Shown: piece after piece, positions 1-64,000 of the stretch
How the letters are laid out: the number at the start of each line of letters is the position of its first letter
How positions within the stretch are numbered: the first letter of the stretch is position 1
DNA from: a virus
Direction: 5' to 3' (one strand)
IMG/VR virus record: IMGVR_UViG_3300037010_003311
Location: 162,658 to 226,657 of that record
DNA length: 64,000 nt
The notes under the pieces: generated by a model
Databases searched by the model: none
What the model saw: only the letters and a program-made list of their open reading frames with translations
Told to the model about the DNA's origin: nothing
Program-made: the position numbers and the translations under genes

Positions 1-112
1 ATAAGGTATAAATCATTATTCTATATCCAGCATCCATATATTTTTTTATAATACCGAAGCATCCAAAAATTGCATCATCTAGATGAGCTTCAATTATTAG
101 AATTGTTTTCAT
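1..112 (-). CDS. PIG-L/LmbE-family deacetylase, N-terminal part (runs off left edge)
   Basis: Only the first 37 codons are in the window. The peptide starts MKTILIIEAHLDDAIFG and continues with a helix and a second hydrophobic strand (RIMIYTL). This matches the start of the PIG-L/LmbE fold, where a strand is followed by (P/A)HxDD carrying the zinc-binding His and Asp. Family members are zinc-dependent deacetylases of N-acetylglucosaminyl compounds. The usual DDE reads DDA here. The gene starts five bases after the stop of the preceding gene, so it belongs to the same operon. In context it could act on a sugar made by the epimerase and glycosyltransferase genes upstream, which is inference. 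Confidence 0.72.
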   Translation of the reverse strand, partial: MKTILIIEAHLDDAIFGCFGIIKKYMDAGYRIMIYTL

Positions 113-117
113 TTATA

Positions 118-450
118 TTAAACCTTTTTTCTTTTGTCCCAGTAACTAAAAAACTTAGGATCAGTATATCTAAAAATATCGGAATGTAATTCCTCGATTA
201 AATTATCATTCGGATGTATAAATGGATGAACCGTATTCTGGTACCATTTTTTTTCAACTAATACATACAATTCAATTATTGAATAATATTCAAGCCAAAC
301 ATATTGCAGTTTGTCTAGATTATTACCAGTTAATGACTCATTATATACTTTAGTAGGAAACCAAGCAAATTTCAATCGGGCTCGGAAGCAGGTTTCTTTC
401 TCTTTTGCTAGCATCCGGATCTCTTCTGAAAATACAAAACCGAGATTCAT
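118..450 (-). CDS. Hypothetical protein, 110 aa
   Basis: I do not recognise this 110-residue protein. It is rich in aromatic residues (Trp, Tyr, Phe), with no signal peptide, membrane segment or cysteine motif. Its ATG overlaps the TGA of the upstream gene as ATGA (447-450), which implies translational coupling, and it is followed at once by the PIG-L gene. The three small genes upstream and this one look like a single transcription unit. The compact, aromatic-rich sequence would suit a soluble accessory protein, but no function can be assigned. Confidence 0.7.
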   Translation of the reverse strand: MNLGFVFSEEIRMLAKEKETCFRARLKFAWFPTKVYNESLTGNNLDKLQYVWLEYYSIIELYVLVEKKWYQNTVHPFIHPNDNLIEELHSDIFRYTDPKFFSYWDKRKKV

Positions 451-860
451 TCTTTAACCTCACCTCTAGTGCCTAACTGTAGTACCATCGAACATTGTTC
501 TATATTATTATGTAACTGATCGAAAATGCGATGCACTAATATTTCATCTGCCTCTCTAGTTTCCCCTGGTTCTGAAGAACTATTCGGCTTCCTCCCCTGA
601 TTCAAATATTCTATCGCTTTAATCAGGTTATCATAAATTTTGGACTTACCGCCTCGGTTGGCAAGCATGACTAAATCTATTTCGCTATGTGGAATAGATT
701 TAGCCAACTCCTGGATCATGGTTTGATATGGTAAATTAACTGTTTCCGCTTCTGGCCCTAGGTATGGTAAATTAACTGTTTCCGCTTCTAACCCAGCCAA
801 TTCAAGATACTCAAAAAAATCTGGAGTATTATTATCCTTTGGATTAATTGGATTTGGCAT
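447..860 (-). CDS. Hypothetical protein with EAETVNLPY tandem repeat, 137 aa
   Basis: The function is unknown. The N-terminal part contains a perfect duplication of EAETVNLPY separated by LGP (a 12-residue, 36-nt period visible in DNA at 727-753 and 763-789). The rest is a charged, probably helical region. The gene overlaps the upstream gene by 17 nt and shares an ATGA junction with the next, so it is part of a coupled operon of small proteins. There are no transmembrane segments and no recognisable catalytic motif. Confidence 0.7.
   Translation of the reverse strand: MPNPINPKDNNTPDFFEYLELAGLEAETVNLPYLGPEAETVNLPYQTMIQELAKSIPHSEIDLVMLANRGGKSKIYDNLIKAIEYLNQGRKPNSSSEPGETREADEILVHRIFDQLHNNIEQCSMVLQLGTRGEVKE
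727..789. repeat. 36-nt period tandem duplication inside a coding gene
   Basis: A 27-nt stretch encoding EAETVNLPY occurs at 727-753 and again, identical, at 763-789. The identity at DNA level implies a recent in-frame duplication. Confidence 0.85.
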
Positions 861-1284
861 CTACTGTACCTTCAGCTGGGACATCTTTTAAAGCTTCGGT
901 AACCATTGTTGCTAACTCAGGGTTTGATTCAATAACTTCCAGTTGCTGTTTAGTATTAGCAATAACTGTTTGTTCCTTAATTAACCATAATTTAATAACT
1001 TTGGCGCTGAGTTCAGATTTATTTAGATTTCTTAATCCATCAAGTTGTTGTTTACTTAGTTTAGTTAAAGATAATTCTTTAATTTTTTTAATTAGTACAG
1101 ATTTAGACTTTGGTTTAAAATATTTTTTAGCTTGGAGCAATTTAGCCTCTAGCGTAAGTTGATTACTATTCTGTTTAACTTGGTTTTTAAGCTTCTCCGC
1201 CCAATTCTGATCATCTGAGATTACTTCATCTTGCGCACTCGTCATAACATCTAACTTGTGGTTTTGTACATCTTCATTCATCAT
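844..1284 (-). CDS. Hypothetical Lys-rich helical protein, 146 aa
   Basis: A highly charged protein rich in Lys, Leu and Gln, mostly predicted helix, with coiled-coil-like heptads around residues 45-120. No family is recognised. The start is ATG-ATG preceded by AAAAGGA at good spacing. It overlaps the next gene by 17 nt. The composition would fit a small scaffold or nucleic-acid-associated protein, but this is a guess. Confidence 0.65.
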   Translation of the reverse strand: MMNEDVQNHKLDVMTSAQDEVISDDQNWAEKLKNQVKQNSNQLTLEAKLLQAKKYFKPKSKSVLIKKIKELSLTKLSKQQLDGLRNLNKSELSAKVIKLWLIKEQTVIANTKQQLEVIESNPELATMVTEALKDVPAEGTVDAKSN

Positions 1285-1363
1285 ATTTCCTTTTAAAATT
1301 TAATTTATGTTATTGAGACGATCTACGTCTTTTTAATTATTTTGATAATACTTAGTGTATCAG

Positions 1364-1891
1364 CTATTTATTCTCTCTTCTATCATGAATCAATAATTTT
1401 TTATTTGTAACTATTTGATCAGTCATTTTAAATAATTGGCTTGGGCTAAAAATATTATCATGTGGAAGACAACAAGTTGAATAACCGTAAGTAATATTAT
1501 TTATAGAACTTAATTTATCTTCTAATTCCGAAATTTGGAATTCTTTTAATAATATTCCAAATTCGTCACCACCAATACGAAATATTTCCGAGCCGATACA
1601 ATCTCTAAATGTGGATTCTATATTACTAGATACCTCTTTTATTAATTTATCACCAGCGTCGAAACCATCTAAACGATTAATATTATGTAAATTATTAATA
1701 TCAATCAGCACTAATAAAAAATTTTTCTTCTCATAAGTACATTGTTCGTATAATGTATTAAGATAATTATCAAAATCTTTACGTAATTTAAAACCAGTAA
1801 GAAAATCATATTTATAACGTTTAACTTCTTCTTTTAGATATTGTACTTCATCTATTAAATTAAAGAAATTTTGTTCATTAAATTCAATCAT
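1364..1891 (-). CDS. GGDEF-domain protein, putative diguanylate cyclase, 175 aa
   Basis: A short helical N-terminus (residues 1-28) leads into a full GGDEF domain: DFLTGFKLR at about 29-37, a metal-binding IDINN strand with Asp64, GFDAGDKL at about 76-83, and an intact IGGDEF signature (GGDEF at 107-111). The usual C-terminal helix ends in TNKK. Family members condense two GTP into c-di-GMP. No RxxD inhibitory site is seen upstream of GGDEF, and there is no sensor or membrane domain. I chose the ATG at 1891 because GGGAG lies just upstream; a longer frame would run into a strong hairpin. Diguanylate cyclases are unusual in phages. It could alter host motility or biofilm state, or act as a nucleotide sensor. 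Confidence 0.85.
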   Translation of the reverse strand: MIEFNEQNFFNLIDEVQYLKEEVKRYKYDFLTGFKLRKDFDNYLNTLYEQCTYEKKNFLLVLIDINNLHNINRLDGFDAGDKLIKEVSSNIESTFRDCIGSEIFRIGGDEFGILLKEFQISELEDKLSSINNITYGYSTCCLPHDNIFSPSQLFKMTDQIVTNKKLLIHDRRENK

Positions 1892-1917
1892 ATAATACTC
1901 CCTATGACAAGAAAAAT

Positions 1918-1984
1918 AGATTAACCAAGCAGTTGTTGGATCTGATGGGGAAGAATGGATTGTCATCAACTGCTTGGTTAATCT
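1918..1984. repeat. 18-bp perfect inverted repeat upstream of GGDEF gene
   Basis: Arms at 1918-1935 and 1967-1984 are perfect reverse complements, with a 31-nt loop. The hairpin sits 26 bases upstream of the GGDEF start codon, in the leader of the minus-strand transcript. It could be a terminator, an RNA processing site or a translational regulator. Confidence 0.75.
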
Positions 1985-1997
1985 ATCTAAATTCGAG

Positions 1998-2023
1998 GGG
2001 GACCTAGTAGCTACTAGGTCCCC
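1998..2023 (-). terminator. 26-nt perfect palindrome, probable terminator
   Basis: GGGGACCTAGTAG followed by its exact reverse complement. It is GC-rich in an AT-rich context and lies between two minus-strand genes, but it has no uridine run, like the other hairpins in this phage. Confidence 0.55.
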
Positions 2024-2186
2024 TGGTACATATGTTTATACTCTAAAACAAACTCCGTACCACTTCTAAAGGCATGAACTAACATAAGGATGCTCGTTCA
2101 TCTACCTTTGGCCAAAGATTATAGACTAGCTTTAGGATTTTGAATTGGATCACTAAATCCATCGTCGCTACCCGGACTTATAATTT

Positions 2187-2552
2187 TTAAAAAATATTTT
2201 TGATTAAATTACTAGTAGGAACTAAATCCGATTTATTCATAATAATAAATGGTCCGCGTTCATCACTCGTAGTATTAATTGTTACGCGATTCTCTTCCAT
2301 AATTTCGCGATACTGATTAGTCTTAGCGACCGCCTCATCACGAATGGTAAGTAAAAAAGCATTTTTACATTTTAAAATTTGATAAGAGCTTCTAGTGTAA
2401 GAAGTCCCACCTTCCGAAAATACATATGGATATCCCTCACTATCATAACCAGCAAAATGCCCTTCATTAATACCAAATTCGGTATTGTGTTCTTGGTACA
2501 TAACTGGATCATTAAGTTCCAAAACTATTTCATTATACCTGTCGCATCTCAT
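2187..2552 (-). CDS. Hypothetical protein, 121 aa
   Basis: No family is recognised. It is a mixed alpha/beta sequence with many acidic and aromatic residues and a single Cys. It is preceded by AAGGATTAGAA and, about 30 nt further up, by a TATAGAAATA element, so it probably has its own promoter. The stop lies in an A5TATTTTTTA5 run. A -1 reading after that run continues for 23 codons ending in PIQNPKASL, so a frameshifted longer form is possible (see findings). Confidence 0.65.
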   Translation of the reverse strand: MRCDRYNEIVLELNDPVMYQEHNTEFGINEGHFAGYDSEGYPYVFSEGGTSYTRSSYQILKCKNAFLLTIRDEAVAKTNQYREIMEENRVTINTTSDERGPFIIMNKSDLVPTSNLIKNIF

Positions 2553-2581
2553 TTCTAATCCTTTATTTTTAATTATTTTAA

Positions 2582-2591
2582 TATTTCTATA
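2582..2591 (-). promoter_or_regulatory. TATAGAAATA promoter-like element
   Basis: The minus strand reads TATAGAAATA, flanked by AT-rich bases, 30-40 nt upstream of the 2187-2552 start. It is one of several copies before minus-strand genes; the role is inferred from position and recurrence. Confidence 0.4.
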
Positions 2592-2670
2592 ATAATTTAA
2601 ATATAATATTGGCTAACAATAAATACAATGATTGAAACTAAGTACTATTAAAAAAAAGTTTTCACATGAT

Positions 2671-3408
2671 TCATACTATACATCTTGGTTTATTCGTTTT
2701 AACCGATCCAATATTAAGTATTTTATACAATTCGTTATCTTGAGTCATTATGTGAGTGCACCCTTCATCGATGGCAATTGCTAATTCATTTTGCCAAATA
2801 GTACCATCCCAAGCGTTAGTCTCTGGTAAATTAACAGAAGCCATAAAAATACGTTTAGTTTCATCGTTTGGTGAAACTTCATCATTGTTGTCTTCTACAA
2901 TGTACCAATCTTCAGCAAGTACATCGGTTTGTGATGCTAACCACGGTACAATTTTGTTATCTGCGGTTTTCATATCAATATGGGCATTGTAATTGATTTC
3001 GGTACCTTCCGGATAAATACCAAGTAACGGTGCACGATTCACTTTAAACGTACTACCGGGTACAAGAAATAAAAACATACCTTTGCCATTCCAGCCAGTT
3101 CTAGCAACTTTATTACCCGTCTTTAATGCTTGGATGGCTTCCCCAAAATTTAAACCACTTGCAATTGGACTAGGTTCTGATTCCACAAATGGTTCAAAAT
3201 TAGCATGGAAGTATTCTTTTGTCACTAACCATTGATCATCATGATTCCTTGGGTTACGAGCTACCATGTCTCCCTGTTTAGGTTTATTGCCCACTGTGTC
3301 TACTGGCATCGAAATCGTTGATATATCTAATCCAAACATAACTTCTTCAAAAGTTACTGGTCTAAGTTCAGCTATTGCTGATCTTTTATATTTTTTAAAA
3401 TTTTTCAT
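2671..3408 (-). CDS. DUF2829 / Tad2-like protein, candidate anti-Thoeris factor
   Basis: Residues about 85-170 match the DUF2829 family closely: LNFGEAIQALKTGNKVAR, GWNGKGMFLFLVPGS, an NAHIDMKTAD stretch and PWLASQTDVLAEDW. The phage protein Tad2 (Thoeris anti-defence 2) belongs to this family and sequesters the cyclic-ADP-ribose-type signal made by Thoeris ThsB. Here the domain is flanked by an N-terminal domain of about 80 residues (containing MVARNPRNHDDQW) and a C-terminal extension of about 70 residues, so the protein (245 aa) is much longer than a stand-alone Tad2. It is preceded by AAAAGGAAATA. The anti-defence role is inferred from the family; the flanking domains are unexplained. Confidence 0.8.
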   Translation of the reverse strand: MKNFKKYKRSAIAELRPVTFEEVMFGLDISTISMPVDTVGNKPKQGDMVARNPRNHDDQWLVTKEYFHANFEPFVESEPSPIASGLNFGEAIQALKTGNKVARTGWNGKGMFLFLVPGSTFKVNRAPLLGIYPEGTEINYNAHIDMKTADNKIVPWLASQTDVLAEDWYIVEDNNDEVSPNDETKRIFMASVNLPETNAWDGTIWQNELAIAIDEGCTHIMTQDNELYKILNIGSVKTNKPRCIV

Positions 3409-3478
3409 TATATTATTTCCTTTTAAAATCTAAGTTCATATGCTAGAACTTTAGTAGCTGATAATAAAGCATTGGTTC

Positions 3479-3574
3479 CTAATTATGGTTTGTGGTGACA
3501 CCAATTTTATCTTGTATTAAACCATCAAGTGTATCTCGATCAAAATCGCGCAAATTATTTTTCATATTATCCAT
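3479..3574 (-). CDS. Small ORF with strong RBS, 31 aa
   Basis: ATG at 3574 follows a near-perfect GGGAGGA Shine-Dalgarno at 7-nt spacing, and a TATAGAAATA element lies about 33 nt further upstream. The 31-residue product is polar and charged (rich in Asp and Asn) with no membrane segment. The strength of the initiation signals argues for real translation; function is unknown. It lies directly upstream of the Tad2-like gene and may be co-transcribed with it. Confidence 0.55.
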   Translation of the reverse strand: MDNMKNNLRDFDRDTLDGLIQDKIGVTTNHN

Positions 3575-3606
3575 CTTATGTCCTCCCTTTTAATTAATTA
3601 CATAAA

Positions 3607-3616
3607 TATTTCTATA
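3607..3616 (-). promoter_or_regulatory. TATAGAAATA promoter-like element
   Basis: The minus strand reads TATAGAAATA just upstream of the small ORF with the strong RBS and the Tad2-like gene. The same element precedes several other transcription units. Confidence 0.42.
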
Positions 3617-3680
3617 TTAGAAAAAATAGTAAAACAACTATTGATAAAATGAGGTACGTCTCAAAAATTAGGATTTTCGC

Positions 3681-3741
3681 GACAGGAAAACTTGCGACTA
3701 CTAACATAAAGTGAGGAGACAATATGTTAGCAGTTGCAAGT
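3681..3741 (-). terminator. Hairpin plus TTTTCCTGTCG box after the tRNA block
   Basis: 18-nt arms at 3690-3707 and 3724-3741 pair with two mismatches, and on the minus strand the stem is followed by TTTTCCTGTCG. This is the same hairpin-plus-box module found at ten gene junctions in the window, and probably ends the tRNA transcript. The loop contains GTGAGGAGAC on the plus strand. Confidence 0.6.
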
Positions 3742-3753
3742 TTTCAATATTAA

Positions 3754-3829
3754 TGGTGGAGAATAGCGGGGTCGAACCGCTGACCTACTGCTTGCAAGGC
3801 AGTCGCTCTCCCAACTGAGCTAATTCCCC
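3754..3829 (-). tRNA. tRNA-Ala (anticodon TGC)
   Basis: A complete cloverleaf of 76 nt including an encoded CCA. The acceptor GGGGAAT pairs with ATTCTCC, the D arm is GCTC/GAGC with a GG-containing loop, the anticodon stem ACTGC/GCAGT has the loop CTTGCAA (TGC at 34-36), and the T arm AGCGG-TTCGACC-CCGCT is normal. It reads GCA and possibly other GCN codons. Confidence 0.95.
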
Positions 3830-3849
3830 ATTAAAATATGCAATTCAAG

Positions 3850-3961
3850 TGTCTAAGTATAACTTAATCATTAAGAATTTTATACAACAAGGAAATCATA
3901 AAGGAGGACAAAGAATGGGAAATCAAAGAACGGCAACATGGATTAAGGTTATACTTAGACA
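3850..3961. repeat. 17-18 nt inverted repeat between tRNA genes with SD-like loop
   Basis: Arms 3850-3866 and 3944-3961 pair almost perfectly, enclosing about 77 nt. On the plus strand the enclosed sequence contains AAAGGAGGACAAAGA-ATG followed by a 22-codon frame ending at 3983. On the minus strand, which carries all other genes, the same bases read CCTCCTTT, resembling an anti-Shine-Dalgarno sequence. Its role is unknown. Confidence 0.6.
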
Positions 3962-4036
3962 ACTATTTGTTATCACTATTTAAAATACCAAGCAAGTGCA
4001 ACTTAGGTCTTATTTTGTGTAGGAACTATTTAAACA

Positions 4037-4117
4037 TGGCTGGGGAATGTAGGATTCAAACCTACAATCTCTATATTGTAAATATAGAGCTCTAATCATT
4101 TGGAGTAAATTTTCCCA
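4037..4117 (-). tRNA. Degenerate tRNA-Val-like gene (anticodon TAC)
   Basis: It has an anticodon stem CTATA/TATAG with loop TTTACAA (anticodon TAC), a T arm GTAGG/CCTAC with loop TTTGAAT, and an encoded CCA. However, the acceptor has an A-C mismatch, the T-loop has U instead of C at position 56, and the D arm lacks a recognisable GG and pairs poorly. It may be a decaying or strongly divergent tRNA. It sits 4 bases from tRNA-Gln, so it is surely part of the same tRNA cluster. Confidence 0.65.
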
Positions 4118-4121
4118 TTAT

Positions 4122-4197
4122 TGGATCGGAGTGGAGGGTTCGAACCTCCGACACGCAGCGCCAAAAGCTGCTGTTCTACCAACTGAACTAACTCCGA
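4122..4197 (-). tRNA. tRNA-Gln (anticodon TTG)
   Basis: A full 76-nt cloverleaf with encoded CCA. The acceptor TCGGAGT/ACTCCGA has the U1-A72 pair typical of tRNA-Gln. The D arm is GTTC/GAAC, the anticodon stem GCAGC/GCTGC carries loop TTTTGGC (TTG), and the T arm is GGAGG-TTCGAAC-CCTCC. Confidence 0.94.
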
Positions 4198-4388
4198 ATA
4201 GGAGATAGCCGCGCCATCATTGATTACACAGTAGAGGTGTTTTAACTTATCTAGTATATTAAACTGGTTCACATATCTGCTTCACATTTTTACATCATGA
4301 CTTCTCACCCCGGTCTGATATAACGCTGCTAAATAACGATTTTAAGTTTAATGGCATTCATCATCTGGCCAAGATTAGATATTAGTTA
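4198..4388. other. Non-coding gap between tRNA-Gln and the epimerase gene
   Basis: About 190 nt with no convincing ORF on either strand. It contains patches more GC-rich than the surroundings (for example near 4205-4215 and 4312-4330), but I could not fold it into a recognised RNA. It may serve as leader or spacer for the tRNA transcript. Confidence 0.4.
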
Positions 4389-5393
4389 TTAACGAGTTTG
4401 ATAATTTACCATATCCGAAATGAGTTCATCTAACTTTTTATTATATTTCGATATAGTTAATGGAATAAACATATTTTTAAGCATCCGTTTATTAATCTCT
4501 TCTTTGTAAACTTTAGTGTACTTAATCATATCTAAGTTCGAATATAAATCTTCTTTTTTACAAATTTTTATAATTTTACTAAGAACCTCTGTTAAATAAT
4601 TATCACAAATATTTTGATCAGTTACTGTAAAACCAATATTAAAAATTAAGTTTTCTCGGTTTTTTGAACACTCAATAATTTTTAATAATTCCGGTTTAAC
4701 ATATTTTGATTCTATATTTGTGAACACTCTACGGATTTTTGGATTTATAATACACGGTTTATTATTGATAACATTATGAATTAAAGTTGGTAATACCATC
4801 CCTGATTCTGGCTCATGGCCTATTCCAGTAATATTAAAAAATCTTACTATTTGTACATTAGGCAATTCTCTAAATAAGAACTCGGATACTAATTTTTGGC
4901 TCGCGTAGCCACCACGTTTGCTCAAAAGCGGGTTACTTATAGATATTGGGGAATTATCAATTATATCCCCATTCTCTCCAAATACTTCGCTACTACTAGC
5001 AAACACTAATGGTATTTTACTCTTTTCAATAAAGTTATACACTTTAAGATTAATAGTTAACGCATCAGCAATTGTATTTTGATTAAGAATATTATTAACT
5101 CCAACTGGACTAGCAAGATGTATACAACAATCAAAAAAATGTTTCTTAAACTTAGGAAGTTTCTCTTTTACTAAATCTATATTATAACGAATAAGATTTT
5201 TATCATTGTAGTTATCTAAAAGGCGGCTACGACCATAATGCGTAATAACCTTAGGTTCATCCCCACCAATCATATAATTATATTCTTTATCAATTATATG
5301 AACTCTATAATTAAGATCTAATAGCCATTTAGTTATATGACTTCCAATAAAACCAGCTCCTCCAATAATTAAAATATTTTTCTTTTTTTTCAT
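4389..5393 (-). CDS. NAD-dependent epimerase/dehydratase (extended SDR), 334 aa
   Basis: An extended short-chain dehydrogenase. The N-terminal ILIIGGAGFIGSHI is the Rossmann dinucleotide motif, HLASPVGV follows the fourth strand, FASSSEVFGE carries the catalytic Ser region, and GGYASQKLVSEF holds the YxxxK pair. The length fits the nucleotide-sugar epimerase/decarboxylase family, which acts on UDP-, GDP- or dTDP-sugars. A TATAGAAATA element lies about 35-45 nt upstream of the start. A second, shorter SDR is encoded just upstream, so two steps of a sugar pathway are likely. The exact substrate cannot be told. Confidence 0.88.
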   Translation of the reverse strand: MKKKKNILIIGGAGFIGSHITKWLLDLNYRVHIIDKEYNYMIGGDEPKVITHYGRSRLLDNYNDKNLIRYNIDLVKEKLPKFKKHFFDCCIHLASPVGVNNILNQNTIADALTINLKVYNFIEKSKIPLVFASSSEVFGENGDIIDNSPISISNPLLSKRGGYASQKLVSEFLFRELPNVQIVRFFNITGIGHEPESGMVLPTLIHNVINNKPCIINPKIRRVFTNIESKYVKPELLKIIECSKNRENLIFNIGFTVTDQNICDNYLTEVLSKIIKICKKEDLYSNLDMIKYTKVYKEEINKRMLKNMFIPLTISKYNKKLDELISDMVNYQTR

Positions 5394-5427
5394 TATTAGT
5401 CCTTGGTATTAATTGAATTTATCTATA

Positions 5428-5437
5428 TATTTCTATA
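5428..5437 (-). promoter_or_regulatory. TATAGAAATA promoter-like element
   Basis: The minus strand reads CTATTATAGAAATATATAG here, 35-45 nt upstream of the 4389-5393 epimerase start. Confidence 0.42.
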
Positions 5438-5472
5438 ATAGGTTAAATCGTTGATATCCGAACTATCAGTAA

Positions 5473-6261
5473 TTAGAACCAACCCAATGCTAACATAGTT
5501 TCTAATTCTACAATTGAATAAGATTGTAGGTTATCATACCTATAAATACTTTTTTTAGAAATCAAATTATTTAAAAACATTTTAGTTACTTGGCAAGTTT
5601 GTTTAATAAAGTTTTCCTTATTAATAATGAAATTTACAATTTGATCTTTGTCACCAACAAAACTACCATTCTTTAATTGAAATATTAAACCTTTATTTCT
5701 TGTACTATCATATACACGTGGAATATTTAAAATAAGATATTCTTTGATATTAGAACGAATATATCTTTCCATTGCTAATTTAAATACCGCATAATTATTA
5801 AATTCTTCTATATCAACCGTTGGTGCACTAAAACCTAGATTATTAATCTTTACTGGTATCTCCTGGAATGTAGCCATACTACTAGCAAATATTAGCTTAC
5901 ATTTTAATGCTTTAGCAAGTTGTACGATATTAATAGTACCATCAATCATGGTTTGGCTAGTTTTAACTTCATTTTGGAAATCAAACTTATCACTAGGGCT
6001 TGCAAAATGAATAATGCAATCAACATTTTTAAATGACCGGTACATACTAACGATTTTCGAATCGCGTATATCTGAATCAATATAAATAATTTTATCAAAT
6101 CGTTTAGTAAGTTCTGGCTTTAGTAATCCAATAAGATAACCTTTGCCACCAGTTATTAACGCTGTACCCATTATCCGTTTATTAATTTTCTTTTGTTCAT
6201 CTTCAAATATAAATGTATTGGTGTTTACTATTTTGATATCATTTTGTTTCTTGGAGTTCAC
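5473..6261 (-). CDS. NAD-dependent epimerase-like SDR, shorter form, 262 aa
   Basis: It has ALITGGKGYLIG (a slightly altered Rossmann glycine motif), IIHFASPSD, FASSMATF and YAVFKLAME (YxxxK), so it is an SDR related to the neighbouring epimerase but lacks part of the usual C-terminal substrate domain. A GTG start at 6261 with AGGA at suitable spacing adds 30 residues before the Rossmann strand; the alternative is ATG at 6171. It overlaps the transketolase subunit gene by 23 nt, so it is made in the same operon. Confidence 0.78.
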   Translation of the reverse strand: MNSKKQNDIKIVNTNTFIFEDEQKKINKRIMGTALITGGKGYLIGLLKPELTKRFDKIIYIDSDIRDSKIVSMYRSFKNVDCIIHFASPSDKFDFQNEVKTSQTMIDGTINIVQLAKALKCKLIFASSMATFQEIPVKINNLGFSAPTVDIEEFNNYAVFKLAMERYIRSNIKEYLILNIPRVYDSTRNKGLIFQLKNGSFVGDKDQIVNFIINKENFIKQTCQVTKMFLNNLISKKSIYRYDNLQSYSIVELETMLALGWF

Positions 6262-6712
6262 TATCTTTTCCTAATCTTATATAAAATATTCCATTTGGAT
6301 AACTATTTATTTCGGCTAAATTATTTTTAAACTCATATAATGTTTCTGGATCATAAAAAGGAATATCCAGCATCTTCATTATTTCGTAATCATCATCTAA
6401 TTGATGACCAATACCAAATTTTTCATAACCATACTTACCAGCATTACAAATTATAATTTTACCGAAGTGTGATCCAAAGTGTTTACAACTAAATTTTAAC
6501 TGTTCGAGCCTATGAATAATAAATCCGGCAACACCATAAATGTAAACGGTGTTACCTTCCGAAGCAATACCAGCTGCTACATTAACTAAATTGCTTTCAC
6601 CAAGATTACAATTTATAATTTTAGCTTTAGATGGAAATCGTTCGGTATTCCACATATCTGCATGCAGTAGGTAATCAGTATCTTTTAAACTATCAGCAAA
6701 GGTCATGCGCAT
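6239..6712 (-). CDS. Transketolase-like subunit, pyrimidine-binding domain, 157 aa
   Basis: It corresponds to the middle (Pyr) domain of transketolase: LGESNLVNVAAGIASEG contains the Glu that activates the thiamine pyrophosphate aminopyrimidine, followed by VYIYGVAGF. A C-terminal transketolase domain is absent. The neighbouring gene upstream encodes the thiamine-diphosphate-binding half, so the two form a split, heteromeric enzyme, as in some archaeal and bacterial split transketolases. Such enzymes move two-carbon units between sugars or make unusual branched sugars. It is preceded by AAGGA. Confidence 0.85.
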   Translation of the reverse strand: MRMTFADSLKDTDYLLHADMWNTERFPSKAKIINCNLGESNLVNVAAGIASEGNTVYIYGVAGFIIHRLEQLKFSCKHFGSHFGKIIICNAGKYGYEKFGIGHQLDDDYEIMKMLDIPFYDPETLYEFKNNLAEINSYPNGIFYIRLGKDSELQETK

Positions 6713-6766
6713 AATAATTCCTTTTTAAGGCAAATATACGATTTCTATGTTCGATATAATTTATCA

Positions 6767-7504
6767 TCATTTAATAAACCTTTCCAGAAACTTCATCTTT
6801 TTTAATTTATCGCTAATGGTAAGTCCATTAAGATGTTTTAAACTTTCTAGATTTTTATAGTGCCATTTAACCGAATCAATTTCCATCTCTAGTACTCCAT
6901 CACCCTTTATCGTATGAATAAAGATAACCACTGGTTTTACTTTCAGTTCCTGACAATTGGATACTTTTTTAAATTGCTCATCAAAGCTTCGTACCAAATT
7001 TATTTTTGGATTAATATATATATCCCAGACCTCCCAATCATTTATTTCAAACAATTGTATGTATGAGGAATGTAACTTATTGTCAGCGAGAGGGCCAGTT
7101 AATTGCATTTTATTAAAATCTATAGTTACTACCATTTGTAATTGGTTTTGGCCAATGAACTGGATCGCTTCATATGTAGGCCCCATCTGTAAAGCGGCAT
7201 CGCTAATATTAACCCATGTTGGTTTATCGGATACTAGACTAATTCCAGCCGCTACCCCTAAAGCGTTACCAAGAGTCTCTTCGCTGAAATTTACAAATGG
7301 TAACTCTTTATGCTTAATACCATAAGAATATTCAGAAATTGGTTTAATTGTGGTATCTAACCAACCATTCTTTTCCCAAGTATAATAATAAGCTTCTGCC
7401 CCAAACGGTTTACCAATTACTATATTCCAATCTTTAGTTACTAACCCATTACTAAATATATAATCTAAATAGTATAATTGTGAAAGAGCACTAGGTATAT
7501 GCAT
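6767..7504 (-). CDS. Transketolase-like subunit, TPP-binding domain, 245 aa
   Basis: It matches the N-terminal TPP domain of transketolase: NALGVAAGISL, the metal/TPP motif ISDAALQMGPTYEAIQF (with D replacing the usual G-D order), and IDFNKMQLTG. The start is taken as ATG at 7504, directly after the preceding stop; TTG at 7516 is an alternative. It pairs with the Pyr-domain gene just downstream. The C-terminal HTIKGDG motif of transketolases is also present, so the active site looks intact. Probable role: formation of a modified sugar precursor, inferred from the adjacent epimerases. Confidence 0.85.
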   Translation of the reverse strand: MHIPSALSQLYYLDYIFSNGLVTKDWNIVIGKPFGAEAYYYTWEKNGWLDTTIKPISEYSYGIKHKELPFVNFSEETLGNALGVAAGISLVSDKPTWVNISDAALQMGPTYEAIQFIGQNQLQMVVTIDFNKMQLTGPLADNKLHSSYIQLFEINDWEVWDIYINPKINLVRSFDEQFKKVSNCQELKVKPVVIFIHTIKGDGVLEMEIDSVKWHYKNLESLKHLNGLTISDKLKKMKFLERFIK

Positions 7505-7505
7505 A

Positions 7506-8369
7506 TTATAACCCAAACAATGATTTTAAATCTTCTGTTATGGAATACCCAATTGAATACTCCATCGGTGTATATTCATTTAAAATTTTTATTAACTTAG
7601 TATCTATTTCTCTATTAAAGACTGGAGCGATTAATTTATATGAATCATTCATACCAAATAATTTGCAGTTAAATATTTCATAATTTAACCGAATCATAAT
7701 TCTTTTATGATTAAACAGTTTTAATTTATTATTTTGATCGGTCGTGTCTAATATACAACTATTTTCGTAAATATTTGGGAAATAGCTAAAAATATTATTT
7801 TTTGTATATAATGGAAATTCATAAAATCTTTTATATAAATCAATTATTAAATCAATATCATTTTTAAGTAGTGGCTCAAAAGGTTTCCAAATAGAACCAG
7901 ATAAAGCACTGGTTCTATAATATGGTCTCGGCCCATCTTTTATTTCAAAATCATTAACGGTAGGATTCGTTTTCGAAAGTACTTTAACCGCTTCAATATA
8001 CTCACTAAAACTTGGAATATATGGTTCATTACTAGTAGCAGCTGCAATTAAAGCTTCATGACAATTAATCATCTGCTTTAAATCAATACTACACTCAATT
8101 TCCAAATCTTTAAGTAACTTATTACTAATTTTAAAATTTTCAATTATTTCAGGTGTAATATTTGCTGCATTATAGAAGTTATTATTATAATGATCTTCTA
8201 AACTAGCAAGAGATTTATAATAATAAGTAAAGTTAATATCGCGGAATACAAACCCCGCCGAGTCATCTATAAATATTATAGGATTAAGAGCCGTTGCTGC
8301 ATCATCAGCGTACAGCTCATTAATGTATTTCGTTTCCGCCTCAATTATGGCTTGCCTCGATTCGTTCAT
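7506..8369 (-). CDS. Unknown protein in radical SAM cluster, 287 aa
   Basis: I do not recognise this protein. It is soluble and mixed alpha/beta, with an early helix rich in Glu, an IIFIDDSAGFVFRDI stretch and several Tyr-rich regions. The start is set at 8369 because AAAGGGGG precedes it at correct spacing; a longer frame lacks this. It lies directly downstream of a radical SAM gene and upstream of the split transketolase. It could be a partner or substrate of that enzyme, which is inference only. Confidence 0.65.
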   Translation of the reverse strand: MNESRQAIIEAETKYINELYADDAATALNPIIFIDDSAGFVFRDINFTYYYKSLASLEDHYNNNFYNAANITPEIIENFKISNKLLKDLEIECSIDLKQMINCHEALIAAATSNEPYIPSFSEYIEAVKVLSKTNPTVNDFEIKDGPRPYYRTSALSGSIWKPFEPLLKNDIDLIIDLYKRFYEFPLYTKNNIFSYFPNIYENSCILDTTDQNNKLKLFNHKRIMIRLNYEIFNCKLFGMNDSYKLIAPVFNREIDTKLIKILNEYTPMEYSIGYSITEDLKSLFGL

Positions 8370-8410
8370 GGTTTCCCCCTTTAAATAGATTTGAATCACA
8401 GTTAAGCGAA

Positions 8411-9385
8411 TCAATAATTACATATACTAAATGTTAATAATTCGGAATCCGAAACATTTGAATTATCTATTTTTATTTCAGAAAGAATAGTTTCAATCTC
8501 TTTTATTTTAATAGTTTTTGTTTCGTTTTCGTAATGTATTTCTACTTCATCTTTATTTATAAAAAATGATGCTGATGGGTTATAGTTCAACGAGGTTTTA
8601 TCTAATTTCGAAGTATTGTACATATCAAATATTTTTTCTATATCGGAAAACTTATCGATAATAGGTTCCCGGCCATAATTAAGAAATTTAAAATTATCTC
8701 GAACAAAGTCGAAGCATTCTTTATAGCTTTTAATAAATGTTATAGTTTTATATATTTTGAACTTATTTAATACACTTGCTTCAGTAATATTAAATGGTTC
8801 AAAGATTCTATAATCGAACCCAATATTAATATAGATATTCTCTAAATTAAGAGTTTTTAAATACTCTAAAAATCCTAAATACTTTTTAGGATCTTCTGTA
8901 ACAACTAAATTCAAATTAACATAACCATAATATTTATATGTTGTTATAATATTTTGAATTATAAATTTTAGTGACCATCTTGGTCCGTTTGTACGTTCTG
9001 GGTCCTCGATATGTGGACTAATAACCATATCAACATTCTCTATTTTATAGAGCTCTTTAATTATAGTATTAAACTTTTTTATCGGTATTTCACCATTAGT
9101 GAAAACATAACCTTTATAATTTTCAATGACTTGTTGCTTATATCGCATTAGCTCAATAAAATATGGAGCTAATAATAGTTCACCACCAGCTTCCATAAAT
9201 ATTTTACCTTGCTTTGGCATTACATGATTAAAGTATGGTACTATATCGAAGTTTCCAGAATGGTTTTCGGTTATTGTATTATTTAGAAAATTATAACAGA
9301 AGTCACATTTTAAATTACATTCGGTGTACCACTCGACACATATAATAATATCATCTGGATCAATACTGATTCGGTGGGAACTCAT
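8411..9385 (-). CDS. Radical SAM protein 1, 324 aa
   Basis: The CxxxCxxC iron-sulphur motif is at Cys23, Cys27 and Cys30 (ECNLKCDFC), and AGGEL at 66-70 is the SAM-binding GGE motif. The central region has the alternating strands and helices of the partial TIM barrel. No extra cysteine cluster is seen at the C-terminus, so no SPASM domain. Such enzymes cleave SAM to a 5'-deoxyadenosyl radical. It overlaps the next upstream gene by one base (TAATG-type junction). The substrate is unknown. Confidence 0.85.
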   Translation of the reverse strand: MSSHRISIDPDDIIICVEWYTECNLKCDFCYNFLNNTITENHSGNFDIVPYFNHVMPKQGKIFMEAGGELLLAPYFIELMRYKQQVIENYKGYVFTNGEIPIKKFNTIIKELYKIENVDMVISPHIEDPERTNGPRWSLKFIIQNIITTYKYYGYVNLNLVVTEDPKKYLGFLEYLKTLNLENIYINIGFDYRIFEPFNITEASVLNKFKIYKTITFIKSYKECFDFVRDNFKFLNYGREPIIDKFSDIEKIFDMYNTSKLDKTSLNYNPSASFFINKDEVEIHYENETKTIKIKEIETILSEIKIDNSNVSDSELLTFSICNY

Positions 9386-9969
9386 TAATAATCCTTAATT
9401 ATAAACATCGGGTACTTAGGAGCTTTCATTTGGAAAGCATAATCAACTAAAAATTTTTTTTCATCTTCGAAATTATTAAGAAATGGTTTTTGTACAAAAA
9501 TATAATTATTAAAAATTAAAAAGGTATCTATCAATGGTACAATCCCAGTAGTTAAAACATGATCGAATAGTAGATCGGCAAACTTAATACCACAATATTG
9601 TTTAATAATCAAATTATCTTTATTTGGATAGTTCTTTATAAACTCTATAATATCTTGATCAGGTAAAGCGTTAGGATTTATTATGTTAGTATAATTATTA
9701 TTAATTTTATAGAAAAAGTTTTTATCCTGGATGCGTGGGGTAAATACTTCTAATTTAGTATGATCGCTTGCAACCTTAAAGCCATAATGTTCGTGAGCAA
9801 GAAGTGTACTAACTACATCAGACTGCTTGAAATCAAGAATCTTTTCTATAAGTGGTTCATAAAAGCCATAATCATCTAAAAATTCTTGAATCTTTCTAGT
9901 TTTAATATATTTAATTTTTTCTTCATTGCTAAAAATTTCATCACCTTTTATTTGAATAATATTTCCCAT
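9385..9969 (-). CDS. Unknown protein between two radical SAM genes, 194 aa
   Basis: No known family is recognised. The sequence is helical at the N-terminus and then mixed, with a single Cys. The ATG at 9969 is preferred because AGAGGT precedes it; the longer frame would overlap the next gene. It is placed exactly between two radical SAM genes, with one-base and ten-base junctions, which suggests it acts with them as partner, carrier or substrate. Confidence 0.65.
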   Translation of the reverse strand: MGNIIQIKGDEIFSNEEKIKYIKTRKIQEFLDDYGFYEPLIEKILDFKQSDVVSTLLAHEHYGFKVASDHTKLEVFTPRIQDKNFFYKINNNYTNIINPNALPDQDIIEFIKNYPNKDNLIIKQYCGIKFADLLFDHVLTTGIVPLIDTFLIFNNYIFVQKPFLNNFEDEKKFLVDYAFQMKAPKYPMFIIKDY

Positions 9970-9979
9970 ATTAATACCT

Positions 9980-10828
9980 CTAATTTTCCCAAAACTCATT
10001 ATCAAAATAACAAAAATTATTATGACATTGAGATATTATATATTCGTTACCACTAAAATTAAATTCCGAAAGTTTGATGCCAGTTTTATTAGTAAATATA
10101 TCATTAAAACATTTATATACTACATTATCCTGAATAAATAAAACGAAATTTTTAATATGGCACCGTTTATTAAAACTAGAGGTATTATTTTTCCATATTT
10201 CATAATTACTTAATTTATTAAACCGATGCGGTATAAATGCCCAATCATTTTTTAAATACTTAAAATTTTTATCTTGTTCCAAAGAAACTAAATGTTTACT
10301 ACTTGGACTAGCATCAAGTTTTTTTGGTAATAATGGATAGTATTGAACTTTGTCTTTATAAATCAATTTTAACTTTTTATATAATTCGATATTTGACCGA
10401 GGTAGATCCATTATGGAGATTTCGTTAAGATTTGAACTAAATGTATTAATTGTTTTTAGTAGTTCAATAAATTTAGTTTCAGTATAATGAAAAGAGTAAT
10501 TTAATTTTATATCAGGGTATGATGCTACGGCTGCTTCGACTACCGCGGGGTTAGAACCATTAGTCTGCAAAATTATAGAACCAAAGTAACTTTTAGCTAA
10601 TAGTATTAAATCTATAAGTTCTGGGTGCAAAGTAGGTTCGCCTCCAAATATAAATAAAATATTATTATCAATACCTGATTCTTTAACCCTAAGTTTATCG
10701 AAAAAATTTTTTAGATTCAAGAAATCTATTTTTGTATAGTCTATAGATGATTCAAGCGATTTATGCATATCCTCACAATACGGACAATTGTAATTACAAC
10801 TTTCAATTAATCGGTACTCTATTTTCAT
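9980..10828 (-). CDS. Radical SAM protein 2, 282 aa
   Basis: The CNYNCPYC motif begins at Cys11, and FGGEPTLHPE at about 61-70 is the GGE motif. A C-terminal set of cysteines (RCH..., YKCFND, QCHNNFCYF) suggests a short auxiliary-cluster (twitch or reduced SPASM) domain. The radical SAM motif is very close to the N-terminus. The start overlaps the previous gene by 26 nt. The auxiliary cluster points to a peptide or large-substrate enzyme, but the substrate is unknown. Confidence 0.87.
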   Translation of the reverse strand: MKIEYRLIESCNYNCPYCEDMHKSLESSIDYTKIDFLNLKNFFDKLRVKESGIDNNILFIFGGEPTLHPELIDLILLAKSYFGSIILQTNGSNPAVVEAAVASYPDIKLNYSFHYTETKFIELLKTINTFSSNLNEISIMDLPRSNIELYKKLKLIYKDKVQYYPLLPKKLDASPSSKHLVSLEQDKNFKYLKNDWAFIPHRFNKLSNYEIWKNNTSSFNKRCHIKNFVLFIQDNVVYKCFNDIFTNKTGIKLSEFNFSGNEYIISQCHNNFCYFDNEFWEN

Positions 10829-11939
10829 TTGGCCCTCTATTTTTTACTTTTAGTGTTTTTAGTAAACCATCGCAGAAGCACCCATTATGAGGGCAACACT
10901 TAGGAATAATAGCTTTAATATTTTTGAAAAAATTAAAATTTGTAGTAAGATCAGCCCGTATATTAAAACAAAATTGTTTTACTTCTCCACGAAAGTTAAT
11001 TTCATAATTATTATTATAACAATCCCAACCTTTAAAATGTGCAAATTTTTTAGAATAGATATCATAATCATTTAATAATAGTGGAGTCTCTATATCTGGT
11101 TCGGACCAATAGATAATATTTGGTTTATATAAAGCCTCTTGTTCTAGGTACTGGAATTCATTATAAAATTCTTCTGTATAATTATGTAGTTTATGCATAT
11201 CACCATCATCATATAAAAAATGTGGATGGATTTCTATCCCATTGGTTATCAATTCGCGAATTATATTCTTAATAAATGGCCAATATTTTTTATCTGGGTG
11301 CAGCATCACATTTACTTTATTTCTATAACCTTTATTTTGCATAGTTAAAATTTTATCAATGAACTGATTATATTTATCTATATATTCAAAATGAATGCTC
11401 CATAAAAAATATATTTTTGGACCACCCCTAGTATCATTAGAAGTTTGTTTTATAGAATTTTCATAATGATCAATATCTGGTAAAGATTCAAAGAACTCTA
11501 AAGGTTGGATGGAATTAGTAGTTATATATAGTCTAGAATCCGGGTGCCGGTTAATAGCTTTCCAACTTAATTCCATTAATTCCAAAAACCTAGGATGGAT
11601 GGTTGGTTCACCACCTTGGAAACCTAAAAATATTGGTAGGGTGCTGCGCTCTAAAGCCGCTATAACTAGCTTTTGCCGGTTCCAAGTATCTTGCTTATTC
11701 CATAAACCATCTGGGGAATATTGTTTAATTGCATAACAGTAAGCGCAATTCAGTTGACACTTAGTACTAACGTCCCAGTGGATATATAACCGGTTAACTT
11801 TATGAATATGTTCTACTGATATGGCTTCTGGAGCAGTCGATACAATATTTGTATTACCGTGACCCAATAGTTTAAATTCATTTAGTTTGTCTAAGATATC
11901 TATTTTTTCCATATTTAAGTAGTTCCATTTCATTTTCAT
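10803..11939 (-). CDS. Radical SAM protein 3 with C-terminal Cys cluster, 378 aa
   Basis: It has CQLNCAYC at 61-68 and FQGGEPTIHP around 108-116. The C-terminus carries DCYNNN, QFCFN and the dense CCPHNGCFCDG cluster, consistent with a SPASM-like auxiliary iron-sulphur domain. The first 50 residues are an N-terminal extension. The reported start (11939) overlaps the upstream gene by 62 nt; internal ATGs are possible. Enzymes of this architecture usually modify peptides or proteins. Confidence 0.86.
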   Translation of the reverse strand: MKMKWNYLNMEKIDILDKLNEFKLLGHGNTNIVSTAPEAISVEHIHKVNRLYIHWDVSTKCQLNCAYCYAIKQYSPDGLWNKQDTWNRQKLVIAALERSTLPIFLGFQGGEPTIHPRFLELMELSWKAINRHPDSRLYITTNSIQPLEFFESLPDIDHYENSIKQTSNDTRGGPKIYFLWSIHFEYIDKYNQFIDKILTMQNKGYRNKVNVMLHPDKKYWPFIKNIIRELITNGIEIHPHFLYDDGDMHKLHNYTEEFYNEFQYLEQEALYKPNIIYWSEPDIETPLLLNDYDIYSKKFAHFKGWDCYNNNYEINFRGEVKQFCFNIRADLTTNFNFFKNIKAIIPKCCPHNGCFCDGLLKTLKVKNRGPNENRVPIN

Positions 11940-12720
11940 AATTTATTTCTCTAAAGTTTTCTATTTCTAGTAGTGAGAGTTGACTCCAGTCTAAATCCTC
12001 TGAATAAGGTTTAAGTAGTCGTAGTTTAAAAATAGATAATGGGGTCTTTGTTAAATTATCAAAAAATCCATTTTTATTATATATATAATAATAAAAATTC
12101 TTAGATTTATATTCGTTTGATCCATTCCAATCATCAATAAAATATAAAATATCATATTGATTGAAAAAATTTATAAGTCGTTGATAATCTTTATTATTTG
12201 GATCAAGTATTGAAACTTCTAATATAGTATTTTTAGATTGTTTTAAATAATCTTGCAAGTCTAAAAATTTTGATTCAGTTTTAAGTTTCAATAATTCTGG
12301 ATGAATACTTATATTTAAAATTAGTAATATATTAGTATCTTTAAATATATCTATTACATACTTATAAAAACTTAAAGACCCTGAAAAATTTGTAGGTATT
12401 ACTAAACGAACAGCTTTGTCGGCAAACATATTCTTTATAAGATTAAGATATGGTATAACAGTATCTTTAAATAATGATAACTCTCCACCTTGTATAATTA
12501 AAAAGAATTGTTCGATCTCGTTTTTCTTACATTCTAATAAAAAGAATTTTAGATTATAAGTTAATGTTTTTAAATCAATAAGCTTTTTTTGTGAAGTTTC
12601 TGAACCCTGTGAACAGTAACTACAACTGAAGTTACAATAACTAGTTAATTCTATTGTTAGATTCACACTTTTTAATTTTGGGTTAATTTTTAACCGTTGT
12701 ATTATTGAGGAATCTTTCAT
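11878..12720 (-). CDS. Radical SAM protein 4, 280 aa
   Basis: It has YCNFSCSYCSQG with Cys29, Cys33 and Cys36, and IIQGGELSLF as the GGE motif near residue 79. It is short, and the C-terminal half lacks cysteines, so there is no auxiliary cluster domain. It overlaps the downstream radical SAM gene by 62 nt and the upstream glycosyltransferase gene by 38 nt. These long overlaps indicate compact, coupled expression. The substrate is unknown. Confidence 0.84.
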   Translation of the reverse strand: MKDSSIIQRLKINPKLKSVNLTIELTSYCNFSCSYCSQGSETSQKKLIDLKTLTYNLKFFLLECKKNEIEQFFLIIQGGELSLFKDTVIPYLNLIKNMFADKAVRLVIPTNFSGSLSFYKYVIDIFKDTNILLILNISIHPELLKLKTESKFLDLQDYLKQSKNTILEVSILDPNNKDYQRLINFFNQYDILYFIDDWNGSNEYKSKNFYYYIYNKNGFFDNLTKTPLSIFKLRLLKPYSEDLDWSQLSLLEIENFREINYENEMELLKYGKNRYLRQTK

Positions 12721-13342
12721 CTTTATTATGCTCCGGAAAACTTATATTATCTAAACCATCACATGTTTGGATAAACATTTGTTTTTTTATTAAGGTTATT
12801 TTGCCATCCGAGCCATCCACGGATTGTTTAAGTATTTGAAAAAGTTTCCAATCATTATCTAGGTGATTATTTAATAACTCAGATGGAAAACTAGGTAATA
12901 ATTCTTTTTTAAAAATAATTTGCGAAAGTTGGAATAAATCATTTGTAGTTTCTATTTTAAAATTATTTCTATAAGTTAGTTGTAGTAACCGATCTTCTAA
13001 TTTAGCCGGTTTGTAATTCATATAAATTAATGAAGAATCTAAAACTAAATGTTCAACAAAAGATGATGATAAATAATCATCGTCTTCTAAAAAGTAAATG
13101 TATTCACCACTAGCTAAATCAAATAAATGTTTATATAAATAACCTAAATTATTATTACTATAATATGAATATCTAATCGGGTAAGAATCGGAGTATATTT
13201 CCTGAATATCTTTACTATCGTTATTAACGAGAACTTCTATATTAAATGAAAATTTAAACTGTAAAATACTATTAATACACCGTTCAAATAACTTTGGTCG
13301 GTTATGAGTTAAAATCAATATGCTCAATTTGGGGATAGACAT
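12683..13342 (-). CDS. GT2-family glycosyltransferase, 219 aa
   Basis: It starts PKLSILILTHNRPKLFERC, the classical first strand and NR motif of GT-A family 2 enzymes. EVLVNNDS is the second nucleotide-binding strand, and YFLEDDDYL supplies the DXD-type metal site. The protein is short for the family and ends soon after the acceptor region (HLDNDWKLF). It transfers a sugar from a nucleotide donor to an unknown acceptor. It lies within the radical SAM cluster and overlaps both neighbours. RBS AAAAGGA precedes the ATG. Confidence 0.87.
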   Translation of the reverse strand: MSIPKLSILILTHNRPKLFERCINSILQFKFSFNIEVLVNNDSKDIQEIYSDSYPIRYSYYSNNNLGYLYKHLFDLASGEYIYFLEDDDYLSSSFVEHLVLDSSLIYMNYKPAKLEDRLLQLTYRNNFKIETTNDLFQLSQIIFKKELLPSFPSELLNNHLDNDWKLFQILKQSVDGSDGKITLIKKQMFIQTCDGLDNISFPEHNKDERFLNNTTVKN

Positions 13343-14357
13343 CTTGCTTTCCTTTTAATTGTTTTTCTATACCATCACATTCTTTAAACCATTTACATTT
13401 CATACACTCTTTTGGCTTATAATAAGTGTATTCTCTAGATCGTTTTGCTGCATTCCATCCTAATTCTAAAGACTCGGACCAAGTATATTGTTTATTATTA
13501 TCAAATTTATAATCTCCATTATAAACTTCTTTATTCCAATCAGTTGTATCAAATACGTGCTGAAACTGACCATAAACTAAATCTGTAAATTCCCCAGCAA
13601 AGCAAAAGGGCAAATACCGAATACGAATATCAAATTCTGGATAACTAACTTTAAGCTGGCGTATAGTATTCAAAACTGGAACACTAAGCTCTTCGTATTT
13701 AATTATGTTGGATTTTGCATTATCATCCCAATAATTATGAAATATGAAATTTACTTGTTTTAATCCAAACTTGATAAAATGGTATATTACTTGTAAAAAA
13801 CTATTATCTATACAATTACGGTTACTAGTTGTAATAGTGCAGTTAATACGGGTTATAATACCATTAGATAATGAATTGGTAATAGCTTTAACTAAGTTTT
13901 TATAAGCTCCTGGTTTACCAACTATTTCATCATGATAATGATCGGTACCATGCATACTGAATAAAATCTCTTTTAATCCATAATCTTTAGACTTAAGAAG
14001 GAAATCAAGATCTTTAAATTTTTGACCATGACTAAGAGTACTAACATGATCAAATCCTTCGTTACAATATTTTAAAATCCTAAACCAGTCTGGGTGAATA
14101 CTACTTTCTCCACCACTAAGTTCGATTTCTTTAATAAGGCTATAACTGCTAATATAATCAATACGGTCTTTAATAATTTTAAAATTATCCATCTTATCTA
14201 AACGATCTTTATAATAACAGAATGTACAATTCAGATTACAAAGAGTTCCGGTATCCAATTTTGCTCGCTTACAAAGAGGGTTAGTTTGTTCGGACCATAA
14301 TGGATTAATTTCTGGCGTAGCAATTAAATTATAATTCATTTTATCCCTTTTTTCCAT
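13302..14357 (-). CDS. Radical SAM protein 5, 351 aa
   Basis: It has CNLNCTFC at Cys40, Cys44 and Cys47 and ELSGGESSIHPDW as the GGE motif at about 82-84. Near the C-terminus KECMKCKWFKEC forms a compact cysteine cluster like the end of a SPASM domain. It has AAAGGT before the ATG at 14357; a second in-frame ATG (residue 7) also has AAGGG. It overlaps the GT2 gene by 41 nt. The combination suggests modification of a peptide or of a sugar-carrying substrate. Confidence 0.87.
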   Translation of the reverse strand: MEKRDKMNYNLIATPEINPLWSEQTNPLCKRAKLDTGTLCNLNCTFCYYKDRLDKMDNFKIIKDRIDYISSYSLIKEIELSGGESSIHPDWFRILKYCNEGFDHVSTLSHGQKFKDLDFLLKSKDYGLKEILFSMHGTDHYHDEIVGKPGAYKNLVKAITNSLSNGIITRINCTITTSNRNCIDNSFLQVIYHFIKFGLKQVNFIFHNYWDDNAKSNIIKYEELSVPVLNTIRQLKVSYPEFDIRIRYLPFCFAGEFTDLVYGQFQHVFDTTDWNKEVYNGDYKFDNNKQYTWSESLELGWNAAKRSREYTYYKPKECMKCKWFKECDGIEKQLKGKQDVYPQIEHIDFNS

Positions 14358-14369
14358 TAATAATACCTT

Positions 14370-14419
14370 TGTGTAGATAATTGATTTTTCTCTTAAAGAT
14401 AGTAGTTACTCTACACAAT
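14370..14419. repeat. Short inverted repeat between radical SAM 5 and GT-B-like gene
   Basis: TTGTGTAGA and its reverse complement TCTACACAA flank about 30 nt in the short gap upstream of the radical SAM 5 start. It could be a weak terminator or leader structure. Confidence 0.35.
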
Positions 14420-14422
14420 TCG

Positions 14423-15409
14423 TTATTTTTTACCAAGAATTTGTCTTATCGTTTCGATAATTATATCCGAATCATCCAAATATAAGCTATCGAAATTATT
14501 TTCTATATCCCATTTTCTAACCATCAGACCAGTGTCGATTTTTAAATAATCTTCGTCAATATCATTATCGTAAATTACTGGAATACCAAAATATTTACAT
14601 TCCGCAATCATACGAGGACTACAATCCCATTTACGATCTATTGGTGTATAGATATATGCTGACATAATTTCAAAAATATTATGGATTGGTACTACTCTAT
14701 AGCAAACTTGTTTATCAATAATAGGATTATCAAGTAAAGGGCTCTCTTTATTAATAAGAATAAGTAAGCGTTCGTGGTTATTCAAATTAGATAAATGTTT
14801 TTTAATAGTACAATTATCGATCAGTTTACAATTACTCGTAGCATATAATATTACATTCTTTGGTAATTGACTTTCCATATGATTAAAGCTATCAGTTTTT
14901 AATATTGGATTTAAAGCATTAAAGTTTAATTTTTTAACATAATTAAGTTTCTTTGCATTGAGTGGTAATTTATAATTTAATCGTTCATCCACCATAAATA
15001 ATATTTTATCAATTAAGTTATTATACAACTGGAACTTGGAGTAATCTCTAGTCCCACATGGAAATAAAATCAAACCTTTTACATTATATATATTTACCTC
15101 ATTAAGTAAACCATCGGTAAAAATTAGAATGGAGTTAGGACAATTATAAATTCTTGGCCTACTAAATTTAATTTTTAAATCTTTTACTAAATTTGGATCA
15201 TACTTAGATAATGCTATTTCCATTTCTTCTTTACTAATATCCTCACCAAAAACTATTTCAACTTTATAATATTTATTTAGTAAGATATAATATTCGATTA
15301 CTTCAAAAAAATGGCCACAAATTCCATGTTTATTATCATGACTACTATAAGTAAGTATTACTTCTGCATCCGAAGTAAAAGCCAATTGCTTTTTAATTTT
15401 ATTTTCCAT
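14423..15409 (-). CDS. GT-B-like glycosyltransferase-type protein, 328 aa
   Basis: The C-terminal third has RKWDCSPRMIAECKYFGIPV followed by an acidic strand and a D-rich tail (YLDDSD). The layout resembles the donor-binding domain of GT-B enzymes, where a conserved Pro-Arg-x-x-x-Glu helix contacts the nucleotide sugar. The N-terminal half (HDNKHGICGHFFEVIEYY) would be the acceptor domain. The protein at 18417-19259 has a similar organisation with NNRLIPEAKFY. The assignment rests on the fold pattern only. It overlaps the next upstream radical SAM gene by 11 nt. Confidence 0.55.
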   Translation of the reverse strand: MENKIKKQLAFTSDAEVILTYSSHDNKHGICGHFFEVIEYYILLNKYYKVEIVFGEDISKEEMEIALSKYDPNLVKDLKIKFSRPRIYNCPNSILIFTDGLLNEVNIYNVKGLILFPCGTRDYSKFQLYNNLIDKILFMVDERLNYKLPLNAKKLNYVKKLNFNALNPILKTDSFNHMESQLPKNVILYATSNCKLIDNCTIKKHLSNLNNHERLLILINKESPLLDNPIIDKQVCYRVVPIHNIFEIMSAYIYTPIDRKWDCSPRMIAECKYFGIPVIYDNDIDEDYLKIDTGLMVRKWDIENNFDSLYLDDSDIIIETIRQILGKK

Positions 15410-16217
15410 TATTATTCCAGTTTTGTTTACATATATTAAAGTTTTTTAAACTATTAATTGTTGGCTGAAATTGATTAGAACTAAATGAGGTACATGTTTT
15501 GCATATATCTGGAGTGATACCATCTTTAAAATCTTTAAATAATTTATATCGTTTACCATCTAAATAAAGATCTTTAAAATTGGTTTTATAAATATTTCCA
15601 AGTATAGCATCTTTAGTGAGATCGGTTGGTTCTCCGGAACAAGTGCAATAATTGAAATCACCATTTGATAAAATTCGTGGTACCCATAGATTTGAACACA
15701 CTCCAGTTATTTTTGGAACATTTATTCGGGATTGAGTTTCACAATCATAATCATAAAATCTGTTCCGATTACTTAATTCGATATTGATACCATATTGTTT
15801 TGCAAGTTGAATATTTTCTTCAATCTTATAAAAAAATTTATCCTTAGCTCTTGTCTGGTATTTAAATTCTTCTATCCCATCGCATCCATAATGAGAAACA
15901 TGAATTTTTAATTTTTTTAAATTAATACCATTCGTAGTTAACTTATCGAAATTTATTTTAGAAAAATTTGTATGAAATTCAATTGTTTTAAGATTTGAAT
16001 TGGTGAATAATTTTAGAATTTCATATATATCTGGGTGCAAAAATATTTCACCTCGACTTGGAGTTAATTTTAAATATGTTATTTTTAGTTCATTGATATC
16101 TTTAATTAAAGTTTTGATTGTGTCGAGGTTAATTATTTCTAATGGTTCTTTTGTATTACCCGCCCCACAAAAATAGCACTTAAAATTACACTGATTAATG
16201 ATCTCAATTGCCAACAT
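15399..16217 (-). CDS. Radical SAM protein 6 with SPASM-type C-terminus, 272 aa
   Basis: It has CNFKCYFC at Cys10, Cys14 and Cys17. The GGE motif is altered to SRGE near residue 54-57. The C-terminal part has GVCSNLWVPRILSNGDFNY-CTC and later ICKTC, the typical order of a SPASM domain that binds auxiliary clusters. It resembles the small SPASM enzymes that act on peptides or on sugar-type molecules. It overlaps its upstream neighbour by 14 nt. Confidence 0.88.
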   Translation of the reverse strand: MLAIEIINQCNFKCYFCGAGNTKEPLEIINLDTIKTLIKDINELKITYLKLTPSRGEIFLHPDIYEILKLFTNSNLKTIEFHTNFSKINFDKLTTNGINLKKLKIHVSHYGCDGIEEFKYQTRAKDKFFYKIEENIQLAKQYGINIELSNRNRFYDYDCETQSRINVPKITGVCSNLWVPRILSNGDFNYCTCSGEPTDLTKDAILGNIYKTNFKDLYLDGKRYKLFKDFKDGITPDICKTCTSFSSNQFQPTINSLKNFNICKQNWNNNGK

Positions 16218-16569
16218 CTATAAGACCTTTTCGATTATCAGAAGCTATGGTTTTACACACTCGATAATCAAGTCGTTTAATCTTTCTGTAAACGTTAGGG
16301 TAATCCATTTTCAGATTATCTAAATAAATTTTAAAACAATCAAGTTCGAATTCAATCTCGGAAAAGTATTCAGTGGTTTGATTAAAAAAGAGTTTCGTGG
16401 CTGGATCAGCAACCGTTTCAATACCTACCTCAAAGTTTTTACTTCGGCCACATAACATGTAGTTATATGTGGCTAGTTGTGGTATAGTATTAGCTATATT
16501 AACAGACCGTAGATTATTGGAATTTAACTGAGATGATTCTTTATCACATTCGTATTTTGGATCTGGCAT
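16204..16569 (-). CDS. Hypothetical protein, 121 aa
   Basis: No family is recognised. It contains four cysteines spread through the sequence and a helical, charged C-terminal half. It is preceded by AAAAGGA. It overlaps radical SAM gene 6 by 14 nt and is 13 nt downstream of the helicase gene, so it may be translated from the helicase transcript or from the radical SAM operon. Confidence 0.65.
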   Translation of the reverse strand: MPDPKYECDKESSQLNSNNLRSVNIANTIPQLATYNYMLCGRSKNFEVGIETVADPATKLFFNQTTEYFSEIEFELDCFKIYLDNLKMDYPNVYRKIKRLDYRVCKTIASDNRKGLIDVGN

Positions 16570-16582
16570 TAATCTAATCCTT

Positions 16583-18109
16583 TTAACTTTTTAATATATA
16601 TATTTGTCTACCACGAGTAATAGCAACATATATTAATCGTAGCACTGTATCTAAATCTTTACGTAAGAATGCAATAAGTTCATCACCATTAATGAAAACG
16701 TGGTCATACGTGCTCCCTTGTAGCTTATGGAAAGTATTAGCAAATACTGGTCTAACGAAAGCGTATTTCTTTTTGAAATCATAGAACTTTGCCCAAGCAT
16801 CCCGTCTTTTGCTACCAACTTCTTTAGATGCTATATCAGCAAGTTGTTTTAGTTTCTCTTGGTACTTCTTAACATATTTTGAATCTAGAATATTAAATGT
16901 TAAACCATCTTCGTCGGTACAGTACCAATACTCATACTGTTTATCGAATGTTTGCTTATGTTTAATTTCAGCTATAGTAACTATATCTCCATTATTGTAT
17001 TGGATACCACCATTTTTATCATATGGTTTTAAAAAGATAATTTTTTCACCAGGGATATATTCTGGAATAATACCATCTGGATAATCATTAATGTTATTCA
17101 TATATCTAATATAAGTATTATACTCTTGTACTAGTCTATTAGTATAGCATCCAATAATTTTATCTTCGGTCTCTATTTCAAAGTACCTTTTCATAAACTG
17201 TCCAGCATCGGAAAAGCATTCTATATCTGGTTTAGGAGTAGTCATGAATTCCATCAATTTAGATATGTTGTATTGCTCATTATCATTGATGCATTCAATA
17301 AGCCATAAAGCAAAATGGGTAATACTCGAATCTTCTTTTTGTCGTACAACTTGCTTAAGTTCATATCTATTTACTAATGGGTTTCGTTTATTAAAAATAA
17401 AATTCATTTGGCCATTTACTGGCTTAATTTGATAACTGTCCCCAATAAAGATAATCTGTTTCCTGACACGGTTAGAAAGCAGTTCAAATAGCATCATAGC
17501 CATATCATGATTAATCATACTAGACTCATCCACAATTAGATAATCGCAATAAATAATGTCTGCTCTAAGGTCTACTTCATTATTTACAAATATTTCGTTA
17601 CCATCGTCGTCTATAGCGTGTTTTAAACCAAGAAACGAATGTAACGTTTTAAAATATAAGCGTCTACTCATTTCGAGGTCAAAATCGTCCATTTCAAGCT
17701 GACGTTGAATCATATTCTTAATGACTTTTAAAGCCTGGTGTGTTGGAGTGATAATTGCTATAGTTGGATAACTTTCGCTTTCATAAAGTCGTTCGACCAC
17801 ATTACTAGTAATTGTACTTTTACCGGTCCCGGCAAAACCTTCAATACTAATAACTTGTTCGGTTTTATCTTTATTTTCTAAAATATTAGTAGTGACGTAT
17901 TCTTGGATCTCATTTAGATCAATTTCTAATTTTTTAGGTTTAACTTTCTTTGGTTTTGGGGCTATATCCCACCCACCCAAATAAAACTCTTCTTCTACTA
18001 TAGGGACCGTAGGCATTTGTGGTGGATTTGGTGCAGTCGTTACTTCAACTGCTTCTTGTGCCCCAATTACTTCACCCTCTAACTCGGTATCTAATATTAT
18101 TGATTTCAT
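16583..18109 (-). CDS. Dda-like SF1B DNA helicase, 508 aa
   Basis: The Walker A motif GFAGTGKST is at about 91-99, the Walker B motif is LIVDESSM, motif III is IIFIGDSYQIKP, and the C-terminal UvrD-type region contains TFHKLQGSTYDHVFI and VAITRGR. The order and length match T4 Dda and related RecD2-type 5'-3' helicases, which act in early replication and recombination. An N-terminal stretch of about 70 residues, Pro- and Glu-rich, precedes the core. The ATG at 18109 is chosen for its AGAGGAG RBS. A helicase here, inside an accessory cluster, is unusual in location but standard in content. Confidence 0.9.
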   Translation of the reverse strand: MKSIILDTELEGEVIGAQEAVEVTTAPNPPQMPTVPIVEEEFYLGGWDIAPKPKKVKPKKLEIDLNEIQEYVTTNILENKDKTEQVISIEGFAGTGKSTITSNVVERLYESESYPTIAIITPTHQALKVIKNMIQRQLEMDDFDLEMSRRLYFKTLHSFLGLKHAIDDDGNEIFVNNEVDLRADIIYCDYLIVDESSMINHDMAMMLFELLSNRVRKQIIFIGDSYQIKPVNGQMNFIFNKRNPLVNRYELKQVVRQKEDSSITHFALWLIECINDNEQYNISKLMEFMTTPKPDIECFSDAGQFMKRYFEIETEDKIIGCYTNRLVQEYNTYIRYMNNINDYPDGIIPEYIPGEKIIFLKPYDKNGGIQYNNGDIVTIAEIKHKQTFDKQYEYWYCTDEDGLTFNILDSKYVKKYQEKLKQLADIASKEVGSKRRDAWAKFYDFKKKYAFVRPVFANTFHKLQGSTYDHVFINGDELIAFLRKDLDTVLRLIYVAITRGRQIYILKS

Positions 18110-18157
18110 TTTTACTCCTCTATTTTCTTTAACCTTTATTTTTAACGCGTGAGAAAT

Positions 18158-18181
18158 ATAGCGGTGGTTTCCCACCGCTAT
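18158..18181 (-). terminator. Hairpin TAGCGGTGG/CCACCGCTA
   Basis: 9-bp GC-rich arms with a 4-nt loop lie between the small ORF and the helicase gene, and the ORF stop codon is part of the stem. It is not followed by a U run, and may instead be a processing site or stabiliser. Confidence 0.5.
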
Positions 18182-18327
18182 TTTAAACCTTTTGATTTTG
18201 CCAGAATATAATCATCGATTATGGTTGATTGATTATATATACCATTTGTATTTCTAGAAGCATTTGAACCACGCTCCATCATAAAGACCGAGACCATTCT
18301 CACTTTTGATAAAATATATTTTAACAT
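18178..18327 (-). CDS. Small protein, 49 aa
   Basis: ATG at 18327 has AAAAGGA upstream, and a TATAGAAATA-like element (TAATAGAAATA) lies about 45 nt further upstream, so expression is plausible. The product begins with a basic amphipathic helix rich in Met, Val and Lys and ends with IIDDYILAKSKG. The stop lies within a hairpin. Function is unknown. Confidence 0.5.
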   Translation of the reverse strand: MLKYILSKVRMVSVFMMERGSNASRNTNGIYNQSTIIDDYILAKSKGLK

Positions 18328-18370
18328 TGTTGGTGAATCCTTTTCTTTTAAGAATTACAAGTTGCTTATA

Positions 18371-18380
18371 TATTTCTATT
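18371..18380 (-). promoter_or_regulatory. Variant TATAGAAATA promoter-like element (AATAGAAATA)
   Basis: The minus strand reads TAATAATAGAAATATATAA upstream of the 49-aa gene. It differs from the consensus by one base. Confidence 0.35.
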
Positions 18381-18416
18381 ATTACTATTTAATAGTTTTA
18401 GACCGATGCATGATTG

Positions 18417-19259
18417 TTAATCATTTAAAAAATCTTTTATAAGAATATCATTTTCCGTTAGCCAATATTCATTTAAATCGTTGGATGTGTACCTATCATA
18501 AATACTATCATTTTTATATTCATCTTTCACAAATATAACGTTCAAATTTTTTTTATAGAATTTAGCTTCCGGGATCAATCTATTATTAGTATCTAGCGCA
18601 CCATTATGAACATAAAGAATATTATTAACCGTATCATATATATTTAAATTTTGAGTATGTGTCTTAAAAATATAATCGGGTGGTAAAAATGCTCGTATAT
18701 CGTTAACGGTTGATGACAAGCTAGAAACATAGGTTTTATTATTTTTTATATCGGATTGTAGTTCTTTAAATATATCGAATTTTAATTTAAGACGAGTTCG
18801 TTTAAAAAATTTCTGATAATCATAATAACCATATATAGTAGTGATTGGATAGGGAATACCCAATTTCATATCTTTAGTATTATTACAATAAAGATATTTA
18901 ATACCATTTGGGTTGAGCCAATAAATTTCATTATAGCTTTTTACATCAAGAAATAATACTTTATCCAATTTCAAAGAATAACAATCAAGTCTAGAAATAA
19001 ATTTAATATTATCTAGCACTTGTTCTATGATTTCCGGTTTATATTTATTATTATAAAGTGTAAGAACTTTTTCTTTGATTTTAGTATCATTTGGATCGCA
19101 AACTATATAAAAATTTATCGTCGCATCATTATTTTTGCCAATAATTTGGAATAATTGGTAAAAATATTCAAATGTATAAAGTAAGGTGCCATTAATTTGA
19201 TTATATTTTTGCCAATAATAAACCACTCCATATTTTATCTTTGAATCAGATACTAACAT
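18417..19259 (-). CDS. Putative GT-B-like protein, 280 aa
   Basis: The C-terminal region has GALDTNNRLIPEAKFYKKN followed by a hydrophobic strand and an acidic tail, which resembles the end of the 14423-15409 protein. The first part (KIKYGVVYYWQKYNQING) and a run of strands such as FYIVCDPN suggest a two-domain Rossmann protein. The ATG at 19259, overlapping the preceding stop by 14 nt, is preferred to 19343 to avoid a long overlap. The glycosyltransferase call is tentative. It may work with the other sugar genes. Confidence 0.45.
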   Translation of the reverse strand: MLVSDSKIKYGVVYYWQKYNQINGTLLYTFEYFYQLFQIIGKNNDATINFYIVCDPNDTKIKEKVLTLYNNKYKPEIIEQVLDNIKFISRLDCYSLKLDKVLFLDVKSYNEIYWLNPNGIKYLYCNNTKDMKLGIPYPITTIYGYYDYQKFFKRTRLKLKFDIFKELQSDIKNNKTYVSSLSSTVNDIRAFLPPDYIFKTHTQNLNIYDTVNNILYVHNGALDTNNRLIPEAKFYKKNLNVIFVKDEYKNDSIYDRYTSNDLNEYWLTENDILIKDFLND

Positions 19260-19905
19260 AACCAGCTTTTGATATCCAATCTTTTTTAAATCTATTATAA
19301 ATCTCAGTTGATTCTTCCAATGTATCAGCGTCACGAATCTCATTTTTTAGTTTACAATAATTATCGTATGCGGCAAACGCTCTAGATATTTCATCCTTAT
19401 TCATTAGATACTTTTCTAGAAGATCAATAAGTTCATCATTTTCTTTTTCTAATATTTCAATATACTTTTCTTCTTTATTTGCATCAGTAATAAAATAACC
19501 TTGTTCCATAAGACTATTATTTAGTACTATAAATTCATAATAGGTAAGATTTGCAACTGTATTAATTTTTTGATCAAAGAATCTTTCTGCTTCAAGTAAT
19601 ATGTTTTGCTTCGCTTGTTCAAGCAATACATCAACGTGTATCTCTGGTAAAGAATCTTTTACAACTATATCATATGGCTCGAGTTTTGTTAAACCTCTAA
19701 ATTCGGTTATCAATACCGCTTTATCAAGTTTTAGGTATTTGTCTACTTTTGTAGCACTTGCTTTAGTTAATGGTGCAATCCTATACCCAATATCATAATC
19801 CTTAAGTTTACTACTAGTTTGATCAATGATTTCGATTATTTGATATAGGCCAATCTGTATTTTTTTACATAATGCAAATTTTGCTGCATTTTGATTTTTT
19901 TCCAT
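19246..19905 (-). CDS. Hypothetical protein with C-terminal coiled coil, 219 aa
   Basis: An alpha/beta N-terminal half is followed by a strongly helical C-terminal half (EEKYIEILEKENDELIDLL) that looks like a coiled coil. The ATG at 19905 follows AAGGA and gives a 41-nt overlap with the endonuclease gene. Its place just after a tail-protein/endonuclease pair could fit a fibre accessory or assembly factor, but I see no specific match. Confidence 0.6.
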   Translation of the reverse strand: MEKNQNAAKFALCKKIQIGLYQIIEIIDQTSSKLKDYDIGYRIAPLTKASATKVDKYLKLDKAVLITEFRGLTKLEPYDIVVKDSLPEIHVDVLLEQAKQNILLEAERFFDQKINTVANLTYYEFIVLNNSLMEQGYFITDANKEEKYIEILEKENDELIDLLEKYLMNKDEISRAFAAYDNYCKLKNEIRDADTLEESTEIYNRFKKDWISKAGYVSI

Positions 19906-21211
19906 TCGAATTTTCCTTAATTTTAATTTTACCAGCGTTCCATAAGGCGCGGGTTTTGTGCACCATCCGGCTTTCTGGTTCAAGTATTTTATAATCTACA
20001 CCAAGTGGATAGCAACCAGAATCCAAGTCATATATATCTATCACAGTGTCTGGATCATAAGCTATAAATTTATCTATTTGCTCTTTCCAATTGCTTAAGT
20101 TTATATCTTCATATAACTGAAGCAACCGAATACCGGCCTCTAAGCAGGCTAAAGCTTTTCGTTGGTGTCGGTACTTACAAAAATCGTAATCTAGTTGTTG
20201 TGAGCTGATCCCTATGGTTTCGTGGTAGCTATGCCAATAACTACCATTCCATTCTATTGCCAATTTTAAGCTAGGTATCCAAATGTCTAGCTCCTGATTT
20301 GGTATTATGGTCCGTTCATTTGCTACCGCTGGAACACCTAAGCTTTCTAAATATGGTATTATAGCTTGTTCCTGTAAACTAGTTGCTGCGGTCTTGGTAT
20401 ATTTTATACCAAGTTTTTTAATTTGGGTATGGGTAGCTGGTTGTTCACAATTAAAATAATCCATACATGTTATATAATCAAAATAATTATCGTTTGTTAT
20501 AAAATTTCTTTTCCAGAATTCGATATCGTTCCAATATTTAGCATTAGTATAATGTTTACGTTTTGGATTACTTACCCCATATTTTTCGATATTATTTTTA
20601 ATCATCTTTTCTTTAATATCTTTATTTTGTAAAGGTTTTGATACACCATACTTAATTAAACTTGATTCCTGTTGTTTACGTTTAATTTCTGAATTAGAAT
20701 TTGGACTTTTGGTACCATATTTTTCGATATTATTTTTAATCATCTTTTCTTTAATTGCCGGATGTTGCATAGAAGTTGTATAACCATATATTTGTAAACA
20801 AGCTTCTTGTTGCTTACGCTTAATTTCCGGGACCGAATTCGGGCTGCTGGTACCATATTTTTTAATACTGTTTTGAACCATTTTTTCTTTAACCACTAAA
20901 CTTTGAATAGGGTTTTCGACACCAAATCTATCTAAACTAGTTTGTTTATATTTTATTTTTCTTAATCTAATTATTTCCGGCCTCATTATATTATAGCATT
21001 CGGTTGAACAACAATATTTGAGCCCAGATTTTGTAGTACCTTTCGATTTCAAATTTTTACAATCCTGATTTAAACACTTTATATTTTCTAAAGTTAACTC
21101 AAATTTTAATTGATATTTTACTATAAAATTTAATTGTCGGATTGTTAAATTTTTTGCTTCTGGATACGCATCTTTAATTAATTCTGGGGTTAATTTATGT
21201 TTCTGTAACAA
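19865..21211 (-). CDS. Vsr-fold homing-type endonuclease (EDxHD-like), 448 aa
   Basis: A Cys-rich zinc-finger-like segment (CLNQDC...CCSTEC, residues about 46-75) is followed by tandem repeats of the type IKEKMIKNNIEKYG..(S/P), which occur in phage homing endonucleases as DNA-binding modules. The C-terminal domain has NQELDIWIPSLKLAIEWNG-SYWHS and a later CKYRHQRKALAC helix, as in the Vsr-like EDxHD homing endonucleases. The start is a TTG at 21211, 3 nt from the preceding stop, since an in-frame stop lies just upstream. It is probably a selfish free-standing element inserted behind the fibre-type gene. Confidence 0.8.
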   Translation of the reverse strand: MLQKHKLTPELIKDAYPEAKNLTIRQLNFIVKYQLKFELTLENIKCLNQDCKNLKSKGTTKSGLKYCCSTECYNIMRPEIIRLRKIKYKQTSLDRFGVENPIQSLVVKEKMVQNSIKKYGTSSPNSVPEIKRKQQEACLQIYGYTTSMQHPAIKEKMIKNNIEKYGTKSPNSNSEIKRKQQESSLIKYGVSKPLQNKDIKEKMIKNNIEKYGVSNPKRKHYTNAKYWNDIEFWKRNFITNDNYFDYITCMDYFNCEQPATHTQIKKLGIKYTKTAATSLQEQAIIPYLESLGVPAVANERTIIPNQELDIWIPSLKLAIEWNGSYWHSYHETIGISSQQLDYDFCKYRHQRKALACLEAGIRLLQLYEDINLSNWKEQIDKFIAYDPDTVIDIYDLDSGCYPLGVDYKILEPESRMVHKTRALWNAGKIKIKENSNGKKSKCSKICIM

Positions 21212-21213
21212 TC

Positions 21214-22116
21214 TTAAACTCTATTAATTTTAGCTTCTAAGTCAATTACTTGTTTAGTTAAACTAGTTACTTGTTGCTTTAAGTTTTGGACTTCTGCTAT
21301 TAGTGGACCAATTAACTGTTGATAGTTTACCATATAATAACCATCTAAGTCTTGGGTTAAAGCCTCGGAATCGCGTAATTCGGTGTTTAAGAGGCTTTGA
21401 GCAATGATACCATAATGCTTTTGTGGTAGAGCCGTAACTTTATCCGCAGCTAGGTACTGGAACTTAACTGCTCGAACATTATCCAGAATGCCAGACTCGA
21501 GAGTCTGAATATTTGCTTTTAGTCTTTCATCCGAGTAGTTACAACCACAGTTACCATTACACGAGCATACTACGTTGCACTTGCAGTCTTGGTCACAACC
21601 GGATTGATTAATTACCGTATTATTTAAATTATCTATTATTGATCTAATGAAAGCCGCATTAATGATATCGGCGCCATCAGATTTATCTACTGGTGAGGCT
21701 GATAGTGTAGATGGTTGTTGCCAGGCATTTTGTAAAGCTTTGACTCGGTTAACTACATCTAACCATAACTGACCATAAACTATATGCTTATCAAATGGGG
21801 TCTGCCCATTCGCATCAAGATCGATAGTCTGCATCAGCCCTCCACCAAGATATGGTAAAGCATTACCAGCAGCATCGTGGAGAGGATTATTTATATATCT
21901 ATTAATCTCTTCGTTAACAACGTCTACCAATGTTTTAATTATATCGGTATCGTAAATAATATGTTGAGCTATTGGATTGCTATCATTTAAAGCCGAAAGT
22001 ATTGTTGCTGACGTTGGCCAATTTACAACTTGTGCGTCGTCAGACCCAGACCCTAAAGCATGTGCCGGGTCATGTGCATTTATATGGCATAAACCATTTG
22101 GTGTATTATCTGCCAT
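21214..22116 (-). CDS. Cys-rich tail-type protein with S74 self-cleaving chaperone domain, 300 aa
   Basis: Residues 1-170 form a polar helical region of unknown fold. Residues 174-192 contain seven cysteines (Cys174, 178, 180, 184, 186, 190, 192) separated by Asn, Gly, Asp and Val. NYSDERLK at 193-200 starts the intramolecular chaperone (S74) domain, which ends in a long coiled coil (residues 275-298). In this family the chaperone trimerises a fibre and cuts itself off at the Ser of SDxRLK (Ser195 here). Cleavage would leave the Cys-rich stretch as the C-terminal tip of the mature trimer. The start codon overlaps the stop of the radical SAM gene as TAATG, so the two are coupled. The protein is the likely substrate of the two SPASM enzymes; this is inference. 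Confidence 0.85.
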   Translation of the reverse strand: MADNTPNGLCHINAHDPAHALGSGSDDAQVVNWPTSATILSALNDSNPIAQHIIYDTDIIKTLVDVVNEEINRYINNPLHDAAGNALPYLGGGLMQTIDLDANGQTPFDKHIVYGQLWLDVVNRVKALQNAWQQPSTLSASPVDKSDGADIINAAFIRSIIDNLNNTVINQSGCDQDCKCNVVCSCNGNCGCNYSDERLKANIQTLESGILDNVRAVKFQYLAADKVTALPQKHYGIIAQSLLNTELRDSEALTQDLDGYYMVNYQQLIGPLIAEVQNLKQQVTSLTKQVIDLEAKINRV

Positions 22117-23426
22117 TAATTCTCCTTTAACATTTTATGTAGTATTCTATCTATACTACCAAAGCTTTTATAGAATATACAATTATTGAATTCATTATCG
22201 TTATTATATAGATTTTGTATCTGGGTGCTTGATGACTCGGGTATTTCGGATGTACTCTGGTTACCAGTTCTAGCTTTATTTAATGAATAGATAGCAGCTG
22301 GGCACATCGCACAATACGTAGCGGCACAATCCGTACAAACTGAGTTCAAATTTTCAACATTATAATTTTCAGCTATTTTATAACGTTCTAAGAAAGCTAC
22401 TATTTCATTGTATCCAGTTTCCATCAATGGCTCCATAAAATTTAAACTCATTTTTAAATCTTTGCTATCTTTAATATATAAAGAACCATGGCAGAAGTTT
22501 AATGAACCATCCACGTTAAGAGCAATAAGATTTGAACCAGCCGAACAATGGCTGCGATGACTAAGATTATTATAACCTGAGGTACCAGCCTTAAACCAAC
22601 TCATAATAAACGAATTATACTTTTTATAAAATTGGTATTCTTTTTTAACTATTTCCGTAATTGCGGTAGTAAAATGTTTTACTAACTCTAGTTTTTTATT
22701 TACCGGTAAAATATTAACATAATCCAATGTTGGTGAGTACTGTACATTAATATTCTTTAAATTTGGGTATTTAACCCGTATTAAATTGTCTATCTGATAG
22801 AACTCATCCCAAGTGTCGATTAAAGTATCTACCGTCTCTAGTGCTTGTAATGGTATCGTAGCTTTTAGGCTAAGAAAGTTCAAACCCGTAGTACCGGTAC
22901 TACCAGTATCACAATAATCTTTTACTATATTTAAAAAATTATTCAATACTTCCTTTTTAGTGGATGTCCCGGTTTTGGTTAACCGGTATTGATCATTAAT
23001 TACTTTACCATCATACGATACTTGGATAGTTAAACGATTTAGTATATCCAATGATTTAAAGTGATCCAGTATCCGGTTAAGGTTCTTTGCATTATAACCA
23101 TTTGTATAAATCATGAACTTAATACCATAATTTAGTTTAAAAGCGTTTGCTGCTCTAATTATGATATCTGGGTTAAGTGTAGGTTCTCCACCCCAGAATG
23201 TTATACATATGGAATCAAACCGCTCCATAAAGTAACTACTCCTTTGTAAAAATTTAATATTTTCAAAAATGGTCTCATAATCTGTAAGCTTGGTTCTATC
23301 AGTCTTTTCCCCCTCGAAGCAGTATGTACAAGCTAAGTCACATAATGCCGTGGTGGTAATCTCAAATACAAACTCTCTAAGTACTTTGGGTTCAGGTTGT
23401 ATGATTGATTCTACTATCTCTTTCAT
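22116..23426 (-). CDS. Radical SAM/SPASM maturase-like enzyme, 436 aa
   Basis: It has CDLACTYC with Cys29, Cys33 and Cys36, and TFWGGEPTLNPD around residues 77-88. The C-terminal third has HCSAGSNLIALNVDGSLNFC, then CTDCAATYCAMC and a last Cys in FNNC, the order expected for a SPASM domain with two auxiliary 4Fe-4S clusters. Its relatives install thioether, C-C or formylglycine modifications on ribosomally made peptides and proteins. The start overlaps the 100-aa gene by ATGA, and the stop overlaps the Cys-rich gene by TAATG. Confident as an enzyme class; the reaction is not known. Confidence 0.93.
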   Translation of the reverse strand: MKEIVESIIQPEPKVLREFVFEITTTALCDLACTYCFEGEKTDRTKLTDYETIFENIKFLQRSSYFMERFDSICITFWGGEPTLNPDIIIRAANAFKLNYGIKFMIYTNGYNAKNLNRILDHFKSLDILNRLTIQVSYDGKVINDQYRLTKTGTSTKKEVLNNFLNIVKDYCDTGSTGTTGLNFLSLKATIPLQALETVDTLIDTWDEFYQIDNLIRVKYPNLKNINVQYSPTLDYVNILPVNKKLELVKHFTTAITEIVKKEYQFYKKYNSFIMSWFKAGTSGYNNLSHRSHCSAGSNLIALNVDGSLNFCHGSLYIKDSKDLKMSLNFMEPLMETGYNEIVAFLERYKIAENYNVENLNSVCTDCAATYCAMCPAAIYSLNKARTGNQSTSEIPESSSTQIQNLYNNDNEFNNCIFYKSFGSIDRILHKMLKEN

Positions 23427-23725
23427 TTTAAATCATTTAGAAAGTTTTCTGCCATTTCCGTTAATTTGGAAAGATTAACATCCGGTTCGGACTCTATATT
23501 AGAAGACATTATAGATTCTAAAATGTCTTTCATCTGTTCAGGATCTATTCGGTAATCATTATCATCTACTTGCTTAAGTAACGCTTCCAAGGTACTCAGT
23601 AAAAACATATCTAAAGTGCGGTCTTCATCTTTTATATTAGCATACGCTAAAGCTATACCAACTGCGGCAAGAAAATACTTTTGATTTTTCTTTTTTTGTA
23701 ACTCTATTTCATTTAACGGTTTCAT
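23423..23725 (-). CDS. Small helical protein between two radical SAM genes, 100 aa
   Basis: A soluble helical protein with an acidic C-terminus. A short hydrophobic stretch (FLAAVGIALAYA) at about 18-29 is too short to be a clear membrane span. There is no cysteine. It is one base from the stop of the first SPASM gene and joined to the second by ATGA. It may bind or deliver the substrate in the manner of a RiPP recognition element, but the sequence alone does not show this fold. Confidence 0.7.
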   Translation of the reverse strand: MKPLNEIELQKKKNQKYFLAAVGIALAYANIKDEDRTLDMFLLSTLEALLKQVDDNDYRIDPEQMKDILESIMSSNIESEPDVNLSKLTEMAENFLNDLK

Positions 23726-23726
23726 T

Positions 23727-24869
23727 TTAACTCTCCATTTCTATTATTGTTTTTAGTTGATTTTTTATATTTGTATTTGTTGTACCCTGCGATATTATGG
23801 CTAAAGCGTACTGATTTAACCTTTTGAATATATTGCACAGGTTTTCTTCTGGTACGAAGTCGTTTGTGACAATCTGTGCTAAACAACCTTTATCACATAC
23901 ATTTTTAATACTGCATGCCTGGCAAGTAGGATTGTTTATAGCCTGGTCATAATCTTTGACTGTAAGTTTTTTATCCATGAAGGAGTTACATGAATATATT
24001 TCATTATCTGGTCCTATAAGTAACTTATTCGATGGGGTGGAATTATCAGAAACTGGTAGAACACCACAACTTGAAATACTAACTGATTTCATTTTGTAAA
24101 TTATATTTTTAACAATCCATTCCCGGAATATACTTGGTATTCTACCAGAATACATAGGGCTCAAAATAAATTGATATAATTCCAATAACTGCTGGAATAG
24201 TTCAGATACTGATTCATTATCCCAAATACCATTGTCGCGTACTAAAGTTAAATGTGGTTCTAAATTATAATTATCCTTAATCCATCTATAATTCTTTAAA
24301 ATAGATACCCGCTTAATACCAGTTGGATAAATCATTGTATGACAAAATGGTGCACAATACTTTAGTAAAGTTTTAAATTCTGGAGCCTGGTATTGTTCCA
24401 ATACCCTAGTATTACCGCGCTGTGGTCGCTGTATATCAGTCCATAAACCATCGAATGAAAATATGACTTGCACTGGAGACTTACGATATGTTTTGTCCGT
24501 TAATCGTTTTAAGTTTTCTTCCGTTGCTAGAAGCATATTACTGGGTAACTTATAATATACCTGATATGGTGGATGATCTGATGCCGAGAATAGTTCATCT
24601 AAACCATCTAGTATTTCTAAAATAAGATTGGTCTTCAATAATGGTTCTCCACCAAAGAAATCAATATATATTTTATTAGTATTTAAAACTTGGGTTGCTG
24701 GTTGCTTTGGATGGTTTAGCTTTTCTAAGTATTGTTGTATGAACTCTATGGTTCGATGAGGTTCAATTGCCTGGTGGTTGCTATTATCAAAATTATAACA
24801 ATAACTACAATTTAGATTACATTGTTTGGTTAGCATAATAGTTATATAAATATTTTCTTTCACGTACAC
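23727..24869 (-). CDS. Radical SAM/SPASM enzyme, first gene of the modification operon, 380 aa
   Basis: It has CNLNCSYC at Cys17, Cys21 and Cys24 and FFGGEPLLKT near residue 74. The C-terminal domain contains SCGVLPVSD, GPDNEIYSCNSF, CQACSIKNVCDKGC and a final LCNIF. This is a full SPASM cysteine set. The protein differs from the second enzyme of the operon, so each may carry out a separate step. A TATAGAAATA element lies about 30 nt upstream of the start, and the upstream fibre gene ends in a hairpin, so this gene opens a new transcription unit. Confidence 0.93.
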   Translation of the reverse strand: MYVKENIYITIMLTKQCNLNCSYCYNFDNSNHQAIEPHRTIEFIQQYLEKLNHPKQPATQVLNTNKIYIDFFGGEPLLKTNLILEILDGLDELFSASDHPPYQVYYKLPSNMLLATEENLKRLTDKTYRKSPVQVIFSFDGLWTDIQRPQRGNTRVLEQYQAPEFKTLLKYCAPFCHTMIYPTGIKRVSILKNYRWIKDNYNLEPHLTLVRDNGIWDNESVSELFQQLLELYQFILSPMYSGRIPSIFREWIVKNIIYKMKSVSISSCGVLPVSDNSTPSNKLLIGPDNEIYSCNSFMDKKLTVKDYDQAINNPTCQACSIKNVCDKGCLAQIVTNDFVPEENLCNIFKRLNQYALAIISQGTTNTNIKNQLKTIIEMES

Positions 24870-24896
24870 TCTTTTGGTTTTTGATAATTTAATTAA

Positions 24897-24906
24897 TATT
24901 TCTATA
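24897..24906 (-). promoter_or_regulatory. TATAGAAATA promoter-like element of the SPASM operon
   Basis: The minus strand reads CTATATTATAGAAATATTAAT, about 30 nt upstream of the first SPASM gene and downstream of the preceding terminator hairpin. Confidence 0.45.
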
Positions 24907-24947
24907 ATATAGTTTATAGTGCTTGTGCTAGATCTGTGTTGATCCAG

Positions 24948-24982
24948 CGACAGGAAAAGTGATTGGGCATAAAGCCCAATCT
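24948..24982 (-). terminator. Hairpin plus TTTTCCTGTCG box
   Basis: GATTGGGC/GCCCAATC arms (24961-24968 and 24974-24981) with a 5-nt loop follow the fibre stop codon at once. The conserved TTTTCCTGTCG box follows on the minus strand. Confidence 0.65.
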
Positions 24983-26845
24983 TTAAACTTTTAATTCTAC
25001 GATTCCATCAACTGAATCACTTAAAGCTATTCCAATAAATGAAAATTGATAATTGTTTGGTAGGTTCCATCTTTGATAACCAACTGCTTTGCCACCATTA
25101 CTTGCTAAAAGATATTCACCTTTAGCAACTGGTGCCGCAACTTTAACTGGGATACGACCTTTTAGTGCAATAAATGGATTATACAGATCATACATCTTAC
25201 CGGTAGTTTCTAACTCTTCTGGTGATAGAGTACCAAGATTATCATTCATTCTAAATGCTGGTTTCTTAGAAACTACTCCAGCTAGTGGCATACCTGGTTC
25301 AAAAAGAGTTACCTCCTGGCTTCCACCTATTGCTAATATAGTACCCTCTTCGTAAATATCATCAGCTGCATAGCGCTCCGCTAAATCGGCATACAACGCC
25401 GAAGTCGCAATACCATCAAACATATACGCTTTCATATGACCAGTACTAGTATTAATAGCAAACGATGTACAGTTGCTTAAGGTTGCGGTTGTCACATTAC
25501 TAGTTATAGTACTGGAAGTTATATTTATATCTAATGCACCATTTTGAATATTGACATCTGTATAACCATTACCAATTTTTAAAGTTGGAGTACCAGCTAC
25601 ATGAGTAAGCACCTCCTGCTCGGTAGTACCATCAAAATACTTCAATGTATTATTAAAGGTTCTAAAGTTAGATGCTTGCCAGTAATCTAAGCCTATTTGA
25701 GTATTTGATGTTGACCAAGTATCAGTACTATAGATATCAGAACTCGATCCCTGGATCTTTTTAGCTAAAAGATTATACTTGCGAATAAAATTTGCTAAAA
25801 GACCATGTAGAGTACTACCAGCTAGAATATTTGTACCAACTGTATCAGCCGTTCCAGCGATTGTTGGGATCTGATCCCAATCGTTAATACCATTACTATA
25901 GTTTGGTACTGGAGTCGAGGTATTAGGATCAATAGTGGTATTAACTGGTTTAGCTAAAATATTGCGAATTTCTTGTATAAGTAAATAATCCCGCATTTTA
26001 GACTGATCTTCTTCTAAGTTATCTCTAGCAGAAAGTAAACTAAGATCGGAAATTCGTCTGGTTTCGATTTCTGAAACAGTATTTAAAATATTAGACTTAG
26101 TATTATTAATAGTAGCTTGCAGTTGTGAACTATCCGCAACCCTAGTAGCTATTTCTATATTCATACTATTATTTAGAGTTGATATACTTGAGTTAATATT
26201 AGTAACATCGATGTTACGAGCAACCGCTTCATTTGCAACAGCTTGTGCAAGAGTAGTGATACTAGTTGTACGGTCCGCTATTTCAGTATTAATCTTCGCA
26301 TCGATCGCACTTACATTGAGGTTGGTTACTGCGATAGATGCATTCAAGGCAGCTTGCATCTTATTTGCTTTATCTATACGGTCTGCAATTTCAGATTCTA
26401 TTTTAATATTAAGTGCATTATCCTGCGAACGGCGTTTAGTTATTTCATAACCAAGTTCTTGTCTGATATCTACCCGGTCAGTTGCGGCACCAGTTAATTC
26501 ATTAACTATCCAGTTATGCTCTTTATTAATTCGAGTGTAAAGCTTTTTGACCTCTACTAGATAGTGCGCTTTATGTGCAGTAATAAACGTTTTAACCTCA
26601 TCAATGGTCTTATCATTTGATTGCATATAACTAGATAGTTTATTATCAACTATATCTAAGCGATTACTAACTGTATATATATTTGAATCTAAGTCAAAAT
26701 TCCTTTTTAATAACTGAGTCTCAGTAATGTTAATACGGTCATCGAGTACTGACCCAACATCTTTTATTTTATCTGGTAAGACTGCTAACCAGGAATTCTG
26801 TTGTGCTAAGAATGCGCTTACATCTTCTAATATTGTTTTAGCCAC
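24983..26845 (-). CDS. Large tail-fibre protein with coiled-coil shaft, 620 aa
   Basis: Residues about 1-290 contain repeated heptad-like segments (for example SEIADRIDKAN, TEIADRTTSI) typical of trimeric fibre shafts. The middle part has beta-rich segments. The C-terminal domain (YADLAERYAADDIYEEGT onward, then GVVSKKPAFRMND and KGRIPVKV) is the widespread phage fibre tip type that follows a YADLAE motif. The start is GTG at 26845 with AAAGGG. It is bracketed by hairpins, so it is a single-gene unit. Likely a receptor-contacting or shaft-forming fibre. Confidence 0.82.
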   Translation of the reverse strand: MAKTILEDVSAFLAQQNSWLAVLPDKIKDVGSVLDDRINITETQLLKRNFDLDSNIYTVSNRLDIVDNKLSSYMQSNDKTIDEVKTFITAHKAHYLVEVKKLYTRINKEHNWIVNELTGAATDRVDIRQELGYEITKRRSQDNALNIKIESEIADRIDKANKMQAALNASIAVTNLNVSAIDAKINTEIADRTTSITTLAQAVANEAVARNIDVTNINSSISTLNNSMNIEIATRVADSSQLQATINNTKSNILNTVSEIETRRISDLSLLSARDNLEEDQSKMRDYLLIQEIRNILAKPVNTTIDPNTSTPVPNYSNGINDWDQIPTIAGTADTVGTNILAGSTLHGLLANFIRKYNLLAKKIQGSSSDIYSTDTWSTSNTQIGLDYWQASNFRTFNNTLKYFDGTTEQEVLTHVAGTPTLKIGNGYTDVNIQNGALDINITSSTITSNVTTATLSNCTSFAINTSTGHMKAYMFDGIATSALYADLAERYAADDIYEEGTILAIGGSQEVTLFEPGMPLAGVVSKKPAFRMNDNLGTLSPEELETTGKMYDLYNPFIALKGRIPVKVAAPVAKGEYLLASNGGKAVGYQRWNLPNNYQFSFIGIALSDSVDGIVELKV

Positions 26846-26900
26846 GTATTACCCTTTGGTTTGGATTTATTGATAGGCACCATCTGCCCAAATTAGTACC

Positions 26901-26910
26901 AATTTGTTTT
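26901..26910 (-). promoter_or_regulatory. AAAACAAATT element, class 2 promoter-like
   Basis: The minus strand reads CAAAAACAAATTGG between the terminator of the propeller gene and the fibre start at 26845. The AAAACAAAT core recurs at about ten fibre and virion gene starts. Confidence 0.4.
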
Positions 26911-26914
26911 TGAA

Positions 26915-26950
26915 CGACAGGAAATTACAACTAGGTTTAAACCTAGTTGT
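26915..26950 (-). terminator. Palindromic hairpin plus TTTCCTGTCG box
   Basis: ACAACTAGGTTT followed by its exact reverse complement (26927-26950), then TTTCCTGTCG on the minus strand. It ends the two-propeller transcript. Confidence 0.65.
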
Positions 26951-26994
26951 AAAACTGTAAAAATCATAATTTATAACGATTTCAGTTAGTTCCT

Positions 26995-28347
26995 TTATGA
27001 TATACCTCTAAGATGTATCACAACGTTATTTACTATACCATTTGTAATACTAACAGCCAGGTCACTAATATTAGAGTCCTGTGCGGTGAATGTAGTTGAT
27101 ATCTTGTTAGCAAACATTTCAACCTTACCAGCATCAGTTGCTTTATCGTCATTAAGGTAAGACCCAACTAAAAAGAATCCTGCTCCAATAGCAACGGAAA
27201 GACCAAAGCCATCACTAGCTGCTGGGGTATTACCGTAGATTGTTTTAATATAGTTACCACTAAGGTCAAACATTTCGACCTTGCCGGCATCAGTTGCTTT
27301 ATCGTCGTCGGCATAAGACCCAACTAAAAAGAAGCTATTACCAATAGCAACAGAAGCACCAAAGTTATCACTAGCTGCTGGAGCATTACCGTAGATTGTT
27401 TTAATATAGTTACCATTTAGGTCAAACATTTCGACTTTACCAGCATCAGTTGCTTTATCATCGTCTAGGTAAGACCCAACTAAAAAGAAGTTAGCACCAA
27501 TAGCGCACGAAACACCAAAACCATCACTAGCTGCTGGTGCATTACCATAGATTGTTTTAATATATTTACCATTTAGGTCAAACATTTCGACCTTGCCGGC
27601 ATCGGTTGCTTTATCGTCGTTAAGGTAAGACCCAACTAAAAAGAAGTTAGCACCAATAGCACACGATACTCCAAAACCATCACTAGCTGCTGGTTGGCTA
27701 CTATAGATTGTTTTAATATAGTTGCCACTAAGGTCAAACATTTCGACCTTGCCAGCATTAGAGCCTTTATCATCATTGGCGTAAGACCCAACTAAAAAGA
27801 AGTTTGCCCCAATAGCACATGATACACCAAAACCATCGCCGGTGGTTGGCGCATTACCATAGATTGTTTTAATATAGTTGCCATTTAGGTCAAACATTTC
27901 AACCTTACCGGCATCAGTTGCTTTATCATCATTAAGATTAGATCCAACTAAAATGAAGCTTGCTCCAATAGCAACCGAGAAACTAAAACGATCACCAGCA
28001 GCGGGAGCACTACTATAGATTGTTTTAATATATGCTCCAGTTGAAGCCTTATCTAAACTAGTGGTACTCACAACTTGTGCCTTTCCATTAATAACTAAAC
28101 TATTAGCCATTAAATCAGTAGCAACTGCTTGGTATACGTGCCAATTCGTCGGTATAAGATTTGGTGTTGCGACAAACGGTAAGTTAGCCCCCGGTATAGT
28201 AATTGCAGCATCAACCTCTAAAGGCAACTGGGGTGGTTGAATCGAATTATATAAGTCATTTAAGGTTTTGCCTTCCAATAACTGGGTATCCGGAACGGTT
28301 ACCTTATTACCTTGGATAGTTAAACCAAGCTTTTTAAAGGTATTCAT
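26995..28347 (-). CDS. Six-repeat beta-propeller fibre-type protein, 450 aa
   Basis: An N-terminal segment of about 110 residues is followed by six 52-residue repeats with the pattern YIKTIYGNAPAASDGFG, then hydrophobic strands (FFLVGS) and DDKATDAGKVEMF. The repeats are 70-95% alike and resemble FG-GAP-type propeller blades; six or seven blades would close a propeller. The start ATG at 28347 overlaps the preceding stop as TAATG. Likely an adhesive virion domain that contacts the host surface. The first part (SLVINGKAQV) looks like a short attachment region. Confidence 0.8.
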   Translation of the reverse strand: MNTFKKLGLTIQGNKVTVPDTQLLEGKTLNDLYNSIQPPQLPLEVDAAITIPGANLPFVATPNLIPTNWHVYQAVATDLMANSLVINGKAQVVSTTSLDKASTGAYIKTIYSSAPAAGDRFSFSVAIGASFILVGSNLNDDKATDAGKVEMFDLNGNYIKTIYGNAPTTGDGFGVSCAIGANFFLVGSYANDDKGSNAGKVEMFDLSGNYIKTIYSSQPAASDGFGVSCAIGANFFLVGSYLNDDKATDAGKVEMFDLNGKYIKTIYGNAPAASDGFGVSCAIGANFFLVGSYLDDDKATDAGKVEMFDLNGNYIKTIYGNAPAASDNFGASVAIGNSFFLVGSYADDDKATDAGKVEMFDLSGNYIKTIYGNTPAASDGFGLSVAIGAGFFLVGSYLNDDKATDAGKVEMFANKISTTFTAQDSNISDLAVSITNGIVNNVVIHLRGIS

Positions 28348-29390
28348 TATATTACCGCACCTGTCCATAAATTAAGTTGTACAGTATCAAGTATCTCATT
28401 AGTTGATATATCAAGTTCTCGAGTTGGGTTGATTACTTGTACCGGGAATGTAGTTACTGTACCAAACATTTCAACTTTACCAGCATTAGAACCTTTATCA
28501 CTATTTGGATAAGACCCAACTAAAAAGAAGCTAGTACCTGCAGCAATAGAACTACCAAAGTTATCACCTGCTGCTGGTGCATTACCGTAGATTGTTTTAA
28601 TATAGTTACCATTTAGGTCAAATATTTCAACCTTACCGGCATCAGTTGCTTTATCATCATCTAGGTAAGATCCAACTAAAAAGAAGTTAGGACCAATAGC
28701 AACTGAAGCTCCAAAGCCATCACCTGCGGCTGGTACATTACCATAAATCGTTTTAGTATAGTTACCACTAAGGTCAAACATTTCAACCTTACCAGCATCG
28801 GTTGCTTTATCATCATCTAAGTAAGACCCAACTAAAAAGAAGCTTGCCCCAATAGCAACAGAAATACCAAAACCATCACTAGCTGCTGGTGCATTACCAT
28901 AAATTGTTTTAGTATATTTACCAGTTAGGTCAAACATTTCAACCTTACCGGCATCGGTTGCTTTATCATCATCTCGGTAAGATCCAACTAAAAAGAAGTT
29001 AGGGCCAATAGCAACAGAAGTGCCAAAGTTATCACTAGCTGCTGGTGCATTACCGTAGATTGTTTTAATATAGTTACCACTAAGGTCAAACATTTCAACC
29101 TTGCCGGCATCGGTTGCTTTATCATCGTTAAAATTAGATCCAACTAAAAAGAAGTTAGTACCAATAGCAACTGAAGCACCAAAACTATCTCCCACTGCTG
29201 GGGAATTACTATAGATTGTTTTAATATAGTTGCCACTAAGGTCAAACATTTCGACCTTACCTGCATTAGAGCCTTTATCATCATTAGAATAAGACCCAAC
29301 TAAAATGAAGCTTGCTCCAATAGCAACCGAAGCTCCAAAGCCATCACCTACTGCTGGTTGGATACCATAGATTGTTTTTTTGTAAACACT
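27090..29390. repeat. Twelve 156-nt coding repeats in two adjacent genes
   Basis: Six copies lie in each of the genes 26995-28347 and 28347-30335, with strongly conserved blade sequences. The high DNA similarity allows recombination between copies, so blade number and order may vary between isolates. Confidence 0.85.
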
Positions 29391-30335
29391 ATCCACACTT
29401 GTACCATTACTTTGAGGGCTACCATTTACATAAACATTACCAGTTGCTGGTAAATTGTTTGCTATTACCTGATAACCATACCAGTCGCTTTGTCCAGTTG
29501 CTTGTAGTATAGTTGAACTTTTACGAGTTTCTGTGTAAAGGTGTGAGACTTCTGCGGCAGTAAGTACTCTATTAAATCTACGAATTTGATCAAAACTCCC
29601 TTGAGAAACTTGATTTGGTGTATTATCTATCGTAAATAGACCAGTACTATAAGTAGTTGATGTTGGCCAAGAACTGAGTGTAAATGAACCAACTAAATTG
29701 TTATTTAGATATACAGTTACAACTTTATTTGAAGCAACAGTAAATACTACATGGTTCCACTGATTATAAAGTGGTGTCCAACTAATGTTACCTACACTCG
29801 TGCTACTAGAACCACCTACACCAAAATTTAGAGAATTTGGTTGAAACCAGATTTGACCATACTGACTTTGACCATATCTTCCATTATCCATAAAACAAGT
29901 ATTATTTGGGGTATTAAACCATATACTAAAAGATTGTGCTACATTATATTGTATTACACCTAAGTCTACTTTTGAAGAATCGGAAATAGCTGTTATTGAT
30001 TTTGTACCAAACCTACCAGGGCTATAATTGACATTAGTTGCTACGCCATTATGGGCACCACTTGTGTCGTTAGTATTACCTTCAAATTGATACAAAGCTA
30101 CACATGAACCATCGTTAAAAACGTCAACTATACCACTTGTGTCTATAGTAGTTGTGAACGCCGAGTACGGTATTGTTGCCATACCATCTATATCGGCAGC
30201 AATATTTCTAGTACCATATTGTGCGGTTAAAGCGGTTTGGACTTCAGCGAAGCTCATACCATTGAACTTGCTCGAGTTGGCGCTAACCAAAACTCCATTT
30301 CTGGTGCCGAAACCTAAATCTTTAAAAAGTCCCAT
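28347..30335 (-). CDS. LamG-like plus six-repeat propeller fibre protein, 662 aa
   Basis: Residues about 80-270 resemble a concanavalin/LamG sandwich: VALYQFEGNTNDTSG at the start, a W-N-H-V-V-F motif and DQIRRFNRVLTAAEV at the end, a pattern typical of carbohydrate-binding sandwiches. The second half contains six 52-residue blades like those of the next gene. The N-terminus (MGLFKDLGFGTRNG) resembles that of the next gene (MNTFKKLGLTIQGN), suggesting a common attachment module. It probably binds surface glycans of the host. Confidence 0.8.
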   Translation of the reverse strand: MGLFKDLGFGTRNGVLVSANSSKFNGMSFAEVQTALTAQYGTRNIAADIDGMATIPYSAFTTTIDTSGIVDVFNDGSCVALYQFEGNTNDTSGAHNGVATNVNYSPGRFGTKSITAISDSSKVDLGVIQYNVAQSFSIWFNTPNNTCFMDNGRYGQSQYGQIWFQPNSLNFGVGGSSSTSVGNISWTPLYNQWNHVVFTVASNKVVTVYLNNNLVGSFTLSSWPTSTTYSTGLFTIDNTPNQVSQGSFDQIRRFNRVLTAAEVSHLYTETRKSSTILQATGQSDWYGYQVIANNLPATGNVYVNGSPQSNGTSVDSVYKKTIYGIQPAVGDGFGASVAIGASFILVGSYSNDDKGSNAGKVEMFDLSGNYIKTIYSNSPAVGDSFGASVAIGTNFFLVGSNFNDDKATDAGKVEMFDLSGNYIKTIYGNAPAASDNFGTSVAIGPNFFLVGSYRDDDKATDAGKVEMFDLTGKYTKTIYGNAPAASDGFGISVAIGASFFLVGSYLDDDKATDAGKVEMFDLSGNYTKTIYGNVPAAGDGFGASVAIGPNFFLVGSYLDDDKATDAGKVEIFDLNGNYIKTIYGNAPAAGDNFGSSIAAGTSFFLVGSYPNSDKGSNAGKVEMFGTVTTFPVQVINPTRELDISTNEILDTVQLNLWTGAVI

Positions 30336-30343
30336 AGTAATCC

Positions 30344-30616
30344 TTATTTATTTAAAGTTGTATTAATAAACTCTTGCATATCTGATAGTGCTTGGATTGC
30401 ATCATTAGAACCATCATTAATATTTAATTCAGCTGCGATCGCCAGAATAGCGGATGCTATAATATTACGTTGTTTTGCTTCACTATATTGATCAAGAATT
30501 GTTTTTTTCTTTACTCCAGCTACGTTATCATACTCTTTTTGAACATCAACAAAACGATTTACTACGTACTGAATACCATTATCCATTTTTATAACTTTTG
30601 ATTGTTTATCGACCAT
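30344..30616 (-). CDS. Small helical protein next to propeller fibres, 90 aa
   Basis: A predicted all-helical soluble protein with no known family. It lies between two fibre genes, 8 nt upstream of the LamG-propeller start, and probably comes from the same transcript. It may be a chaperone or structural linker, as small genes between fibres often are. No cysteine or membrane segment. Confidence 0.6.
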   Translation of the reverse strand: MVDKQSKVIKMDNGIQYVVNRFVDVQKEYDNVAGVKKKTILDQYSEAKQRNIIASAILAIAAELNINDGSNDAIQALSDMQEFINTTLNK

Positions 30617-30653
30617 TGGTCACCCCTTATATTTTATTTTTAAGATAGCTAGA

Positions 30654-31433
30654 TTATACAGTTGGTAACCCAGCCAGAATATCTGCTGCCGAGACCCATA
30701 TTGCCTTAACTCCATCCGTAGTTAAAAACATACCGGCACTAGATGACATATCTGGTAAAACCGAAGCAGCATGAATATCTGCTTTTGTAGCAGCTACAGC
30801 ATCAACGTAACTAACATCTGCTTTTGTAGCAATTGCTGTATCAACGTAACTAGCATCGGCTTTTGTAGCAACTGCTGTATCAACGTAACTAGCATCGGCT
30901 TTTGTAGCAACTGCTGTATCAACGTAACTAGTAGTTGCTTTTGTAGCAACTGTCTTATCAACGTAACTAACATCAGCTTTTGTAGCAAGTACTGAATTCA
31001 GTTGTTGGCTAATAGTTCCATAACCATAACTAAAACGTAGCTTATAGCCATTGTATGCATCTAGACCACTGATACCAGCTGTGCTAATTGTAAGGTCTTG
31101 GATACGCGGGAAAGCAATAGCTGCGTCACCATCTAAGACTTGGATGTCCCAGATATGGTTATCAGTTGGAAAGTGGCTAGGAAGTACTGAACCATTAGCA
31201 ATTGTAAGTTCTTCTGTATCAAAGCTCATGCTTTGATATGTATCCTTAAATGTTAGCATCCATGTGCCAAGTTTATCATTCCAGCGGTAAGATGCTGTAC
31301 CTGCGCCAACATTAAGGTCGGCAATTGCGTCAACAACGGTTACGACCATTCCATTGACGGGTGATGTTATAGCATTTCTATCTGCTATTGTTTGGACCGT
31401 ACGGTCGAAGTTACTAAGTCGTGTTACTGCCAT
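30654..31433 (-). CDS. Tail-fibre protein with 13-residue repeats, 259 aa
   Basis: A beta-rich N-terminal domain (residues 1-150) is followed by five tandem 13-residue repeats of the form ATKADASYVDTAV, a common coiled or fibrous motif of phage tail fibres. A short C-terminal tail has GMFLTTDGVKAIWVSA. Repeats span about 30783-30995 with a 39-nt period. It is preceded by an AAACAAAT element and begins after a hairpin. Confidence 0.8.
   Translation of the reverse strand: MAVTRLSNFDRTVQTIADRNAITSPVNGMVVTVVDAIADLNVGAGTASYRWNDKLGTWMLTFKDTYQSMSFDTEELTIANGSVLPSHFPTDNHIWDIQVLDGDAAIAFPRIQDLTISTAGISGLDAYNGYKLRFSYGYGTISQQLNSVLATKADVSYVDKTVATKATTSYVDTAVATKADASYVDTAVATKADASYVDTAIATKADVSYVDAVAATKADIHAASVLPDMSSSAGMFLTTDGVKAIWVSAADILAGLPTV
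30783..30995. repeat. 39-nt tandem repeats in fibre gene
   Basis: Five units encode ATKADxSYVDxAV with only a few base changes between them, visible on the plus strand as repeated 'gcttttgtagcaactgctgt'-type blocks. Confidence 0.9.
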
Positions 31434-31470
31434 AGTGTAATCCTATTAATATATTAATTGGTATTATTGT

Positions 31471-31482
31471 ATACATTTGTTT
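31471..31482 (-). promoter_or_regulatory. AAACAAAT element upstream of fibre gene
   Basis: The minus strand reads TTAAACAAATGTATAC about 40 nt upstream of the start at 31433. It is an imperfect copy of the AAAACAAATA class. Confidence 0.35.
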
Positions 31483-31497
31483 AATTTTTTGTTATCT

Positions 31498-31540
31498 TGT
31501 GACAGGAATAGTAACCAGTAGTGCAAGCTACTGGTTACTA
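31498..31540 (-). terminator. Hairpin plus TATTCCTGTC box after lysis cassette
   Basis: Arms AGTAACCAGTAG and CTACTGGTTACT (31510-31539) pair perfectly, and the minus strand continues TATTCCTGTCAC. It closes the lysis operon. Confidence 0.65.
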
Positions 31541-31560
31541 TGTATTTTACATCATATGTA

Positions 31561-31836
31561 TTATTGACATTTTTTTTGTTTAATGAGTATCTCTTGAGTA
31601 TAAGCTTGCTGATTTTGATAATTTATAATTGCTTTTGCAACTATATCTTTAGCTTTAACATAAAACTTATTATCCATAACTGGTGGTTCAGTGTAATCTG
31701 GTGTGCACTTTTGTGGAACATAAACCACGTCATTTTTTGGCGTTGGGTTGGCACAACCAGTTAAACCAGCAATTAAACCAAATGATATAAAACTAGAAAC
31801 TAAAATTGTTAAGATACTGGATAGCTTCTTTTGCAT
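31561..31836 (-). CDS. Outer-membrane spanin lipoprotein (Rz1-like), 91 aa
   Basis: A lipoprotein signal peptide ends in the lipobox LTGC (Cys at about 28), followed by a Pro-containing region and a short helical tail. The gene starts inside the upstream spanin gene in another frame, overlapping 44 nt. This nested or overlapping arrangement, small size and lipobox are typical of o-spanins, which link to the inner-membrane spanin and fuse membranes at the last step of lysis in Gram-negative hosts. There is some doubt about the start but not about the role. Confidence 0.85.
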   Translation of the reverse strand: MQKKLSSILTILVSSFISFGLIAGLTGCANPTPKNDVVYVPQKCTPDYTEPPVMDNKFYVKAKDIVAKAIINYQNQQAYTQEILIKQKKCQ

Positions 31837-32233
31837 CCTGACACTCCTTCCATTCAGTTGTTGTTAGAATATGAGTTTGATTATTATCTGTAGCATTATC
31901 ATCATTAGTTGAACTAAAAGTGCTAGAATTACTATCCCGCCATTTTTCAACTAACTTAATCTTATCTCTATAAATGATATGATTAGTAGCTACTGCAGAA
32001 GTTATAACCTCAGCATTAGTTTCTGGCTTATTATTCAATATTGCTGCATTCTGTAATTCCAGTTTTTTATTACAAACTGTTAGGTTTGCATCCAGCGTGA
32101 TTATAGTACTTTTTAAGTGAACTATATAAAGATACTGATAAAACATAAAAGACGCAATAACCGCAGCTATACCAAGAATAAAGTACAATTTATAAGTATT
32201 AAAATAATACTTAGTTAAATCTAAAACGTTCAT
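31793..32233 (-). CDS. Inner-membrane spanin (Rz-like), 146 aa
   Basis: A single N-terminal transmembrane segment (YFILGIAAVIASFMFYQYLYI, about residues 16-37) is followed by a periplasmic helical region and a polar, Asn/Asp-rich C-terminus. Its gene overlaps the lipoprotein gene out of frame. Together with the muramidase and holin genes just upstream it forms a classic lysis cassette. Confidence 0.83.
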   Translation of the reverse strand: MNVLDLTKYYFNTYKLYFILGIAAVIASFMFYQYLYIVHLKSTIITLDANLTVCNKKLELQNAAILNNKPETNAEVITSAVATNHIIYRDKIKLVEKWRDSNSSTFSSTNDDNATDNNQTHILTTTEWKECQDAKEAIQYLNNFSF

Positions 32234-32242
32234 ATAAACTCC

Positions 32243-32860
32243 TTACCAGTATTTTATGGGAACTACCTTCATTGAATTAGTATTCAAAATGTACTGGTTT
32301 CCATATTTGTAAATCTTTTTACTATAGTCGTAATTGATTTCACAAGCATCAAGTGTCATCCCATTAGTAAAGTGTACCACTTTACGATGACATTGTAACT
32401 TTGCTTTATCGTGGTCGGCTCCACCGGCTCTCTTAATCTCTGTATTAACTAGGCTACCACCATTATATATCTGATACATAATCCAAAGATTAGGAGCAAT
32501 CGCTTGTTGTTCGCAGCTTTTCATAATATAAGCTTGGGCCTTGATCTGGTTAGATGTACTTTTCAGATCCTGAATGTTAAACCTTTTAAGGTAACTCGCC
32601 CAAAGCTTATATGTTATTTGGCTTACACCTTGTGATCCAACCCCATCATTACTAATGATGTCGCGGCAAAGGCTTTCTTGTTTTAATTGACCAACACCAT
32701 ACCAATATGGATAATCAATACCGAAAACTTCATAATGATACTTCCGGACATCTTGTACATATTTCTGGCAGCGGTCAATCTGGGCAGCCGAGGCTTTAGA
32801 TGGATTAACCACTAATAGCGTAACACCAAGGAATGATAATATAAAAAGCAATCGCGACAT
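32243..32860 (-). CDS. Endolysin, lytic transglycosylase-like, with signal peptide, 205 aa
   Basis: The N-terminal hydrophobic segment (LLFILSFLGVTLLVV) ends in SKASA-A, a signal peptide or signal-arrest-release sequence. The mature part has GVGQLKQESLCRD, which holds the catalytic Glu, then GSQGVSQITYKLW and IYNGG, the order of SLT-type lysozyme folds. The ATG at 32860 follows AGAGGT and gives a 56-nt overlap with the holin gene. It cuts the glycan strands of peptidoglycan. Confidence 0.83.
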   Translation of the reverse strand: MSRLLFILSFLGVTLLVVNPSKASAAQIDRCQKYVQDVRKYHYEVFGIDYPYWYGVGQLKQESLCRDIISNDGVGSQGVSQITYKLWASYLKRFNIQDLKSTSNQIKAQAYIMKSCEQQAIAPNLWIMYQIYNGGSLVNTEIKRAGGADHDKAKLQCHRKVVHFTNGMTLDACEINYDYSKKIYKYGNQYILNTNSMKVVPIKYW

Positions 32861-33098
32861 AAGTTTTACCTCTAAGTATATTTTCTCCCCAATCAATTTT
32901 AGGAAAAATAAGCTTTCTTGCTATATGAGCATGCAATATACCAGTACTAACTAAAAGCGCTTTTAAAGCAACAAGCTGTAGAGCAATTGGTAATGCATCA
33001 TAGCCTTTTAAAAAGAAGATTGTAAGCAATACTACAAAAATAGCTGCATCAAATCCAATTTTCTTAAACTGTTCTACTAATTTATCTAAATTAGACAT
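32805..33098 (-). CDS. Holin, 97 aa
   Basis: A small protein with an amphipathic N-terminus and two to three transmembrane segments: about residues 17-32 (DAAIFVVLLTIFFLKG), 40-58 and 78-95 (VAIAFYIIIPWCYAI). It sits immediately upstream of the endolysin, overlapping its start. This size and position are typical of phage holins, which release or activate the endolysin. Confidence 0.75.
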   Translation of the reverse strand: MSNLDKLVEQFKKIGFDAAIFVVLLTIFFLKGYDALPIALQLVALKALLVSTGILHAHIARKLIFPKIDWGENILRGKTYVAIAFYIIIPWCYAISG

Positions 33099-33160
33099 TT
33101 TTGACCCCGTTTATTAAATTTTATAACCTACCTTCTTTCCTGGATTGTAAGTTAATACCG

Positions 33161-33170
33161 ATTTGTTTTA
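33161..33170 (-). promoter_or_regulatory. AAAACAAAT element before the lysis genes
   Basis: The minus strand reads TAAAACAAATCGG about 65 nt upstream of the holin start. Confidence 0.35.
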
Positions 33171-33185
33171 TTCTACCAATCTTTT

Positions 33186-33647
33186 TTAAATTGCTTGAAC
33201 TTGTTCTACAGTTGTTGCTTTATTTATAGCCGATTTCTGCGTTTGTAGGTTATCAAAATTAACTTGATTACGTTCAAGCAACGCCATTGCTAATCCCTGT
33301 AATTGGGCATATGTCATGGGAATCTTAGCATTAGTAATATCTAGCCAATAGAAGTCAGCTGGTACTGAACCTGCGGTTAGTACCCTTGAAATTATATCTT
33401 GTGACTTGTAATCTGCTTGGAATGTTGTACCCATATATTCTATCGGAACTTGGTTTTTTGATATGTAATCTGACTCCAGTTCCTTGATCTTATTTGCCAC
33501 CACTTTATTAAATGTTAGCTTTGTGACCTCAGCATCTATAGAAGATTGCGTAAATGTAGGCTGCCCATCCTGCCAGTCTATTTTTCCATCTGCATAAACC
33601 GCAAATGCTCCCGTGTAACCTAAATTAAGTATTGCTTGAGCTATCAT
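33186..33647 (-). CDS. Fibre accessory protein (DUF4376-like), 153 aa
   Basis: The C-terminal half has the features of DUF4376-like proteins found next to tail-fibre genes: YWLDITNAKIPMTYAQLQGLA, ending in a helical VEQVQAI tail. It overlaps the fibre gene upstream by 4 nt. A truncated copy of its C-terminal region occurs 2.3 kb to the right (35503-35690), so fibre plus accessory units have been duplicated. Confidence 0.65.
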   Translation of the reverse strand: MIAQAILNLGYTGAFAVYADGKIDWQDGQPTFTQSSIDAEVTKLTFNKVVANKIKELESDYISKNQVPIEYMGTTFQADYKSQDIISRVLTAGSVPADFYWLDITNAKIPMTYAQLQGLAMALLERNQVNFDNLQTQKSAINKATTVEQVQAI

Positions 33648-34639
33648 TGTAGTATCTCCATTGCTGTCCCTGTTGAAAGTGTGGTTTCATATCCATCTGA
33701 ACCTGCGTTCCCTATAGTCCTATTTAGATATAACGTATTAGCTGTACTAGAAGACGCTCTGACACATAACGTATAAGTCGTTTGTGTTGCCAGCGTGTTG
33801 AAGTCTATAATTCTAATTATTACATTACCAAGAGTTGAATCATTGTTATTATCGTATGGTTGAGCAACTGTACCAGCCCATCTGTTGTTTGATTGATCTG
33901 TAGTATTGTCTAATAGCGCTCCATTGCGTGTAGCAAGGTAAACTGAATCCCAGTGACATTCTCCATTGACATGCCATTCTAATATCATAACATTACCAGC
34001 TTTTTTTGGAGTTATAACTATATTTAGTGGTGTAATTTCTGTACCGTTTCCGGTAGTAGGGGCAGAGAATGACCCCTGGGTACGGGTTTGTACAGATTGA
34101 ATCTGTACAATACTGCCAGCAGTTGAAGCAGATTGAGAGCTATTAGCTAATACAAAAGCGGTCGTAGCTATCTGTGTAGTATTAGTCCCAACGGCAGCCG
34201 TTGGAGCAGTAGGTGTTCCAAGTAAGTTTACACCAGTTGGCGTAAAAGCTACTGTTTCCGTACCATTATTTGTAACCCCAAAAGAGCCATCGGAAATATG
34301 GTACAACCCAGTATCTTGTGACCCATCGTTTGGGAACGTTAATCCTGGAGCGGTTGCGGTACCCTCTGGTATAAACACCTGCCCGGTGAACACTGGAGAA
34401 TCAATAGGAGCTTTAGTAGTATCAACAACTGTAATATCCGCTGTACCATCAAAGGCTACACCATTAATAGTGTGAGTCGTTGCTAGCTTAGTTGCGGTAT
34501 CTGAATTCCCAATAAATGCACCAGCGAAAGTTGTCCCAGAAACTGGTCCAGTGAAATCTGCTCCATTTAATTTAGCTCTCGCGTTGATAGCAGAAACTAA
34601 ACTATCCACCTGAGCTTGGGTAATATTTATATATGCCAT
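33644..34639 (-). CDS. Tail-fibre protein, shared N-terminal module (paralogue 1), 331 aa
   Basis: The N-terminus (MAYINITQAQVDSLVSAINA then GADFTGPVSG) is shared with two other fibre genes at 34699 and 35959. A TPTAPTAAVG linker and IATTAFV follow, as in phage fibre repeats. The C-terminal 150 residues form a unique beta-rich domain (about residues 190-331), which may be the receptor-binding tip. It overlaps the downstream DUF4376-like gene by 4 nt. Confidence 0.8.
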   Translation of the reverse strand: MAYINITQAQVDSLVSAINARAKLNGADFTGPVSGTTFAGAFIGNSDTATKLATTHTINGVAFDGTADITVVDTTKAPIDSPVFTGQVFIPEGTATAPGLTFPNDGSQDTGLYHISDGSFGVTNNGTETVAFTPTGVNLLGTPTAPTAAVGTNTTQIATTAFVLANSSQSASTAGSIVQIQSVQTRTQGSFSAPTTGNGTEITPLNIVITPKKAGNVMILEWHVNGECHWDSVYLATRNGALLDNTTDQSNNRWAGTVAQPYDNNNDSTLGNVIIRIIDFNTLATQTTYTLCVRASSSTANTLYLNRTIGNAGSDGYETTLSTGTAMEILQ

Positions 34640-34658
34640 ATTTTTACTCTCCTAAAGT

Positions 34659-34684
34659 AAGTTTACTCCAAATGAAGTAAACTT
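34659..34684. terminator. Hairpin AAGTTTACT/AGTAAACTT
   Basis: 9-bp arms with an 8-nt loop lie between fibre genes 34699 and 33644. On the plus strand it ends in T6, so it is a fair two-way terminator candidate. Confidence 0.45.
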
Positions 34685-34698
34685 TTTTATCTATTTAT

Positions 34699-35487
34699 TT
34701 ATATTAATCCTCCAATATTTGCATCACCAAATATTGCCCCAGCGGTGACTCGACCTTTATCATCTACTGTAACAAGATTATAATTACCGGCTGTAACGCC
34801 ACTATTACTTAAGGTAGTTGTTATAGAAACGTTAGCTGAACCATCGAATGATACCGTACCGGTTGCATCTCCAGTTATTGCTATATTTCTAGCAGTCGTA
34901 AGCTTAGCGGCAGAAGCTGCACTTAGTACGTTTTTATTAATATCTGGTGTATTATCAACCAAGTCAAGACCAACGTCTGCTTTAACTAAAGTTACTACTC
35001 CAGTTTTACCAGCAACAGAATTAACCGCACCTGATGTAATATAGATATAAACAGTACCCGACCATCTATAGGTATTATTAGTATCTAAAGCAACATATAT
35101 TTTACCAGTCTCCCCAGTTGTTGGAAAAGCTGATAAGCTTGAAAATTCTAGAACATCATCAACATAACTAGGAAGTTGAGATGCTGGAATTAATGCATTT
35201 GCATCGAGTGTTGCTACACCATTAGCTACACCTTTTTCACTAGTTGCGATACGTGGTATGCTATCAGTAACATTAAAAGTAATATCCGCTGTACCATCAA
35301 AGGCTACACCATTAATTGTGCGAGGAGTCGCTAGCTTAGTTGCTGTATCAGCATTCCCAATAAATGAACCAGCGAAAGTTGTTCCGGAAACTGGTCCAGT
35401 GAAATTGGCTCCATTTAATTTAGCTCTCGCATTGATAGCTGAAACTAAACTATCCACCTGTGTTTGTGTAAGATTTATATATGCCAT
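34699..35487 (-). CDS. Tail-fibre protein, shared N-terminal module (paralogue 2), 262 aa
   Basis: It shares its first 70 residues with paralogues 1 and 3 (MAYINLTQTQVDSLV, FTGPVSGTTFAGSF, INGVAFDGTADI). After that it diverges: ASEKGVANGVATLDANALIP and YRWSGTVYIYI, then short beta-repeats ending in VDDKGRVTAGA. It is shorter than its relatives and ends without a distinct tip domain, so its receptor part may be lost or supplied by another protein. Confidence 0.78.
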   Translation of the reverse strand: MAYINLTQTQVDSLVSAINARAKLNGANFTGPVSGTTFAGSFIGNADTATKLATPRTINGVAFDGTADITFNVTDSIPRIATSEKGVANGVATLDANALIPASQLPSYVDDVLEFSSLSAFPTTGETGKIYVALDTNNTYRWSGTVYIYITSGAVNSVAGKTGVVTLVKADVGLDLVDNTPDINKNVLSAASAAKLTTARNIAITGDATGTVSFDGSANVSITTTLSNSGVTAGNYNLVTVDDKGRVTAGAIFGDANIGGLI

Positions 35488-35502
35488 TTTTTAATCCTTT
35501 AA

Positions 35503-35690
35503 ATTATTTGAACTTGTTCTACAGTTGTTGCTTTATTTATAGCCGCTTTCGGCGTTTGTAGGTTATTGAAATTAACTTGATTACGTTCAAGCAACGCCAT
35601 TGCTAATCCCTGTAATTGGGTATATGTCATGGGAATTGTGTGACCGGTAATACGCTTGAAACGTTGTACCATATATTCTATTGGGCATTA
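35503..35690 (-). pseudogene. Remnant of a DUF4376-like fibre accessory gene
   Basis: About 140 nt after 35503 are nearly identical to the 3' part of the intact gene at 33186-33647 (same QVQ/ATTVEQ coding region and the motif for NQVNF). The similarity then becomes patchy, and only pieces around the EYMGTTF region remain (35660-35690). No start codon or full frame is present. It marks an earlier fibre-cassette exchange. Confidence 0.75.
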
Positions 35691-35785
35691 ATTAGAATTA
35701 TTATATGCGGCTTCTATTACTTCTGATAGTTTAGTAGCCAGCCTAAGTCCATTCTACTGGAATCGGTAGTTTAATTACTCACTGA

Positions 35786-35915
35786 ATATCATCATAAATG
35801 TAATCTTCTGATGATTTATCATGAATTAATACATAATCCGGTTCCGGCTTAATTACGTCCTCTTTAATTTCTTGAGTATCTTCAACTATTACGCTCTTTA
35901 TCAGATTTTGTTAAG
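35786..35915 (-). pseudogene. Gene fragment with IKPEPDYVLIHD-type C-terminus
   Basis: An open frame of about 43 codons without a start codon encodes a Glu/Asp-rich end (KEDVIKPEPDYVLIHDKSS) and stops just right of the DUF4376 remnant. Its source is unknown; it is likely a leftover of a deleted gene. Confidence 0.5.
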
Positions 35916-35958
35916 TTATCACAAAGTTACCAATTTTTTATTGTAATACATATCTTTT

Positions 35959-37437
35959 TTATCCGTATGTGACTTCTACTGTATTAATTCTACACATCCA
36001 TTGGATGGTAGTCGATGCCGCACCTGTTACCGATACAGTTAACCCACCATTTGTTGTATCAGCTGATATTGAGACCACACTTGCTTTTATCCATCCTTCG
36101 GAGTCTCCAAATGTTAAGTTAATTGTTGGTAATCCTACTAACGCAGTTGATGAAGCATTAGCTCCACGCTTTATTAATCCAGTAGTGTTCCATTGTCCAG
36201 CGGTTCCCGTTGCAGCATTAAACGCTACCACTTCGATATCAAAAGAAACAGCATTGTTATTTTGTAGTACACATATATTTGATGAGGATACTGCGTTAGT
36301 ATCAGATTTTAGAATAGTAGCAGTAGCATCTGTTGTTACGGCTCCAAGCCCTAACGTGCCGGTTTGGTATGTTCCAACTGTTGTACTAAATCCTGACCCA
36401 AATACGGTTTTAGAAGATATTCCATTCGTAGAACTTTTATTGCCAAGGGCGGTCGAATAATTACCTGATGCATTATTATAATAACCAAGAGATACAGAAT
36501 AAGATGCAGGTGAAACATTTTTAGCTCCAATTGCAACTGAATTATTCCCAGACGCAACGTTATATGCTCCCATAGCTATTGAATATGAAGCTGACGCCTT
36601 GTTTTGAGAACCTACAGTGAAACAATAGGTATTGGATGCGGTATTCTCATTGCCTAAAGCCACCGAGCAATAACCTGATGCAGTATTACCAAAACCAGAA
36701 ACAAAACAAGAAATATCTGATACAGTATTGTTAGCACCTAAAGCCACAGAGTAATCGCCTGATACAGTATTATAACTACCAGCACCAAAAGAATACCTAC
36801 CACTAGCTACTTGATTTGCAGCATTTCGTGAAGTCTGCAAATCAACTGCTCCAGTTCCTCTAGCATTGCCACCAGTAGTAGTATTGTCGGGAACTTGAAT
36901 TGAATACGATTGTGTACTTGGGATATATTTAAGTGGACTATTTACTGCAACAAACTTTGTGGTGGCAATTTGATCCGTGCTTGTTCCAACTGCAGCAGTT
37001 GGAGCAGTAGGTGTTCCAAGTAAGTTTACACCAACTGGTGTAAAAGCTACCGTTTCAGTACCATTATTTGTAACCCCAAAAGAGCCATCCGAAATATGGT
37101 ACAGCCCAGTATCTTGCGACCCATCATTTGGGAACGTTAATCCTGGAGTGGTTGCTGTACCCTCTGGTATAAACACCTGCCCGGTGAACACTGGAGAAAC
37201 AATAGGAGCTTTAGTGGTATCGGCAACTGTAATATCCGCTGTACCATCAAAGGCTACACCATTAATAGTGTGAGCCGTTGCCAGCTTAGTTGCGGTATCT
37301 GCATTCCCGATAAATGAACCAGTGAAAGTTGTACCTGAAACTGGTCCAGTGAAATTGGTTCCACTTAATTTAGCTCTCGCATTGATAGTCTGTATTATAC
37401 TATCTACTTGGGCTTGTGTAAGATTTATATATGCCAT
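35959..37437 (-). CDS. Tail-fibre protein with YadA-like head repeats (paralogue 3), 492 aa
   Basis: The first 170 residues resemble paralogue 1 (33644-34639) at high identity. Residues about 200-340 contain tandem 14-residue repeats such as SGNNSVAIGAKNVS and SGYCSVALGNENTA, the left-handed beta-roll repeats of trimeric autotransporter heads (YadA). A final beta domain contains WNTTGLIKRGA. The trimeric fold suits phage fibres and adhesion. Likely a receptor-binding fibre that recruited an adhesin-type module. Confidence 0.83.
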   Translation of the reverse strand: MAYINLTQAQVDSIIQTINARAKLSGTNFTGPVSGTTFTGSFIGNADTATKLATAHTINGVAFDGTADITVADTTKAPIVSPVFTGQVFIPEGTATTPGLTFPNDGSQDTGLYHISDGSFGVTNNGTETVAFTPVGVNLLGTPTAPTAAVGTSTDQIATTKFVAVNSPLKYIPSTQSYSIQVPDNTTTGGNARGTGAVDLQTSRNAANQVASGRYSFGAGSYNTVSGDYSVALGANNTVSDISCFVSGFGNTASGYCSVALGNENTASNTYCFTVGSQNKASASYSIAMGAYNVASGNNSVAIGAKNVSPASYSVSLGYYNNASGNYSTALGNKSSTNGISSKTVFGSGFSTTVGTYQTGTLGLGAVTTDATATILKSDTNAVSSSNICVLQNNNAVSFDIEVVAFNAATGTAGQWNTTGLIKRGANASSTALVGLPTINLTFGDSEGWIKASVVSISADTTNGGLTVSVTGAASTTIQWMCRINTVEVTYG

Positions 37438-37460
37438 ATTTTTATTCCTTTTTTATAGTT

Positions 37461-37934
37461 TTAGATTGCTTGGATTTCAGCAATAGTTGTAGCTGCAGTG
37501 ATTGCTTTTTGTTTAGCTTGGTAAGTACCCAAAATAGTTGCATAAGCAGTTTGGTGCGCATCAGCATTAGCAATTATTTTATTAGCTAAGACTAACACTG
37601 TTTCCCCAAGCCCGCGAGCTATAATCATTCCTGATAATAGAGGGGTAGGTGACGAGTTATCTGCTACGTAAGCTCTTGCTTCGGCTTCTTGTTTAGCCCA
37701 AGAAGCTAACTCGAACTTATCAGTGCTACCAACTAAAGCCGATATAGAAGTGTTGTATTCTACTGTTATAGCTGATAGTTTTTTAGCTTTAGCTCGTTCT
37801 AATGTAATTGGTGGGTTTAAATGAGCCTCTACCTCATCTGCGGTCATAGCTACTTTATCGCCTATTAGATGATCCTGTGAACCATCTAGCTCATAGGCGT
37901 ACACAATGTTGTTTGTATCTTTATAGTATTTCAT
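37461..37934 (-). CDS. Fibre accessory/assembly-type protein, 157 aa
   Basis: The N-terminus (MKYYKDTNNIVYAYELDGSQ) resembles the start of small tail-fibre assembly proteins, and the rest is helical and ends in TTIAEIQAI, like the DUF4376-type protein at 33186-33647 (TTVEQVQAI). It lies between two fibre genes and may help fold one of them. Confidence 0.65.
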   Translation of the reverse strand: MKYYKDTNNIVYAYELDGSQDHLIGDKVAMTADEVEAHLNPPITLERAKAKKLSAITVEYNTSISALVGSTDKFELASWAKQEAEARAYVADNSSPTPLLSGMIIARGLGETVLVLANKIIANADAHQTAYATILGTYQAKQKAITAATTIAEIQAI

Positions 37935-37944
37935 TTATTCTCCT

Positions 37945-38862
37945 TTATCTTAGTTCAAACCAACTAGTTAGTTGCGCATCTGAGCTAGTTACATTATATT
38001 CGAACCCATTTGGTACAACGAAATATCCGACACACACATTACCGCCACCCGAGTTTGTACCAGCAGCGAACACAAACCCTCCACCACCATTTAAGGATAT
38101 ATTTAATGTCGCAGTTGACGTATCATAGTGATCGGCTCTAATACATAACCCAATAGGTTTTCCTGTTGAATTTGTATAAGTTGTTCCAAATGCTCTACTA
38201 TTCGTCACATTTTGATAATCTTGATTTCCACCAAATCCGGCTCCCGTAAAAAAAGCGGTAGTAGCAATTTGATCAGTGCATGTACCGGCTGGAGCAGTTG
38301 GAGCAGTTGGTACTCCAGTAAAAGCTGGTGAATCTAAAGGAGCCCTACTTGTATCGGATGGATGTACATGGTCAACCCTAGCAACTGTAGTACTAGTGCC
38401 TACATCAGCTACGCCATCCATAGGTGAAGTAGTAGACGCTAATGCTGTAATACCATTAAAACTTGTTCCAGTAGCTACACCAATATTTGGAGTAACTAAC
38501 ACCGGTGAATCCAAAGGTGCCTTTAAATTTAAAGCATTTTGTGTAGCAACAGAGATCGGTAATCCTAAAGGAGGCATTCCTTCTAATAGATCGGCATCTA
38601 ATCCAGAATTAGTACCATCAACCGTTTTAATTTTAGCTAAAATATCTTCTGCTGTATATGTAGTAGAATCAAGTTTAGTACCAATAAGTGTAGTTAAAGT
38701 TGATGCCAAATTTGGGTCATTATTGAGCGCAGCATCTATCTCTTTTAATGTATCTAAAGTACTAGGAGCACCACCTATTAAATTAGCAATTAAGTCCGTA
38801 TTTTTTAATGGTGGTCTAGTATTACATGTCGTTAAAATTGATGAAATAGTTTGAGTTGACAT
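37945..38862 (-). CDS. Tail-fibre protein, 305 aa
   Basis: Helical N-terminal segment followed by a typical fibre pattern: NLKAPLDSPVL, DGVADVGTSTTVARVDHVHPSD and SPAFTGVPTAPTAPAG. The C-terminal part is a beta-rich domain with GGGGFVF and VPNGFEYNV. The HVHPSD motif is frequent in phage fibres. A hairpin and an AAAACAAAT element lie upstream. Confidence 0.8.
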   Translation of the reverse strand: MSTQTISSILTTCNTRPPLKNTDLIANLIGGAPSTLDTLKEIDAALNNDPNLASTLTTLIGTKLDSTTYTAEDILAKIKTVDGTNSGLDADLLEGMPPLGLPISVATQNALNLKAPLDSPVLVTPNIGVATGTSFNGITALASTTSPMDGVADVGTSTTVARVDHVHPSDTSRAPLDSPAFTGVPTAPTAPAGTCTDQIATTAFFTGAGFGGNQDYQNVTNSRAFGTTYTNSTGKPIGLCIRADHYDTSTATLNISLNGGGGFVFAAGTNSGGGNVCVGYFVVPNGFEYNVTSSDAQLTSWFELR

Positions 38863-38898
38863 ATTTTAAATCCTTTAGCCTGTATAGTTTATTATTAT

Positions 38899-38910
38899 CA
38901 ATTTGTTTTA
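38899..38910 (-). promoter_or_regulatory. AAAACAAATT element upstream of fibre gene
   Basis: The minus strand reads TAAAACAAATTGATAA about 40 nt upstream of the start at 38862. Confidence 0.38.
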
Positions 38911-38923
38911 AAAATGGTTTTTA

Positions 38924-38964
38924 GCGACAGGAAAAGATACTAGATTGTTTCCAACCCAGTATCT
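38924..38964 (-). terminator. Hairpin plus TTTTCCTGTCG box
   Basis: Arms AGATACTGGGTTG and CAATCTAGTATCT (38935-38964) pair with two mismatches and are followed by TTTTCCTGTCGCT on the minus strand. Confidence 0.6.
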
Positions 38965-38966
38965 TA

Positions 38967-39245
38967 TTATATTGTTAAATCTAAATGTGATATATCAGCA
39001 TCGACGTATGGAAATTGCTCGGCTGTTAGATGACCATTACTATCTAAAGTAGCCAGACCATTTGGTACACCAGCGAAAGCAGTGAGTGTTTTAATATTGC
39101 TATCTAATTTAAAAATATTATCTTGCAAATTATTAAAATTTGAGTCAACCTCTGCAAATTCAAGTGGAGCGTTTTTCACTTCTCTTAAAATTAAAGAGTT
39201 TATTGGAATTTTATATTCTGGATTAAAATTATTGGTCGCTGGCAT
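38967..39245 (-). CDS. Short fibre-type protein, 92 aa
   Basis: It contains NAPLEFAEVDSNFNNLQ, a motif seen at the base of many tail fibres and also in the protein at 41196-41723 (PLNWIEVDSNFREL). A helical part follows and then a short beta segment (GLATLDSNGHL). It is too short for a full fibre and may be a connector. Hairpins on both sides make it a single-gene unit. Confidence 0.68.
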   Translation of the reverse strand: MPATNNFNPEYKIPINSLILREVKNAPLEFAEVDSNFNNLQDNIFKLDSNIKTLTAFAGVPNGLATLDSNGHLTAEQFPYVDADISHLDLTI

Positions 39246-39269
39246 ATTCTATCCTTTTATTAATTTAAT

Positions 39270-39279
39270 ATTTGTTTTT
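39270..39279 (-). promoter_or_regulatory. AAAACAAATA element upstream of short fibre protein
   Basis: The minus strand reads CCAAAAACAAATATTAA about 25-35 nt upstream of the start at 39245, directly after the terminator box. Confidence 0.42.
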
Positions 39280-39280
39280 G

Positions 39281-39320
39281 GTGACAGGAAAAGATACTAG
39301 GTTGAAAACAACCTAGTATC
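39281..39320 (-). terminator. Perfect hairpin plus TTTTCCTGTC box
   Basis: GATACTAGGTTG and CAACCTAGTATC (39293-39320) with a 4-nt loop, followed by TTTTCCTGTCACC on the minus strand. Confidence 0.65.
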
Positions 39321-39359
39321 AGTTTTGTAAATTTTTTTACATATCACACAAGGTGTAGA

Positions 39360-40799
39360 TTATGAATTAGCAACATAATCGTATTGAATCATTACAGATT
39401 TTGAATCGAATTGACCAGAAGAATCTGGGCTAATTTTCCATGTGAGTCCACTAGCATCAGTATTATCCATAGTAGCTGGAATATCATAAGTAACGTTGTT
39501 TGCAGTGTCAACATAACGAACTGTACTAAAGTTAAGAACAATATCTTGTTTGGGACGGTTTGTCAAAACAATTTTGTCATTTTTAACAGTTAACATTTCT
39601 TGAGCACGTACTGCTCCACCAAGACGAATTGCATTATCTGTTTCAGTTGTGCTATAAACACCAAGGTTTGTACGAGCAGTAGATACATTAGCAACATCAG
39701 AAAGGTTAGCAGCGATTGCAAGTTTAGTAGCTTCCGCAGCAGTAGCACGAGTTGTTTCAGTTGTAATTGCTGTATTAAGTGAAGCTTCTGCAGCACGAGC
39801 AGTTGTAGCTTCAGTTGCGATTGCTGTATTAAGTGTAGCTTCTGCTGCACGAGCAGTTGTAGCTTCAGTTGCAATTGCTGTATTAAGTGAAGCTTCAGCA
39901 GCCTCGGCACGAGTAACTTCAGTTGCAAGACCTGCTTCTAGAGTTGAAACGCGGCCACTAAATACTGAATCAATACTTACTATGAAACCAGTATCTGTAG
40001 AACCAGTTACTTTAACTTCGTTTGTTGTTCCAAATACTTGTGAGTTAGTATTATCAATTTTATCAACTGATCCACCAAGGTTAAATACTAAACCATCATT
40101 TACATTTACGTAGAATGGTGCTTGAGTTGAACCAACTTTAACATAACCGGCAGTAACAACTTTGTAGTAATCACCAGCATCTTTTTCACCAGTTGGAAGT
40201 ACTGCCATATCATATGCAGAATCTTCGTCAATACCAGCATTGATTTGACCAACGTAGTTGAATGCGCTACCAAGAGAAGTAATTCTTGTATTAGTAGCAT
40301 CAATTTCTGTTTGAAGGTTAGCTTCAGCAGCAGTAGCACGAGTTGTTTCAGCTGTGATTGCTGTATTAAGCGCAGCTTCAGCAGCACGAGCAGTTGCAGC
40401 TTCTGCTGTGATTGCTGTATTAAGTGTAGCTTCAGCAGCAGTCGCACGAGTTGTTTCAGCTGTGAGATTAGCACTAATAGTGTTTTCCGCAGAAGTTGCA
40501 CGAGTTGTTTCAGTTGTAATTGCCGTATTAAGTGTAGCTTCAGCAGCAGTAGCACGAGCAGTCTCAGCATTTACTGAATCAACAACTGTTTGAACACCAG
40601 CACTCCCTGCATTAGCAGTAGCAATTAATGCAGAAGTAATATCAGTAAAACTACCACCAGCAACAGAAATTGCACCAGCTGAAATTAAACCTTCAATACT
40701 TTTTGCACGAGCTGCTTCCATTGCATCAGCAGCAGCTAAGTTAGAAAGGTCAGTAATCAAACCATATACGGTATTTTTATGTCTAGTAATAACAGCCAT
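39360..40799 (-). CDS. Fibre protein with Ala/Thr-rich coiled-coil repeats, 479 aa
   Basis: Two stretches (residues about 85-185 and 290-370) consist of tandem 18-residue repeats of the type LNTAITAETTRATAAEA, a strongly predicted coiled-coil shaft. Between them lies a globular domain with YVGQINAGIDEDSAYD and DAGDYYKVVTAGYVKVG. The C-terminus has a beta-type domain (VMIQYDYVANS). This arrangement is typical of a long flexible phage fibre. Repeat DNA shows strong compositional bias that opens long false frames. Confidence 0.82.
   Translation of the reverse strand: MAVITRHKNTVYGLITDLSNLAAADAMEAARAKSIEGLISAGAISVAGGSFTDITSALIATANAGSAGVQTVVDSVNAETARATAAEATLNTAITTETTRATSAENTISANLTAETTRATAAEATLNTAITAEAATARAAEAALNTAITAETTRATAAEANLQTEIDATNTRITSLGSAFNYVGQINAGIDEDSAYDMAVLPTGEKDAGDYYKVVTAGYVKVGSTQAPFYVNVNDGLVFNLGGSVDKIDNTNSQVFGTTNEVKVTGSTDTGFIVSIDSVFSGRVSTLEAGLATEVTRAEAAEASLNTAIATEATTARAAEATLNTAIATEATTARAAEASLNTAITTETTRATAAEATKLAIAANLSDVANVSTARTNLGVYSTTETDNAIRLGGAVRAQEMLTVKNDKIVLTNRPKQDIVLNFSTVRYVDTANNVTYDIPATMDNTDASGLTWKISPDSSGQFDSKSVMIQYDYVANS
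39700..40570. repeat. 54-nt coding repeats for coiled-coil shaft
   Basis: Multiple near-identical units encode AETTRATAAEATLNTAIT-like segments in two blocks (about 39710-39910 and 40300-40570). They may promote length variation. Confidence 0.8.
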
Positions 40800-40908
40800 A
40801 AGTAAATCCTTAAATTAAAATTTTTAATCAAATTTTTTTGATTATTAAGAGGTTAAAATTAGGAGTCCAGAATACATACAACCTAATTTCTACAACTATT
40901 TGTTTGAT

Positions 40909-41154
40909 CTATTTTTTACTCGTTTTTCCACCGATTGTAGTATGTTGTGCTAAGTATTTTACTCTAGCTCGAATCTGTTTAAGTACTGGTTTAATCTCTG
41001 AATACTCATCTAGAAAAGTACTATATTCTGATGAAGACATCTCTATATAACATTTTTGATTTTTTATAATGAGTTTTTTATGTTTCACCACTTCCAACCA
41101 TGAAAGAAAGTAATGATCATTCAGCTGAATTAATGTGCTGGTTGGTGTAATCAT
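40909..41154 (-). CDS. Hypothetical small protein, 81 aa
   Basis: A short mixed alpha/beta basic protein without known family. It ends GGKTSKK and has an ordinary RBS (AAGGTTCTC before ATG). It lies between fibre genes and may be an accessory or assembly factor. Confidence 0.6.
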   Translation of the reverse strand: MITPTSTLIQLNDHYFLSWLEVVKHKKLIIKNQKCYIEMSSSEYSTFLDEYSEIKPVLKQIRARVKYLAQHTTIGGKTSKK

Positions 41155-41195
41155 TGAGAACCTTTATATAAATTAGAAAGTGCCTATAACGTTAG

Positions 41196-41723
41196 TTAAG
41201 CTTGAACAACCGAGGTATCTTCAACCAAATAGGAAACTACACAATAATAGCCATTGACATTATCTTCTGGATAAAAATAAAGAGTATTAGCATCATTTCT
41301 AACAGTTACTTCCATCATCACAATGTTTTCAGTTGCATCAGAAAACAGTTCTGCTCTATTCCAAACCATACCACCAATAGCCGGAACCGGTAACGTCGCT
41401 TGGTTATTAGTAATTAATAATCTTTGTTCCGGAGTAAATAGCTTGACATTTTTTGAACCAGTTGCCTCAGTTTTCAAAGCATCTATTGATGTATTAATAT
41501 CATTGAACTTTGCATCCGTCTCCTCACACGTGTAGAAATCCAGAATTTTACCAATCGTCTGCCAACTAAGATTATTACCATCCGTAGATAAAAATTTACC
41601 TTGATTACCAGTGCGGTCGGGGATTTGATTATATAGTATTCTATTTTCTAACTCGCGGAAGTTTGAATCAACTTCAATCCAATTTAGCGGTGACCCTTTT
41701 ACTAAACGATATATTAAACTCAT
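41196..41723 (-). CDS. Fibre-type protein, 175 aa
   Basis: The N-terminal KGSPLNWIEVDSNFREL is a common entry motif of phage tail fibres. GKFLSTDGNNLSWQTIG follows and the C-terminal half is beta-rich (GYYCVVSYL). It may form a small fibre or a connector to the longer 868-aa fibre encoded upstream. Confidence 0.72.
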   Translation of the reverse strand: MSLIYRLVKGSPLNWIEVDSNFRELENRILYNQIPDRTGNQGKFLSTDGNNLSWQTIGKILDFYTCEETDAKFNDINTSIDALKTEATGSKNVKLFTPEQRLLITNNQATLPVPAIGGMVWNRAELFSDATENIVMMEVTVRNDANTLYFYPEDNVNGYYCVVSYLVEDTSVVQA

Positions 41724-41869
41724 TATATTATTGCTCCATGAAATTTTTTATCTAATTGGATAAAGATGCTACCTATAAATCTATATGTATACCTATCCAA
41801 AGGGAACTATTATCCCCCTTAATTTTATTTTTGGAATTCATCTTTATTCTTATAAGAATTGGTTAAATT

Positions 41870-44476
41870 TTATAGATTAGTACCTATAATATATTGATAA
41901 TTACTAGATATTTGAACATCAGTTACAATATTTAAAGCTGTATTATTTAATTGGAACGTTATAACATCCACTGGGAATTGAAGGTAGTCACCAGAATAAC
42001 GACTTAACTGTGTACTAGGACATAATGTTACTTTAATTATACTATTGTGATAGATACCTAAGTCTGCATCAATAACTGTATAATCACTTGATAATACCAG
42101 ATTTTTCCCACCTATTTTAATATTGTTAATAATTAAAGGATCTTGAGTTTTACTAAGAATAGAATATAAACCATATACTGAAGTACCATCATTATAAAGA
42201 TCTAGGAATAGTACTTGATTCAAACACATACCAAGTACATCTAATGTGGCGATATTTGAACTACTCGCTAATGTATTATAATTTAAAGTAGCTGTTAAAC
42301 TTGATCCAATGGATGAACCAAATACCATACTTTCATTAATTACTGAGCCAGATGCTTGATCCAGCATATAACTTAAACCGGCTATACCAGTTACAATACT
42401 AGTGTTTGGCACAAAGCTAGTTAATGTTACAGTAGTTGAACCATCAGTTACTTGTAATGAATTTAATCCAGTTTGATAATGATTTCGATCAAAAGCGAAA
42501 CGGATATTAAAGTTACCATTATTAATATAAACAACAGCTTGAAGATTATTTGCTATCTGTTCTGGTAAAGTATTTTTATAGGTAGCTATAATATTATCAA
42601 AGAGATCATTTAACTCAGTTGGTAAAATTTGGTTATTTATAACAAGACCAAGTACTGTTTTTAATATTGGAAAAATAGTATCGTAACCAACATAATTTGC
42701 ATGGGCATTGCTAAACAAAGCTGTAAACCTATCGTTAAGTTGTACCACGCGGTCATCAACATACTGAGCACTAGAAATGCGTAAAGTATTAACATCACTT
42801 ATTAAATTATCGATCCGACCATTACTATTATTTAAATTCGTAGTTAAAGTAGTTAGACCAGCTTGTAAACCATTAATACTATTACCAAGGTTATCCAAAG
42901 AAGCGGTTGTTGCATAAGTTGTTGCTATAGATTGTAGTGCGGTATTAGTATATGAATTTGCACTACTAAGGGTTGCCTTATCTCCATTAGATATTAAACC
43001 ATCTATTATTGTAACTTGACTATCCGTATATGATTTGGCTGCAGCTAAAGTATCTACTTTAGCGCTGGTGATCATAGGATTAATTTCATTTTCTAGGTTT
43101 GTAACTCGGTTAGTTAAATCAGTAATATTTAACTGTTGTGTAGTGGCCCCACCGTTTAAAGAATCTAGTGTGGTTTTTAAATTGGCGATATCATTGGTAT
43201 TGGTAGTTACGTTATTAGTAAGAGTGCTAATATTACCATTTACTGCAATTATAGCCGCATCTGTATAAGCCTTCCAACTATTATCATAAGTAGTTTCGAT
43301 AGTAGTAACTCGGTTAGCTACTGCAGCAACTGCGGTATTCACACTATCATACTTAGTTTGTATATCCGACGCATTCGAAGCTTTATAAGCGTTATAATCA
43401 GCATTAAGTAGTGTTAAGCTACCATTTGTACCAGTTATTGCACTAAACAATGGATCAACTACTGTATGTACTTTAGTATCAAAATTATTACTTAAGTTAT
43501 CTACAACAATTTGTAATTTACCAACTGCTCCGGTAGGTGCATTAAGATCCGCCATAGCCATATCGGTATAAGTATTTGCGCTACTTAAAATATTATTATC
43601 AGTTGTTACAAATGTTGGAATTAAATTAGCAAAATCACTCACTTCCGTTTGCAGAATACTTATTTCTCCACTTTGGGTATTTAATGTCCCAGTAATATTA
43701 TTTAAATTATGGTTAACTAAATCGGTAATTGATGCAATCTGTGCATCAGTATATTGATTTGCAGTAGTAACCGTACCAGTACCAAAACTAGCTAAAGTTG
43801 CATTAATAGTACTTATTTTACCTAGTAGAGTTTGATAGTTAGCACTTACGGTATCATTAGTAGAGGTAAAATTCGTAGCAGTCTGTGTTTTAAAAAGATC
43901 AAAACCACTACTAAAGGCTGCAATTTGTGGAGAAACGCTGGCTCTCCAGTTATTGGTATCCGAGGTGAAAGTATTGTATTCGGATATTAAATTATTAAGT
44001 GCTGCGTTGGCAGCATCTGCCGCATTTTGGACTGCGGTTTGATAAGCAGCGGTTATTGTAGTCTGGAGTGCAGTATCCGCGTCTTTATAAGCTTGGCTAT
44101 AAGTTGATAACTGGTTAGTTAAATCTGTTATATTTGTGGTAATAACTCCAGTAACGTCCGCGAACTTAGAATTCACTTTATTATCTATCGCAATCAACAA
44201 TGCCGCAGTTTGATTAGCTAATGCTTCTGTTTGGCTAGTTTGGAACTGAGCAAGGAACTGATTAGCATCAAAAGTTGCTTGCTGAATACCACCATCTTTT
44301 AAACTAGCAATCTGATCATAAATATAAACTAAATCTTGATTAAGTATTCTTCCCCAATCATAATAACCATTACCAAATAAAGTAATGTTTTCATAAGCTT
44401 GAGACTGGCTCGGGTTTACTACAATATTGCCATTAGTAGCACTAGTTATTATAAAACTATTATTGCTTATATCCAT
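41870..44476 (-). CDS. Long fibre protein, 868 aa
   Basis: The first ~590 residues alternate coiled-coil and short beta patches (for example YTDAQIASITDLVNH, VTNLENEINPM). The last ~270 residues form a beta-rich domain with LDQASGSVINES and ITFQLNNTALNIV. The start has a domain GNGYYDWGRILNQDLVYIYD that resembles baseplate-attachment segments. No enzymatic motif is seen. Its position next to the baseplate wedge gene suggests a baseplate-attached fibre. Confidence 0.75.
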   Translation of the reverse strand: MDISNNSFIITSATNGNIVVNPSQSQAYENITLFGNGYYDWGRILNQDLVYIYDQIASLKDGGIQQATFDANQFLAQFQTSQTEALANQTAALLIAIDNKVNSKFADVTGVITTNITDLTNQLSTYSQAYKDADTALQTTITAAYQTAVQNAADAANAALNNLISEYNTFTSDTNNWRASVSPQIAAFSSGFDLFKTQTATNFTSTNDTVSANYQTLLGKISTINATLASFGTGTVTTANQYTDAQIASITDLVNHNLNNITGTLNTQSGEISILQTEVSDFANLIPTFVTTDNNILSSANTYTDMAMADLNAPTGAVGKLQIVVDNLSNNFDTKVHTVVDPLFSAITGTNGSLTLLNADYNAYKASNASDIQTKYDSVNTAVAAVANRVTTIETTYDNSWKAYTDAAIIAVNGNISTLTNNVTTNTNDIANLKTTLDSLNGGATTQQLNITDLTNRVTNLENEINPMITSAKVDTLAAAKSYTDSQVTIIDGLISNGDKATLSSANSYTNTALQSIATTYATTASLDNLGNSINGLQAGLTTLTTNLNNSNGRIDNLISDVNTLRISSAQYVDDRVVQLNDRFTALFSNAHANYVGYDTIFPILKTVLGLVINNQILPTELNDLFDNIIATYKNTLPEQIANNLQAVVYINNGNFNIRFAFDRNHYQTGLNSLQVTDGSTTVTLTSFVPNTSIVTGIAGLSYMLDQASGSVINESMVFGSSIGSSLTATLNYNTLASSSNIATLDVLGMCLNQVLFLDLYNDGTSVYGLYSILSKTQDPLIINNIKIGGKNLVLSSDYTVIDADLGIYHNSIIKVTLCPSTQLSRYSGDYLQFPVDVITFQLNNTALNIVTDVQISSNYQYIIGTNL

Positions 44477-44564
44477 CTGGGCCCCTTATTTATTTTTTTA
44501 TTTAACTTTTTTAATCGCTTTAATAGTAGGCAATTATCTCTCGGGTTAAAATCTCGAGAAGTGG

Positions 44565-44861
44565 TTACTCATGTGCGAAGTAATCATCTATTACGTAACC
44601 ATTAACCGCATATAAGTTATTTACAACATGATGTAGGTTTTGTGAACATGAACCATTAGCAAACTTACCAAAATCACATATCTCTGGCTCAAGATTTAAA
44701 ATTTGGGTCTGATCTAAAGTTTCATCAAACGCTGGTTGAGCTTGTGGTAATAATCCAGTATGGTAAACTGGATGAAGAGCAGTTGGGACTTTCGCAGGTG
44801 ACACTACGACTTGAACTTTAGTTTTTGTTGGAGTCGGAAGATCATATCTAGTTGGTATCAT
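44565..44861 (-). CDS. Hypothetical protein next to the baseplate gene, 98 aa
   Basis: A Pro-rich first half is followed by FGKFANGSCSQNLHH and a polar C-terminus. The ATG at 44861 follows AAAAGGA at good spacing and starts after the gp6-like stop; a longer frame would overlap it. It may be a small structural or assembly protein. No known family. Confidence 0.58.
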   Translation of the reverse strand: MIPTRYDLPTPTKTKVQVVVSPAKVPTALHPVYHTGLLPQAQPAFDETLDQTQILNLEPEICDFGKFANGSCSQNLHHVVNNLYAVNGYVIDDYFAHE

Positions 44862-44895
44862 AGAATATCCTTTTATAAGATCCAATACCTGGATC

Positions 44896-47400
44896 TTAAT
44901 CAATTAAAATAGTTATAAATATATTATTGAGGTCGAAGTAAAAATAAGGAGGGACGAAATCAACTATATTTTTTAAAGTTATGTATGGTTGATTATTAGC
45001 ATCTAGTTTACCTAAATCGGCTTCCATATCAGCATAAATAATTTTATCTGATTTTATAGTCAGAGATTTTGGATTAACAATTTCGATATTTTTAATAATA
45101 TTATATTTTTGTAAACATAAGGATTCAATACTGCTTTCAAAATATTGAAACTGGAACCCTTCAATCTTAGAGAACTGGTCACTTAAGAATAGATTGAGTT
45201 CTGTTTCAAAGGCATCAATCGTTTGGTAATCACTAAGACTAAATAAAATTTTATCCACTATGATATTAACAATTGGTGCAAACTTTGGTTTTGGCATCAA
45301 AGTGTTAGCAGTAGTTCCAGTCCCAATCAAGCTACCAATATAACTATTATTGATATCAAATAGGTATTTAATATACTGAGTATCGATTGCAATAGTATTA
45401 TATAAGGATTGGGAAACTTCAACATTAAATGGGAATTTTTCTTGGTTTTCGATTACTTGGAAAAACGAATCCATCTTTTCAAATATTGTAGTTTTATCAG
45501 TTATCGTAAAATAAGTATTGTCGATATATGGCAAATGCATAACATATCTAGTTTCAATATTTGTGTTATATTTATTTGGTTCAATATAAAAGAAGTGAGA
45601 TTGTTTTAACTTAGTTTGAAAATAATTATCTTGACTATACCAATTCATAACATATATATTTGACCACGCAGCAGAATTAGTATTTGATGGTATTTCCGAA
45701 TCTAAGATATATTCATTTAAAACATCAATTCTAATATTGGTAAGACCTTGGGCATATCCATTTACATAAGTAAGGTTATCATTAATAAGACAATACTCAT
45801 CCGTAAATAATGTACTAATATCTTGCATAAAGTTATTATCTTTATTCAATGTCATTGTAAAAAGATTACATCTAAAAATATATGTAAATTTATCATTATA
45901 GTTACGAAGCTCTATTTTACTTTTCTTTAAAAGATAATCATAAGTTATATAAGCCGAGATTAAATTATTGATACGATTTATGGTATTTGATTCATTAGTC
46001 TGTAAATCAATTTTTATTTCTGGTTGGATTAAATAAGCATTGTACTGGTTATTTAATTTTCTATATAAAAATGGAGAAACTATATCTACACCATTATAGG
46101 TAGCAGTTGGAAAGAATAAATTTTTATCAAATTCGGCTTCAGGGAGATTCAAAGTAGTACTATAGATTATAGATTGTGTACTATCTCGCATAACATTATA
46201 AATAAAAACATTACTTTTACTATTTAGATATTTAGTATCAATATAAGGTACAGCATTATCTATTGTGAAAGTGCTTCTAAAATTTGCTGGAGTAATTATT
46301 GAATCATTTATTCTAGATTTTTTTAACATATTCCTACGAAGTTCTTCTATAGTTAAAAAATCTTTTCCACCAGTTCCACCATTTAATGATACCGCCTTTA
46401 GTGATAAACTAGTATTTGATAACCTAATATCATTTTCCGTAGTAACCAGGACCTTGTTTACGACCCACTCATTAGATGAAAGGTTTGCAGCCGCCCCATT
46501 TGTAGTAAGGATCTCTACAAATAATGTTTCTCCAGCTGTTCGCTTTTGACCATTATAACCATCACCTAACTGGATCTCGATTATATTATCTTTGATATTT
46601 AAAAATATATCATTATCGAACTGTGAGCTGGTGTATTTAGTATATTTGATATTTAATTCATTGAGTCCGAATTTAGTAACTAAGGCATCACTATCATAAT
46701 TATAGAACGCTTGTTCTGGAGCCAGAATATTATTAACACTACTATCAGTCGTAGTTGGTGGCTGGTACCAGATACGAATACCACATATATTTTCTTTTTG
46801 TACAGCTAGATTATATAAGATGCTATCACCAACATTATATTCTGGTATAGTAAAGGAACTAAACTGGCGATTATACTGTTTTAATCCATTGTATGTAACT
46901 AGATAGATAAAAGTACTTGGTAAATTTGGATTAGGAATTTTATCTACTTTAAGATCCTGTACCCCAGAACTAGTTATAGCTTTACCCTGTACTCCAGAAC
47001 CAGTTATATAGATCGTAATATCATTATCTAATGTATAGGTATAACCATTTGTATCAGTTATTGGATTCTGTCTTTGTATCGTGTAAGTGATTAATTGATT
47101 GCCTACAACATTAATATCAGGTATAATGAATGATATATCAAAAGTTGCTGGATTAGCGAATACGATAGGAGTATCAAGTATACTACTATGAAATAGAAAA
47201 GAGCTGAAGTCTTCCGCAGTAGCTGGATTCATCTCTTTTATCAATTTGCTATAATAGAGATTAGCGTCATATTTTAAATTTGCAAAAATATTTGCTAGTG
47301 TCCCCAAAGTACCAGTCTTTAGTAATATCGGATTATTTACTTTTAAATTCGTTGCTATTATATTTTCATACTTAGTAACGGTTTGGGCTAAGGTATCCAT
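44896..47400 (-). CDS. Baseplate wedge protein, T4 gp6-like (baseplate J family), 834 aa
   Basis: The middle contains IEIQLGDGYNGQKRTAGETL and EILTTNGAAANL, the recognisable GDG...GxxLxI...NGAxAN core of the baseplate J/gp6 family. The N-terminal part (residues 1-60) resembles the start of wedge subunits with KYDANLYYSKLIKEMNP. It is longer than T4 gp6 (about 660 residues), with an extended C-terminus. It links wedges around the baseplate hub in contractile tails. An AAAACAAATA element and a long leader region lie upstream. Confidence 0.85.
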   Translation of the reverse strand: MDTLAQTVTKYENIIATNLKVNNPILLKTGTLGTLANIFANLKYDANLYYSKLIKEMNPATAEDFSSFLFHSSILDTPIVFANPATFDISFIIPDINVVGNQLITYTIQRQNPITDTNGYTYTLDNDITIYITGSGVQGKAITSSGVQDLKVDKIPNPNLPSTFIYLVTYNGLKQYNRQFSSFTIPEYNVGDSILYNLAVQKENICGIRIWYQPPTTTDSSVNNILAPEQAFYNYDSDALVTKFGLNELNIKYTKYTSSQFDNDIFLNIKDNIIEIQLGDGYNGQKRTAGETLFVEILTTNGAAANLSSNEWVVNKVLVTTENDIRLSNTSLSLKAVSLNGGTGGKDFLTIEELRRNMLKKSRINDSIITPANFRSTFTIDNAVPYIDTKYLNSKSNVFIYNVMRDSTQSIIYSTTLNLPEAEFDKNLFFPTATYNGVDIVSPFLYRKLNNQYNAYLIQPEIKIDLQTNESNTINRINNLISAYITYDYLLKKSKIELRNYNDKFTYIFRCNLFTMTLNKDNNFMQDISTLFTDEYCLINDNLTYVNGYAQGLTNIRIDVLNEYILDSEIPSNTNSAAWSNIYVMNWYSQDNYFQTKLKQSHFFYIEPNKYNTNIETRYVMHLPYIDNTYFTITDKTTIFEKMDSFFQVIENQEKFPFNVEVSQSLYNTIAIDTQYIKYLFDINNSYIGSLIGTGTTANTLMPKPKFAPIVNIIVDKILFSLSDYQTIDAFETELNLFLSDQFSKIEGFQFQYFESSIESLCLQKYNIIKNIEIVNPKSLTIKSDKIIYADMEADLGKLDANNQPYITLKNIVDFVPPYFYFDLNNIFITILID

Positions 47401-47432
47401 TCGTAATCCTATTCCTTTTTAAATTTAGTACA

Positions 47433-47442
47433 TATTTGTTTT
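47433..47442 (-). promoter_or_regulatory. AAAACAAATA element before the baseplate gene
   Basis: The minus strand reads AAAACAAATATGTAC about 30-40 nt upstream of the start at 47400. Confidence 0.4.
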
Positions 47443-47518
47443 ATTTTTTTATTTTTATACTATTTAAAAAGTTAGTATAGAAATAAACTATATTTGTGAT
47501 ACTGATAGTAAAGTTTAG

Positions 47519-47552
47519 ATCAGTTATATATATAAATATATATGACTGATCG
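47519..47552. repeat. 34-nt palindrome GATCAGT...ACTGATC
   Basis: Seven-base arms GATCAGT and ACTGATC enclose an alternating AT stretch that can also pair. It lies inside the larger inverted-repeat block. Confidence 0.75.
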
Positions 47553-47556
47553 TCTA

Positions 47557-47696
47557 AAAAGTATAAGTATTCTTTTCTCTCTTAATTCCCGAATAAATAG
47601 TTAGCAACTTATATGGTCAGGTACCGAGCTGATGCCAACCATCATCGATACACTAATATCTCTATAAATTTTTAAAATCTAATATTTATACTTTTA
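47557..47696. repeat. Inner inverted repeat AAAAGTATAA(G/A)TATT
   Basis: AAAAGTATAAGTATT at 47557-47571 and its near-exact reverse complement at 47682-47696 (14 of 15 bases) lie inside the 26-bp repeat and keep its symmetry. Confidence 0.7.
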
Positions 47697-47810
47697 AAGA
47701 TATCGATAATATATATAAATATATATTAAGGATAGCAGGTTTAAGATTTTTTCATGTATTATAGTATATTTCTATACTAACTTTTTATAAATAGCATAAG
47801 TGCTATAATC

Positions 47811-47915
47811 TGAGCAAACTGGTGCAACGCCAGCCAACGATATTACCTCGTCGACTTCCACGGTGTAGCTTCAACCTCTCGGTTTTAATAGTGAAAATTC
47901 TGCTCGGATTGTAAA
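47811..47915 (-). ncRNA. Candidate structured RNA, GC-rich island
   Basis: It is clearly more GC-rich than the AT-rich surroundings. On the minus strand AATCCGAGCA near the 5' end pairs with TGCTCAGATT near the 3' end (one mismatch), enclosing AACC-GAGA-GGTT (a GNRA tetraloop hairpin), ACGA-GGTAATA-TCGT and CTGG-CGTTGCA-CCAG. The strand is inferred from neighbours. I do not recognise the class. Confidence 0.45.
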
Positions 47916-47976
47916 ACAATATATTTGCTTAACCTTAAGAAGTTTCTTTTTATAATCACGCAATATACTTAAATTT

Positions 47977-48012
47977 TACCACAGGAATAGATATGGGCTT
48001 ACGCCCATATCT
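47977..48012 (-). terminator. Hairpin plus ATTCCTGTGG box
   Basis: AGATATGGGC and GCCCATATCT (47989-48012) with a 4-nt loop, followed by ATTCCTGTGG on the minus strand. It follows directly on the remnant at 48011. Confidence 0.62.
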
Positions 48013-48166
48013 AAAATAAGATTTCAAAATTTAAAGCTACTTGTTGGTCCCCACTTTTCGCACCACCAAAGCCTAAGGATAAATACATTGGTAAAGCACT
48101 TTGCTCAAACTGATGAGTATACTCAGCACCATGTAGTATAAGCCCAGTTATATATTTAGTGATACA
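48011..48166 (-). pseudogene. Coding remnant (C-terminus ...LSLGFGGAKSGDQQ...)
   Basis: An open frame of 51 codons with a protein-like end (ALPMYLSLGFGGAKSG then VALNFEILF) stops exactly at the terminator hairpin. It lacks a start codon and is cut off from the upstream 82-aa gene by stops. It looks like the 3' end of a lost virion gene. Confidence 0.45.
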
Positions 48167-48178
48167 TCATAAATAATA

Positions 48179-48427
48179 TTATAACATTTGCAATTCCGGC
48201 TTCTTAAGTCGAGGTAATGGGGAATTGAATTTAAAATCATTATATTTAGTAACCTGAATATACTGAGTATTTAATTCCATATTGTTGACATAATTAACTT
48301 CGGTTCCAACCAACTTAGAGCCAAATAATATTAACATAACCGACCCAGAGATTAAAATAGTATATGCAATCATATAAAAAATCAAAAGAATATTATCTAG
48401 GTATTTACGGTATTTACTAATTTTCAT
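48179..48427 (-). CDS. Small membrane protein, 82 aa
   Basis: One hydrophobic segment (ILLIFYMIAYTILISGSVMLILFG, residues about 13-36) with a basic N-terminus, followed by a polar tail. It overlaps the next upstream gene by 11 nt. It lies downstream of the two-component pair and a secreted protein, and could form part of that signalling or envelope unit. No known family. Confidence 0.62.
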   Translation of the reverse strand: MKISKYRKYLDNILLIFYMIAYTILISGSVMLILFGSKLVGTEVNYVNNMELNTQYIQVTKYNDFKFNSPLPRLKKPELQML

Positions 48428-48863
48428 TTTTGCTCTTATTTGAAAAGTTTTTTTGTCTAGAACTATTAGGGATATTTAATAAACACTCGTAAGTTTGATT
48501 CAGGTATCGATTATCATTATTATTTAAGGTAATGTAAGCCGGTAAGTTTCGATTTTTAATAACTCTAGCCCAACCATTATATGATCTAGTATTAATGTTG
48601 ATGCCATAGTAATTAAAATATAATTGGCATGCTTCTGGATCCACCTGTTCCGCCAGGTCGATCATGTCGACCTGTTCCAATGAATAATCTTGATTCACCC
48701 GAATGGCTCTAATTACTGGCAGTTGATGAACGTCAGCTCGTAATCGTGGGGGATAGTTAATTAGAAGTAAACTTATTAATATTAATAGTTTTAAAAATTT
48801 TATCTTAATCATATCTATATAATATATTAAGGTATTGTTGATCCGATTTTTAATATTTTTCAT
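48417..48863 (-). CDS. Exported protein with N-terminal signal or anchor, 148 aa
   Basis: Residues about 18-43 are hydrophobic (FLKLLILISLLLI) and end near RLRADVH, so the rest is likely periplasmic. The mature part has two cysteines (ACQLYF and YECLL) that may form a disulphide, and a helix containing VDMIDLAEQVD. The start at 48863 has AAAGGT upstream. Its location near a sensor kinase suggests it could be a periplasmic partner. Function unknown. Confidence 0.62.
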   Translation of the reverse strand: MKNIKNRINNTLIYYIDMIKIKFLKLLILISLLLINYPPRLRADVHQLPVIRAIRVNQDYSLEQVDMIDLAEQVDPEACQLYFNYYGININTRSYNGWARVIKNRNLPAYITLNNNDNRYLNQTYECLLNIPNSSRQKNFSNKSKNEN

Positions 48864-48936
48864 TCCTAACCTTTATTAAAAAAATATAATTAGGTAATAT
48901 TGGATCCATGAAATATTTTGTGAAAATTTACGCTTA

Positions 48937-48960
48937 GCGCTGGTACTAGATACCAAGCGC
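48937..48960 (-). terminator. Hairpin GCGCTGGTA/TACCAAGCGC after the kinase gene
   Basis: The stem, with a single bulge and a 5-nt loop, begins two bases after the stop of the histidine kinase. No U run follows. Confidence 0.55.
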
Positions 48961-48962
48961 GA

Positions 48963-50393
48963 TTAATCTTTAACTTTAGCAAAAGTTGTAATTTTAAATA
49001 CGGTTCCTTGCTCGGAGGTTTCCATAATTTTTAAGTCTCCCCCACAGTTGCGCAATGTTGTTCTATTTAAATATGTACCAATACCACGTATCTGTTTAAT
49101 GGTACTTGGATTAGTATTCATACTTGAAAGATTAAAATAATTATCTAGATATTCTTTTATATTACAATACCATTGGTGAATAATATGTCTTGGTATACAC
49201 GGTTCCCCCGGTTCATCGCTTTTAGTGCTATAATATGGGTCAAAAACTTTTTCAAACCGATTCGGTTCTATGATTTTGCCATTTTTATTTCTAATACCAT
49301 CACCATTATCAATCACATATAGGCTAAGAATATTCTTATTCTCATTCAAGCCACCTTCGAACTGTATAAGATTAGCTTTTGCTTCAGAACTGTTTTTAAT
49401 ATGATTCATTATACATAACTGGAGATCACCATTTTTATAATCACCAGTCAAAGTAATATTTTTTAGATTATCTGATATAACATATCTAATATTGCTTCTA
49501 GTAAAATTACCTAATGATTGTTTAACATTATAAATAATATCATAAATACTAGTATTACCATTGCTATATTTTATCTGCTTCCAGTTATTAGTCCGAGCCA
49601 TTACTGTAGTAATTGCTTCGATGGCATGATTTATAACTGGTACATCAGCATCAAGTAATTGTTGTAATTCATACGTTGTACTTAGTGAAAGATTATCCGG
49701 GTATGTTAGTTCACCATTGGTGCAACCTTGCAGTGCCATGATTTTTTCATTCTTATCTATTATCTTTTTAAAAATATCTTGAAACTTATCTACTTTACTG
49801 CGAATAATACTAATTGGAGTATTTAATTCATGATTGATGTTTTCATTTAAAAGATTAATATATTTTTCTTGAATGTTTGTTTCTTTATCGTGTAGTGATA
49901 AAAGATTCCGCTTCTTATCATAAAAAGAATTTCGAAAATACATAAAAGTAAAAATTATAAAAAATATAAAATTTATATATTTAAATAATTCTATCATACC
50001 ATTATATATAACACCATTATCTAAAAGTATTTGTAATTGTAAAGGTTCATAGATTAAAATAGAATTATAATTTTCATCAAAATTTAAGGATAATAATTTA
50101 TATTTTATCTTAATTGGGGTAGTTGGTACCAATATACCATTTATATTCCTGGAGTAGGTTTTAGTATCTCCTAGAAACATATCTGTTTTAATCTTTTGAC
50201 AATTAGTAATTAAACAATAGTATTCTAAATCTAGGTCTTTGTATTCATTATATGTTTTAACTATAACTGTTTTCTTTAATTCGGTAATGTTATAGGTTAT
50301 AGTATAAATACTAAATAAAAAAATCATATTTATAACTAGGGTAAAAAATATTAGGTGTCCCAGATAATGCCTGATAGTTGAGAAATCAATCAT
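48963..50393 (-). CDS. Membrane sensor histidine kinase, 476 aa
   Basis: Transmembrane segments are at about residues 14-32 and 138-155, with a periplasmic loop of about 100 residues between them (contains two cysteines). The cytoplasmic part has the H-box NHELNTPISIIR (His at about 188), an N-box MNHIKNSSEAK, the G1 box VIDNGDGI, an F-box FEKVFDPYYSTK and G2 RGIGTYLNRTTLRNCGGD, ending in GTVFKIT. All kinase motifs are intact. ATG at 50393 is preferred (AAGG upstream) over the TTG at 50399. It overlaps the receiver gene by 8 nt. Complete sensor kinases are rare in phages. Confidence 0.9.
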   Translation of the reverse strand: MIDFSTIRHYLGHLIFFTLVINMIFLFSIYTITYNITELKKTVIVKTYNEYKDLDLEYYCLITNCQKIKTDMFLGDTKTYSRNINGILVPTTPIKIKYKLLSLNFDENYNSILIYEPLQLQILLDNGVIYNGMIELFKYINFIFFIIFTFMYFRNSFYDKKRNLLSLHDKETNIQEKYINLLNENINHELNTPISIIRSKVDKFQDIFKKIIDKNEKIMALQGCTNGELTYPDNLSLSTTYELQQLLDADVPVINHAIEAITTVMARTNNWKQIKYSNGNTSIYDIIYNVKQSLGNFTRSNIRYVISDNLKNITLTGDYKNGDLQLCIMNHIKNSSEAKANLIQFEGGLNENKNILSLYVIDNGDGIRNKNGKIIEPNRFEKVFDPYYSTKSDEPGEPCIPRHIIHQWYCNIKEYLDNYFNLSSMNTNPSTIKQIRGIGTYLNRTTLRNCGGDLKIMETSEQGTVFKITTFAKVKD

Positions 50394-51291
50394 TACCAAC
50401 CTTTGGTTTTATATTACTGGTATCTTGTATAGGGCGTCGATCTATTTTGGTAGGCATTGTATAAACTTTGGGCTCTATAGCTTTTGAACTTGCTACCGAA
50501 ATAATTGGAAGCAATGCTTCTTTAAAATAATCTACACGGTTGCTATTTTTAGGAATAATATAATTATCTATATCTTTACCAAATAAAGACCGAAATTTCT
50601 CCATATATTTATAAATTGTAGGATTTCGTTTATTTGGTTTGTGCCCAGTAATAAACCAAATCTGGCAATCAGGAAAAATTTCTTTTATAAATTTAGCTAT
50701 ATCGATACCATCGTATTCCATCATAAGCCCATCAATATAATTGCAACCACCAATAGTAATATCAAGTAATGCTATATCTATTTTTTTGATTTTACCATCT
50801 CGATGAGGTAGCGATATTATATCACAGGCTTCATCTACCACAAATTCATTATTCACCCGATTATAATCATCTAGAAATTGTTTAACACTGAATGCAGCCA
50901 TAGCACCATCAGCATAAACTATATTTAGGTTATCTAATAAGCTTAAGCTTTCATTATCCTCTACCTCGGTATTAAGTTTAATGGCTTTAAGATCATCAAT
51001 TAAAACCGATATAATACCACCAAAATCATCCATCATAAGAAGCGTCTGAAGATTACTATCTATGGCATTAACCATTTTTATTTTAGGAACTGGAATCGGG
51101 TTATTTAACTTATTAATATTTTTTGGACTAGTATACTCTAGCTCCGGTTCTTGATATTTTGGATCAATATTGCAAGTTCGTTCAGCTGTACAAGGTGTGC
51201 ATTTTAGGTTCCTTACTATATTACCACGAACTACGATTTTATAATCAATTAAACTAAAAATATAACTCAATAATCTTTTCAAACGTTCCAT
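50386..51291 (-). CDS. Receiver-domain protein, putative partner of the histidine kinase, 301 aa
   Basis: Residues about 80-265 form a receiver-like fold: acidic pair Asp88/Asp89 (LLMMDDFGG), phosphoacceptor Asp177 in IALLDITIGG, Thr215 in WFITGHK and Lys248 in YIIPKN. The insert between them (about 95-165) is larger than usual. A cysteine patch CTPCTAERTC lies at 31-40, and the tail is basic. There is no DNA-binding domain, so output may be protein contact. It overlaps the kinase gene by 8 nt. Confidence 0.75.
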   Translation of the reverse strand: MERLKRLLSYIFSLIDYKIVVRGNIVRNLKCTPCTAERTCNIDPKYQEPELEYTSPKNINKLNNPIPVPKIKMVNAIDSNLQTLLMMDDFGGIISVLIDDLKAIKLNTEVEDNESLSLLDNLNIVYADGAMAAFSVKQFLDDYNRVNNEFVVDEACDIISLPHRDGKIKKIDIALLDITIGGCNYIDGLMMEYDGIDIAKFIKEIFPDCQIWFITGHKPNKRNPTIYKYMEKFRSLFGKDIDNYIIPKNSNRVDYFKEALLPIISVASSKAIEPKVYTMPTKIDRRPIQDTSNIKPKVGND

Positions 51292-51294
51292 TTT

Positions 51295-51807
51295 TTATCC
51301 TTTAAAAATTCCAGTAAATTCAACTAATGCTTTTAAAACTGATAATAAGGCATTCTTATTAATAAGGAATAGAATAAAAACTATTACTAAGCTTAGTGCG
51401 AATTTGTATTCTGTTATTAATGAAAAGATATTACCAGTTTTAGGTTCAGTTGCTGCAGCCGTGTTTATAACTATTTGTGGCTGTCCATGGGTTTGAGCTT
51501 CGGCATCTTCTATTCCAACACCCCGATTATGGTGATCACCATTAATTTTTTTAATTTCTCGAAGAATTTTCTTTTCTTCAATTGAAATAAGTTGGTCAAT
51601 AACAACAACAAAGTGTTTTTGTTGTATATTCAGTTGTGTATTAAAATCAGAAGTTATAAGAGTTAAAGTATCTGCCAAGGCCTTATCGAAAGATCTAACA
51701 CTGGTTAATATTTCTGTCATAGTATCAAAATTATCAATATTGCGAATTTCGTACAATGTATGTTTTATATCCTGCAGTGTACTAAGATTTGCTATTTTAT
51801 TTTCCAT
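51295..51807 (-). CDS. Membrane-anchored helical protein, 170 aa
   Basis: A helical N-terminal half (residues 1-90) is followed by a polar linker with HHNRG and QTHGQP and one C-terminal transmembrane segment (ALSLVIVFILFLI, about residues 137-152). It starts just upstream of the receiver gene (3-nt gap) and may complete the signalling unit as a membrane-tethered partner. No known family. Confidence 0.62.
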   Translation of the reverse strand: MENKIANLSTLQDIKHTLYEIRNIDNFDTMTEILTSVRSFDKALADTLTLITSDFNTQLNIQQKHFVVVIDQLISIEEKKILREIKKINGDHHNRGVGIEDAEAQTHGQPQIVINTAAATEPKTGNIFSLITEYKFALSLVIVFILFLINKNALLSVLKALVEFTGIFKG

Positions 51808-51839
51808 TGTTGTTAGTCCAGGTTAAAAAGTTGGTATTA

Positions 51840-52781
51840 TTATTTATTGGAGGCACTCGTATACACGGTATTGAACTCACTCAAAAGCGTTTTATAAATA
51901 CTCTCTCGGGTACCACCATTCTCATAAGTTATAGATTCAGTATTTCCAGTATCTCCATTATCTCCAATAAAATCAAAAATTACATCATTACATTTAAATG
52001 TTTGGGAAAAGATACCTAATGTTGGATTACCACGATCGCCAACTATCTGCTGGAATGGTAGGTTATTTGGATATATACCCATTATTTTAAAAATTGCAAC
52101 TGGTATAGTACTAAATGGTTTAAATACTAATATCCAGAAAGCATCATAATATGGCATCTTGATAAAATATTCAGTTGGGCTCTTCGTTTTATCATTCTCC
52201 ATTAACGTAACATCCCCGCGGCGGAGGGCTTCTATGAATTTAATATGTGTTGAGTTATAAGTCGTTAGATCTAATTTATTAGTATCATGGAAATTTATAC
52301 TAAATTCCCCACTCATTGTTAACTTAGTAGCATAATTTATGTTGCGAAGCCTACCAGAAATAACGTCCGATTCCATTAGTAGAGTTGGGAGATCCGTATT
52401 AAAAACATACTTACCCATATTATGAGCGGCCATTTTAAGCGTTTTGGTACTAACTGCAGTGATTAGATTAGAATTACTATTATTATTGTATTCTTCCAAG
52501 TGTGACGCTTGGAAATAATTTACCCAAGTGCCTGGTTGCATATAAAAATAATTATATCCAGATATAAATGGATTAAAATTAGCATAATTAAAATTTATAT
52601 CTTTAATTATATTAGCCCCAGTTGTTCCACCAAATCGTTTTATAAACTCCGAAGAATTACCTTTTTGAATTTCAGTATCGATCAGCTTTGGTATAAATTT
52701 TGATGGGCTATTATCATCTAAATGATTAAGCATGTCCGTTTCGGTACTAAATGAGAGTGATTGTAATGGTGTTGTTGACAT
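51840..52781 (-). CDS. Probable virion structural protein, 313 aa
   Basis: Unknown family. The sequence is mixed beta-rich, with FGGTTGANIIKDINFNYANF and YYDAFWILVF stretches reminiscent of tail or baseplate subunits. It belongs to the block of large minus-strand genes between the kinase region and the head-type genes. No signal peptide. Confidence 0.6.
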   Translation of the reverse strand: MSTTPLQSLSFSTETDMLNHLDDNSPSKFIPKLIDTEIQKGNSSEFIKRFGGTTGANIIKDINFNYANFNPFISGYNYFYMQPGTWVNYFQASHLEEYNNNSNSNLITAVSTKTLKMAAHNMGKYVFNTDLPTLLMESDVISGRLRNINYATKLTMSGEFSINFHDTNKLDLTTYNSTHIKFIEALRRGDVTLMENDKTKSPTEYFIKMPYYDAFWILVFKPFSTIPVAIFKIMGIYPNNLPFQQIVGDRGNPTLGIFSQTFKCNDVIFDFIGDNGDTGNTESITYENGGTRESIYKTLLSEFNTVYTSASNK

Positions 52782-52796
52782 AATTAACCTTTAGTT

Positions 52797-54077
52797 TTAA
52801 ATCGCATCATATTTAACATTTTTACAAAGTGCAGCTTTAATTCTAAATAGAAGCATTGTTATTACTAATCGTCTAATTTTTTGTTGCTGATTATATACTT
52901 GGGTTGTAAATACTTCACTGAATATCTTTTTACATATTGCTTCAACTAGATTTTTGAATTGTGTAATTTTTAAATCAGTTTGGTTACCAGTTATTTTAGC
53001 AGCATAAGCTGATATATTCATATTACAAATACCAGTTTCATCATGTATATGAAATGCACTCAATACTGCTTCAAAGATAGGTTTTAGAATCTCTTCTTCA
53101 TCTTGAGTATTATCTTTTAAAAAGTTTTCCACTTTATCTAAATAATGTTGTGGAAGTAGAATATTTTTTAGAATCAATCTACTATTCTCAGCATCTATTT
53201 CATACTTTTTAAGGAATAGGGCTCTATTAACTTTATCTGCTAGTTTTTCAATATCCGTACCATGATCAACTTGCTCATACATATCATCCGTACTAGATAC
53301 CATTTTAACATCTTTATTTCCGGCATTATAAGCGGAATAATAATGTTTCTGTACTCCCATAAATATTTGGTCAATTCTTGCCCAAGCTTGTACTAGGATC
53401 TTAATTAAACCATCAGTTGGGTGAAATGGGTCATTACGAATACGCATAGCGTATGTTTCATCCAAGCTTGGTGCAAGATATTCAACTACTAATTGAAATG
53501 GTGTCCGGTACTTTTTAAAGTTATGGCTACCACGCATTACATTATTTAAAATATAAGAAGCAACTTCATCTATACAACCATTTGGGAAATATGTAATTCT
53601 GCGACCATTGTACATTTTGGCATATAATAATGTTAAAGAGTATAATCTCATAAGATGGTCATCTCTCTTTAAACCAACATAGTACAAAAGTAGTAATGTC
53701 TGGTAATAAGAGTCCTGGTGCATAGCATTCCCTTGGAAGAAGTTTGCTTTTTTATAAAATGCATCGGCCACCTGTTTATCTGATAAATTAAGGATCTTTA
53801 GAATTACGTTAGTAAGATTATGTGGGGTTGCAAAAAGATTACAGAAGTTAGTATGATTTAGGGCATCTTGTGAAAATTTTGAAATAACCTGTTTCAATAA
53901 ACTTTTAACTTTATTGTATTCATCTGGATTATTTTTAAAAAAATCATTAGCGTAATCAAAAATAGAAGTTTCGTTCTTATTCGAAACTGGTTGATTAATA
54001 ATAACAGTTGGTGTTGTTGATGTTGTGGACGATTTGGGTGCGGAGGTACTCTCCGCAGGTATTTCTGTTTTTTTCAT
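52797..54077 (-). CDS. Probable virion or assembly protein, 426 aa
   Basis: A Ser/Thr/Pro-rich N-terminus (residues 1-30) precedes a long, mostly helical body with no enzyme motif. The size, helical composition and location suggest a structural or scaffold component. Preceded by AAAGGGTTCGT before the ATG. No known family. Confidence 0.6.
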   Translation of the reverse strand: MKKTEIPAESTSAPKSSTTSTTPTVIINQPVSNKNETSIFDYANDFFKNNPDEYNKVKSLLKQVISKFSQDALNHTNFCNLFATPHNLTNVILKILNLSDKQVADAFYKKANFFQGNAMHQDSYYQTLLLLYYVGLKRDDHLMRLYSLTLLYAKMYNGRRITYFPNGCIDEVASYILNNVMRGSHNFKKYRTPFQLVVEYLAPSLDETYAMRIRNDPFHPTDGLIKILVQAWARIDQIFMGVQKHYYSAYNAGNKDVKMVSSTDDMYEQVDHGTDIEKLADKVNRALFLKKYEIDAENSRLILKNILLPQHYLDKVENFLKDNTQDEEEILKPIFEAVLSAFHIHDETGICNMNISAYAAKITGNQTDLKITQFKNLVEAICKKIFSEVFTTQVYNQQQKIRRLVITMLLFRIKAALCKNVKYDAI

Positions 54078-54095
54078 ACGAACCCTTTCTTTATT

Positions 54096-55589
54096 TTAAA
54101 ATAATGGTCTAATGATACCCATTGCTCCAGCAAAGTTTCTATAATTGAAACGTGTACTTTCTTCGGTATAAGATTGTTCTACCGGAACACTAATGTATTC
54201 TTCTGGTTCAGCCATCGCTTGATCATTGTATAAATCAAAAGTTGTTTGGTCCACATTAGTTGCATCTTTACTCAAAGCCGCATCAGCTACTGCTTTCATA
54301 GCCTCTGCAATATTAACTATACCTTTATCATCTGGTTGATTATCAACCGCCGGCAAATTAGCAGGAGTATATGGTTTGCCGATCTCAACCTCTGGAGCAA
54401 TTGATTGATTTGGTACATTAGTACTAGTATTGTTATTATCAACGAATGTAAGAGTATCATCGCTATCATCAGTATATGTATCGGCAGTATTAGCAGCATC
54501 ATTATCACCATCCTCGCTATCTACATCATTAATAGCATCAACATCTAATATATCATCGGTTAATTCATCATCTTCACTAGTTGGATCTTTATCATCAAAT
54601 TTCCCACTTTCATCCGGATTAACATCTTCTGCATCATCCAATAAACCAAAACCATCTTCATCCGTTTTAAGTACAGGCTGAAATTCAGTAACTGTTTGAG
54701 ATGGTTCAACTGTTACTACGGTAATCTTACCATAACCGATTGGTCCAACACTATCTGTATCACCAAGTGCGTCAGTATCAATATTATTTAAGGTAGTTGC
54801 TTTAATACCATCTGATCCTTGACTTGGATCTGTCATGAAGTTAATACCAATTGATTCATTATAAAGTTCTGGACTAATGGCAACTGTTAACTTTTTAATA
54901 TTTTCATTAAGGCTTTGATACAATGTTCTAGCATTCTCTTCAAACATAGTAAAATATTCCGGACTTTGAGACTCAATGAAGTAGTTAATCTCTTTTCTAG
55001 AATATTCTGGTAAAAGGATATCACGTAGTGCATCAAACATAACTGATTCAAATAGTGCATATTTACTAAAGCTATCGATATCAATATCTGTAACTCCAGC
55101 ATTAATAACATTTTCTAAAAGTAGTTTAGTTTCATGTTCATATTTAGAAAACAATTTATTCTCTAAAAGTGGCTGACTATAGTTTTTAGTTAAATTAGTA
55201 ATAAAATGTTTTTTATAAATCTCTATTTTAGTTGATTCAGCTATTGCTTTATCATAATTGAGTGCTGGTGATATCAATCTTGGCTGGATATCAGCTTCCA
55301 TATGTAGTTTATTAAAAAGTACAATACTTTCAACTATAGTATCTTTGAATTCTTTTAAACGCTTTGGTGATCCAGCAAAATACTTATTACCAAGGTCTAG
55401 TAAAAAGTTACCATCATTAACCATTTTATTTTCAACTAAAAGTTCACGATAGGTAGGAGACCCAACTTTTGATTTTCTATTCTGAAATTTTTTAATTTCT
55501 GCTGACTCTAGTAAAGCTTTTTTGGCTTTACCAGTGCGTTTCATAATCTCGTTTTGAAAAGCGAGCGTACTAAAATTATTTTTTAACAT
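54096..55589 (-). CDS. Probable head/assembly protein with acidic linker, 497 aa
   Basis: The helical N-terminal half (residues 1-220) is followed by a strongly acidic, low-complexity segment (residues about 270-400, runs such as DDAEDVNPDES and DSEDGDNDAA) and a short C-terminal domain. The first 35 residues contain KKALLESAEI, whose LLE-S resembles a prohead protease site. The acidic central part would suit a scaffold or core protein. Unknown family. Confidence 0.58.
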   Translation of the reverse strand: MLKNNFSTLAFQNEIMKRTGKAKKALLESAEIKKFQNRKSKVGSPTYRELLVENKMVNDGNFLLDLGNKYFAGSPKRLKEFKDTIVESIVLFNKLHMEADIQPRLISPALNYDKAIAESTKIEIYKKHFITNLTKNYSQPLLENKLFSKYEHETKLLLENVINAGVTDIDIDSFSKYALFESVMFDALRDILLPEYSRKEINYFIESQSPEYFTMFEENARTLYQSLNENIKKLTVAISPELYNESIGINFMTDPSQGSDGIKATTLNNIDTDALGDTDSVGPIGYGKITVVTVEPSQTVTEFQPVLKTDEDGFGLLDDAEDVNPDESGKFDDKDPTSEDDELTDDILDVDAINDVDSEDGDNDAANTADTYTDDSDDTLTFVDNNNTSTNVPNQSIAPEVEIGKPYTPANLPAVDNQPDDKGIVNIAEAMKAVADAALSKDATNVDQTTFDLYNDQAMAEPEEYISVPVEQSYTEESTRFNYRNFAGAMGIIRPLF

Positions 55590-55598
55590 GATTATTCC

Positions 55599-58500
55599 TT
55601 ATCTATTATATGGGTTTCTTGAAGTTATATTACTTGCGTTATTGGTATATTTATTGTTAAAAACATTTTGATTACCTTGGCCACCAAATCGATTAAACGA
55701 ATTACGATCTTGTGCACCTGGTATACCTGGTATACTTTGTGCGCCTTGTAAAGCACTGGCTTCTTTTGCTATAGCATCAATGTTTTTATCTACTACGCTT
55801 TGAGTTGGGTATTGAGAACCATAAGTACCAGTACCATAATTACTAGCACCAGTAATACCAAGACTTGGTTTTTGATTACCAGTTATTGTATCAAATTCAT
55901 CTTCGTGTTTACCAGGTGTAAATTTTGGACGTATAGATAAATTTTCAATTCCCATCGTTTTAGAAGAATTGTAAGCATTATCTAGTTCATCTTTCTTACC
56001 TGCAAGATCTGAACGCAATTGGTCTAAGCGGTTATTTAAAGTGTATTTTTGCTTATCATCAGAAGACATCGTTATTTGCTTAGTTATACGAGTAATTTCG
56101 TCATTAATACTATTAATCCGCTGTTTTATAGTTGCTGGGTCTGCTTTAGGTTTCATCTGACCAAAAGCTGGATTATCCCAAACGTCTTTATTCCAGTTAA
56201 CTGAGCAACGGTCTTTTAATTCAGTCACTGTAACTTTTTCAAATAGTGGAATACCGGTTAAACTTAAAAAGTCTGGCATCTGTAAGGTTACAGCATCTTT
56301 ATTAGATACAATGAATACAACATTTTCATCTAGACCAATTCTTTTAAGAATATATTTGATCTGGTTGTTTTCATCTAATAGCTTAGTACTTGGTGGCGTA
56401 TTAATTAGGCCACTAATGTAACGCTGTCTATCGTAGAAGTAAACTATATTATAGAGATCTAGTAAAAGCTTATCAGTAAGAATAAAGGACTTGAACTTTT
56501 TAGCTGAAGATTCATTAGATAGTTTTTTTAGAATTGGATTCTTTTCATTTTGTGCTTGCTTTAACATTGCGAGACTAACATCTTTTTTACTAAGTAATAA
56601 GTTACTAATGCGTTTATAAATACAATCTGTAAAAAACTTGCGTAATGATTCCGTGAATCTAATTGGGGTATATGAATCTATACTTTTTTCTAAATCTGCT
56701 ATTGCCGCAGCTATAGCCGTTTCGTAATTAGCTCCAGAATTTGTAAAAGTACTCATTAGTGCAGATAACGGGCCACTATTAGCACTGTTAACATTTAAAT
56801 TAACTTCACTTTGTATAGAATTAATTAAAGCATTTTTAATTTGGTCACGAATACCATTAGTAACACTATTACTTATTGCATCTAGATTTTGCTGTAAAGA
56901 ATCTAGAATTGATGGTAAAGCTTTTTCATCCTGATTTGAATACACATTTGACAATATTTCTTCATTCATAAATTTAATTATAGTATTACTATAAAGATCA
57001 GTTAAATCGGTTTGTATTGTACGAAGGTTGAATTCTAAATCAATCTGTTTAATAGATTTTTCGTTGTCTGCATTTAGACTACCAAAAATAGTTTTTAGTT
57101 GTATCTGTTTCCATAACTGGGAAATGGTCGCATTAATGTTTGCTTTGTCTGCTGGTGCAGCATTTTGTAAGGCAACATTATACTTTGCAATTTCTGCTTG
57201 TAGATCTTTTATACTAAGAGTACTAAGATCATCACCTTTATTATACTTAGATTTTAACTTAGTATTAAACTTAGCACTAAATTGGATAAAGGCTTTATTT
57301 AATTCGGAATTAATCTCGTTACGAAGCCTAGTCATGAAACATGGCATTGCTTCATTATCAATTAATTGAATAATATCATCTTGATTTAAAGTAGTATCCG
57401 CAGCAGTACCTTCTGGATCCATAGAGAGATTCTTAATCGTTAAAGTCTCGGAATTAGATACATCGGTATAAAGTTTATTATTTGCATTAAACTCATACAA
57501 TGCATTAACTAGGCTTAATACACTATTATATTGCTCAGTCTTCTGCATCATGTACTGTCTAAAGATTGGATCAGCATAAGCTCCAGTCTCAGCTACCGAG
57601 TTAGGTACATATCCAGTATGTTTAGGATCAACATCTGGATTCCCAGTGCTGGTATCGTCGAAGAAATTTTGAATTTTATCAAATGATATACTATATAATA
57701 AAGAACTTACGCTCTTAGTATGTGGATAATTATCATCGAACAACTTTAATGTGGTTCCAGTTTTTGCGCCAAAGGCATTGCTTATGTAATTCTTAGTTGA
57801 TTGTAATAGACCAATGTTATTACCTTTAGTCTGCTTCTTAACCATAGAAACCGATACCAAAAGCATAAACATTAATGATATTGGATTAGTACCCTTTTGT
57901 TGAGAAAATTCTATTACTTTAGTTAATTCTGAACGAAAGGTATTGGAATCAGTATCTCCTGTTCGAAGGTCACATAGTCTAATATTGGGAGCAATAATAA
58001 CTTTAATAAAAAGAATAATTAATATAATATTATCAGAATAGTTAATTTCGTTGATTGCACTTTTATTTAAAAGATCGTTAGTCAATAACAAGAAATCATA
58101 CGATGTTGGAATACCATTAGCATTAACGTCTTCTATATAAATTGGAAAATTTATATTATGTTGATAAAATGGATCGTTAATAAGATTAGCATTCAAATTT
58201 TTTAAAGCAATAAATGCTCTTTGTAATCGCAACTGATTAGTATTTAGATTTGGTGCAACTTTTTCTAAATCAACCAAATTCTTATTCTTATTGTTGTTAT
58301 TGTTATTGTTATTGTTGTTATTATTCTTATTCTTATTCTTATTCTTATTGTAAGCCTCTTCTAATAACTCTCGTTGCCATAAGATACTATTTTCATATAA
58401 CTCATTCTTAAAATATTTACGAATAAGAGTTGGAGTAATAAAAATCTGTTCCGATTTGGATATAGTACCAAGGGTTGTACTAATAGCTATCTTATCCGCG

Positions 58501-58628
58501 AACGACTTTATAAGGTAGGAATCTAAACAATACCGTTCACGGATGCTAATATCCACAAGTGGGAAACTACCAAAGCTAATTTTTTTCAAGGGCTCTCCTT
58601 TGACATATTTTTGTATAAACGCATTCAT
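55599..58628 (-). CDS. Large virion-associated protein, 1009 aa
   Basis: A long helical protein with a low-complexity Asn/Lys stretch at about residues 92-117 (NKNKNK then a run of Asn), a central region of mixed helices, and a C-terminal Gly/Asn-rich tail (NNKYTNNASN). It contains no identified enzyme domain. The gene overlaps the upstream gene by 53 nt. Likely a virion, internal or portal-associated structural protein; the family was not recognised. Confidence 0.6.
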   Translation of the reverse strand: MNAFIQKYVKGEPLKKISFGSFPLVDISIRERYCLDSYLIKSFADKIAISTTLGTISKSEQIFITPTLIRKYFKNELYENSILWQRELLEEAYNKNKNKNKNNNNNNNNNNNNKNKNLVDLEKVAPNLNTNQLRLQRAFIALKNLNANLINDPFYQHNINFPIYIEDVNANGIPTSYDFLLLTNDLLNKSAINEINYSDNIILIILFIKVIIAPNIRLCDLRTGDTDSNTFRSELTKVIEFSQQKGTNPISLMFMLLVSVSMVKKQTKGNNIGLLQSTKNYISNAFGAKTGTTLKLFDDNYPHTKSVSSLLYSISFDKIQNFFDDTSTGNPDVDPKHTGYVPNSVAETGAYADPIFRQYMMQKTEQYNSVLSLVNALYEFNANNKLYTDVSNSETLTIKNLSMDPEGTAADTTLNQDDIIQLIDNEAMPCFMTRLRNEINSELNKAFIQFSAKFNTKLKSKYNKGDDLSTLSIKDLQAEIAKYNVALQNAAPADKANINATISQLWKQIQLKTIFGSLNADNEKSIKQIDLEFNLRTIQTDLTDLYSNTIIKFMNEEILSNVYSNQDEKALPSILDSLQQNLDAISNSVTNGIRDQIKNALINSIQSEVNLNVNSANSGPLSALMSTFTNSGANYETAIAAAIADLEKSIDSYTPIRFTESLRKFFTDCIYKRISNLLLSKKDVSLAMLKQAQNEKNPILKKLSNESSAKKFKSFILTDKLLLDLYNIVYFYDRQRYISGLINTPPSTKLLDENNQIKYILKRIGLDENVVFIVSNKDAVTLQMPDFLSLTGIPLFEKVTVTELKDRCSVNWNKDVWDNPAFGQMKPKADPATIKQRINSINDEITRITKQITMSSDDKQKYTLNNRLDQLRSDLAGKKDELDNAYNSSKTMGIENLSIRPKFTPGKHEDEFDTITGNQKPSLGITGASNYGTGTYGSQYPTQSVVDKNIDAIAKEASALQGAQSIPGIPGAQDRNSFNRFGGQGNQNVFNNKYTNNASNITSRNPYNR
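58282..58352. repeat. Simple-sequence repeat encoding Asn/Lys run
   Basis: Tandem triplet units (ttattc/ttgtta type on the plus strand) encode alternating Asn-Lys and a run of Asn. Slippage could change its length between isolates. Confidence 0.85.
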
Positions 58629-59196
58629 TGCAATAATTGTGGTTGTAGTATGGTTTTATTGTGGAATGACCACTACGTATATTACTTGGTGCAGTTTTTA
58701 TAATTTTAAACGTTCTAATATTATCTAACCGAAGTTTATCACTGTACTCTAGAATCAAGTTATCTGTAACTAAATCACTTCCACCAATAATATCAGTATT
58801 AAAACCGGGCCAAAGAGTATCAGCCACAATAAAAGATTTAGTTTCTATATAAATAGGCACTAGTTCAATCGGTAATACTTTAAACGCGTTCTTAATGCTA
58901 GCTAAATACTTACGATACTCTTTTTCTTTAATTCTTAACATAGCTTCTATACCATTTAATATATCTACTCTATTAGGACTAATTTCAAATTTTATATATT
59001 CTGAACAGTTTCTGGAATAGACATATTGATCAATAACCGGTAGAGTACTTGGTATTGATGGTTCTTGGTATATTGGATCTGGCTCCAGTAGTTCTGGTGT
59101 AGGCTCAATTTTTACAACCTCTACATCCTTTACAACCTCTACCTGATCCATAACTTTAGTTCTTGGTTTGAAGGCATCAAGATTTTTTATATCCAT
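58576..59196 (-). CDS. Hypothetical virion-region protein with C-terminal Cys pair, 206 aa
   Basis: A Pro/Glu-rich N-terminus (residues 20-55) precedes an alpha/beta body. The C-terminus has NYCNECVYTKIC, three cysteines that could bind zinc. It overlaps the 1009-residue gene by 53 nt. Both promoter-like elements (TATAGAAATA and AAAACAAATA) lie upstream. No known family. Confidence 0.6.
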   Translation of the reverse strand: MDIKNLDAFKPRTKVMDQVEVVKDVEVVKIEPTPELLEPDPIYQEPSIPSTLPVIDQYVYSRNCSEYIKFEISPNRVDILNGIEAMLRIKEKEYRKYLASIKNAFKVLPIELVPIYIETKSFIVADTLWPGFNTDIIGGSDLVTDNLILEYSDKLRLDNIRTFKIIKTAPSNIRSGHSTIKPYYNHNYCNECVYTKICQRRALEKN

Positions 59197-59223
59197 ATAA
59201 GTCTCTTTTTGTACGGAATTAAC

Positions 59224-59253
59224 TATTTGTTTTTGTTGGTTGTTATTTCTATA
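59224..59253 (-). promoter_or_regulatory. Both promoter-like elements (AAAACAAATA and TATAGAAATA)
   Basis: On the minus strand TATAGAAATA (59244-59253) is followed within 20 nt by AAAACAAATA (59224-59233), 28-57 nt upstream of the start at 59196. It is the only site with both. Confidence 0.42.
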
Positions 59254-59260
59254 TTACTGC

Positions 59261-59308
59261 CCACAGGAAACGAATCAGACCAAGCTATAAAAGGCTTGGT
59301 CTGATTCG
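59261..59308 (-). terminator. 15-bp perfect hairpin plus TTTCCTGTGG box
   Basis: CGAATCAGACCAAGC and its exact reverse complement (59271-59308) with an 8-nt loop, followed by TTTCCTGTGGG on the minus strand. It follows the 82-residue gene. Confidence 0.68.
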
Positions 59309-59323
59309 TGGTTTTCAAAAGGA

Positions 59324-59572
59324 TTATAGAGCGGTACGAGAAACTTTAGCTTGTACCGGATTATTCATATGCTGTACGTACAACTGTCTAGCCATATTAC
59401 CATATCTTTGGAATATAGCTAATCTTGAACTCATTAGTAACTTTTTAGCAAGTTTTGCTTTACGAAAATTAATATCATTATTCTTTGCTGCAATCTGCAT
59501 AGCAAGTACTGCAATTGCAGCATCCATTTTGGCAACAGCTGAACGCTTCACCATAGTTTGTTGTGGCATCAT
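59324..59572 (-). CDS. Small basic helical protein, 82 aa
   Basis: A strongly basic, Ala/Lys/Met-rich helical protein (AVAKMDAAIAVLAMQIAAKN, FRKAKLAKKLLM). The charge would suit an internal head or DNA-binding protein. It lies in the head-type gene block, with its own hairpin downstream. No known family. Confidence 0.6.
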   Translation of the reverse strand: MMPQQTMVKRSAVAKMDAAIAVLAMQIAAKNNDINFRKAKLAKKLLMSSRLAIFQRYGNMARQLYVQHMNNPVQAKVSRTAL

Positions 59573-59606
59573 GTTGTTATATCCTTTTTAATTTTTTTAA
59601 GTAATT

Positions 59607-61139
59607 TTATAGTGATAAACGAGATGGTTTATCACCACCAACTGTATCACCATTAATAGTATTGCCTCGTTCGCTTGATTGGCTAGTACCATCTTCATCT
59701 CTTGGATTATCTTGTACAGTAGTCTCGTTACTATTTTGGTTATTTTTAATTGGGCGGTAACGGTTATTGAAGACACTTACTGATTTAGCTGGGATACCAT
59801 TGTATTCTTTTTTATCGAATAATTCTAGACCATTAGCGTTATGTTTTAAGTATGCCGCAATCTCCGAATCAATTTGCTTAAACTTCTGCTCCATAAACTG
59901 CCCAGATTCTTTATCTACTTGGAATGCACCATTATCGAAATTTTTAATCATTTCATTAATTATGATTCTTAGTTTAATTAAATCTAGTAGGTTCTCTTTA
60001 ATGATTGAAGCATGATCGTTTCGTACATCAATAAAGTTAAGTAGTTGCTCTGGCTTACCAGAATAACCCTGATTCATTGTTTTGAGAATTTGATCATAGT
60101 TTTTTACATCTTTGAGATTAGTAATCATTGTAAATTTATAAACATCAGACAGTGATGCAATTACACATTTACGATAACGAAGTAGTTTATCATATACTAT
60201 ACCATTTGAATTTGAACGATTACCGTTATTAATAAAAATAGAGTTAAGAATGTTTCTATAAATATTACCAGGTATTGCCCTAGTTATAAAGTTTTCTTGG
60301 TCAAACAGCTCTTTGTTAGCATCAACACATTTGCTAACAATAACGTTTAACGACTGTGCCCCATCACCATTATTGAAGGTATGTCTACTACCTAAACTAG
60401 TAAACAGTTTCATTAAATCTTTATTCATATTAATGTTATCGAATGATTCTAAAGATTGTTGGCTAGCGTTTAAACCTGGCCCAAAGTTGCTAATAATTGT
60501 TTTGGTCCCAAGTAGTGATCTGGTTAAAAAAGTTACGAATCCCATAATATGATTATCTATTGCCATACTCCATTTAGTAGGCATGAATAGCTCTAACGCA
60601 ATACTGGTACTCATACCAATACCAGCCGCTAGTAATGGTGTACCACCAAGGGCTACAGTACCTGCCGCGGCCGCTGCACCATAAGCTAAACCAGCTTCAA
60701 ACAGTTCCTGGTATCTAGCATCAGTACTGAGTACTTGTAACGATTCATTAAATAGTTCTTCTGTCATATCCGATCTAGCCATTTCTGGAAACTGTATTAA
60801 AGTATTCTCTAGTAAGTAATCATGACTAAACGAAACTTGCCCATCCCTAGCCATAAGACCAGCTTTTACGGCATAATAAATATTACCAAATTCTTCGAAT
60901 AAATACCCTTTTATAATATTCATTTTATTATAAGTACTATTCTCATGAATAGTCATATCATAATATTTACTATCTATAAATTTTAGATACATTTCGTTTT
61001 CGGAAATATAATCCATATTTTCAAATATTGTATCAGCTTTAGTTCTGAAATGGTTTAACTGATGAGTAAATACTTTATTGAATAGCTTTTGGCTTTCAGA
61101 TATAAATTTACTAGAATCCCGTTCGCTTTTTTTCAACAT
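59607..61139 (-). CDS. Probable head-internal or membrane-active protein, 510 aa
   Basis: A helical N-terminal part of about 145 residues ends in QELFEAGLAYGAAAAAG. Here LFE-A matches the (L/I/F)xE cleavage pattern of T4-type prohead proteases. A 40-residue Gly/Ala-rich hydrophobic stretch (about 150-186) follows, and then a helical body with a polar tail. The same build (helical leader, cleavage-like site, Gly/Ala segment) occurs in the paralogues at 61938-64000. This suggests processing in the head; not proven. Confidence 0.58.
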   Translation of the reverse strand: MLKKSERDSSKFISESQKLFNKVFTHQLNHFRTKADTIFENMDYISENEMYLKFIDSKYYDMTIHENSTYNKMNIIKGYLFEEFGNIYYAVKAGLMARDGQVSFSHDYLLENTLIQFPEMARSDMTEELFNESLQVLSTDARYQELFEAGLAYGAAAAAGTVALGGTPLLAAGIGMSTSIALELFMPTKWSMAIDNHIMGFVTFLTRSLLGTKTIISNFGPGLNASQQSLESFDNINMNKDLMKLFTSLGSRHTFNNGDGAQSLNVIVSKCVDANKELFDQENFITRAIPGNIYRNILNSIFINNGNRSNSNGIVYDKLLRYRKCVIASLSDVYKFTMITNLKDVKNYDQILKTMNQGYSGKPEQLLNFIDVRNDHASIIKENLLDLIKLRIIINEMIKNFDNGAFQVDKESGQFMEQKFKQIDSEIAAYLKHNANGLELFDKKEYNGIPAKSVSVFNNRYRPIKNNQNSNETTVQDNPRDEDGTSQSSERGNTINGDTVGGDKPSRLSL

Positions 61140-61178
61140 CTTTTTATTTCCTTATTTAATTTTATCTGAGCAAAGCCA

Positions 61179-61814
61179 TCAATACCCGGAGATACGTAAT
61201 TGATTTTTAGCTTCCTCTAATGGATTAACGGTTTTATTTGGCCCAGCCGAAATTGCCCCACTAGCGTTAGTATCTATAATCGCACCATCTTGTGTAAACT
61301 GGTGAATAGTACGCATAAGAGAATCAAAGCCTTCATCAGCTTCAACTTTAGCTTTGTATAAGTTTTTGATTTTAGAGAAATTAGATAGTTTATGATTTTC
61401 AATATCTATTTTCATTTTAAGGTATCGCTGTATTAAATCTTCATATTTCATAACAGCTTCCTGCCACATAGTAAGACTTTCAAATTGCTTCATTAAAATG
61501 TTTTGGTATGTACCCACTAATTTATAATTCTCAGCTGGTGTCTTTTCCATTAAGGCATTAGTAGTAAAAATCATCTTATTTAAGATATCTTCTTTTAATA
61601 ATAAGGAATTCAATTTATTACTAGCATTTGTTAATTTAGTCTGTACTTCTTTACCAATTTTATCAAAATTAGTACCCATCTCTTTATAATTAAAAGATAT
61701 TTTTTCTAAGTCTTCTGCTGTCTGGACACTGTTTCCAGTAAGGTCTTCTACCCCGACCTGCCCGTTTGGTATATTGCTACCAATAGTAATTGCCTTATCG
61801 CTTTTCTTAGCCAT
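61179..61814 (-). CDS. Hypothetical helical protein, 211 aa
   Basis: A long amphipathic helix (residues about 30-150) suggests a coiled-coil structural or chaperone protein. The N-terminus is polar (ITIGSNIPNGQVGVED), and the C-terminal part has SGAISAGPNKTVNPLEEAK. Preceded by AAGGAATATTTAA before the ATG and an AAAACAAATA element about 75 nt upstream. Confidence 0.58.
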   Translation of the reverse strand: MAKKSDKAITIGSNIPNGQVGVEDLTGNSVQTAEDLEKISFNYKEMGTNFDKIGKEVQTKLTNASNKLNSLLLKEDILNKMIFTTNALMEKTPAENYKLVGTYQNILMKQFESLTMWQEAVMKYEDLIQRYLKMKIDIENHKLSNFSKIKNLYKAKVEADEGFDSLMRTIHQFTQDGAIIDTNASGAISAGPNKTVNPLEEAKNQLRISGY

Positions 61815-61883
61815 TTAAATATTCCTTGTGGTTTTATTGTTTATGATTCGTTGGACCATTGGTCCATTGCTAATTTTATTAGC

Positions 61884-61893
61884 TATTTGTTTT
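61884..61893 (-). promoter_or_regulatory. AAAACAAATA element, class 2 promoter-like
   Basis: The minus strand reads GAAAAACAAATAGCTAATA, directly after a terminator box. Confidence 0.4.
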
Positions 61894-61897
61894 TCCA

Positions 61898-61934
61898 CGA
61901 CAGGAAAGGTAACTAGAAGCTAATGCTTCTAGTT
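61898..61934 (-). terminator. Hairpin AACTAGAAGC/GCTTCTAGTT plus TTTCCTGTCG box
   Basis: 10-bp perfect arms with TAAT loop (61911-61934) and TTTCCTGTCG on the minus strand. It is identical to the one at 62388-62415. Confidence 0.7.
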
Positions 61935-61937
61935 GTA

Positions 61938-62339
61938 TTAACGAGTTCTATTTCCTAAGGTTGCACCAGAGATTCCACCAGCGAGTCCACCACCGATTGC
62001 ACCCAGTGTTCCTAAACCAGCGGCACCATCATACAATTGCTGCCCAAAACCCGAAGTGCCATCATCGTCTCCAATTGTGCCACCCACAGTACGAATTATT
62101 GAATCGGGGACTGAAGCTAAAGCTCCACCAGCTGCACCAAGAGCCGCCCCACCGGCTACACCAAGAGCCGCCCCAGCTGGATTAAAATTGGCTTCTTGCA
62201 ATACACTATAAACCTGTTGTATACTTTCATTAATTAAAGCAACCCCGCGGTTAACTTCTGCTGGTGTAGTAGCTTCAAGCATAAGTTGGTTAATATGGCC
62301 GAGACGAATGTTTTCTAATATTAAATCTATCTGATTCAT
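61938..62339 (-). CDS. Leader-bearing head protein, Gly/Ala-rich cargo (paralogue A), 133 aa
   Basis: The first 50 residues start MNQIDLILENIRLGHINQLM, continue LEATTPAEVNRG and end in VLQEA, almost identical to the neighbouring paralogues. The rest is small, Gly/Ala-rich and hydrophobic (AALGVAGGAALGAAGGALAS, later GAIGGGLAGGISGATLG). LMLE-A and VLQE-A match the (L/I)xE-A sites of T4-type prohead proteases, so the leader may be a capsid-targeting sequence. The Gly-zipper-like body may insert in membranes during DNA entry. The interpretation of cleavage is inference. Confidence 0.75.
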   Translation of the reverse strand: MNQIDLILENIRLGHINQLMLEATTPAEVNRGVALINESIQQVYSVLQEANFNPAGAALGVAGGAALGAAGGALASVPDSIIRTVGGTIGDDDGTSGFGQQLYDGAAGLGTLGAIGGGLAGGISGATLGNRTR

Positions 62340-62362
62340 GTTATTCCTTTTTATTTATTAGC

Positions 62363-62372
62363 TATTTGTTTT
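62363..62372 (-). promoter_or_regulatory. AAAACAAATA element, class 2 promoter-like
   Basis: The minus strand reads GGAAAAACAAATAGC 24-33 nt upstream of the start of paralogue A. Confidence 0.4.
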
Positions 62373-62373
62373 T

Positions 62374-62415
62374 CCGCGACAGGAAAGGTAACTAGAAGCT
62401 AATGCTTCTAGTTAC
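62374..62415 (-). terminator. Hairpin plus TTTCCTGTCG box after paralogue B
   Basis: GTAACTAGAAGC and GCTTCTAGTTAC (62388-62415) pair perfectly around TAAT, overlap the stop of the gene upstream and are followed by TTTCCTGTCGCGG. Confidence 0.7.
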
Positions 62416-62888
62416 CAATCTTGGCCAAAATTACCAAAACGTTCAGCTCTCACATCAGGTGGGCGTCTAGTCATTCTAGCACCCGTAGCAAAAGCTCTTT
62501 TTTTAATTGCATTATTCATTAATGTATTACCGGCTTTATTCGCATAGCCGGCAGCTGCCCCACCAGCACCAAGAGCAGCACCACCTAATGCACCCAATCC
62601 AGTTGAGTATCCTTCATCAGAATCATCTCCCAAAGCATAACCAAGACCGGCACCGAGAGCTGCTCCTCCAAGACCTGCTGCTCCAATTGTTGGAGCAGCA
62701 TTTCGAACTGCACCCATTTGAGCCTGTAGAATTCTATCACCTTCGAACAATACACCATACACTGTTTGCATACTTTCATTAATTAAAGCAACCCCGCGGT
62801 TAACTTCATCTGGTGTAGTAGCTTCAAGCATAAGTTGGTTAATATGGCCGAGGCGAATGTTTTCTAATATTAAATCAATTTGATTCAT
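62412..62888 (-). CDS. Leader-bearing head protein, Gly/Ala-rich cargo (paralogue B), 158 aa
   Basis: The same leader (residues 1-48) is followed by an Ala/Gly stretch: APTIGAAGLGGAALGAGLG, then LGALGGAALGAGGAAAGYA. The C-terminus is basic (ARMTRRPPDVRAERFG). The leader ends ...VYGVLFEG, giving LFE-G as cleavage-like site, and LMLE-A inside. The hydrophobic Gly-zipper and basic tail would suit a protein injected with the DNA. Confidence 0.75.
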   Translation of the reverse strand: MNQIDLILENIRLGHINQLMLEATTPDEVNRGVALINESMQTVYGVLFEGDRILQAQMGAVRNAAPTIGAAGLGGAALGAGLGYALGDDSDEGYSTGLGALGGAALGAGGAAAGYANKAGNTLMNNAIKKRAFATGARMTRRPPDVRAERFGNFGQDW

Positions 62889-62962
62889 ATGATTCCTTTT
62901 ATTTATTTATTTATTTTTTGGTAATGACGCGTGGATTGATTAACCTATCTTCATAATTTTCA

Positions 62963-63451
62963 TTATTGGTGATTAATTCTGGATTTGTTAAATTTGCTTA
63001 ATCCAGCGGCGGTACCAAGTGTACCACCAATAACTGCACCAGTATATGCTGTTGGATGCATAAGAACATTACCAACTGTTTTAGCAGCCTCCAATGTTCC
63101 AGATAACCCATGATTAACATAAACATCGTTTAAACCACTAGAAAAGTTACTATGATCAATAATATCATTTCTTAATATTGGATTGGTATCGAACGAATCA
63201 TCAATACCTTCCCCAGCGAAATAACCTAACCCGGCTCCAACTCCAGCCCCTACTAATGGAACTAGACCAGAACCAACTCGTTTAATTCCATTATATATCA
63301 TTCCTTCTTGCAATACACCATACACTGTTTGCATACTTTCGTTGATTAATGCAACCCCACGGTTAACTTCATCTGGTGTAGTAGCTTCAAGCATAAGTTG
63401 GTTAATATGGCCGAGGCGAATGTTTTCTAATATTAAATCAATTTGATTCAT
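62963..63451 (-). CDS. Leader-bearing head protein (paralogue C), 162 aa
   Basis: It carries the 48-residue leader ending VLQEG, and a cargo with GLVPLVGAGVGAGLGYFAG, DDSFDTNPILRNDIIDHS and a C-terminal GAVIGGTLGTAAGLSKFNK. Compared with the others the cargo is less Ala-rich, with an acidic middle. The leader is nearly identical at DNA level to the other paralogues, which suggests recent duplication or ongoing recombination. Confidence 0.75.
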   Translation of the reverse strand: MNQIDLILENIRLGHINQLMLEATTPDEVNRGVALINESMQTVYGVLQEGMIYNGIKRVGSGLVPLVGAGVGAGLGYFAGEGIDDSFDTNPILRNDIIDHSNFSSGLNDVYVNHGLSGTLEAAKTVGNVLMHPTAYTGAVIGGTLGTAAGLSKFNKSRINHQ

Positions 63452-63481
63452 ATGATTCCTTGTTTATTTATTTAGCTTTTA

Positions 63482-64000
63482 TTAATGTTGGGGGATATTG
63501 AGATGGTTTGGACGGGCCCGGTGTGGTACAGTACCATCTGGATTAAGTCCGGCCTTAACATTATTCGCTCGAGTTTTAGTAGCATCTTGAATTCGACGTT
63601 TAGTTAGCTCATTACTATTTCCAGCCAGGGCTCCACTCCCAAGGCCAGCACCAGCAGCTCCACCTAAACCAGCACCAATCACTACATCGTCAACATTATC
63701 TCCTAGTGCTCCACCAAGAGCACTACCTAACAATATACCGGCACTACCCCCAAGACCAGCACCAACTCTAGCATTAATTTTCGTGTCCTGGAGACCATTT
63801 CGGCGAAGACTGGTATTGGTATCACCAACATAACCCGTAGTATCGTGATAAACTTCTCTATCATCATAATAGGCTTCTTGCAATACACCATACACTGTTT
63901 GCATACTTTCGTTGATTAATGCAACCCCACGGTTAACTTCATCTGGTGTAGTAGCTTCAAGCATAAGTTGGTTAATATGGCCGAGGCGAATGTTTTCTAA
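63482..64000 (-). CDS. Leader-bearing head protein (paralogue D), start beyond right edge
   Basis: The frame runs off the window at 64000; the last visible residues upstream (LENIRLGHINQL) belong to the same leader, so the start lies about 8 codons beyond the edge. The leader ends VLQEA. The cargo contains GLGGSAGILLGSALGGALGD and VVIGAGLGGAAGAGLGSGA, followed by a polar basic end. Partial at its 5' end only; the stop is inside the window. More copies may follow to the right. Confidence 0.72.
   Translation of the reverse strand, partial: LENIRLGHINQLMLEATTPDEVNRGVALINESMQTVYGVLQEAYYDDREVYHDTTGYVGDTNTSLRRNGLQDTKINARVGAGLGGSAGILLGSALGGALGDNVDDVVIGAGLGGAAGAGLGSGALAGNSNELTKRRIQDATKTRANNVKAGLNPDGTVPHRARPNHLNIPQH

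Follow-up and report, generated by a model that had tools for sequence, protein, structure and literature searches.

A phage cassette of radical SAM enzymes and glycosyltransferases that probably decorates the tail fibres

What do six radical SAM (rSAM) genes do when they stand head to tail in one phage genome, interleaved with glycosyltransferase genes? The question is raised by a large uncultured phage, the IMG/VR virus record IMGVR_UViG_3300037010_003311, of which a stretch of 64,000 nucleotides (positions 162,658 to 226,657, hereafter the window) was analysed. Clusters of phage rSAM genes have been on record since 2010 without a substrate: in the Campylobacter phages CP220 and CPt10 (Firehammervirus) they form exchangeable modules for which no function was given (PMC2853527), in agreement with the initial annotation, which mentioned T4-like Campylobacter phages as having several rSAM genes whose products are not known. 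Probably, the tail fibres of the phage itself are the target of the cassette in the window and carry an unusual chemical decoration; we infer both the chemistry and the acceptor.

All six ORFs encode a CxxxCxxC motif and lie on the minus strand (Table 1), at the places and with the overlaps of up to 62 nt first described for them. Overlaps of 1–62 nt are found across most of the run, between ORFs on the same strand; the longest, between rS4 and rS3, hinges on the start chosen for rS3, where conservation is lacking over the initial ~45 residues, and ORFs of the related loci also overlap, by shorter lengths. The rSAM genes are crowded here far beyond chance expectation: there are nine such ORFs in 226 kb, and eight of the nine fall inside 16.5 kb (8411–24869). 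The cluster lies directly downstream of tail-fibre genes, and its run is broken by a Dda-like helicase gene and a DUF7487 gene, neither of which has a counterpart among the related loci. Scans for sigma-70 promoters and terminators gave site numbers not above those in shuffled sequence. The region had no megablast match among annotated phages, a scan for close relatives using rS5 alone found none, and the T4-like nature of the phage is suggested here by a single terminase match of ~26%.

Table 1. Features of the gene run and its flanks, numbered from the first nucleotide of the window
Feature	Coordinates	Strand	Description
epimA	4389..5393	-	NAD-dependent epimerase/dehydratase; PF01370 78.8 bits
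epimB	5473..6261	-	NAD-dependent epimerase/dehydratase; PF01370 38.6 bits
TktC	6239..6712	-	Split transketolase, pyrimidine-binding half; conserved Glu
TktN	6767..7516	-	Split transketolase, N-terminal half, ThDP binding predicted; Transketolase_N
u302	7506..8414	-	302 aa; no family (Pfam) or relative (cluster comparison)
rS1	8411..9385	-	Divergent accessory rSAM, 324 aa; CNLKCDFC, GGE; no Pfam match, no relative among phages or related clusters
u206	9385..10005	-	206 aa, overlaps both neighbours; no Pfam family, no relative in other clusters, only a short weak PHROG match
rS2	9980..10828	-	rSAM, 282 aa, C-terminal Cys set; PF04055 35.5 bits
rS3	10803..11939	-	Core rSAM, 378 aa; PF04055 34.4 bits
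rS4	11878..12720	-	rSAM, 280 aa; CNFSCSYC, GGE; no C-terminal Cys set
GT2	12683..13342	-	Glycosyltransferase, 219 aa; PF00535 44.9 bits (cut-off 23.3)
rS5	13302..14357	-	Core rSAM, 351 aa; PF04055 49.9 bits
GTB	14423..15409	-	GT-B-like glycosyltransferase, 328 aa; phrog_24441
rS6	15399..16217	-	Accessory radical SAM/SPASM protein, 272 aa; PF04055 37 bits, SPASM 23.6 bits
u121	16204..16569	-	Small ORF overlapping rS6; no family matched
Dda-like helicase	16583..18175		Interrupts the run
u308	18417..19343	-	Conserved cluster protein; 31–33% relatives in three related loci
u245	19246..19983	-	Conserved protein just downstream of Cys-repeat genes
DUF7487 gene	19865..21211		Interrupts the run
Fibre-like protein	21214..22116	-	Candidate acceptor; Cys-rich segment (CDQDCKCNVVCSCNGNCGCNY) directly before S74 chaperone domain
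rS7	22116..23426	-	SPASM rSAM, candidate thioether maturase; best NCBIfam PapB, near full length
u100	23423..23725	-	Small protein between rS8 and rS7
rS8	23727..24869	-	SPASM-type rSAM; best NCBIfam PapB 1.4e-14, near full length
Tail-fibre-like gene	24983..26845	-	Upstream of cluster; no Pfam match

By their motifs and profile matches, the six proteins are assigned to the radical SAM superfamily. A GGE or GGE-like motif accompanies CxxxCxxC in all of them, and PF04055 is above its curated cut-off in four (9980, 10803, 13302 and 15399). The rS4 protein (11878) scores 17.4 against a cut-off of 29.5 and rS1 (8411) has no PF04055 match; when the nearest NCBIfam rSAM groups were scored, a profile check that the initial annotation had proposed, weak matches lent support to both. 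As that annotation had also observed, the six share only core motifs (best pairwise E ~1e-6), and Cys-rich C-termini are present in four, namely rS2, rS3, rS5 and rS6, and absent in rS1 and rS4; SPASM exceeds the Pfam cut-off in rS6 only. Alignments show Cys sets conserved within two families: C307, C324, C349, C354 and C356, an auxiliary motif, are invariant in rS3, whose relatives are 39–51% identical, and C252, C318, C321 and C327 in rS5, which is ~39% identical to a Firehammervirus rSAM. The closest folds to the predicted model of rS3 are, with moderate confidence, MoaA and BlsE, the model being weak at its termini and too weak for substrate inference. The substrate of BlsE is a sugar nucleoside.

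The interleaved GT2 enzyme of the first description is borne out by its family match, and its acidic DXD-type motif, EDDD, is conserved. For GTB, described at first as GT-B-like, nearly all top Foldseek matches of the model (pLDDT 85) are GT-B enzymes, but TM is ≤0.49 and no sequence match was found in Pfam or PDB. Downstream, sequence comparison identifies TktN and TktC as the two halves of a split transketolase, and the epimerases are supported by PF01370, as had been claimed. The best PDB match of TktN is 6yak, the N-terminal component of a split transketolase, and D106 and N135 are invariant; TktC is 41–46% identical to its cluster relatives. From family knowledge, we take D106 and N135 to serve ThDP binding and the conserved Glu of TktC to serve catalysis.

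Is this gene set a unit? The synteny comparison, likewise suggested at the outset, covered 35 viral loci with an rS3-type rSAM (23 distinct populations at 95%), and the order GTB, rS5, GT2, rS3, split transketolase and epimerases is conserved over them. Of the 23, GTB and GT2 are present in all, the rS5 type and TktN in 22, TktC in 21 and epimA in 19. With the variable rSAMs and often PIG-L, these genes are called module B. The remaining rSAMs are not equally conserved: rS2-like proteins occur in 22/23 clusters, most matches being partial, and the single full-length relative of rS6 is 32% identical. The rS3 and rS5 types form the core and rS2-like proteins are common, while rS1, rS4 and rS6, with few or no relatives in other clusters, look like variable tailoring enzymes. 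The proposal of a dedicated pathway, perhaps for glycan or peptide decoration, is well supported and can be made more precise: its core is conserved in order and linked to fibre genes, and the six do not contribute to it equally.

In nearly all of the 35 loci, as in the window, the cassette adjoins fibre or other virion-type genes; for example, three relatives (34–43%) of the tail-fibre-like gene stand upstream of the same cluster or of a Cys-repeat gene. In 17/23 clusters a Cys-repeat fibre-like protein is encoded within the run with SPASM rSAMs on its flanks, whose nearest relatives are the thioether-forming peptide maturases PapB and CteB. The window carries the matching neighbours, rS8, rS7 and the Cys-rich S74 protein, which had been set apart as an outside finding and belong to the same syntenic run; with u245 they are called module A. 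The S74 protein (Peptidase_S74, 32.3 bits) aligns with Cys-repeat proteins, and the rS7 gene adjoins it. In rS7 the seven-Cys SPASM pattern (C294, C312, C364, C367, C372, C375 and C416) is invariant in 16 sequences, and its profile finds 5wgg/5why as best PDB match (E=7.5e-28). On NF047865 (PapB), rS7 and rS8 score 55.8 and 54.1 bits, below the curated cut-off of 340, so PapB would be their nearest family only. Relatives of u245 are found at 33/45 Cys-repeat loci, and related loci hold a small ORF at the position of u100, without detectable similarity.

Furthermore, Cys-repeat proteins track rSAM genes. Among whole viral records that encode a (CTCNCNY)n protein in frame, 35/36 contain rSAMs, against 0/26 controls. 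Counted by locus, rSAMs accompany 40/45 in-frame Cys repeats versus 1/35 out-of-frame (Fisher test, P about 5e-16, near-identical contigs being retained and counted separately), and the motif of that single out-of-frame locus lies at a contig edge. A cellular origin of the repeat was considered and rejected: 84,980 species gave two matches, both on phage-like contigs. A tblastn search of annotated phages with the Cys-repeat protein gave no match, probably through the low-complexity filter, as CP220 does hold the repeat. No paper linking rSAMs to Cys-rich phage fibres was found in the open-access literature.

Since the cassette is also found in no fewer than 23 further kinds of phage, mostly beside a Cys-repeat fibre, it probably decorates the phage's own tail fibres. 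A more specific version, to which we give an even chance, is that the six rSAMs are the radical-chemistry part of module B, which would synthesise an unusual sugar within the cytosol and attach it to a virion fibre protein whose gene stands just upstream within the run, module A being separable. The epimerases and the split transketolase, by C2 ketol transfer, would yield the modified sugar; rS5 and rS3 would perform C–H chemistry, either on the sugar itself or on the protein that bears it; the other four, rS1, rS2, rS4 and rS6, may be more exchangeable tailoring enzymes; and GT2 and GTB would catalyse the transfers. Module A would probably introduce thioether cross-links into the Cys-rich segment of the fibre. 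As a wider and more tentative idea, there may be a family of phages whose Cys-repeat fibres, with either (CTCNCNY)n or, as in the window, its CxCNxx variant, are cross-linked by SPASM rSAM maturases encoded by the phage and whose fibre proteins bear an unusual rSAM-tailored sugar; this would be RiPP-style chemistry on a virion protein.

In weighing the fibre reading we counted in its favour the conserved order, the adjacency to virion genes, the overlaps of ORFs on one strand, the tracking of rSAMs by Cys repeats, the kinship of rS7 and rS8 with maturases, the GT-B-like fold, the GT2 motifs, the split transketolase, the fold of rS3 near MoaA/BlsE and, in CP220, the TktC relative close to the Cys-repeat gene. 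Counted against the explanation were the near lack of relatives of three of the six rSAMs in other clusters, the loci with module B and no module A, the helicase and DUF7487 genes that interrupt the run, and an interpretation given for pelagimyophages, in which tail-adjacent glycosyltransferases modify host LPS (PMC7029224).

That interpretation leads to an alternative that we consider unlikely, in which the cassette alters a surface glycan of the host (LPS or capsule), masking receptors and blocking other phages, and its adjacency to fibre genes marks a "host recognition" island. LPS islands typically contain glycosyltransferases, epimerases and PIG-L-type proteins, and pelagimyophage clusters with glycosyltransferases and rSAM cassettes have been read in this way (PMC7029224). 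However, Pfam matches among the cluster proteins of the window revealed neither a flippase nor a polymerase nor a lipid-linked initiating transferase, and none of these cluster proteins has a strongly hydrophobic segment, which suits a cytosolic protein acceptor; the tight linkage to fibre proteins, with a Cys-repeat fibre in most loci, also speaks against a host glycan. Rather improbable is direct action of all rSAMs, the six included, on the Cys-rich segment in a RiPP-like manner with many modifications, the glycosyltransferases glycosylating the same segment. It would suit the 3–16 rSAMs per record with Cys-repeat genes and the best matches of rS5, which are the thioether maturase SkfB in PDB (core domain only) and the HxsC group in NCBIfam, but rS3 is structurally closer to MoaA and BlsE, and module A is absent beside module B in about six loci, so the Cys segment is not the only possible substrate of module B. 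It is very improbable that the enzymes put sugars on phage DNA bases: T4 DNA is glycosylated by GT-B enzymes, and QueC, QueD and a QueE-like rSAM of the 7-deazaguanine pathway are encoded elsewhere in the genome, but the cluster stands among tail-type genes, distant from the que genes, and related phages also place it with virion-type genes. The suggestion made for CP220 (PMC2853527), a loose set of auxiliary metabolic genes that support the host's metabolism when oxygen is low, is hardly credible against an order conserved in 23 distinct populations and tied to fibre proteins.

If tail-fibre decoration is right, radical enzymes would tailor the receptor-binding apparatus of a virus, and such loci could newly supply enzymes that cross-link peptides or modify sugars. 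Phage rSAM clusters are here linked to a conserved, putative sugar pathway and to a Cys-repeat fibre.

Among known systems, prokaryotic viperins give weak matches to all or most of the six, confined to the rSAM core; at ≤38.6 bits versus an NCBIfam cut-off of 180, identity with antiviral viperins (pVips) was rejected. The host recognition cluster of pelagimyophages is likewise a variable island of T4-like phages with fibre genes, glycosyltransferases and rSAM cassettes, whereas a conserved pathway, a split transketolase and a Cys-repeat protein are not described in the excerpted text, the comparison being by description only (PMC7029224). The ranthipeptide maturase PapB and the SCIFF maturase CteB are matched by rS7 and rS8 over nearly their full length, and rS7 has the full SPASM Cys set and stands beside a Cys-rich protein; the candidate substrate, however, is a fibre-sized, virion-type protein rather than a short peptide, and the CX3D spacing natural to PapB is missing from its repeat. 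In the module of CP220/CPt10, several rSAM genes share one run with genes resembling sugar transferases, close to tail-fibre genes (PMC2853527). It differs in that the five-rSAM module of CP220 carries an amidinotransferase and is largely another gene set, and in that relatives of the window's genes are dispersed over about 100 kb of CP220, in contrast to the compact cluster here. CP220 holds relatives of rS5 (gp163), TktN, TktC, GTB, an epimerase and rS7 (gp136), where the profiles used for rS5 and rS7 included Campylobacter-phage rows; single-sequence searches also back the relations of rS5 and GTB, and a weak pairwise match (25%) that of rS7. CP220 also encodes a CTC[DN]CNY-repeat protein, gp140, with its TktC relative 161 bp upstream of the repeat gene, and thus the recognisable Cys-repeat fibre offers a concrete candidate acceptor in culturable phages as well.

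The virus record is 226,657 bases long, and the window corresponds to its positions 162658-226657. The six radical SAM (rSAM) ORFs described in the initial annotation, designated rS1 to rS6 here, were all recovered in the ORF list and by a motif check on the minus strand (table below). The CxxxCxxC motif is found in all of the six, and four pass the Pfam cut-off; rS4 and rS1 do not, and their NCBIfam matches are exclusively to rSAM families. Mutual comparison of the six proteins showed that they are distant from one another, in agreement with the earlier view that only the core motifs are shared. Within the 226 kb of the genome, eight out of nine rSAM ORFs are packed into a 16.5-kb stretch. 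The remaining one encodes a QueE-like protein which, judging from sequence, would form a 7-deazaguanine pathway together with QueC and a QueD-like protein, like the case of Campylobacter phages.

Coordinates of the features discussed in the text
Feature	Position	Reference	Strand	Locus
rS1	8411	window	minus	
rS2	9980	window	minus	
rS3	10803	window	minus	
rS4	11878	window	minus	
rS5	13302	window	minus	
rS6	15399	window	minus	
rS7	22116	window		
rS8	23727	window		
Gene run, u121 to epimA	16569 down to 4389	window		
Cys-rich fibre-like protein	21214-22116	window		
DUF7487-family gene	19865-21211	window		
DUF7487-like proteins	85900, 120525, 135121, 146294, 147603	genome		
GGDEF-domain gene	1364-1969	window		
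Possible histidine-kinase-like protein with adjacent 301-aa gene	48963-51291	window		
Four tandem paralogues	61938-63964	window		
About ten tandem paralogues	31428-39857	genome		L011
QueC	3804-4565	genome		L010
QueE-like rSAM (ninth rSAM ORF)	51541-52383	genome		L012
QueD-like protein	71444-72064	genome		L013

The six ORFs lie in a single run of genes that overlap or follow one another closely, in which no gap exceeds 79 bases. The order is u121, rS6, GTB, rS5, GT2, rS4, rS3, rS2, u206, rS1, u302, TktN, TktC, epimB, and epimA, where GTB and GT2 are glycosyltransferases, TktN and TktC are halves of a split transketolase, epimA and epimB are epimerases, and the u-numbers are unassigned proteins. 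GTB is probably a GT-B enzyme in its predicted fold, with low TM-scores. Upstream of the run are genes for a Dda-like helicase, u308, u245, a DUF7487 protein, an S74 fibre-like protein, rS7, u100, rS8, and a tail-fibre-like protein. DUF7487-type genes are possibly mobile (homing-type) genes, and by appearance five further DUF7487-like proteins are encoded in the genome.

Relatives of this run are found in other viruses. A scan with rS3 gave four viral loci that share the core genes, with the gene order almost unchanged and identities of mostly 30-50%, and a profile scan gave 36 loci, 35 of which were analysed since L027 is the same stretch as L028. When grouped by their rS3 proteins at 95% identity, these 35 loci, many of them on incomplete contigs, form 23 clusters. 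GTB and GT2 are both present in all 23 clusters, rS5 and TktN in 22 each, TktC in 21, epimA in 19, rS7 and u245 in 18 each, the Cys-rich protein in 17, and PIG-L in 16. Each related locus has 5 to 10 rSAMs. In these loci, rS1 and rS6 are the best match of no gene and rS4 is a best match in one locus; rS6 has one relative, in L110. From the presence counts and the distribution of best matches, rS3 and rS5 are regarded as core, and rS1, rS4, and rS6 as variable members. Furthermore, about six loci with this gene set (module B) have neither the Cys-repeat protein nor its rSAMs, rS7 and rS8 (module A), and in most module B loci devoid of module A, other virion-type or unknown genes precede rS5. 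Because of these loci without the Cys-repeat protein, the six rSAMs are assigned to a separable cassette, in which they are constantly accompanied by the glycosyltransferases and sugar enzymes.

In the window, the gene directly after rS7 encodes a Cys-rich segment immediately ahead of an S74 chaperone domain. In the relatives, this segment is often (CTCNCNY)n, located at or near the C-terminus, and the consensus of 258 heptads is C-T-C-[D/N/Q]-C-N-Y. Viral contigs were scanned for the corresponding DNA pattern, with out-of-frame loci as an internal control. rSAMs are present at 40 of 45 in-frame loci versus one of 35 out-of-frame loci, and in this sole exception the motif is at a contig edge; the Fisher probability, 5e-16, is optimistic because near-identical contigs were left in. 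When whole records are considered, rSAMs occur in 35/36 in-frame cases versus 0/26 controls, which are mostly shorter. The double repeat occurs only twice in 84,980 cellular genomes, both times on phage-like contigs. The fibre-like proteins of the window, L030, L046, L070, and L101 have up to about 28 Cys heptads. Four such proteins are arranged in tandem with a short S74-like ORF in L030, and acyl carrier protein and ketoacyl-synthase-like genes are within the same run as the Cys-heptad protein in L070.

The families nearest to the module A rSAMs are PapB and CteB, thioether-forming peptide maturases; the structures 5wgg and 5why are those of CteB. PapB couples Cys with Asp or Glu, also when the spacing is changed (PMC9413430), so that, by analogy, Cys-Asp/Asn thioethers in the Cys repeat are thinkable. 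All of the functions assigned to the cluster are likewise predictions from sequence. The cluster proteins have no strongly hydrophobic segments (maximum Kyte-Doolittle average over 19 residues, 1.49) and no export genes are recognised in this gene run, which argues for a cytosolic acceptor; export genes elsewhere in the phage or the host could supply what the run lacks.

Other genes were noticed in the same genome. A diguanylate cyclase domain, GGDEF, is recognised in one phage gene at 70.7 bits. A possible histidine-kinase-like protein, whose HATPase_c match is below the cut-off, overlaps an adjacent 301-aa gene with no Pfam match; that the two form a two-component pair is only a guess. The four tandem paralogues have nearly identical N-termini (ending ...LMLEATTPDEVNRGVALINESMQTVYGVL) and divergent Gly/Ala-rich tails, and the group of about ten has a common repeat, 'GDIGGWIETE.NLSHSGDAWVY'.

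Multiple rSAMs are also known in Campylobacter phages: CP220 and CPt10 have 11 and 12, respectively, including an exchangeable module of five rSAMs accompanied by an amidinotransferase (Timms et al., 2010, PMC2853527). In pelagimyophages, the host recognition cluster carries rSAM cassettes, according to the published account (PMC7029224). CP220 has relatives of TktN, TktC, GTB, and an epimerase, and a relative of rS5 is found by pairwise search; the large scores of the rS5 and rS7 profiles on CP220 are not independent, since these profiles included Campylobacter-phage rows. CP220 also encodes a Cys-repeat protein, gp140 (534 aa), just downstream of TktC.

Follow-up and report, generated by a model that had tools for sequence, protein, structure and literature searches.

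Two SPASM radical SAM enzymes in a conserved phage cassette probably modify the cysteine-rich tip of a likely virion protein

The closest described counterparts of the locus reported here are the CteB/SCIFF and PapB ranthipeptide maturases. CteB is a thioether-forming peptide maturase, PapB likewise forms thioethers, and the substrates of CteB, ChlB, anSME and SuiB are peptides or proteins. Another SPASM enzyme, the quinohemoprotein amine dehydrogenase maturase QhpD, introduces Cys-to-Asp/Glu thioethers into a structural subunit and not into a natural product. We know of no phage virion protein that is modified by a radical SAM enzyme. Among phages, the closest named relatives of the two enzymes described below are encoded by the radical SAM genes of Firehammerviruses (CP220, CPt10 and IBB_35). 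The 2010 genome paper on CP220 and CPt10 reported 11-12 radical SAM proteins, which were read as boosters of host metabolism (PMC2853527), and phage radical SAM genes have also been counted elsewhere (PMC3322345, PMC5332604, PMC12398825). In the open-access literature, with subscription papers and preprints mostly outside the scope of the search, we found no link between phage radical SAM genes and Cys-rich tail or virion proteins. A further relevant system is represented by the S74/CIMCD chaperones of T5 pb1, endosialidase and phi29 gp12; in T5 pb1, the S74 domain is cut between Thr1263 and Ser1264 with the help of Lys1269 (PMC4690869).

Here, we analyzed a window of 64,000 nucleotides that spans bases 162658-226657 of a virus record of 226,657 bases. 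The terminase of this record resembled T4-type phage terminases at 26-27% identity and had only distant relatives; the best contig by terminase match lacked a radical SAM gene. On the minus strand of the window, four successive genes with coupled junctions (24869-21214) encode enzyme A, a 100-residue protein, enzyme B and a Cys-tip protein (Table 1). An earlier note on this DNA had described two different SPASM enzymes and a 100-residue protein translationally coupled to a Cys-rich protein, and all four open reading frames as well as the ATGA and TAATG junctions were found. It had also assigned the operon a promoter-like element of its own, which agrees with the presence of TATAGAAATA at 37 nt 5' of A and with the strand bias of this element (22 copies on the minus and 5 on the plus strand, ~2.3 expected); a sigma-70 scan of the operon region remained at chance level. 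Farther downstream (window positions 4389-16217) lies an island of six radical SAM-like genes together with GT2, transketolase-like and epimerase-like genes, and this sugar/glycosyltransferase island has syntenic counterparts in loci L034-L040.

Table 1 Features of the four-gene operon and its surroundings (positions in the 64,000-nucleotide window)
Feature	Position	Strand	Observation
SPASM radical SAM enzyme A, 380 aa, GTG start	23727..24869	-	CX3CX2C, GGEP, CX2CX5CX3C SPASM cysteines
Small helical protein, 100 aa, proposed enzyme adaptor	23423..23725	-	One base past the A stop; family alignment A9
SPASM radical SAM enzyme B, 436 aa	22116..23426	-	ATGA overlap; Radical_SAM 5.2e-11
Cys-tip protein, 300 aa; Cys repeat and S74 follow a variable N-terminal part	21214..22116	-	TAATG junction; S74 1.2e-07
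Cys stretch CDQDCKCNVVCSCNGNCGC, residues 174-192, hexamer CxC[ND]xx	21541..21597	-	Cysteines and CN(Y) unchanged across 18 aligned homologues
S74 intramolecular chaperone, Ser195/Lys200 (Ser+5) dyad, C-terminal coiled coil	21214..21534	-	Pfam match; AlphaFold helix
Promoter-like element TATAGAAATA upstream of A	24897..24906	-	Strand-biased copies, several 37-60 nt before genes
Terminator-like hairpin between operon and upstream tail-fibre gene	24961..24981	-	

Both A (CNLNCSYC, FGGEP and the SPASM cysteines CQACSIKNVCDKGC...C) and B (CDLACTYC, WGGEP and CTDCAATYCAMC...C) possess the features by which SPASM radical SAM maturases were recognized, that is, CX3CX2C, GGEP and the auxiliary-cluster cysteines. 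In Pfam, A matched Fer4_12 above and Radical_SAM below the cut-off, and B matched Radical_SAM (Table 1); in PHROGs, A matched phrog_1802 (4.7e-25). For both enzymes, PapB was the closest named model in NCBIfam and the QhpD model was also among the matches, while no NCBIfam SPASM equivalog cut-off was reached (PapB, 55.8 and 54.1 bits versus 340). Scans with A or B as single proteins returned no relatives, and the family was opened by two-sequence alignments with Campylobacter phage homologues. Across 25 sequences of B, the radical SAM and SPASM cysteines were invariant, and the family profile had CteB (5wgg, 2.4e-26) as its top match in PDB. The AlphaFold model of B (pLDDT 82, pTM 0.85) gave CteB (3e-13), ChlB and anSME as top folds in Foldseek, and EpeE and SuiB also belonged to its structural neighborhood. 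The cassette shares with CteB/SCIFF and PapB the CX3CX2C core, the seven-Cys SPASM domain and a Cys-rich substrate gene next door. It differs in that the putative substrate is a phage protein of roughly 140-530 aa with a mostly C-terminal repeat instead of a short leader-core peptide, that no RRE could be recognized, that two divergent enzymes occur with a small helical protein, and that the family cut-offs are missed by a wide margin. The substrate of QhpD, on the other hand, is a bacterial enzyme subunit that has neither a Cys repeat nor an autocleaving chaperone. The small protein, located between A and B in loci of the window class, had no match above threshold in Pfam or NCBIfam, including PqqD/RRE; its family alignment (A9) comprised 12 phage loci and Campylobacter phage F379_198.

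In the 300-residue Cys-tip protein, cysteines occupy positions 174, 178, 180, 184, 186, 190 and 192 and are followed by NY and SDERLK, so that the last of them lies two residues before Ser195 of the Ser195-Lys200 dyad. Together with a Pfam S74 match above the cut-off at residues 195-241, these positions confirm the earlier description of seven cysteines placed directly before an S74 cleavage region. Seven Cys in 19 residues is the densest cluster in the whole 226,657-base record (the runner-up has 4), and a binomial estimate gave ~5e-5 such clusters expected per genome. The protein was classified as S74-type by its Pfam match and Ser+5 Lys dyad, and its residues 181-296 matched phage tail-fibre PHROGs. 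Its AlphaFold monomer model contained a helix at 265-299 (pLDDT about 80-96) and had pLDDT <50 over residues 170-193; Foldseek returned no significant match for this model. Pfam matches to PLAC8 and MbeD were below the cut-off and were set aside. When 18 S74-type proteins were aligned, the cysteines, the CN and the Y before Ser were invariant, although identity to the window protein was 21-29%; by this alignment, conservation in this generally divergent protein is highest in the Cys stretch. As in T5 pb1, endosialidase and phi29 gp12, a Pfam S74 domain, a Ser and Lys five residues apart and a C-terminal coiled coil are present, but the Cys repeat precedes S74 in place of the beta-helix. The Ser/Lys spacing equals that of Ser1264 and Lys1269 in T5 pb1 (PMC4690869). 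The helper Arg and Asp of T5 are situated in the beta-helix that the Cys stretch replaces here, and because they do not recur at the T5 spacing, S74 cleavage in this protein is presumed and not assured.

Alignments of B with its Campylobacter homologues yielded 22 viral loci at first and 39 thereafter, together with 5 loci from prokaryote assemblies. The A/B pair was identified in about 20 phage lineages of IMG/VR, in almost every case accompanied by a Cys-rich repeat protein, which answers the call of the earlier note for a search for the same gene order in other phages. Two classes could be distinguished. The window class has the order A, small protein, B and Cys protein, the hexamer CxC[ND]xx as its repeat and 0-34 nt between B and the Cys gene (L034-L038, L040, L046, L059-L061, L076 and L084-L090; the small gene was not called by the ORF filter in L038 and L084, and L076 is a Bdellovibrionales MAG contig). 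In the second class (L039, L047, L063-L072 and L091-L098), which includes the Campylobacter Firehammerviruses, the genes are ordered differently and the repeat is the heptamer CxCNYCT. Besides the window, the 51 B proteins formed 21 clusters at 70% identity, and in 20 of these a protein with 6 or more Cys within 19 residues was encoded at the locus; no Cys repeat was present in the exceptional cluster, L044/L045, which consists of contig fragments of 10 and 29 kb. An A-type gene was found in 45 of the 51 B-carrying loci. The earlier note had named homologous operons that keep the enzymes and lose the Cys stretch as one case against its idea, and this is the reverse of what was observed in 20 of the 21 clusters. 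We consider the existence of a conserved phage cassette composed of A, B, the small helical protein and the Cys-repeat tip protein as the most secure of our conclusions.

The converse analysis started from Cys-S74 proteins and retrieved 80 S74 loci, in 75 of which the S74 gene could be parsed. A Cys stretch was scored when the 40 residues preceding the cleavage Ser contained at least 4 Cys. Radical SAM genes were present in 18 of 18 parsed loci with such a stretch (4-10 each) and in 0 of 57 without it, counts that are not independent since the loci were fetched by similarity and share ancestry, the Cys loci falling into about ten B clusters, and the control S74 loci were shorter on average than the Cys loci. 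Among the five unparsed loci, L085, L125 and L149 had both the Cys tip and radical SAM genes, and L115 and L147 had neither. None of the 562 ORFs in control loci was as Cys-rich. A control scan with QueE found nothing, and plain S74 loci were therefore used as the control.

Further comparison of the relatives revealed that the protein can be brought to an end at the tip in several ways: S74 may be fused as in the window, absent, split into a stub and a separate ORF or, once, replaced by HINT. Homologues without S74 (L034-L036, L046, L061, L064, L068 and L076) terminate at most 4 residues past the last Cys, with the endings NYTQ, NYTA, NYS, NYG or NY, as would be expected if the tip were the mature C-terminus. 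Other proteins (L047, L069-L072, L125 and L149) end 14 residues past the last Cys in a stub, SDxxxKxxIxx, that keeps the Ser and Lys, and the S74 remainder was found as a separate ORF in L047, L069, L072, L125 and L149, including a single such ORF behind four tandem tip proteins in L069. The separate ORF matched Pfam S74 from position 16 on (above the cut-off in L149, weakly in L069). In L062, the Cys repeat is followed by a HINT/intein-like domain (Pfam PT-HINT 3.4e-5, under its cut-off). On the B tree, well supported branches carried at least 5-6 switches between stop, fused and split S74 states with the Cys tip retained, and the window protein fell in a 99/97-supported group that holds fused and stop forms. 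Judging from these homologues, the S74 chaperone is dispensable and the Cys repeat is retained.

Taken together, phage SPASM enzymes probably introduce cross-links or other modifications at the C-terminal tip of a likely virion protein. We assign a probability of roughly 0.7 to the reading that the SPASM enzymes of the cassette modify the CxC[ND] tip, most likely by thioether formation, and that the S74 cut exposes this tip on an appendage. A and B would act on the repeat near the C-terminus and install Cys-centred bonds, most likely thioethers from Cys to a neighboring carbon, for example that of the conserved Asn/Asp, whereas the small helical protein may help to present the substrate. The S74 domain would fold the trimer and then cut before Ser195, so that the modified ...CGCNY would be left as the C-terminal tip. 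Thioether crosslinks are favored because of the CteB-like fold and profile of B and the conserved CxC[ND] repeat, which suggests a chemistry of Cys and neighboring Asn/Asp. The core proposal of the earlier note, two SPASM enzymes acting on an S74-exposed Cys tip, gained support from the joint conservation of A, B and the Cys protein, the converse analysis and the invariant repeat. Its term RiPP-like holds insofar as a maturase is encoded beside a conserved Cys-rich substrate gene, but a strict RiPP label does not fit because there is no short precursor and no recognizable leader or RRE; the substrates have roughly 140-530 aa, and neither a protease nor an exporter was seen among the operon genes.

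That A and B modify the tip by other chemistry, such as epimerization, Cys oxidation to formylglycine, C-C crosslinking or methylation, appears unlikely. Such reactions are carried out by anSME, EpeE and SuiB in the same structural neighborhood, and two different enzymes may well catalyze two different reactions; however, CteB, a thioether former, is the nearest relative in both sequence and fold, and a Cys-dominated substrate with neighboring Asn/Asp resembles those of Cys-Asp crosslinking maturases. Even less probable is an unmodified metal-binding or disulfide-linked tip, with A and B serving the sugar/glycosyltransferase island. Although this island is rich in radical SAM-like and sugar genes and is syntenic in L034-L040, A, B and the Cys gene form one coupled operon, B-type enzymes are paired with Cys repeats in L062, L066, L050 and the Campylobacter phages despite few other radical SAM genes, and plain S74 loci are devoid of any radical SAM gene.

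The location of the protein is also relevant in this context. Tail-fibre genes with an autocleavage-like domain lie directly upstream of the operon in the window and in L040, the cassette of L050 is situated in a Mu/P2-like tail module (judged by eye), and tail-fibre-like N-termini occur in L053 and L079. By this tail-fibre context, the Cys-tip protein is likely a virion protein. Maturase-substrate gene pairs usually make secreted peptides, and the main texts of two proteome papers on Campylobacter phages are silent on virion membership of the Cys-repeat protein; a secreted phage product, such as a RiPP-like toxin or an exclusion factor, with S74 recruited as a folding aid is nevertheless improbable in view of the tail-fibre-type S74, the tail-fibre neighbors, the tail position in L050 and the N-termini in L053 and L079, and no transporter or leader protease was seen.

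Beyond the window, the chances seem evenly balanced that these loci represent a widespread and unrecognized class of virion appendages, in which radical-SAM-modified (crosslinked) Cys-repeat tips are exposed by interchangeable self-processing modules. Such modules would comprise fused S74, split S74 (which may act in trans on several tip proteins), HINT and a plain stop. If the proposed modification is true, phages would possess a covalently hardened or chemically special host contact point, folded viral appendages would join the substrates of SPASM enzymes, and a genetically encoded way of crosslinking protein tips would be available. It would also account for a share of the many radical SAM genes (about ten per genome) in some T4-like phages, which are currently read as host-metabolism genes.

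Among isolated phages, good tblastn matches were observed only in Campylobacter Firehammerviruses. Two candidates were left aside: a second kind of Cys-rich protein in Firehammerviruses (CxxC repeats, L056-L058), which looks different and was not used as evidence, and the gut contig MT837976, in which a radical SAM gene occurs without recognizable phage context. By tblastn, the Firehammervirus homologue of B is located near tail genes and that of A at another locus, unlike in the window. In the same 15 records, a 534-aa protein with CLCDCNYCTCDCNYCTC repeats is encoded slightly upstream of the B homologue. In CP220, this Cys-repeat protein is CPT_0180, and the repeat in this gene was recorded solely as 21-bp DNA in the 2010 genome paper (PMC2853527).

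The Cys repeat of the tip proteins, that is, the homologues of the Cys-tip protein in loci retrieved by similarity, was not always followed by a fused S74 chaperone. In five loci (L047, L069, L072, L125 and L149), the chaperone was split: the tip proteins ended in a short C-terminal stub retaining the S74 Ser and Lys, and the remainder of S74 was encoded as a separate ORF. In another locus (L062), a HINT/intein-like domain took the place of S74. The features discussed here are listed in the table.

Coordinates of features in the window and in related loci
Feature	Location	Details
Split S74 locus	L069:12801-15631	Four tandem tip proteins, then one separate S74-remainder ORF
HINT/intein-like domain after Cys repeat	L062:10782-11456	S74 absent; Pfam match below its cut-off
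DUF7487 protein	Window 19865-21211	Directly after Cys-tip gene
Radical SAM-rich island	Window 4389-16217	Six radical SAM-like genes, GT2 glycosyltransferase, transketolase-like and epimerase-like genes
CxxC-repeat proteins	L057:16834-18271 (Campylobacter phage CP21)	Consist almost wholly of CxxC units, with as many as 10 Cys within a 19-residue stretch
Two neighbouring proteins	Window 26995-30335	Repeated FG-GAP units
Three short proteins	Window 61938-63451	Common N-terminus MNQIDLILENIRLGHINQLMLEATTP

Downstream of the Cys gene, counterparts of the radical SAM-rich island were also found in L034-L040. In the window, the gene for the DUF7487 protein, probably a mobile endonuclease, separates the Cys-tip gene from downstream genes that adjoin it in relatives. 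Related DUF7487 genes were also present elsewhere in the record.

CSYCSYC and TVxC repeats occurred in tail-fibre-like proteins encoded beside radical SAM genes, both in a cultured isolate, Mesosutterella porci (L079, NZ_JAKNCT010000022.1), and in a viral contig (L053). More distant radical SAM loci (L050, L051, L052 and L054) carried CSCNATCYGY-type repeat proteins, one of these repeats lying within a long C1q/F5-8-like fibre protein. The length of the CxxC-repeat proteins of the CP21 type varied among related phages.

Two intergenic motifs were over-represented on the minus strand across the whole record, TATAGAAATA (22 copies on the minus strand vs 5 on the plus strand) and TTTCCTGTCG (13 vs 2, with 0.1 expected per strand); they are perhaps late promoter and terminator-linked elements. 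Elsewhere in the window, the FG-GAP proteins are probable tail adhesins, and the three proteins sharing MNQIDLILENIRLGHINQLMLEATTP have C-terminal parts unlike each other, at least two of which are Gly-rich.
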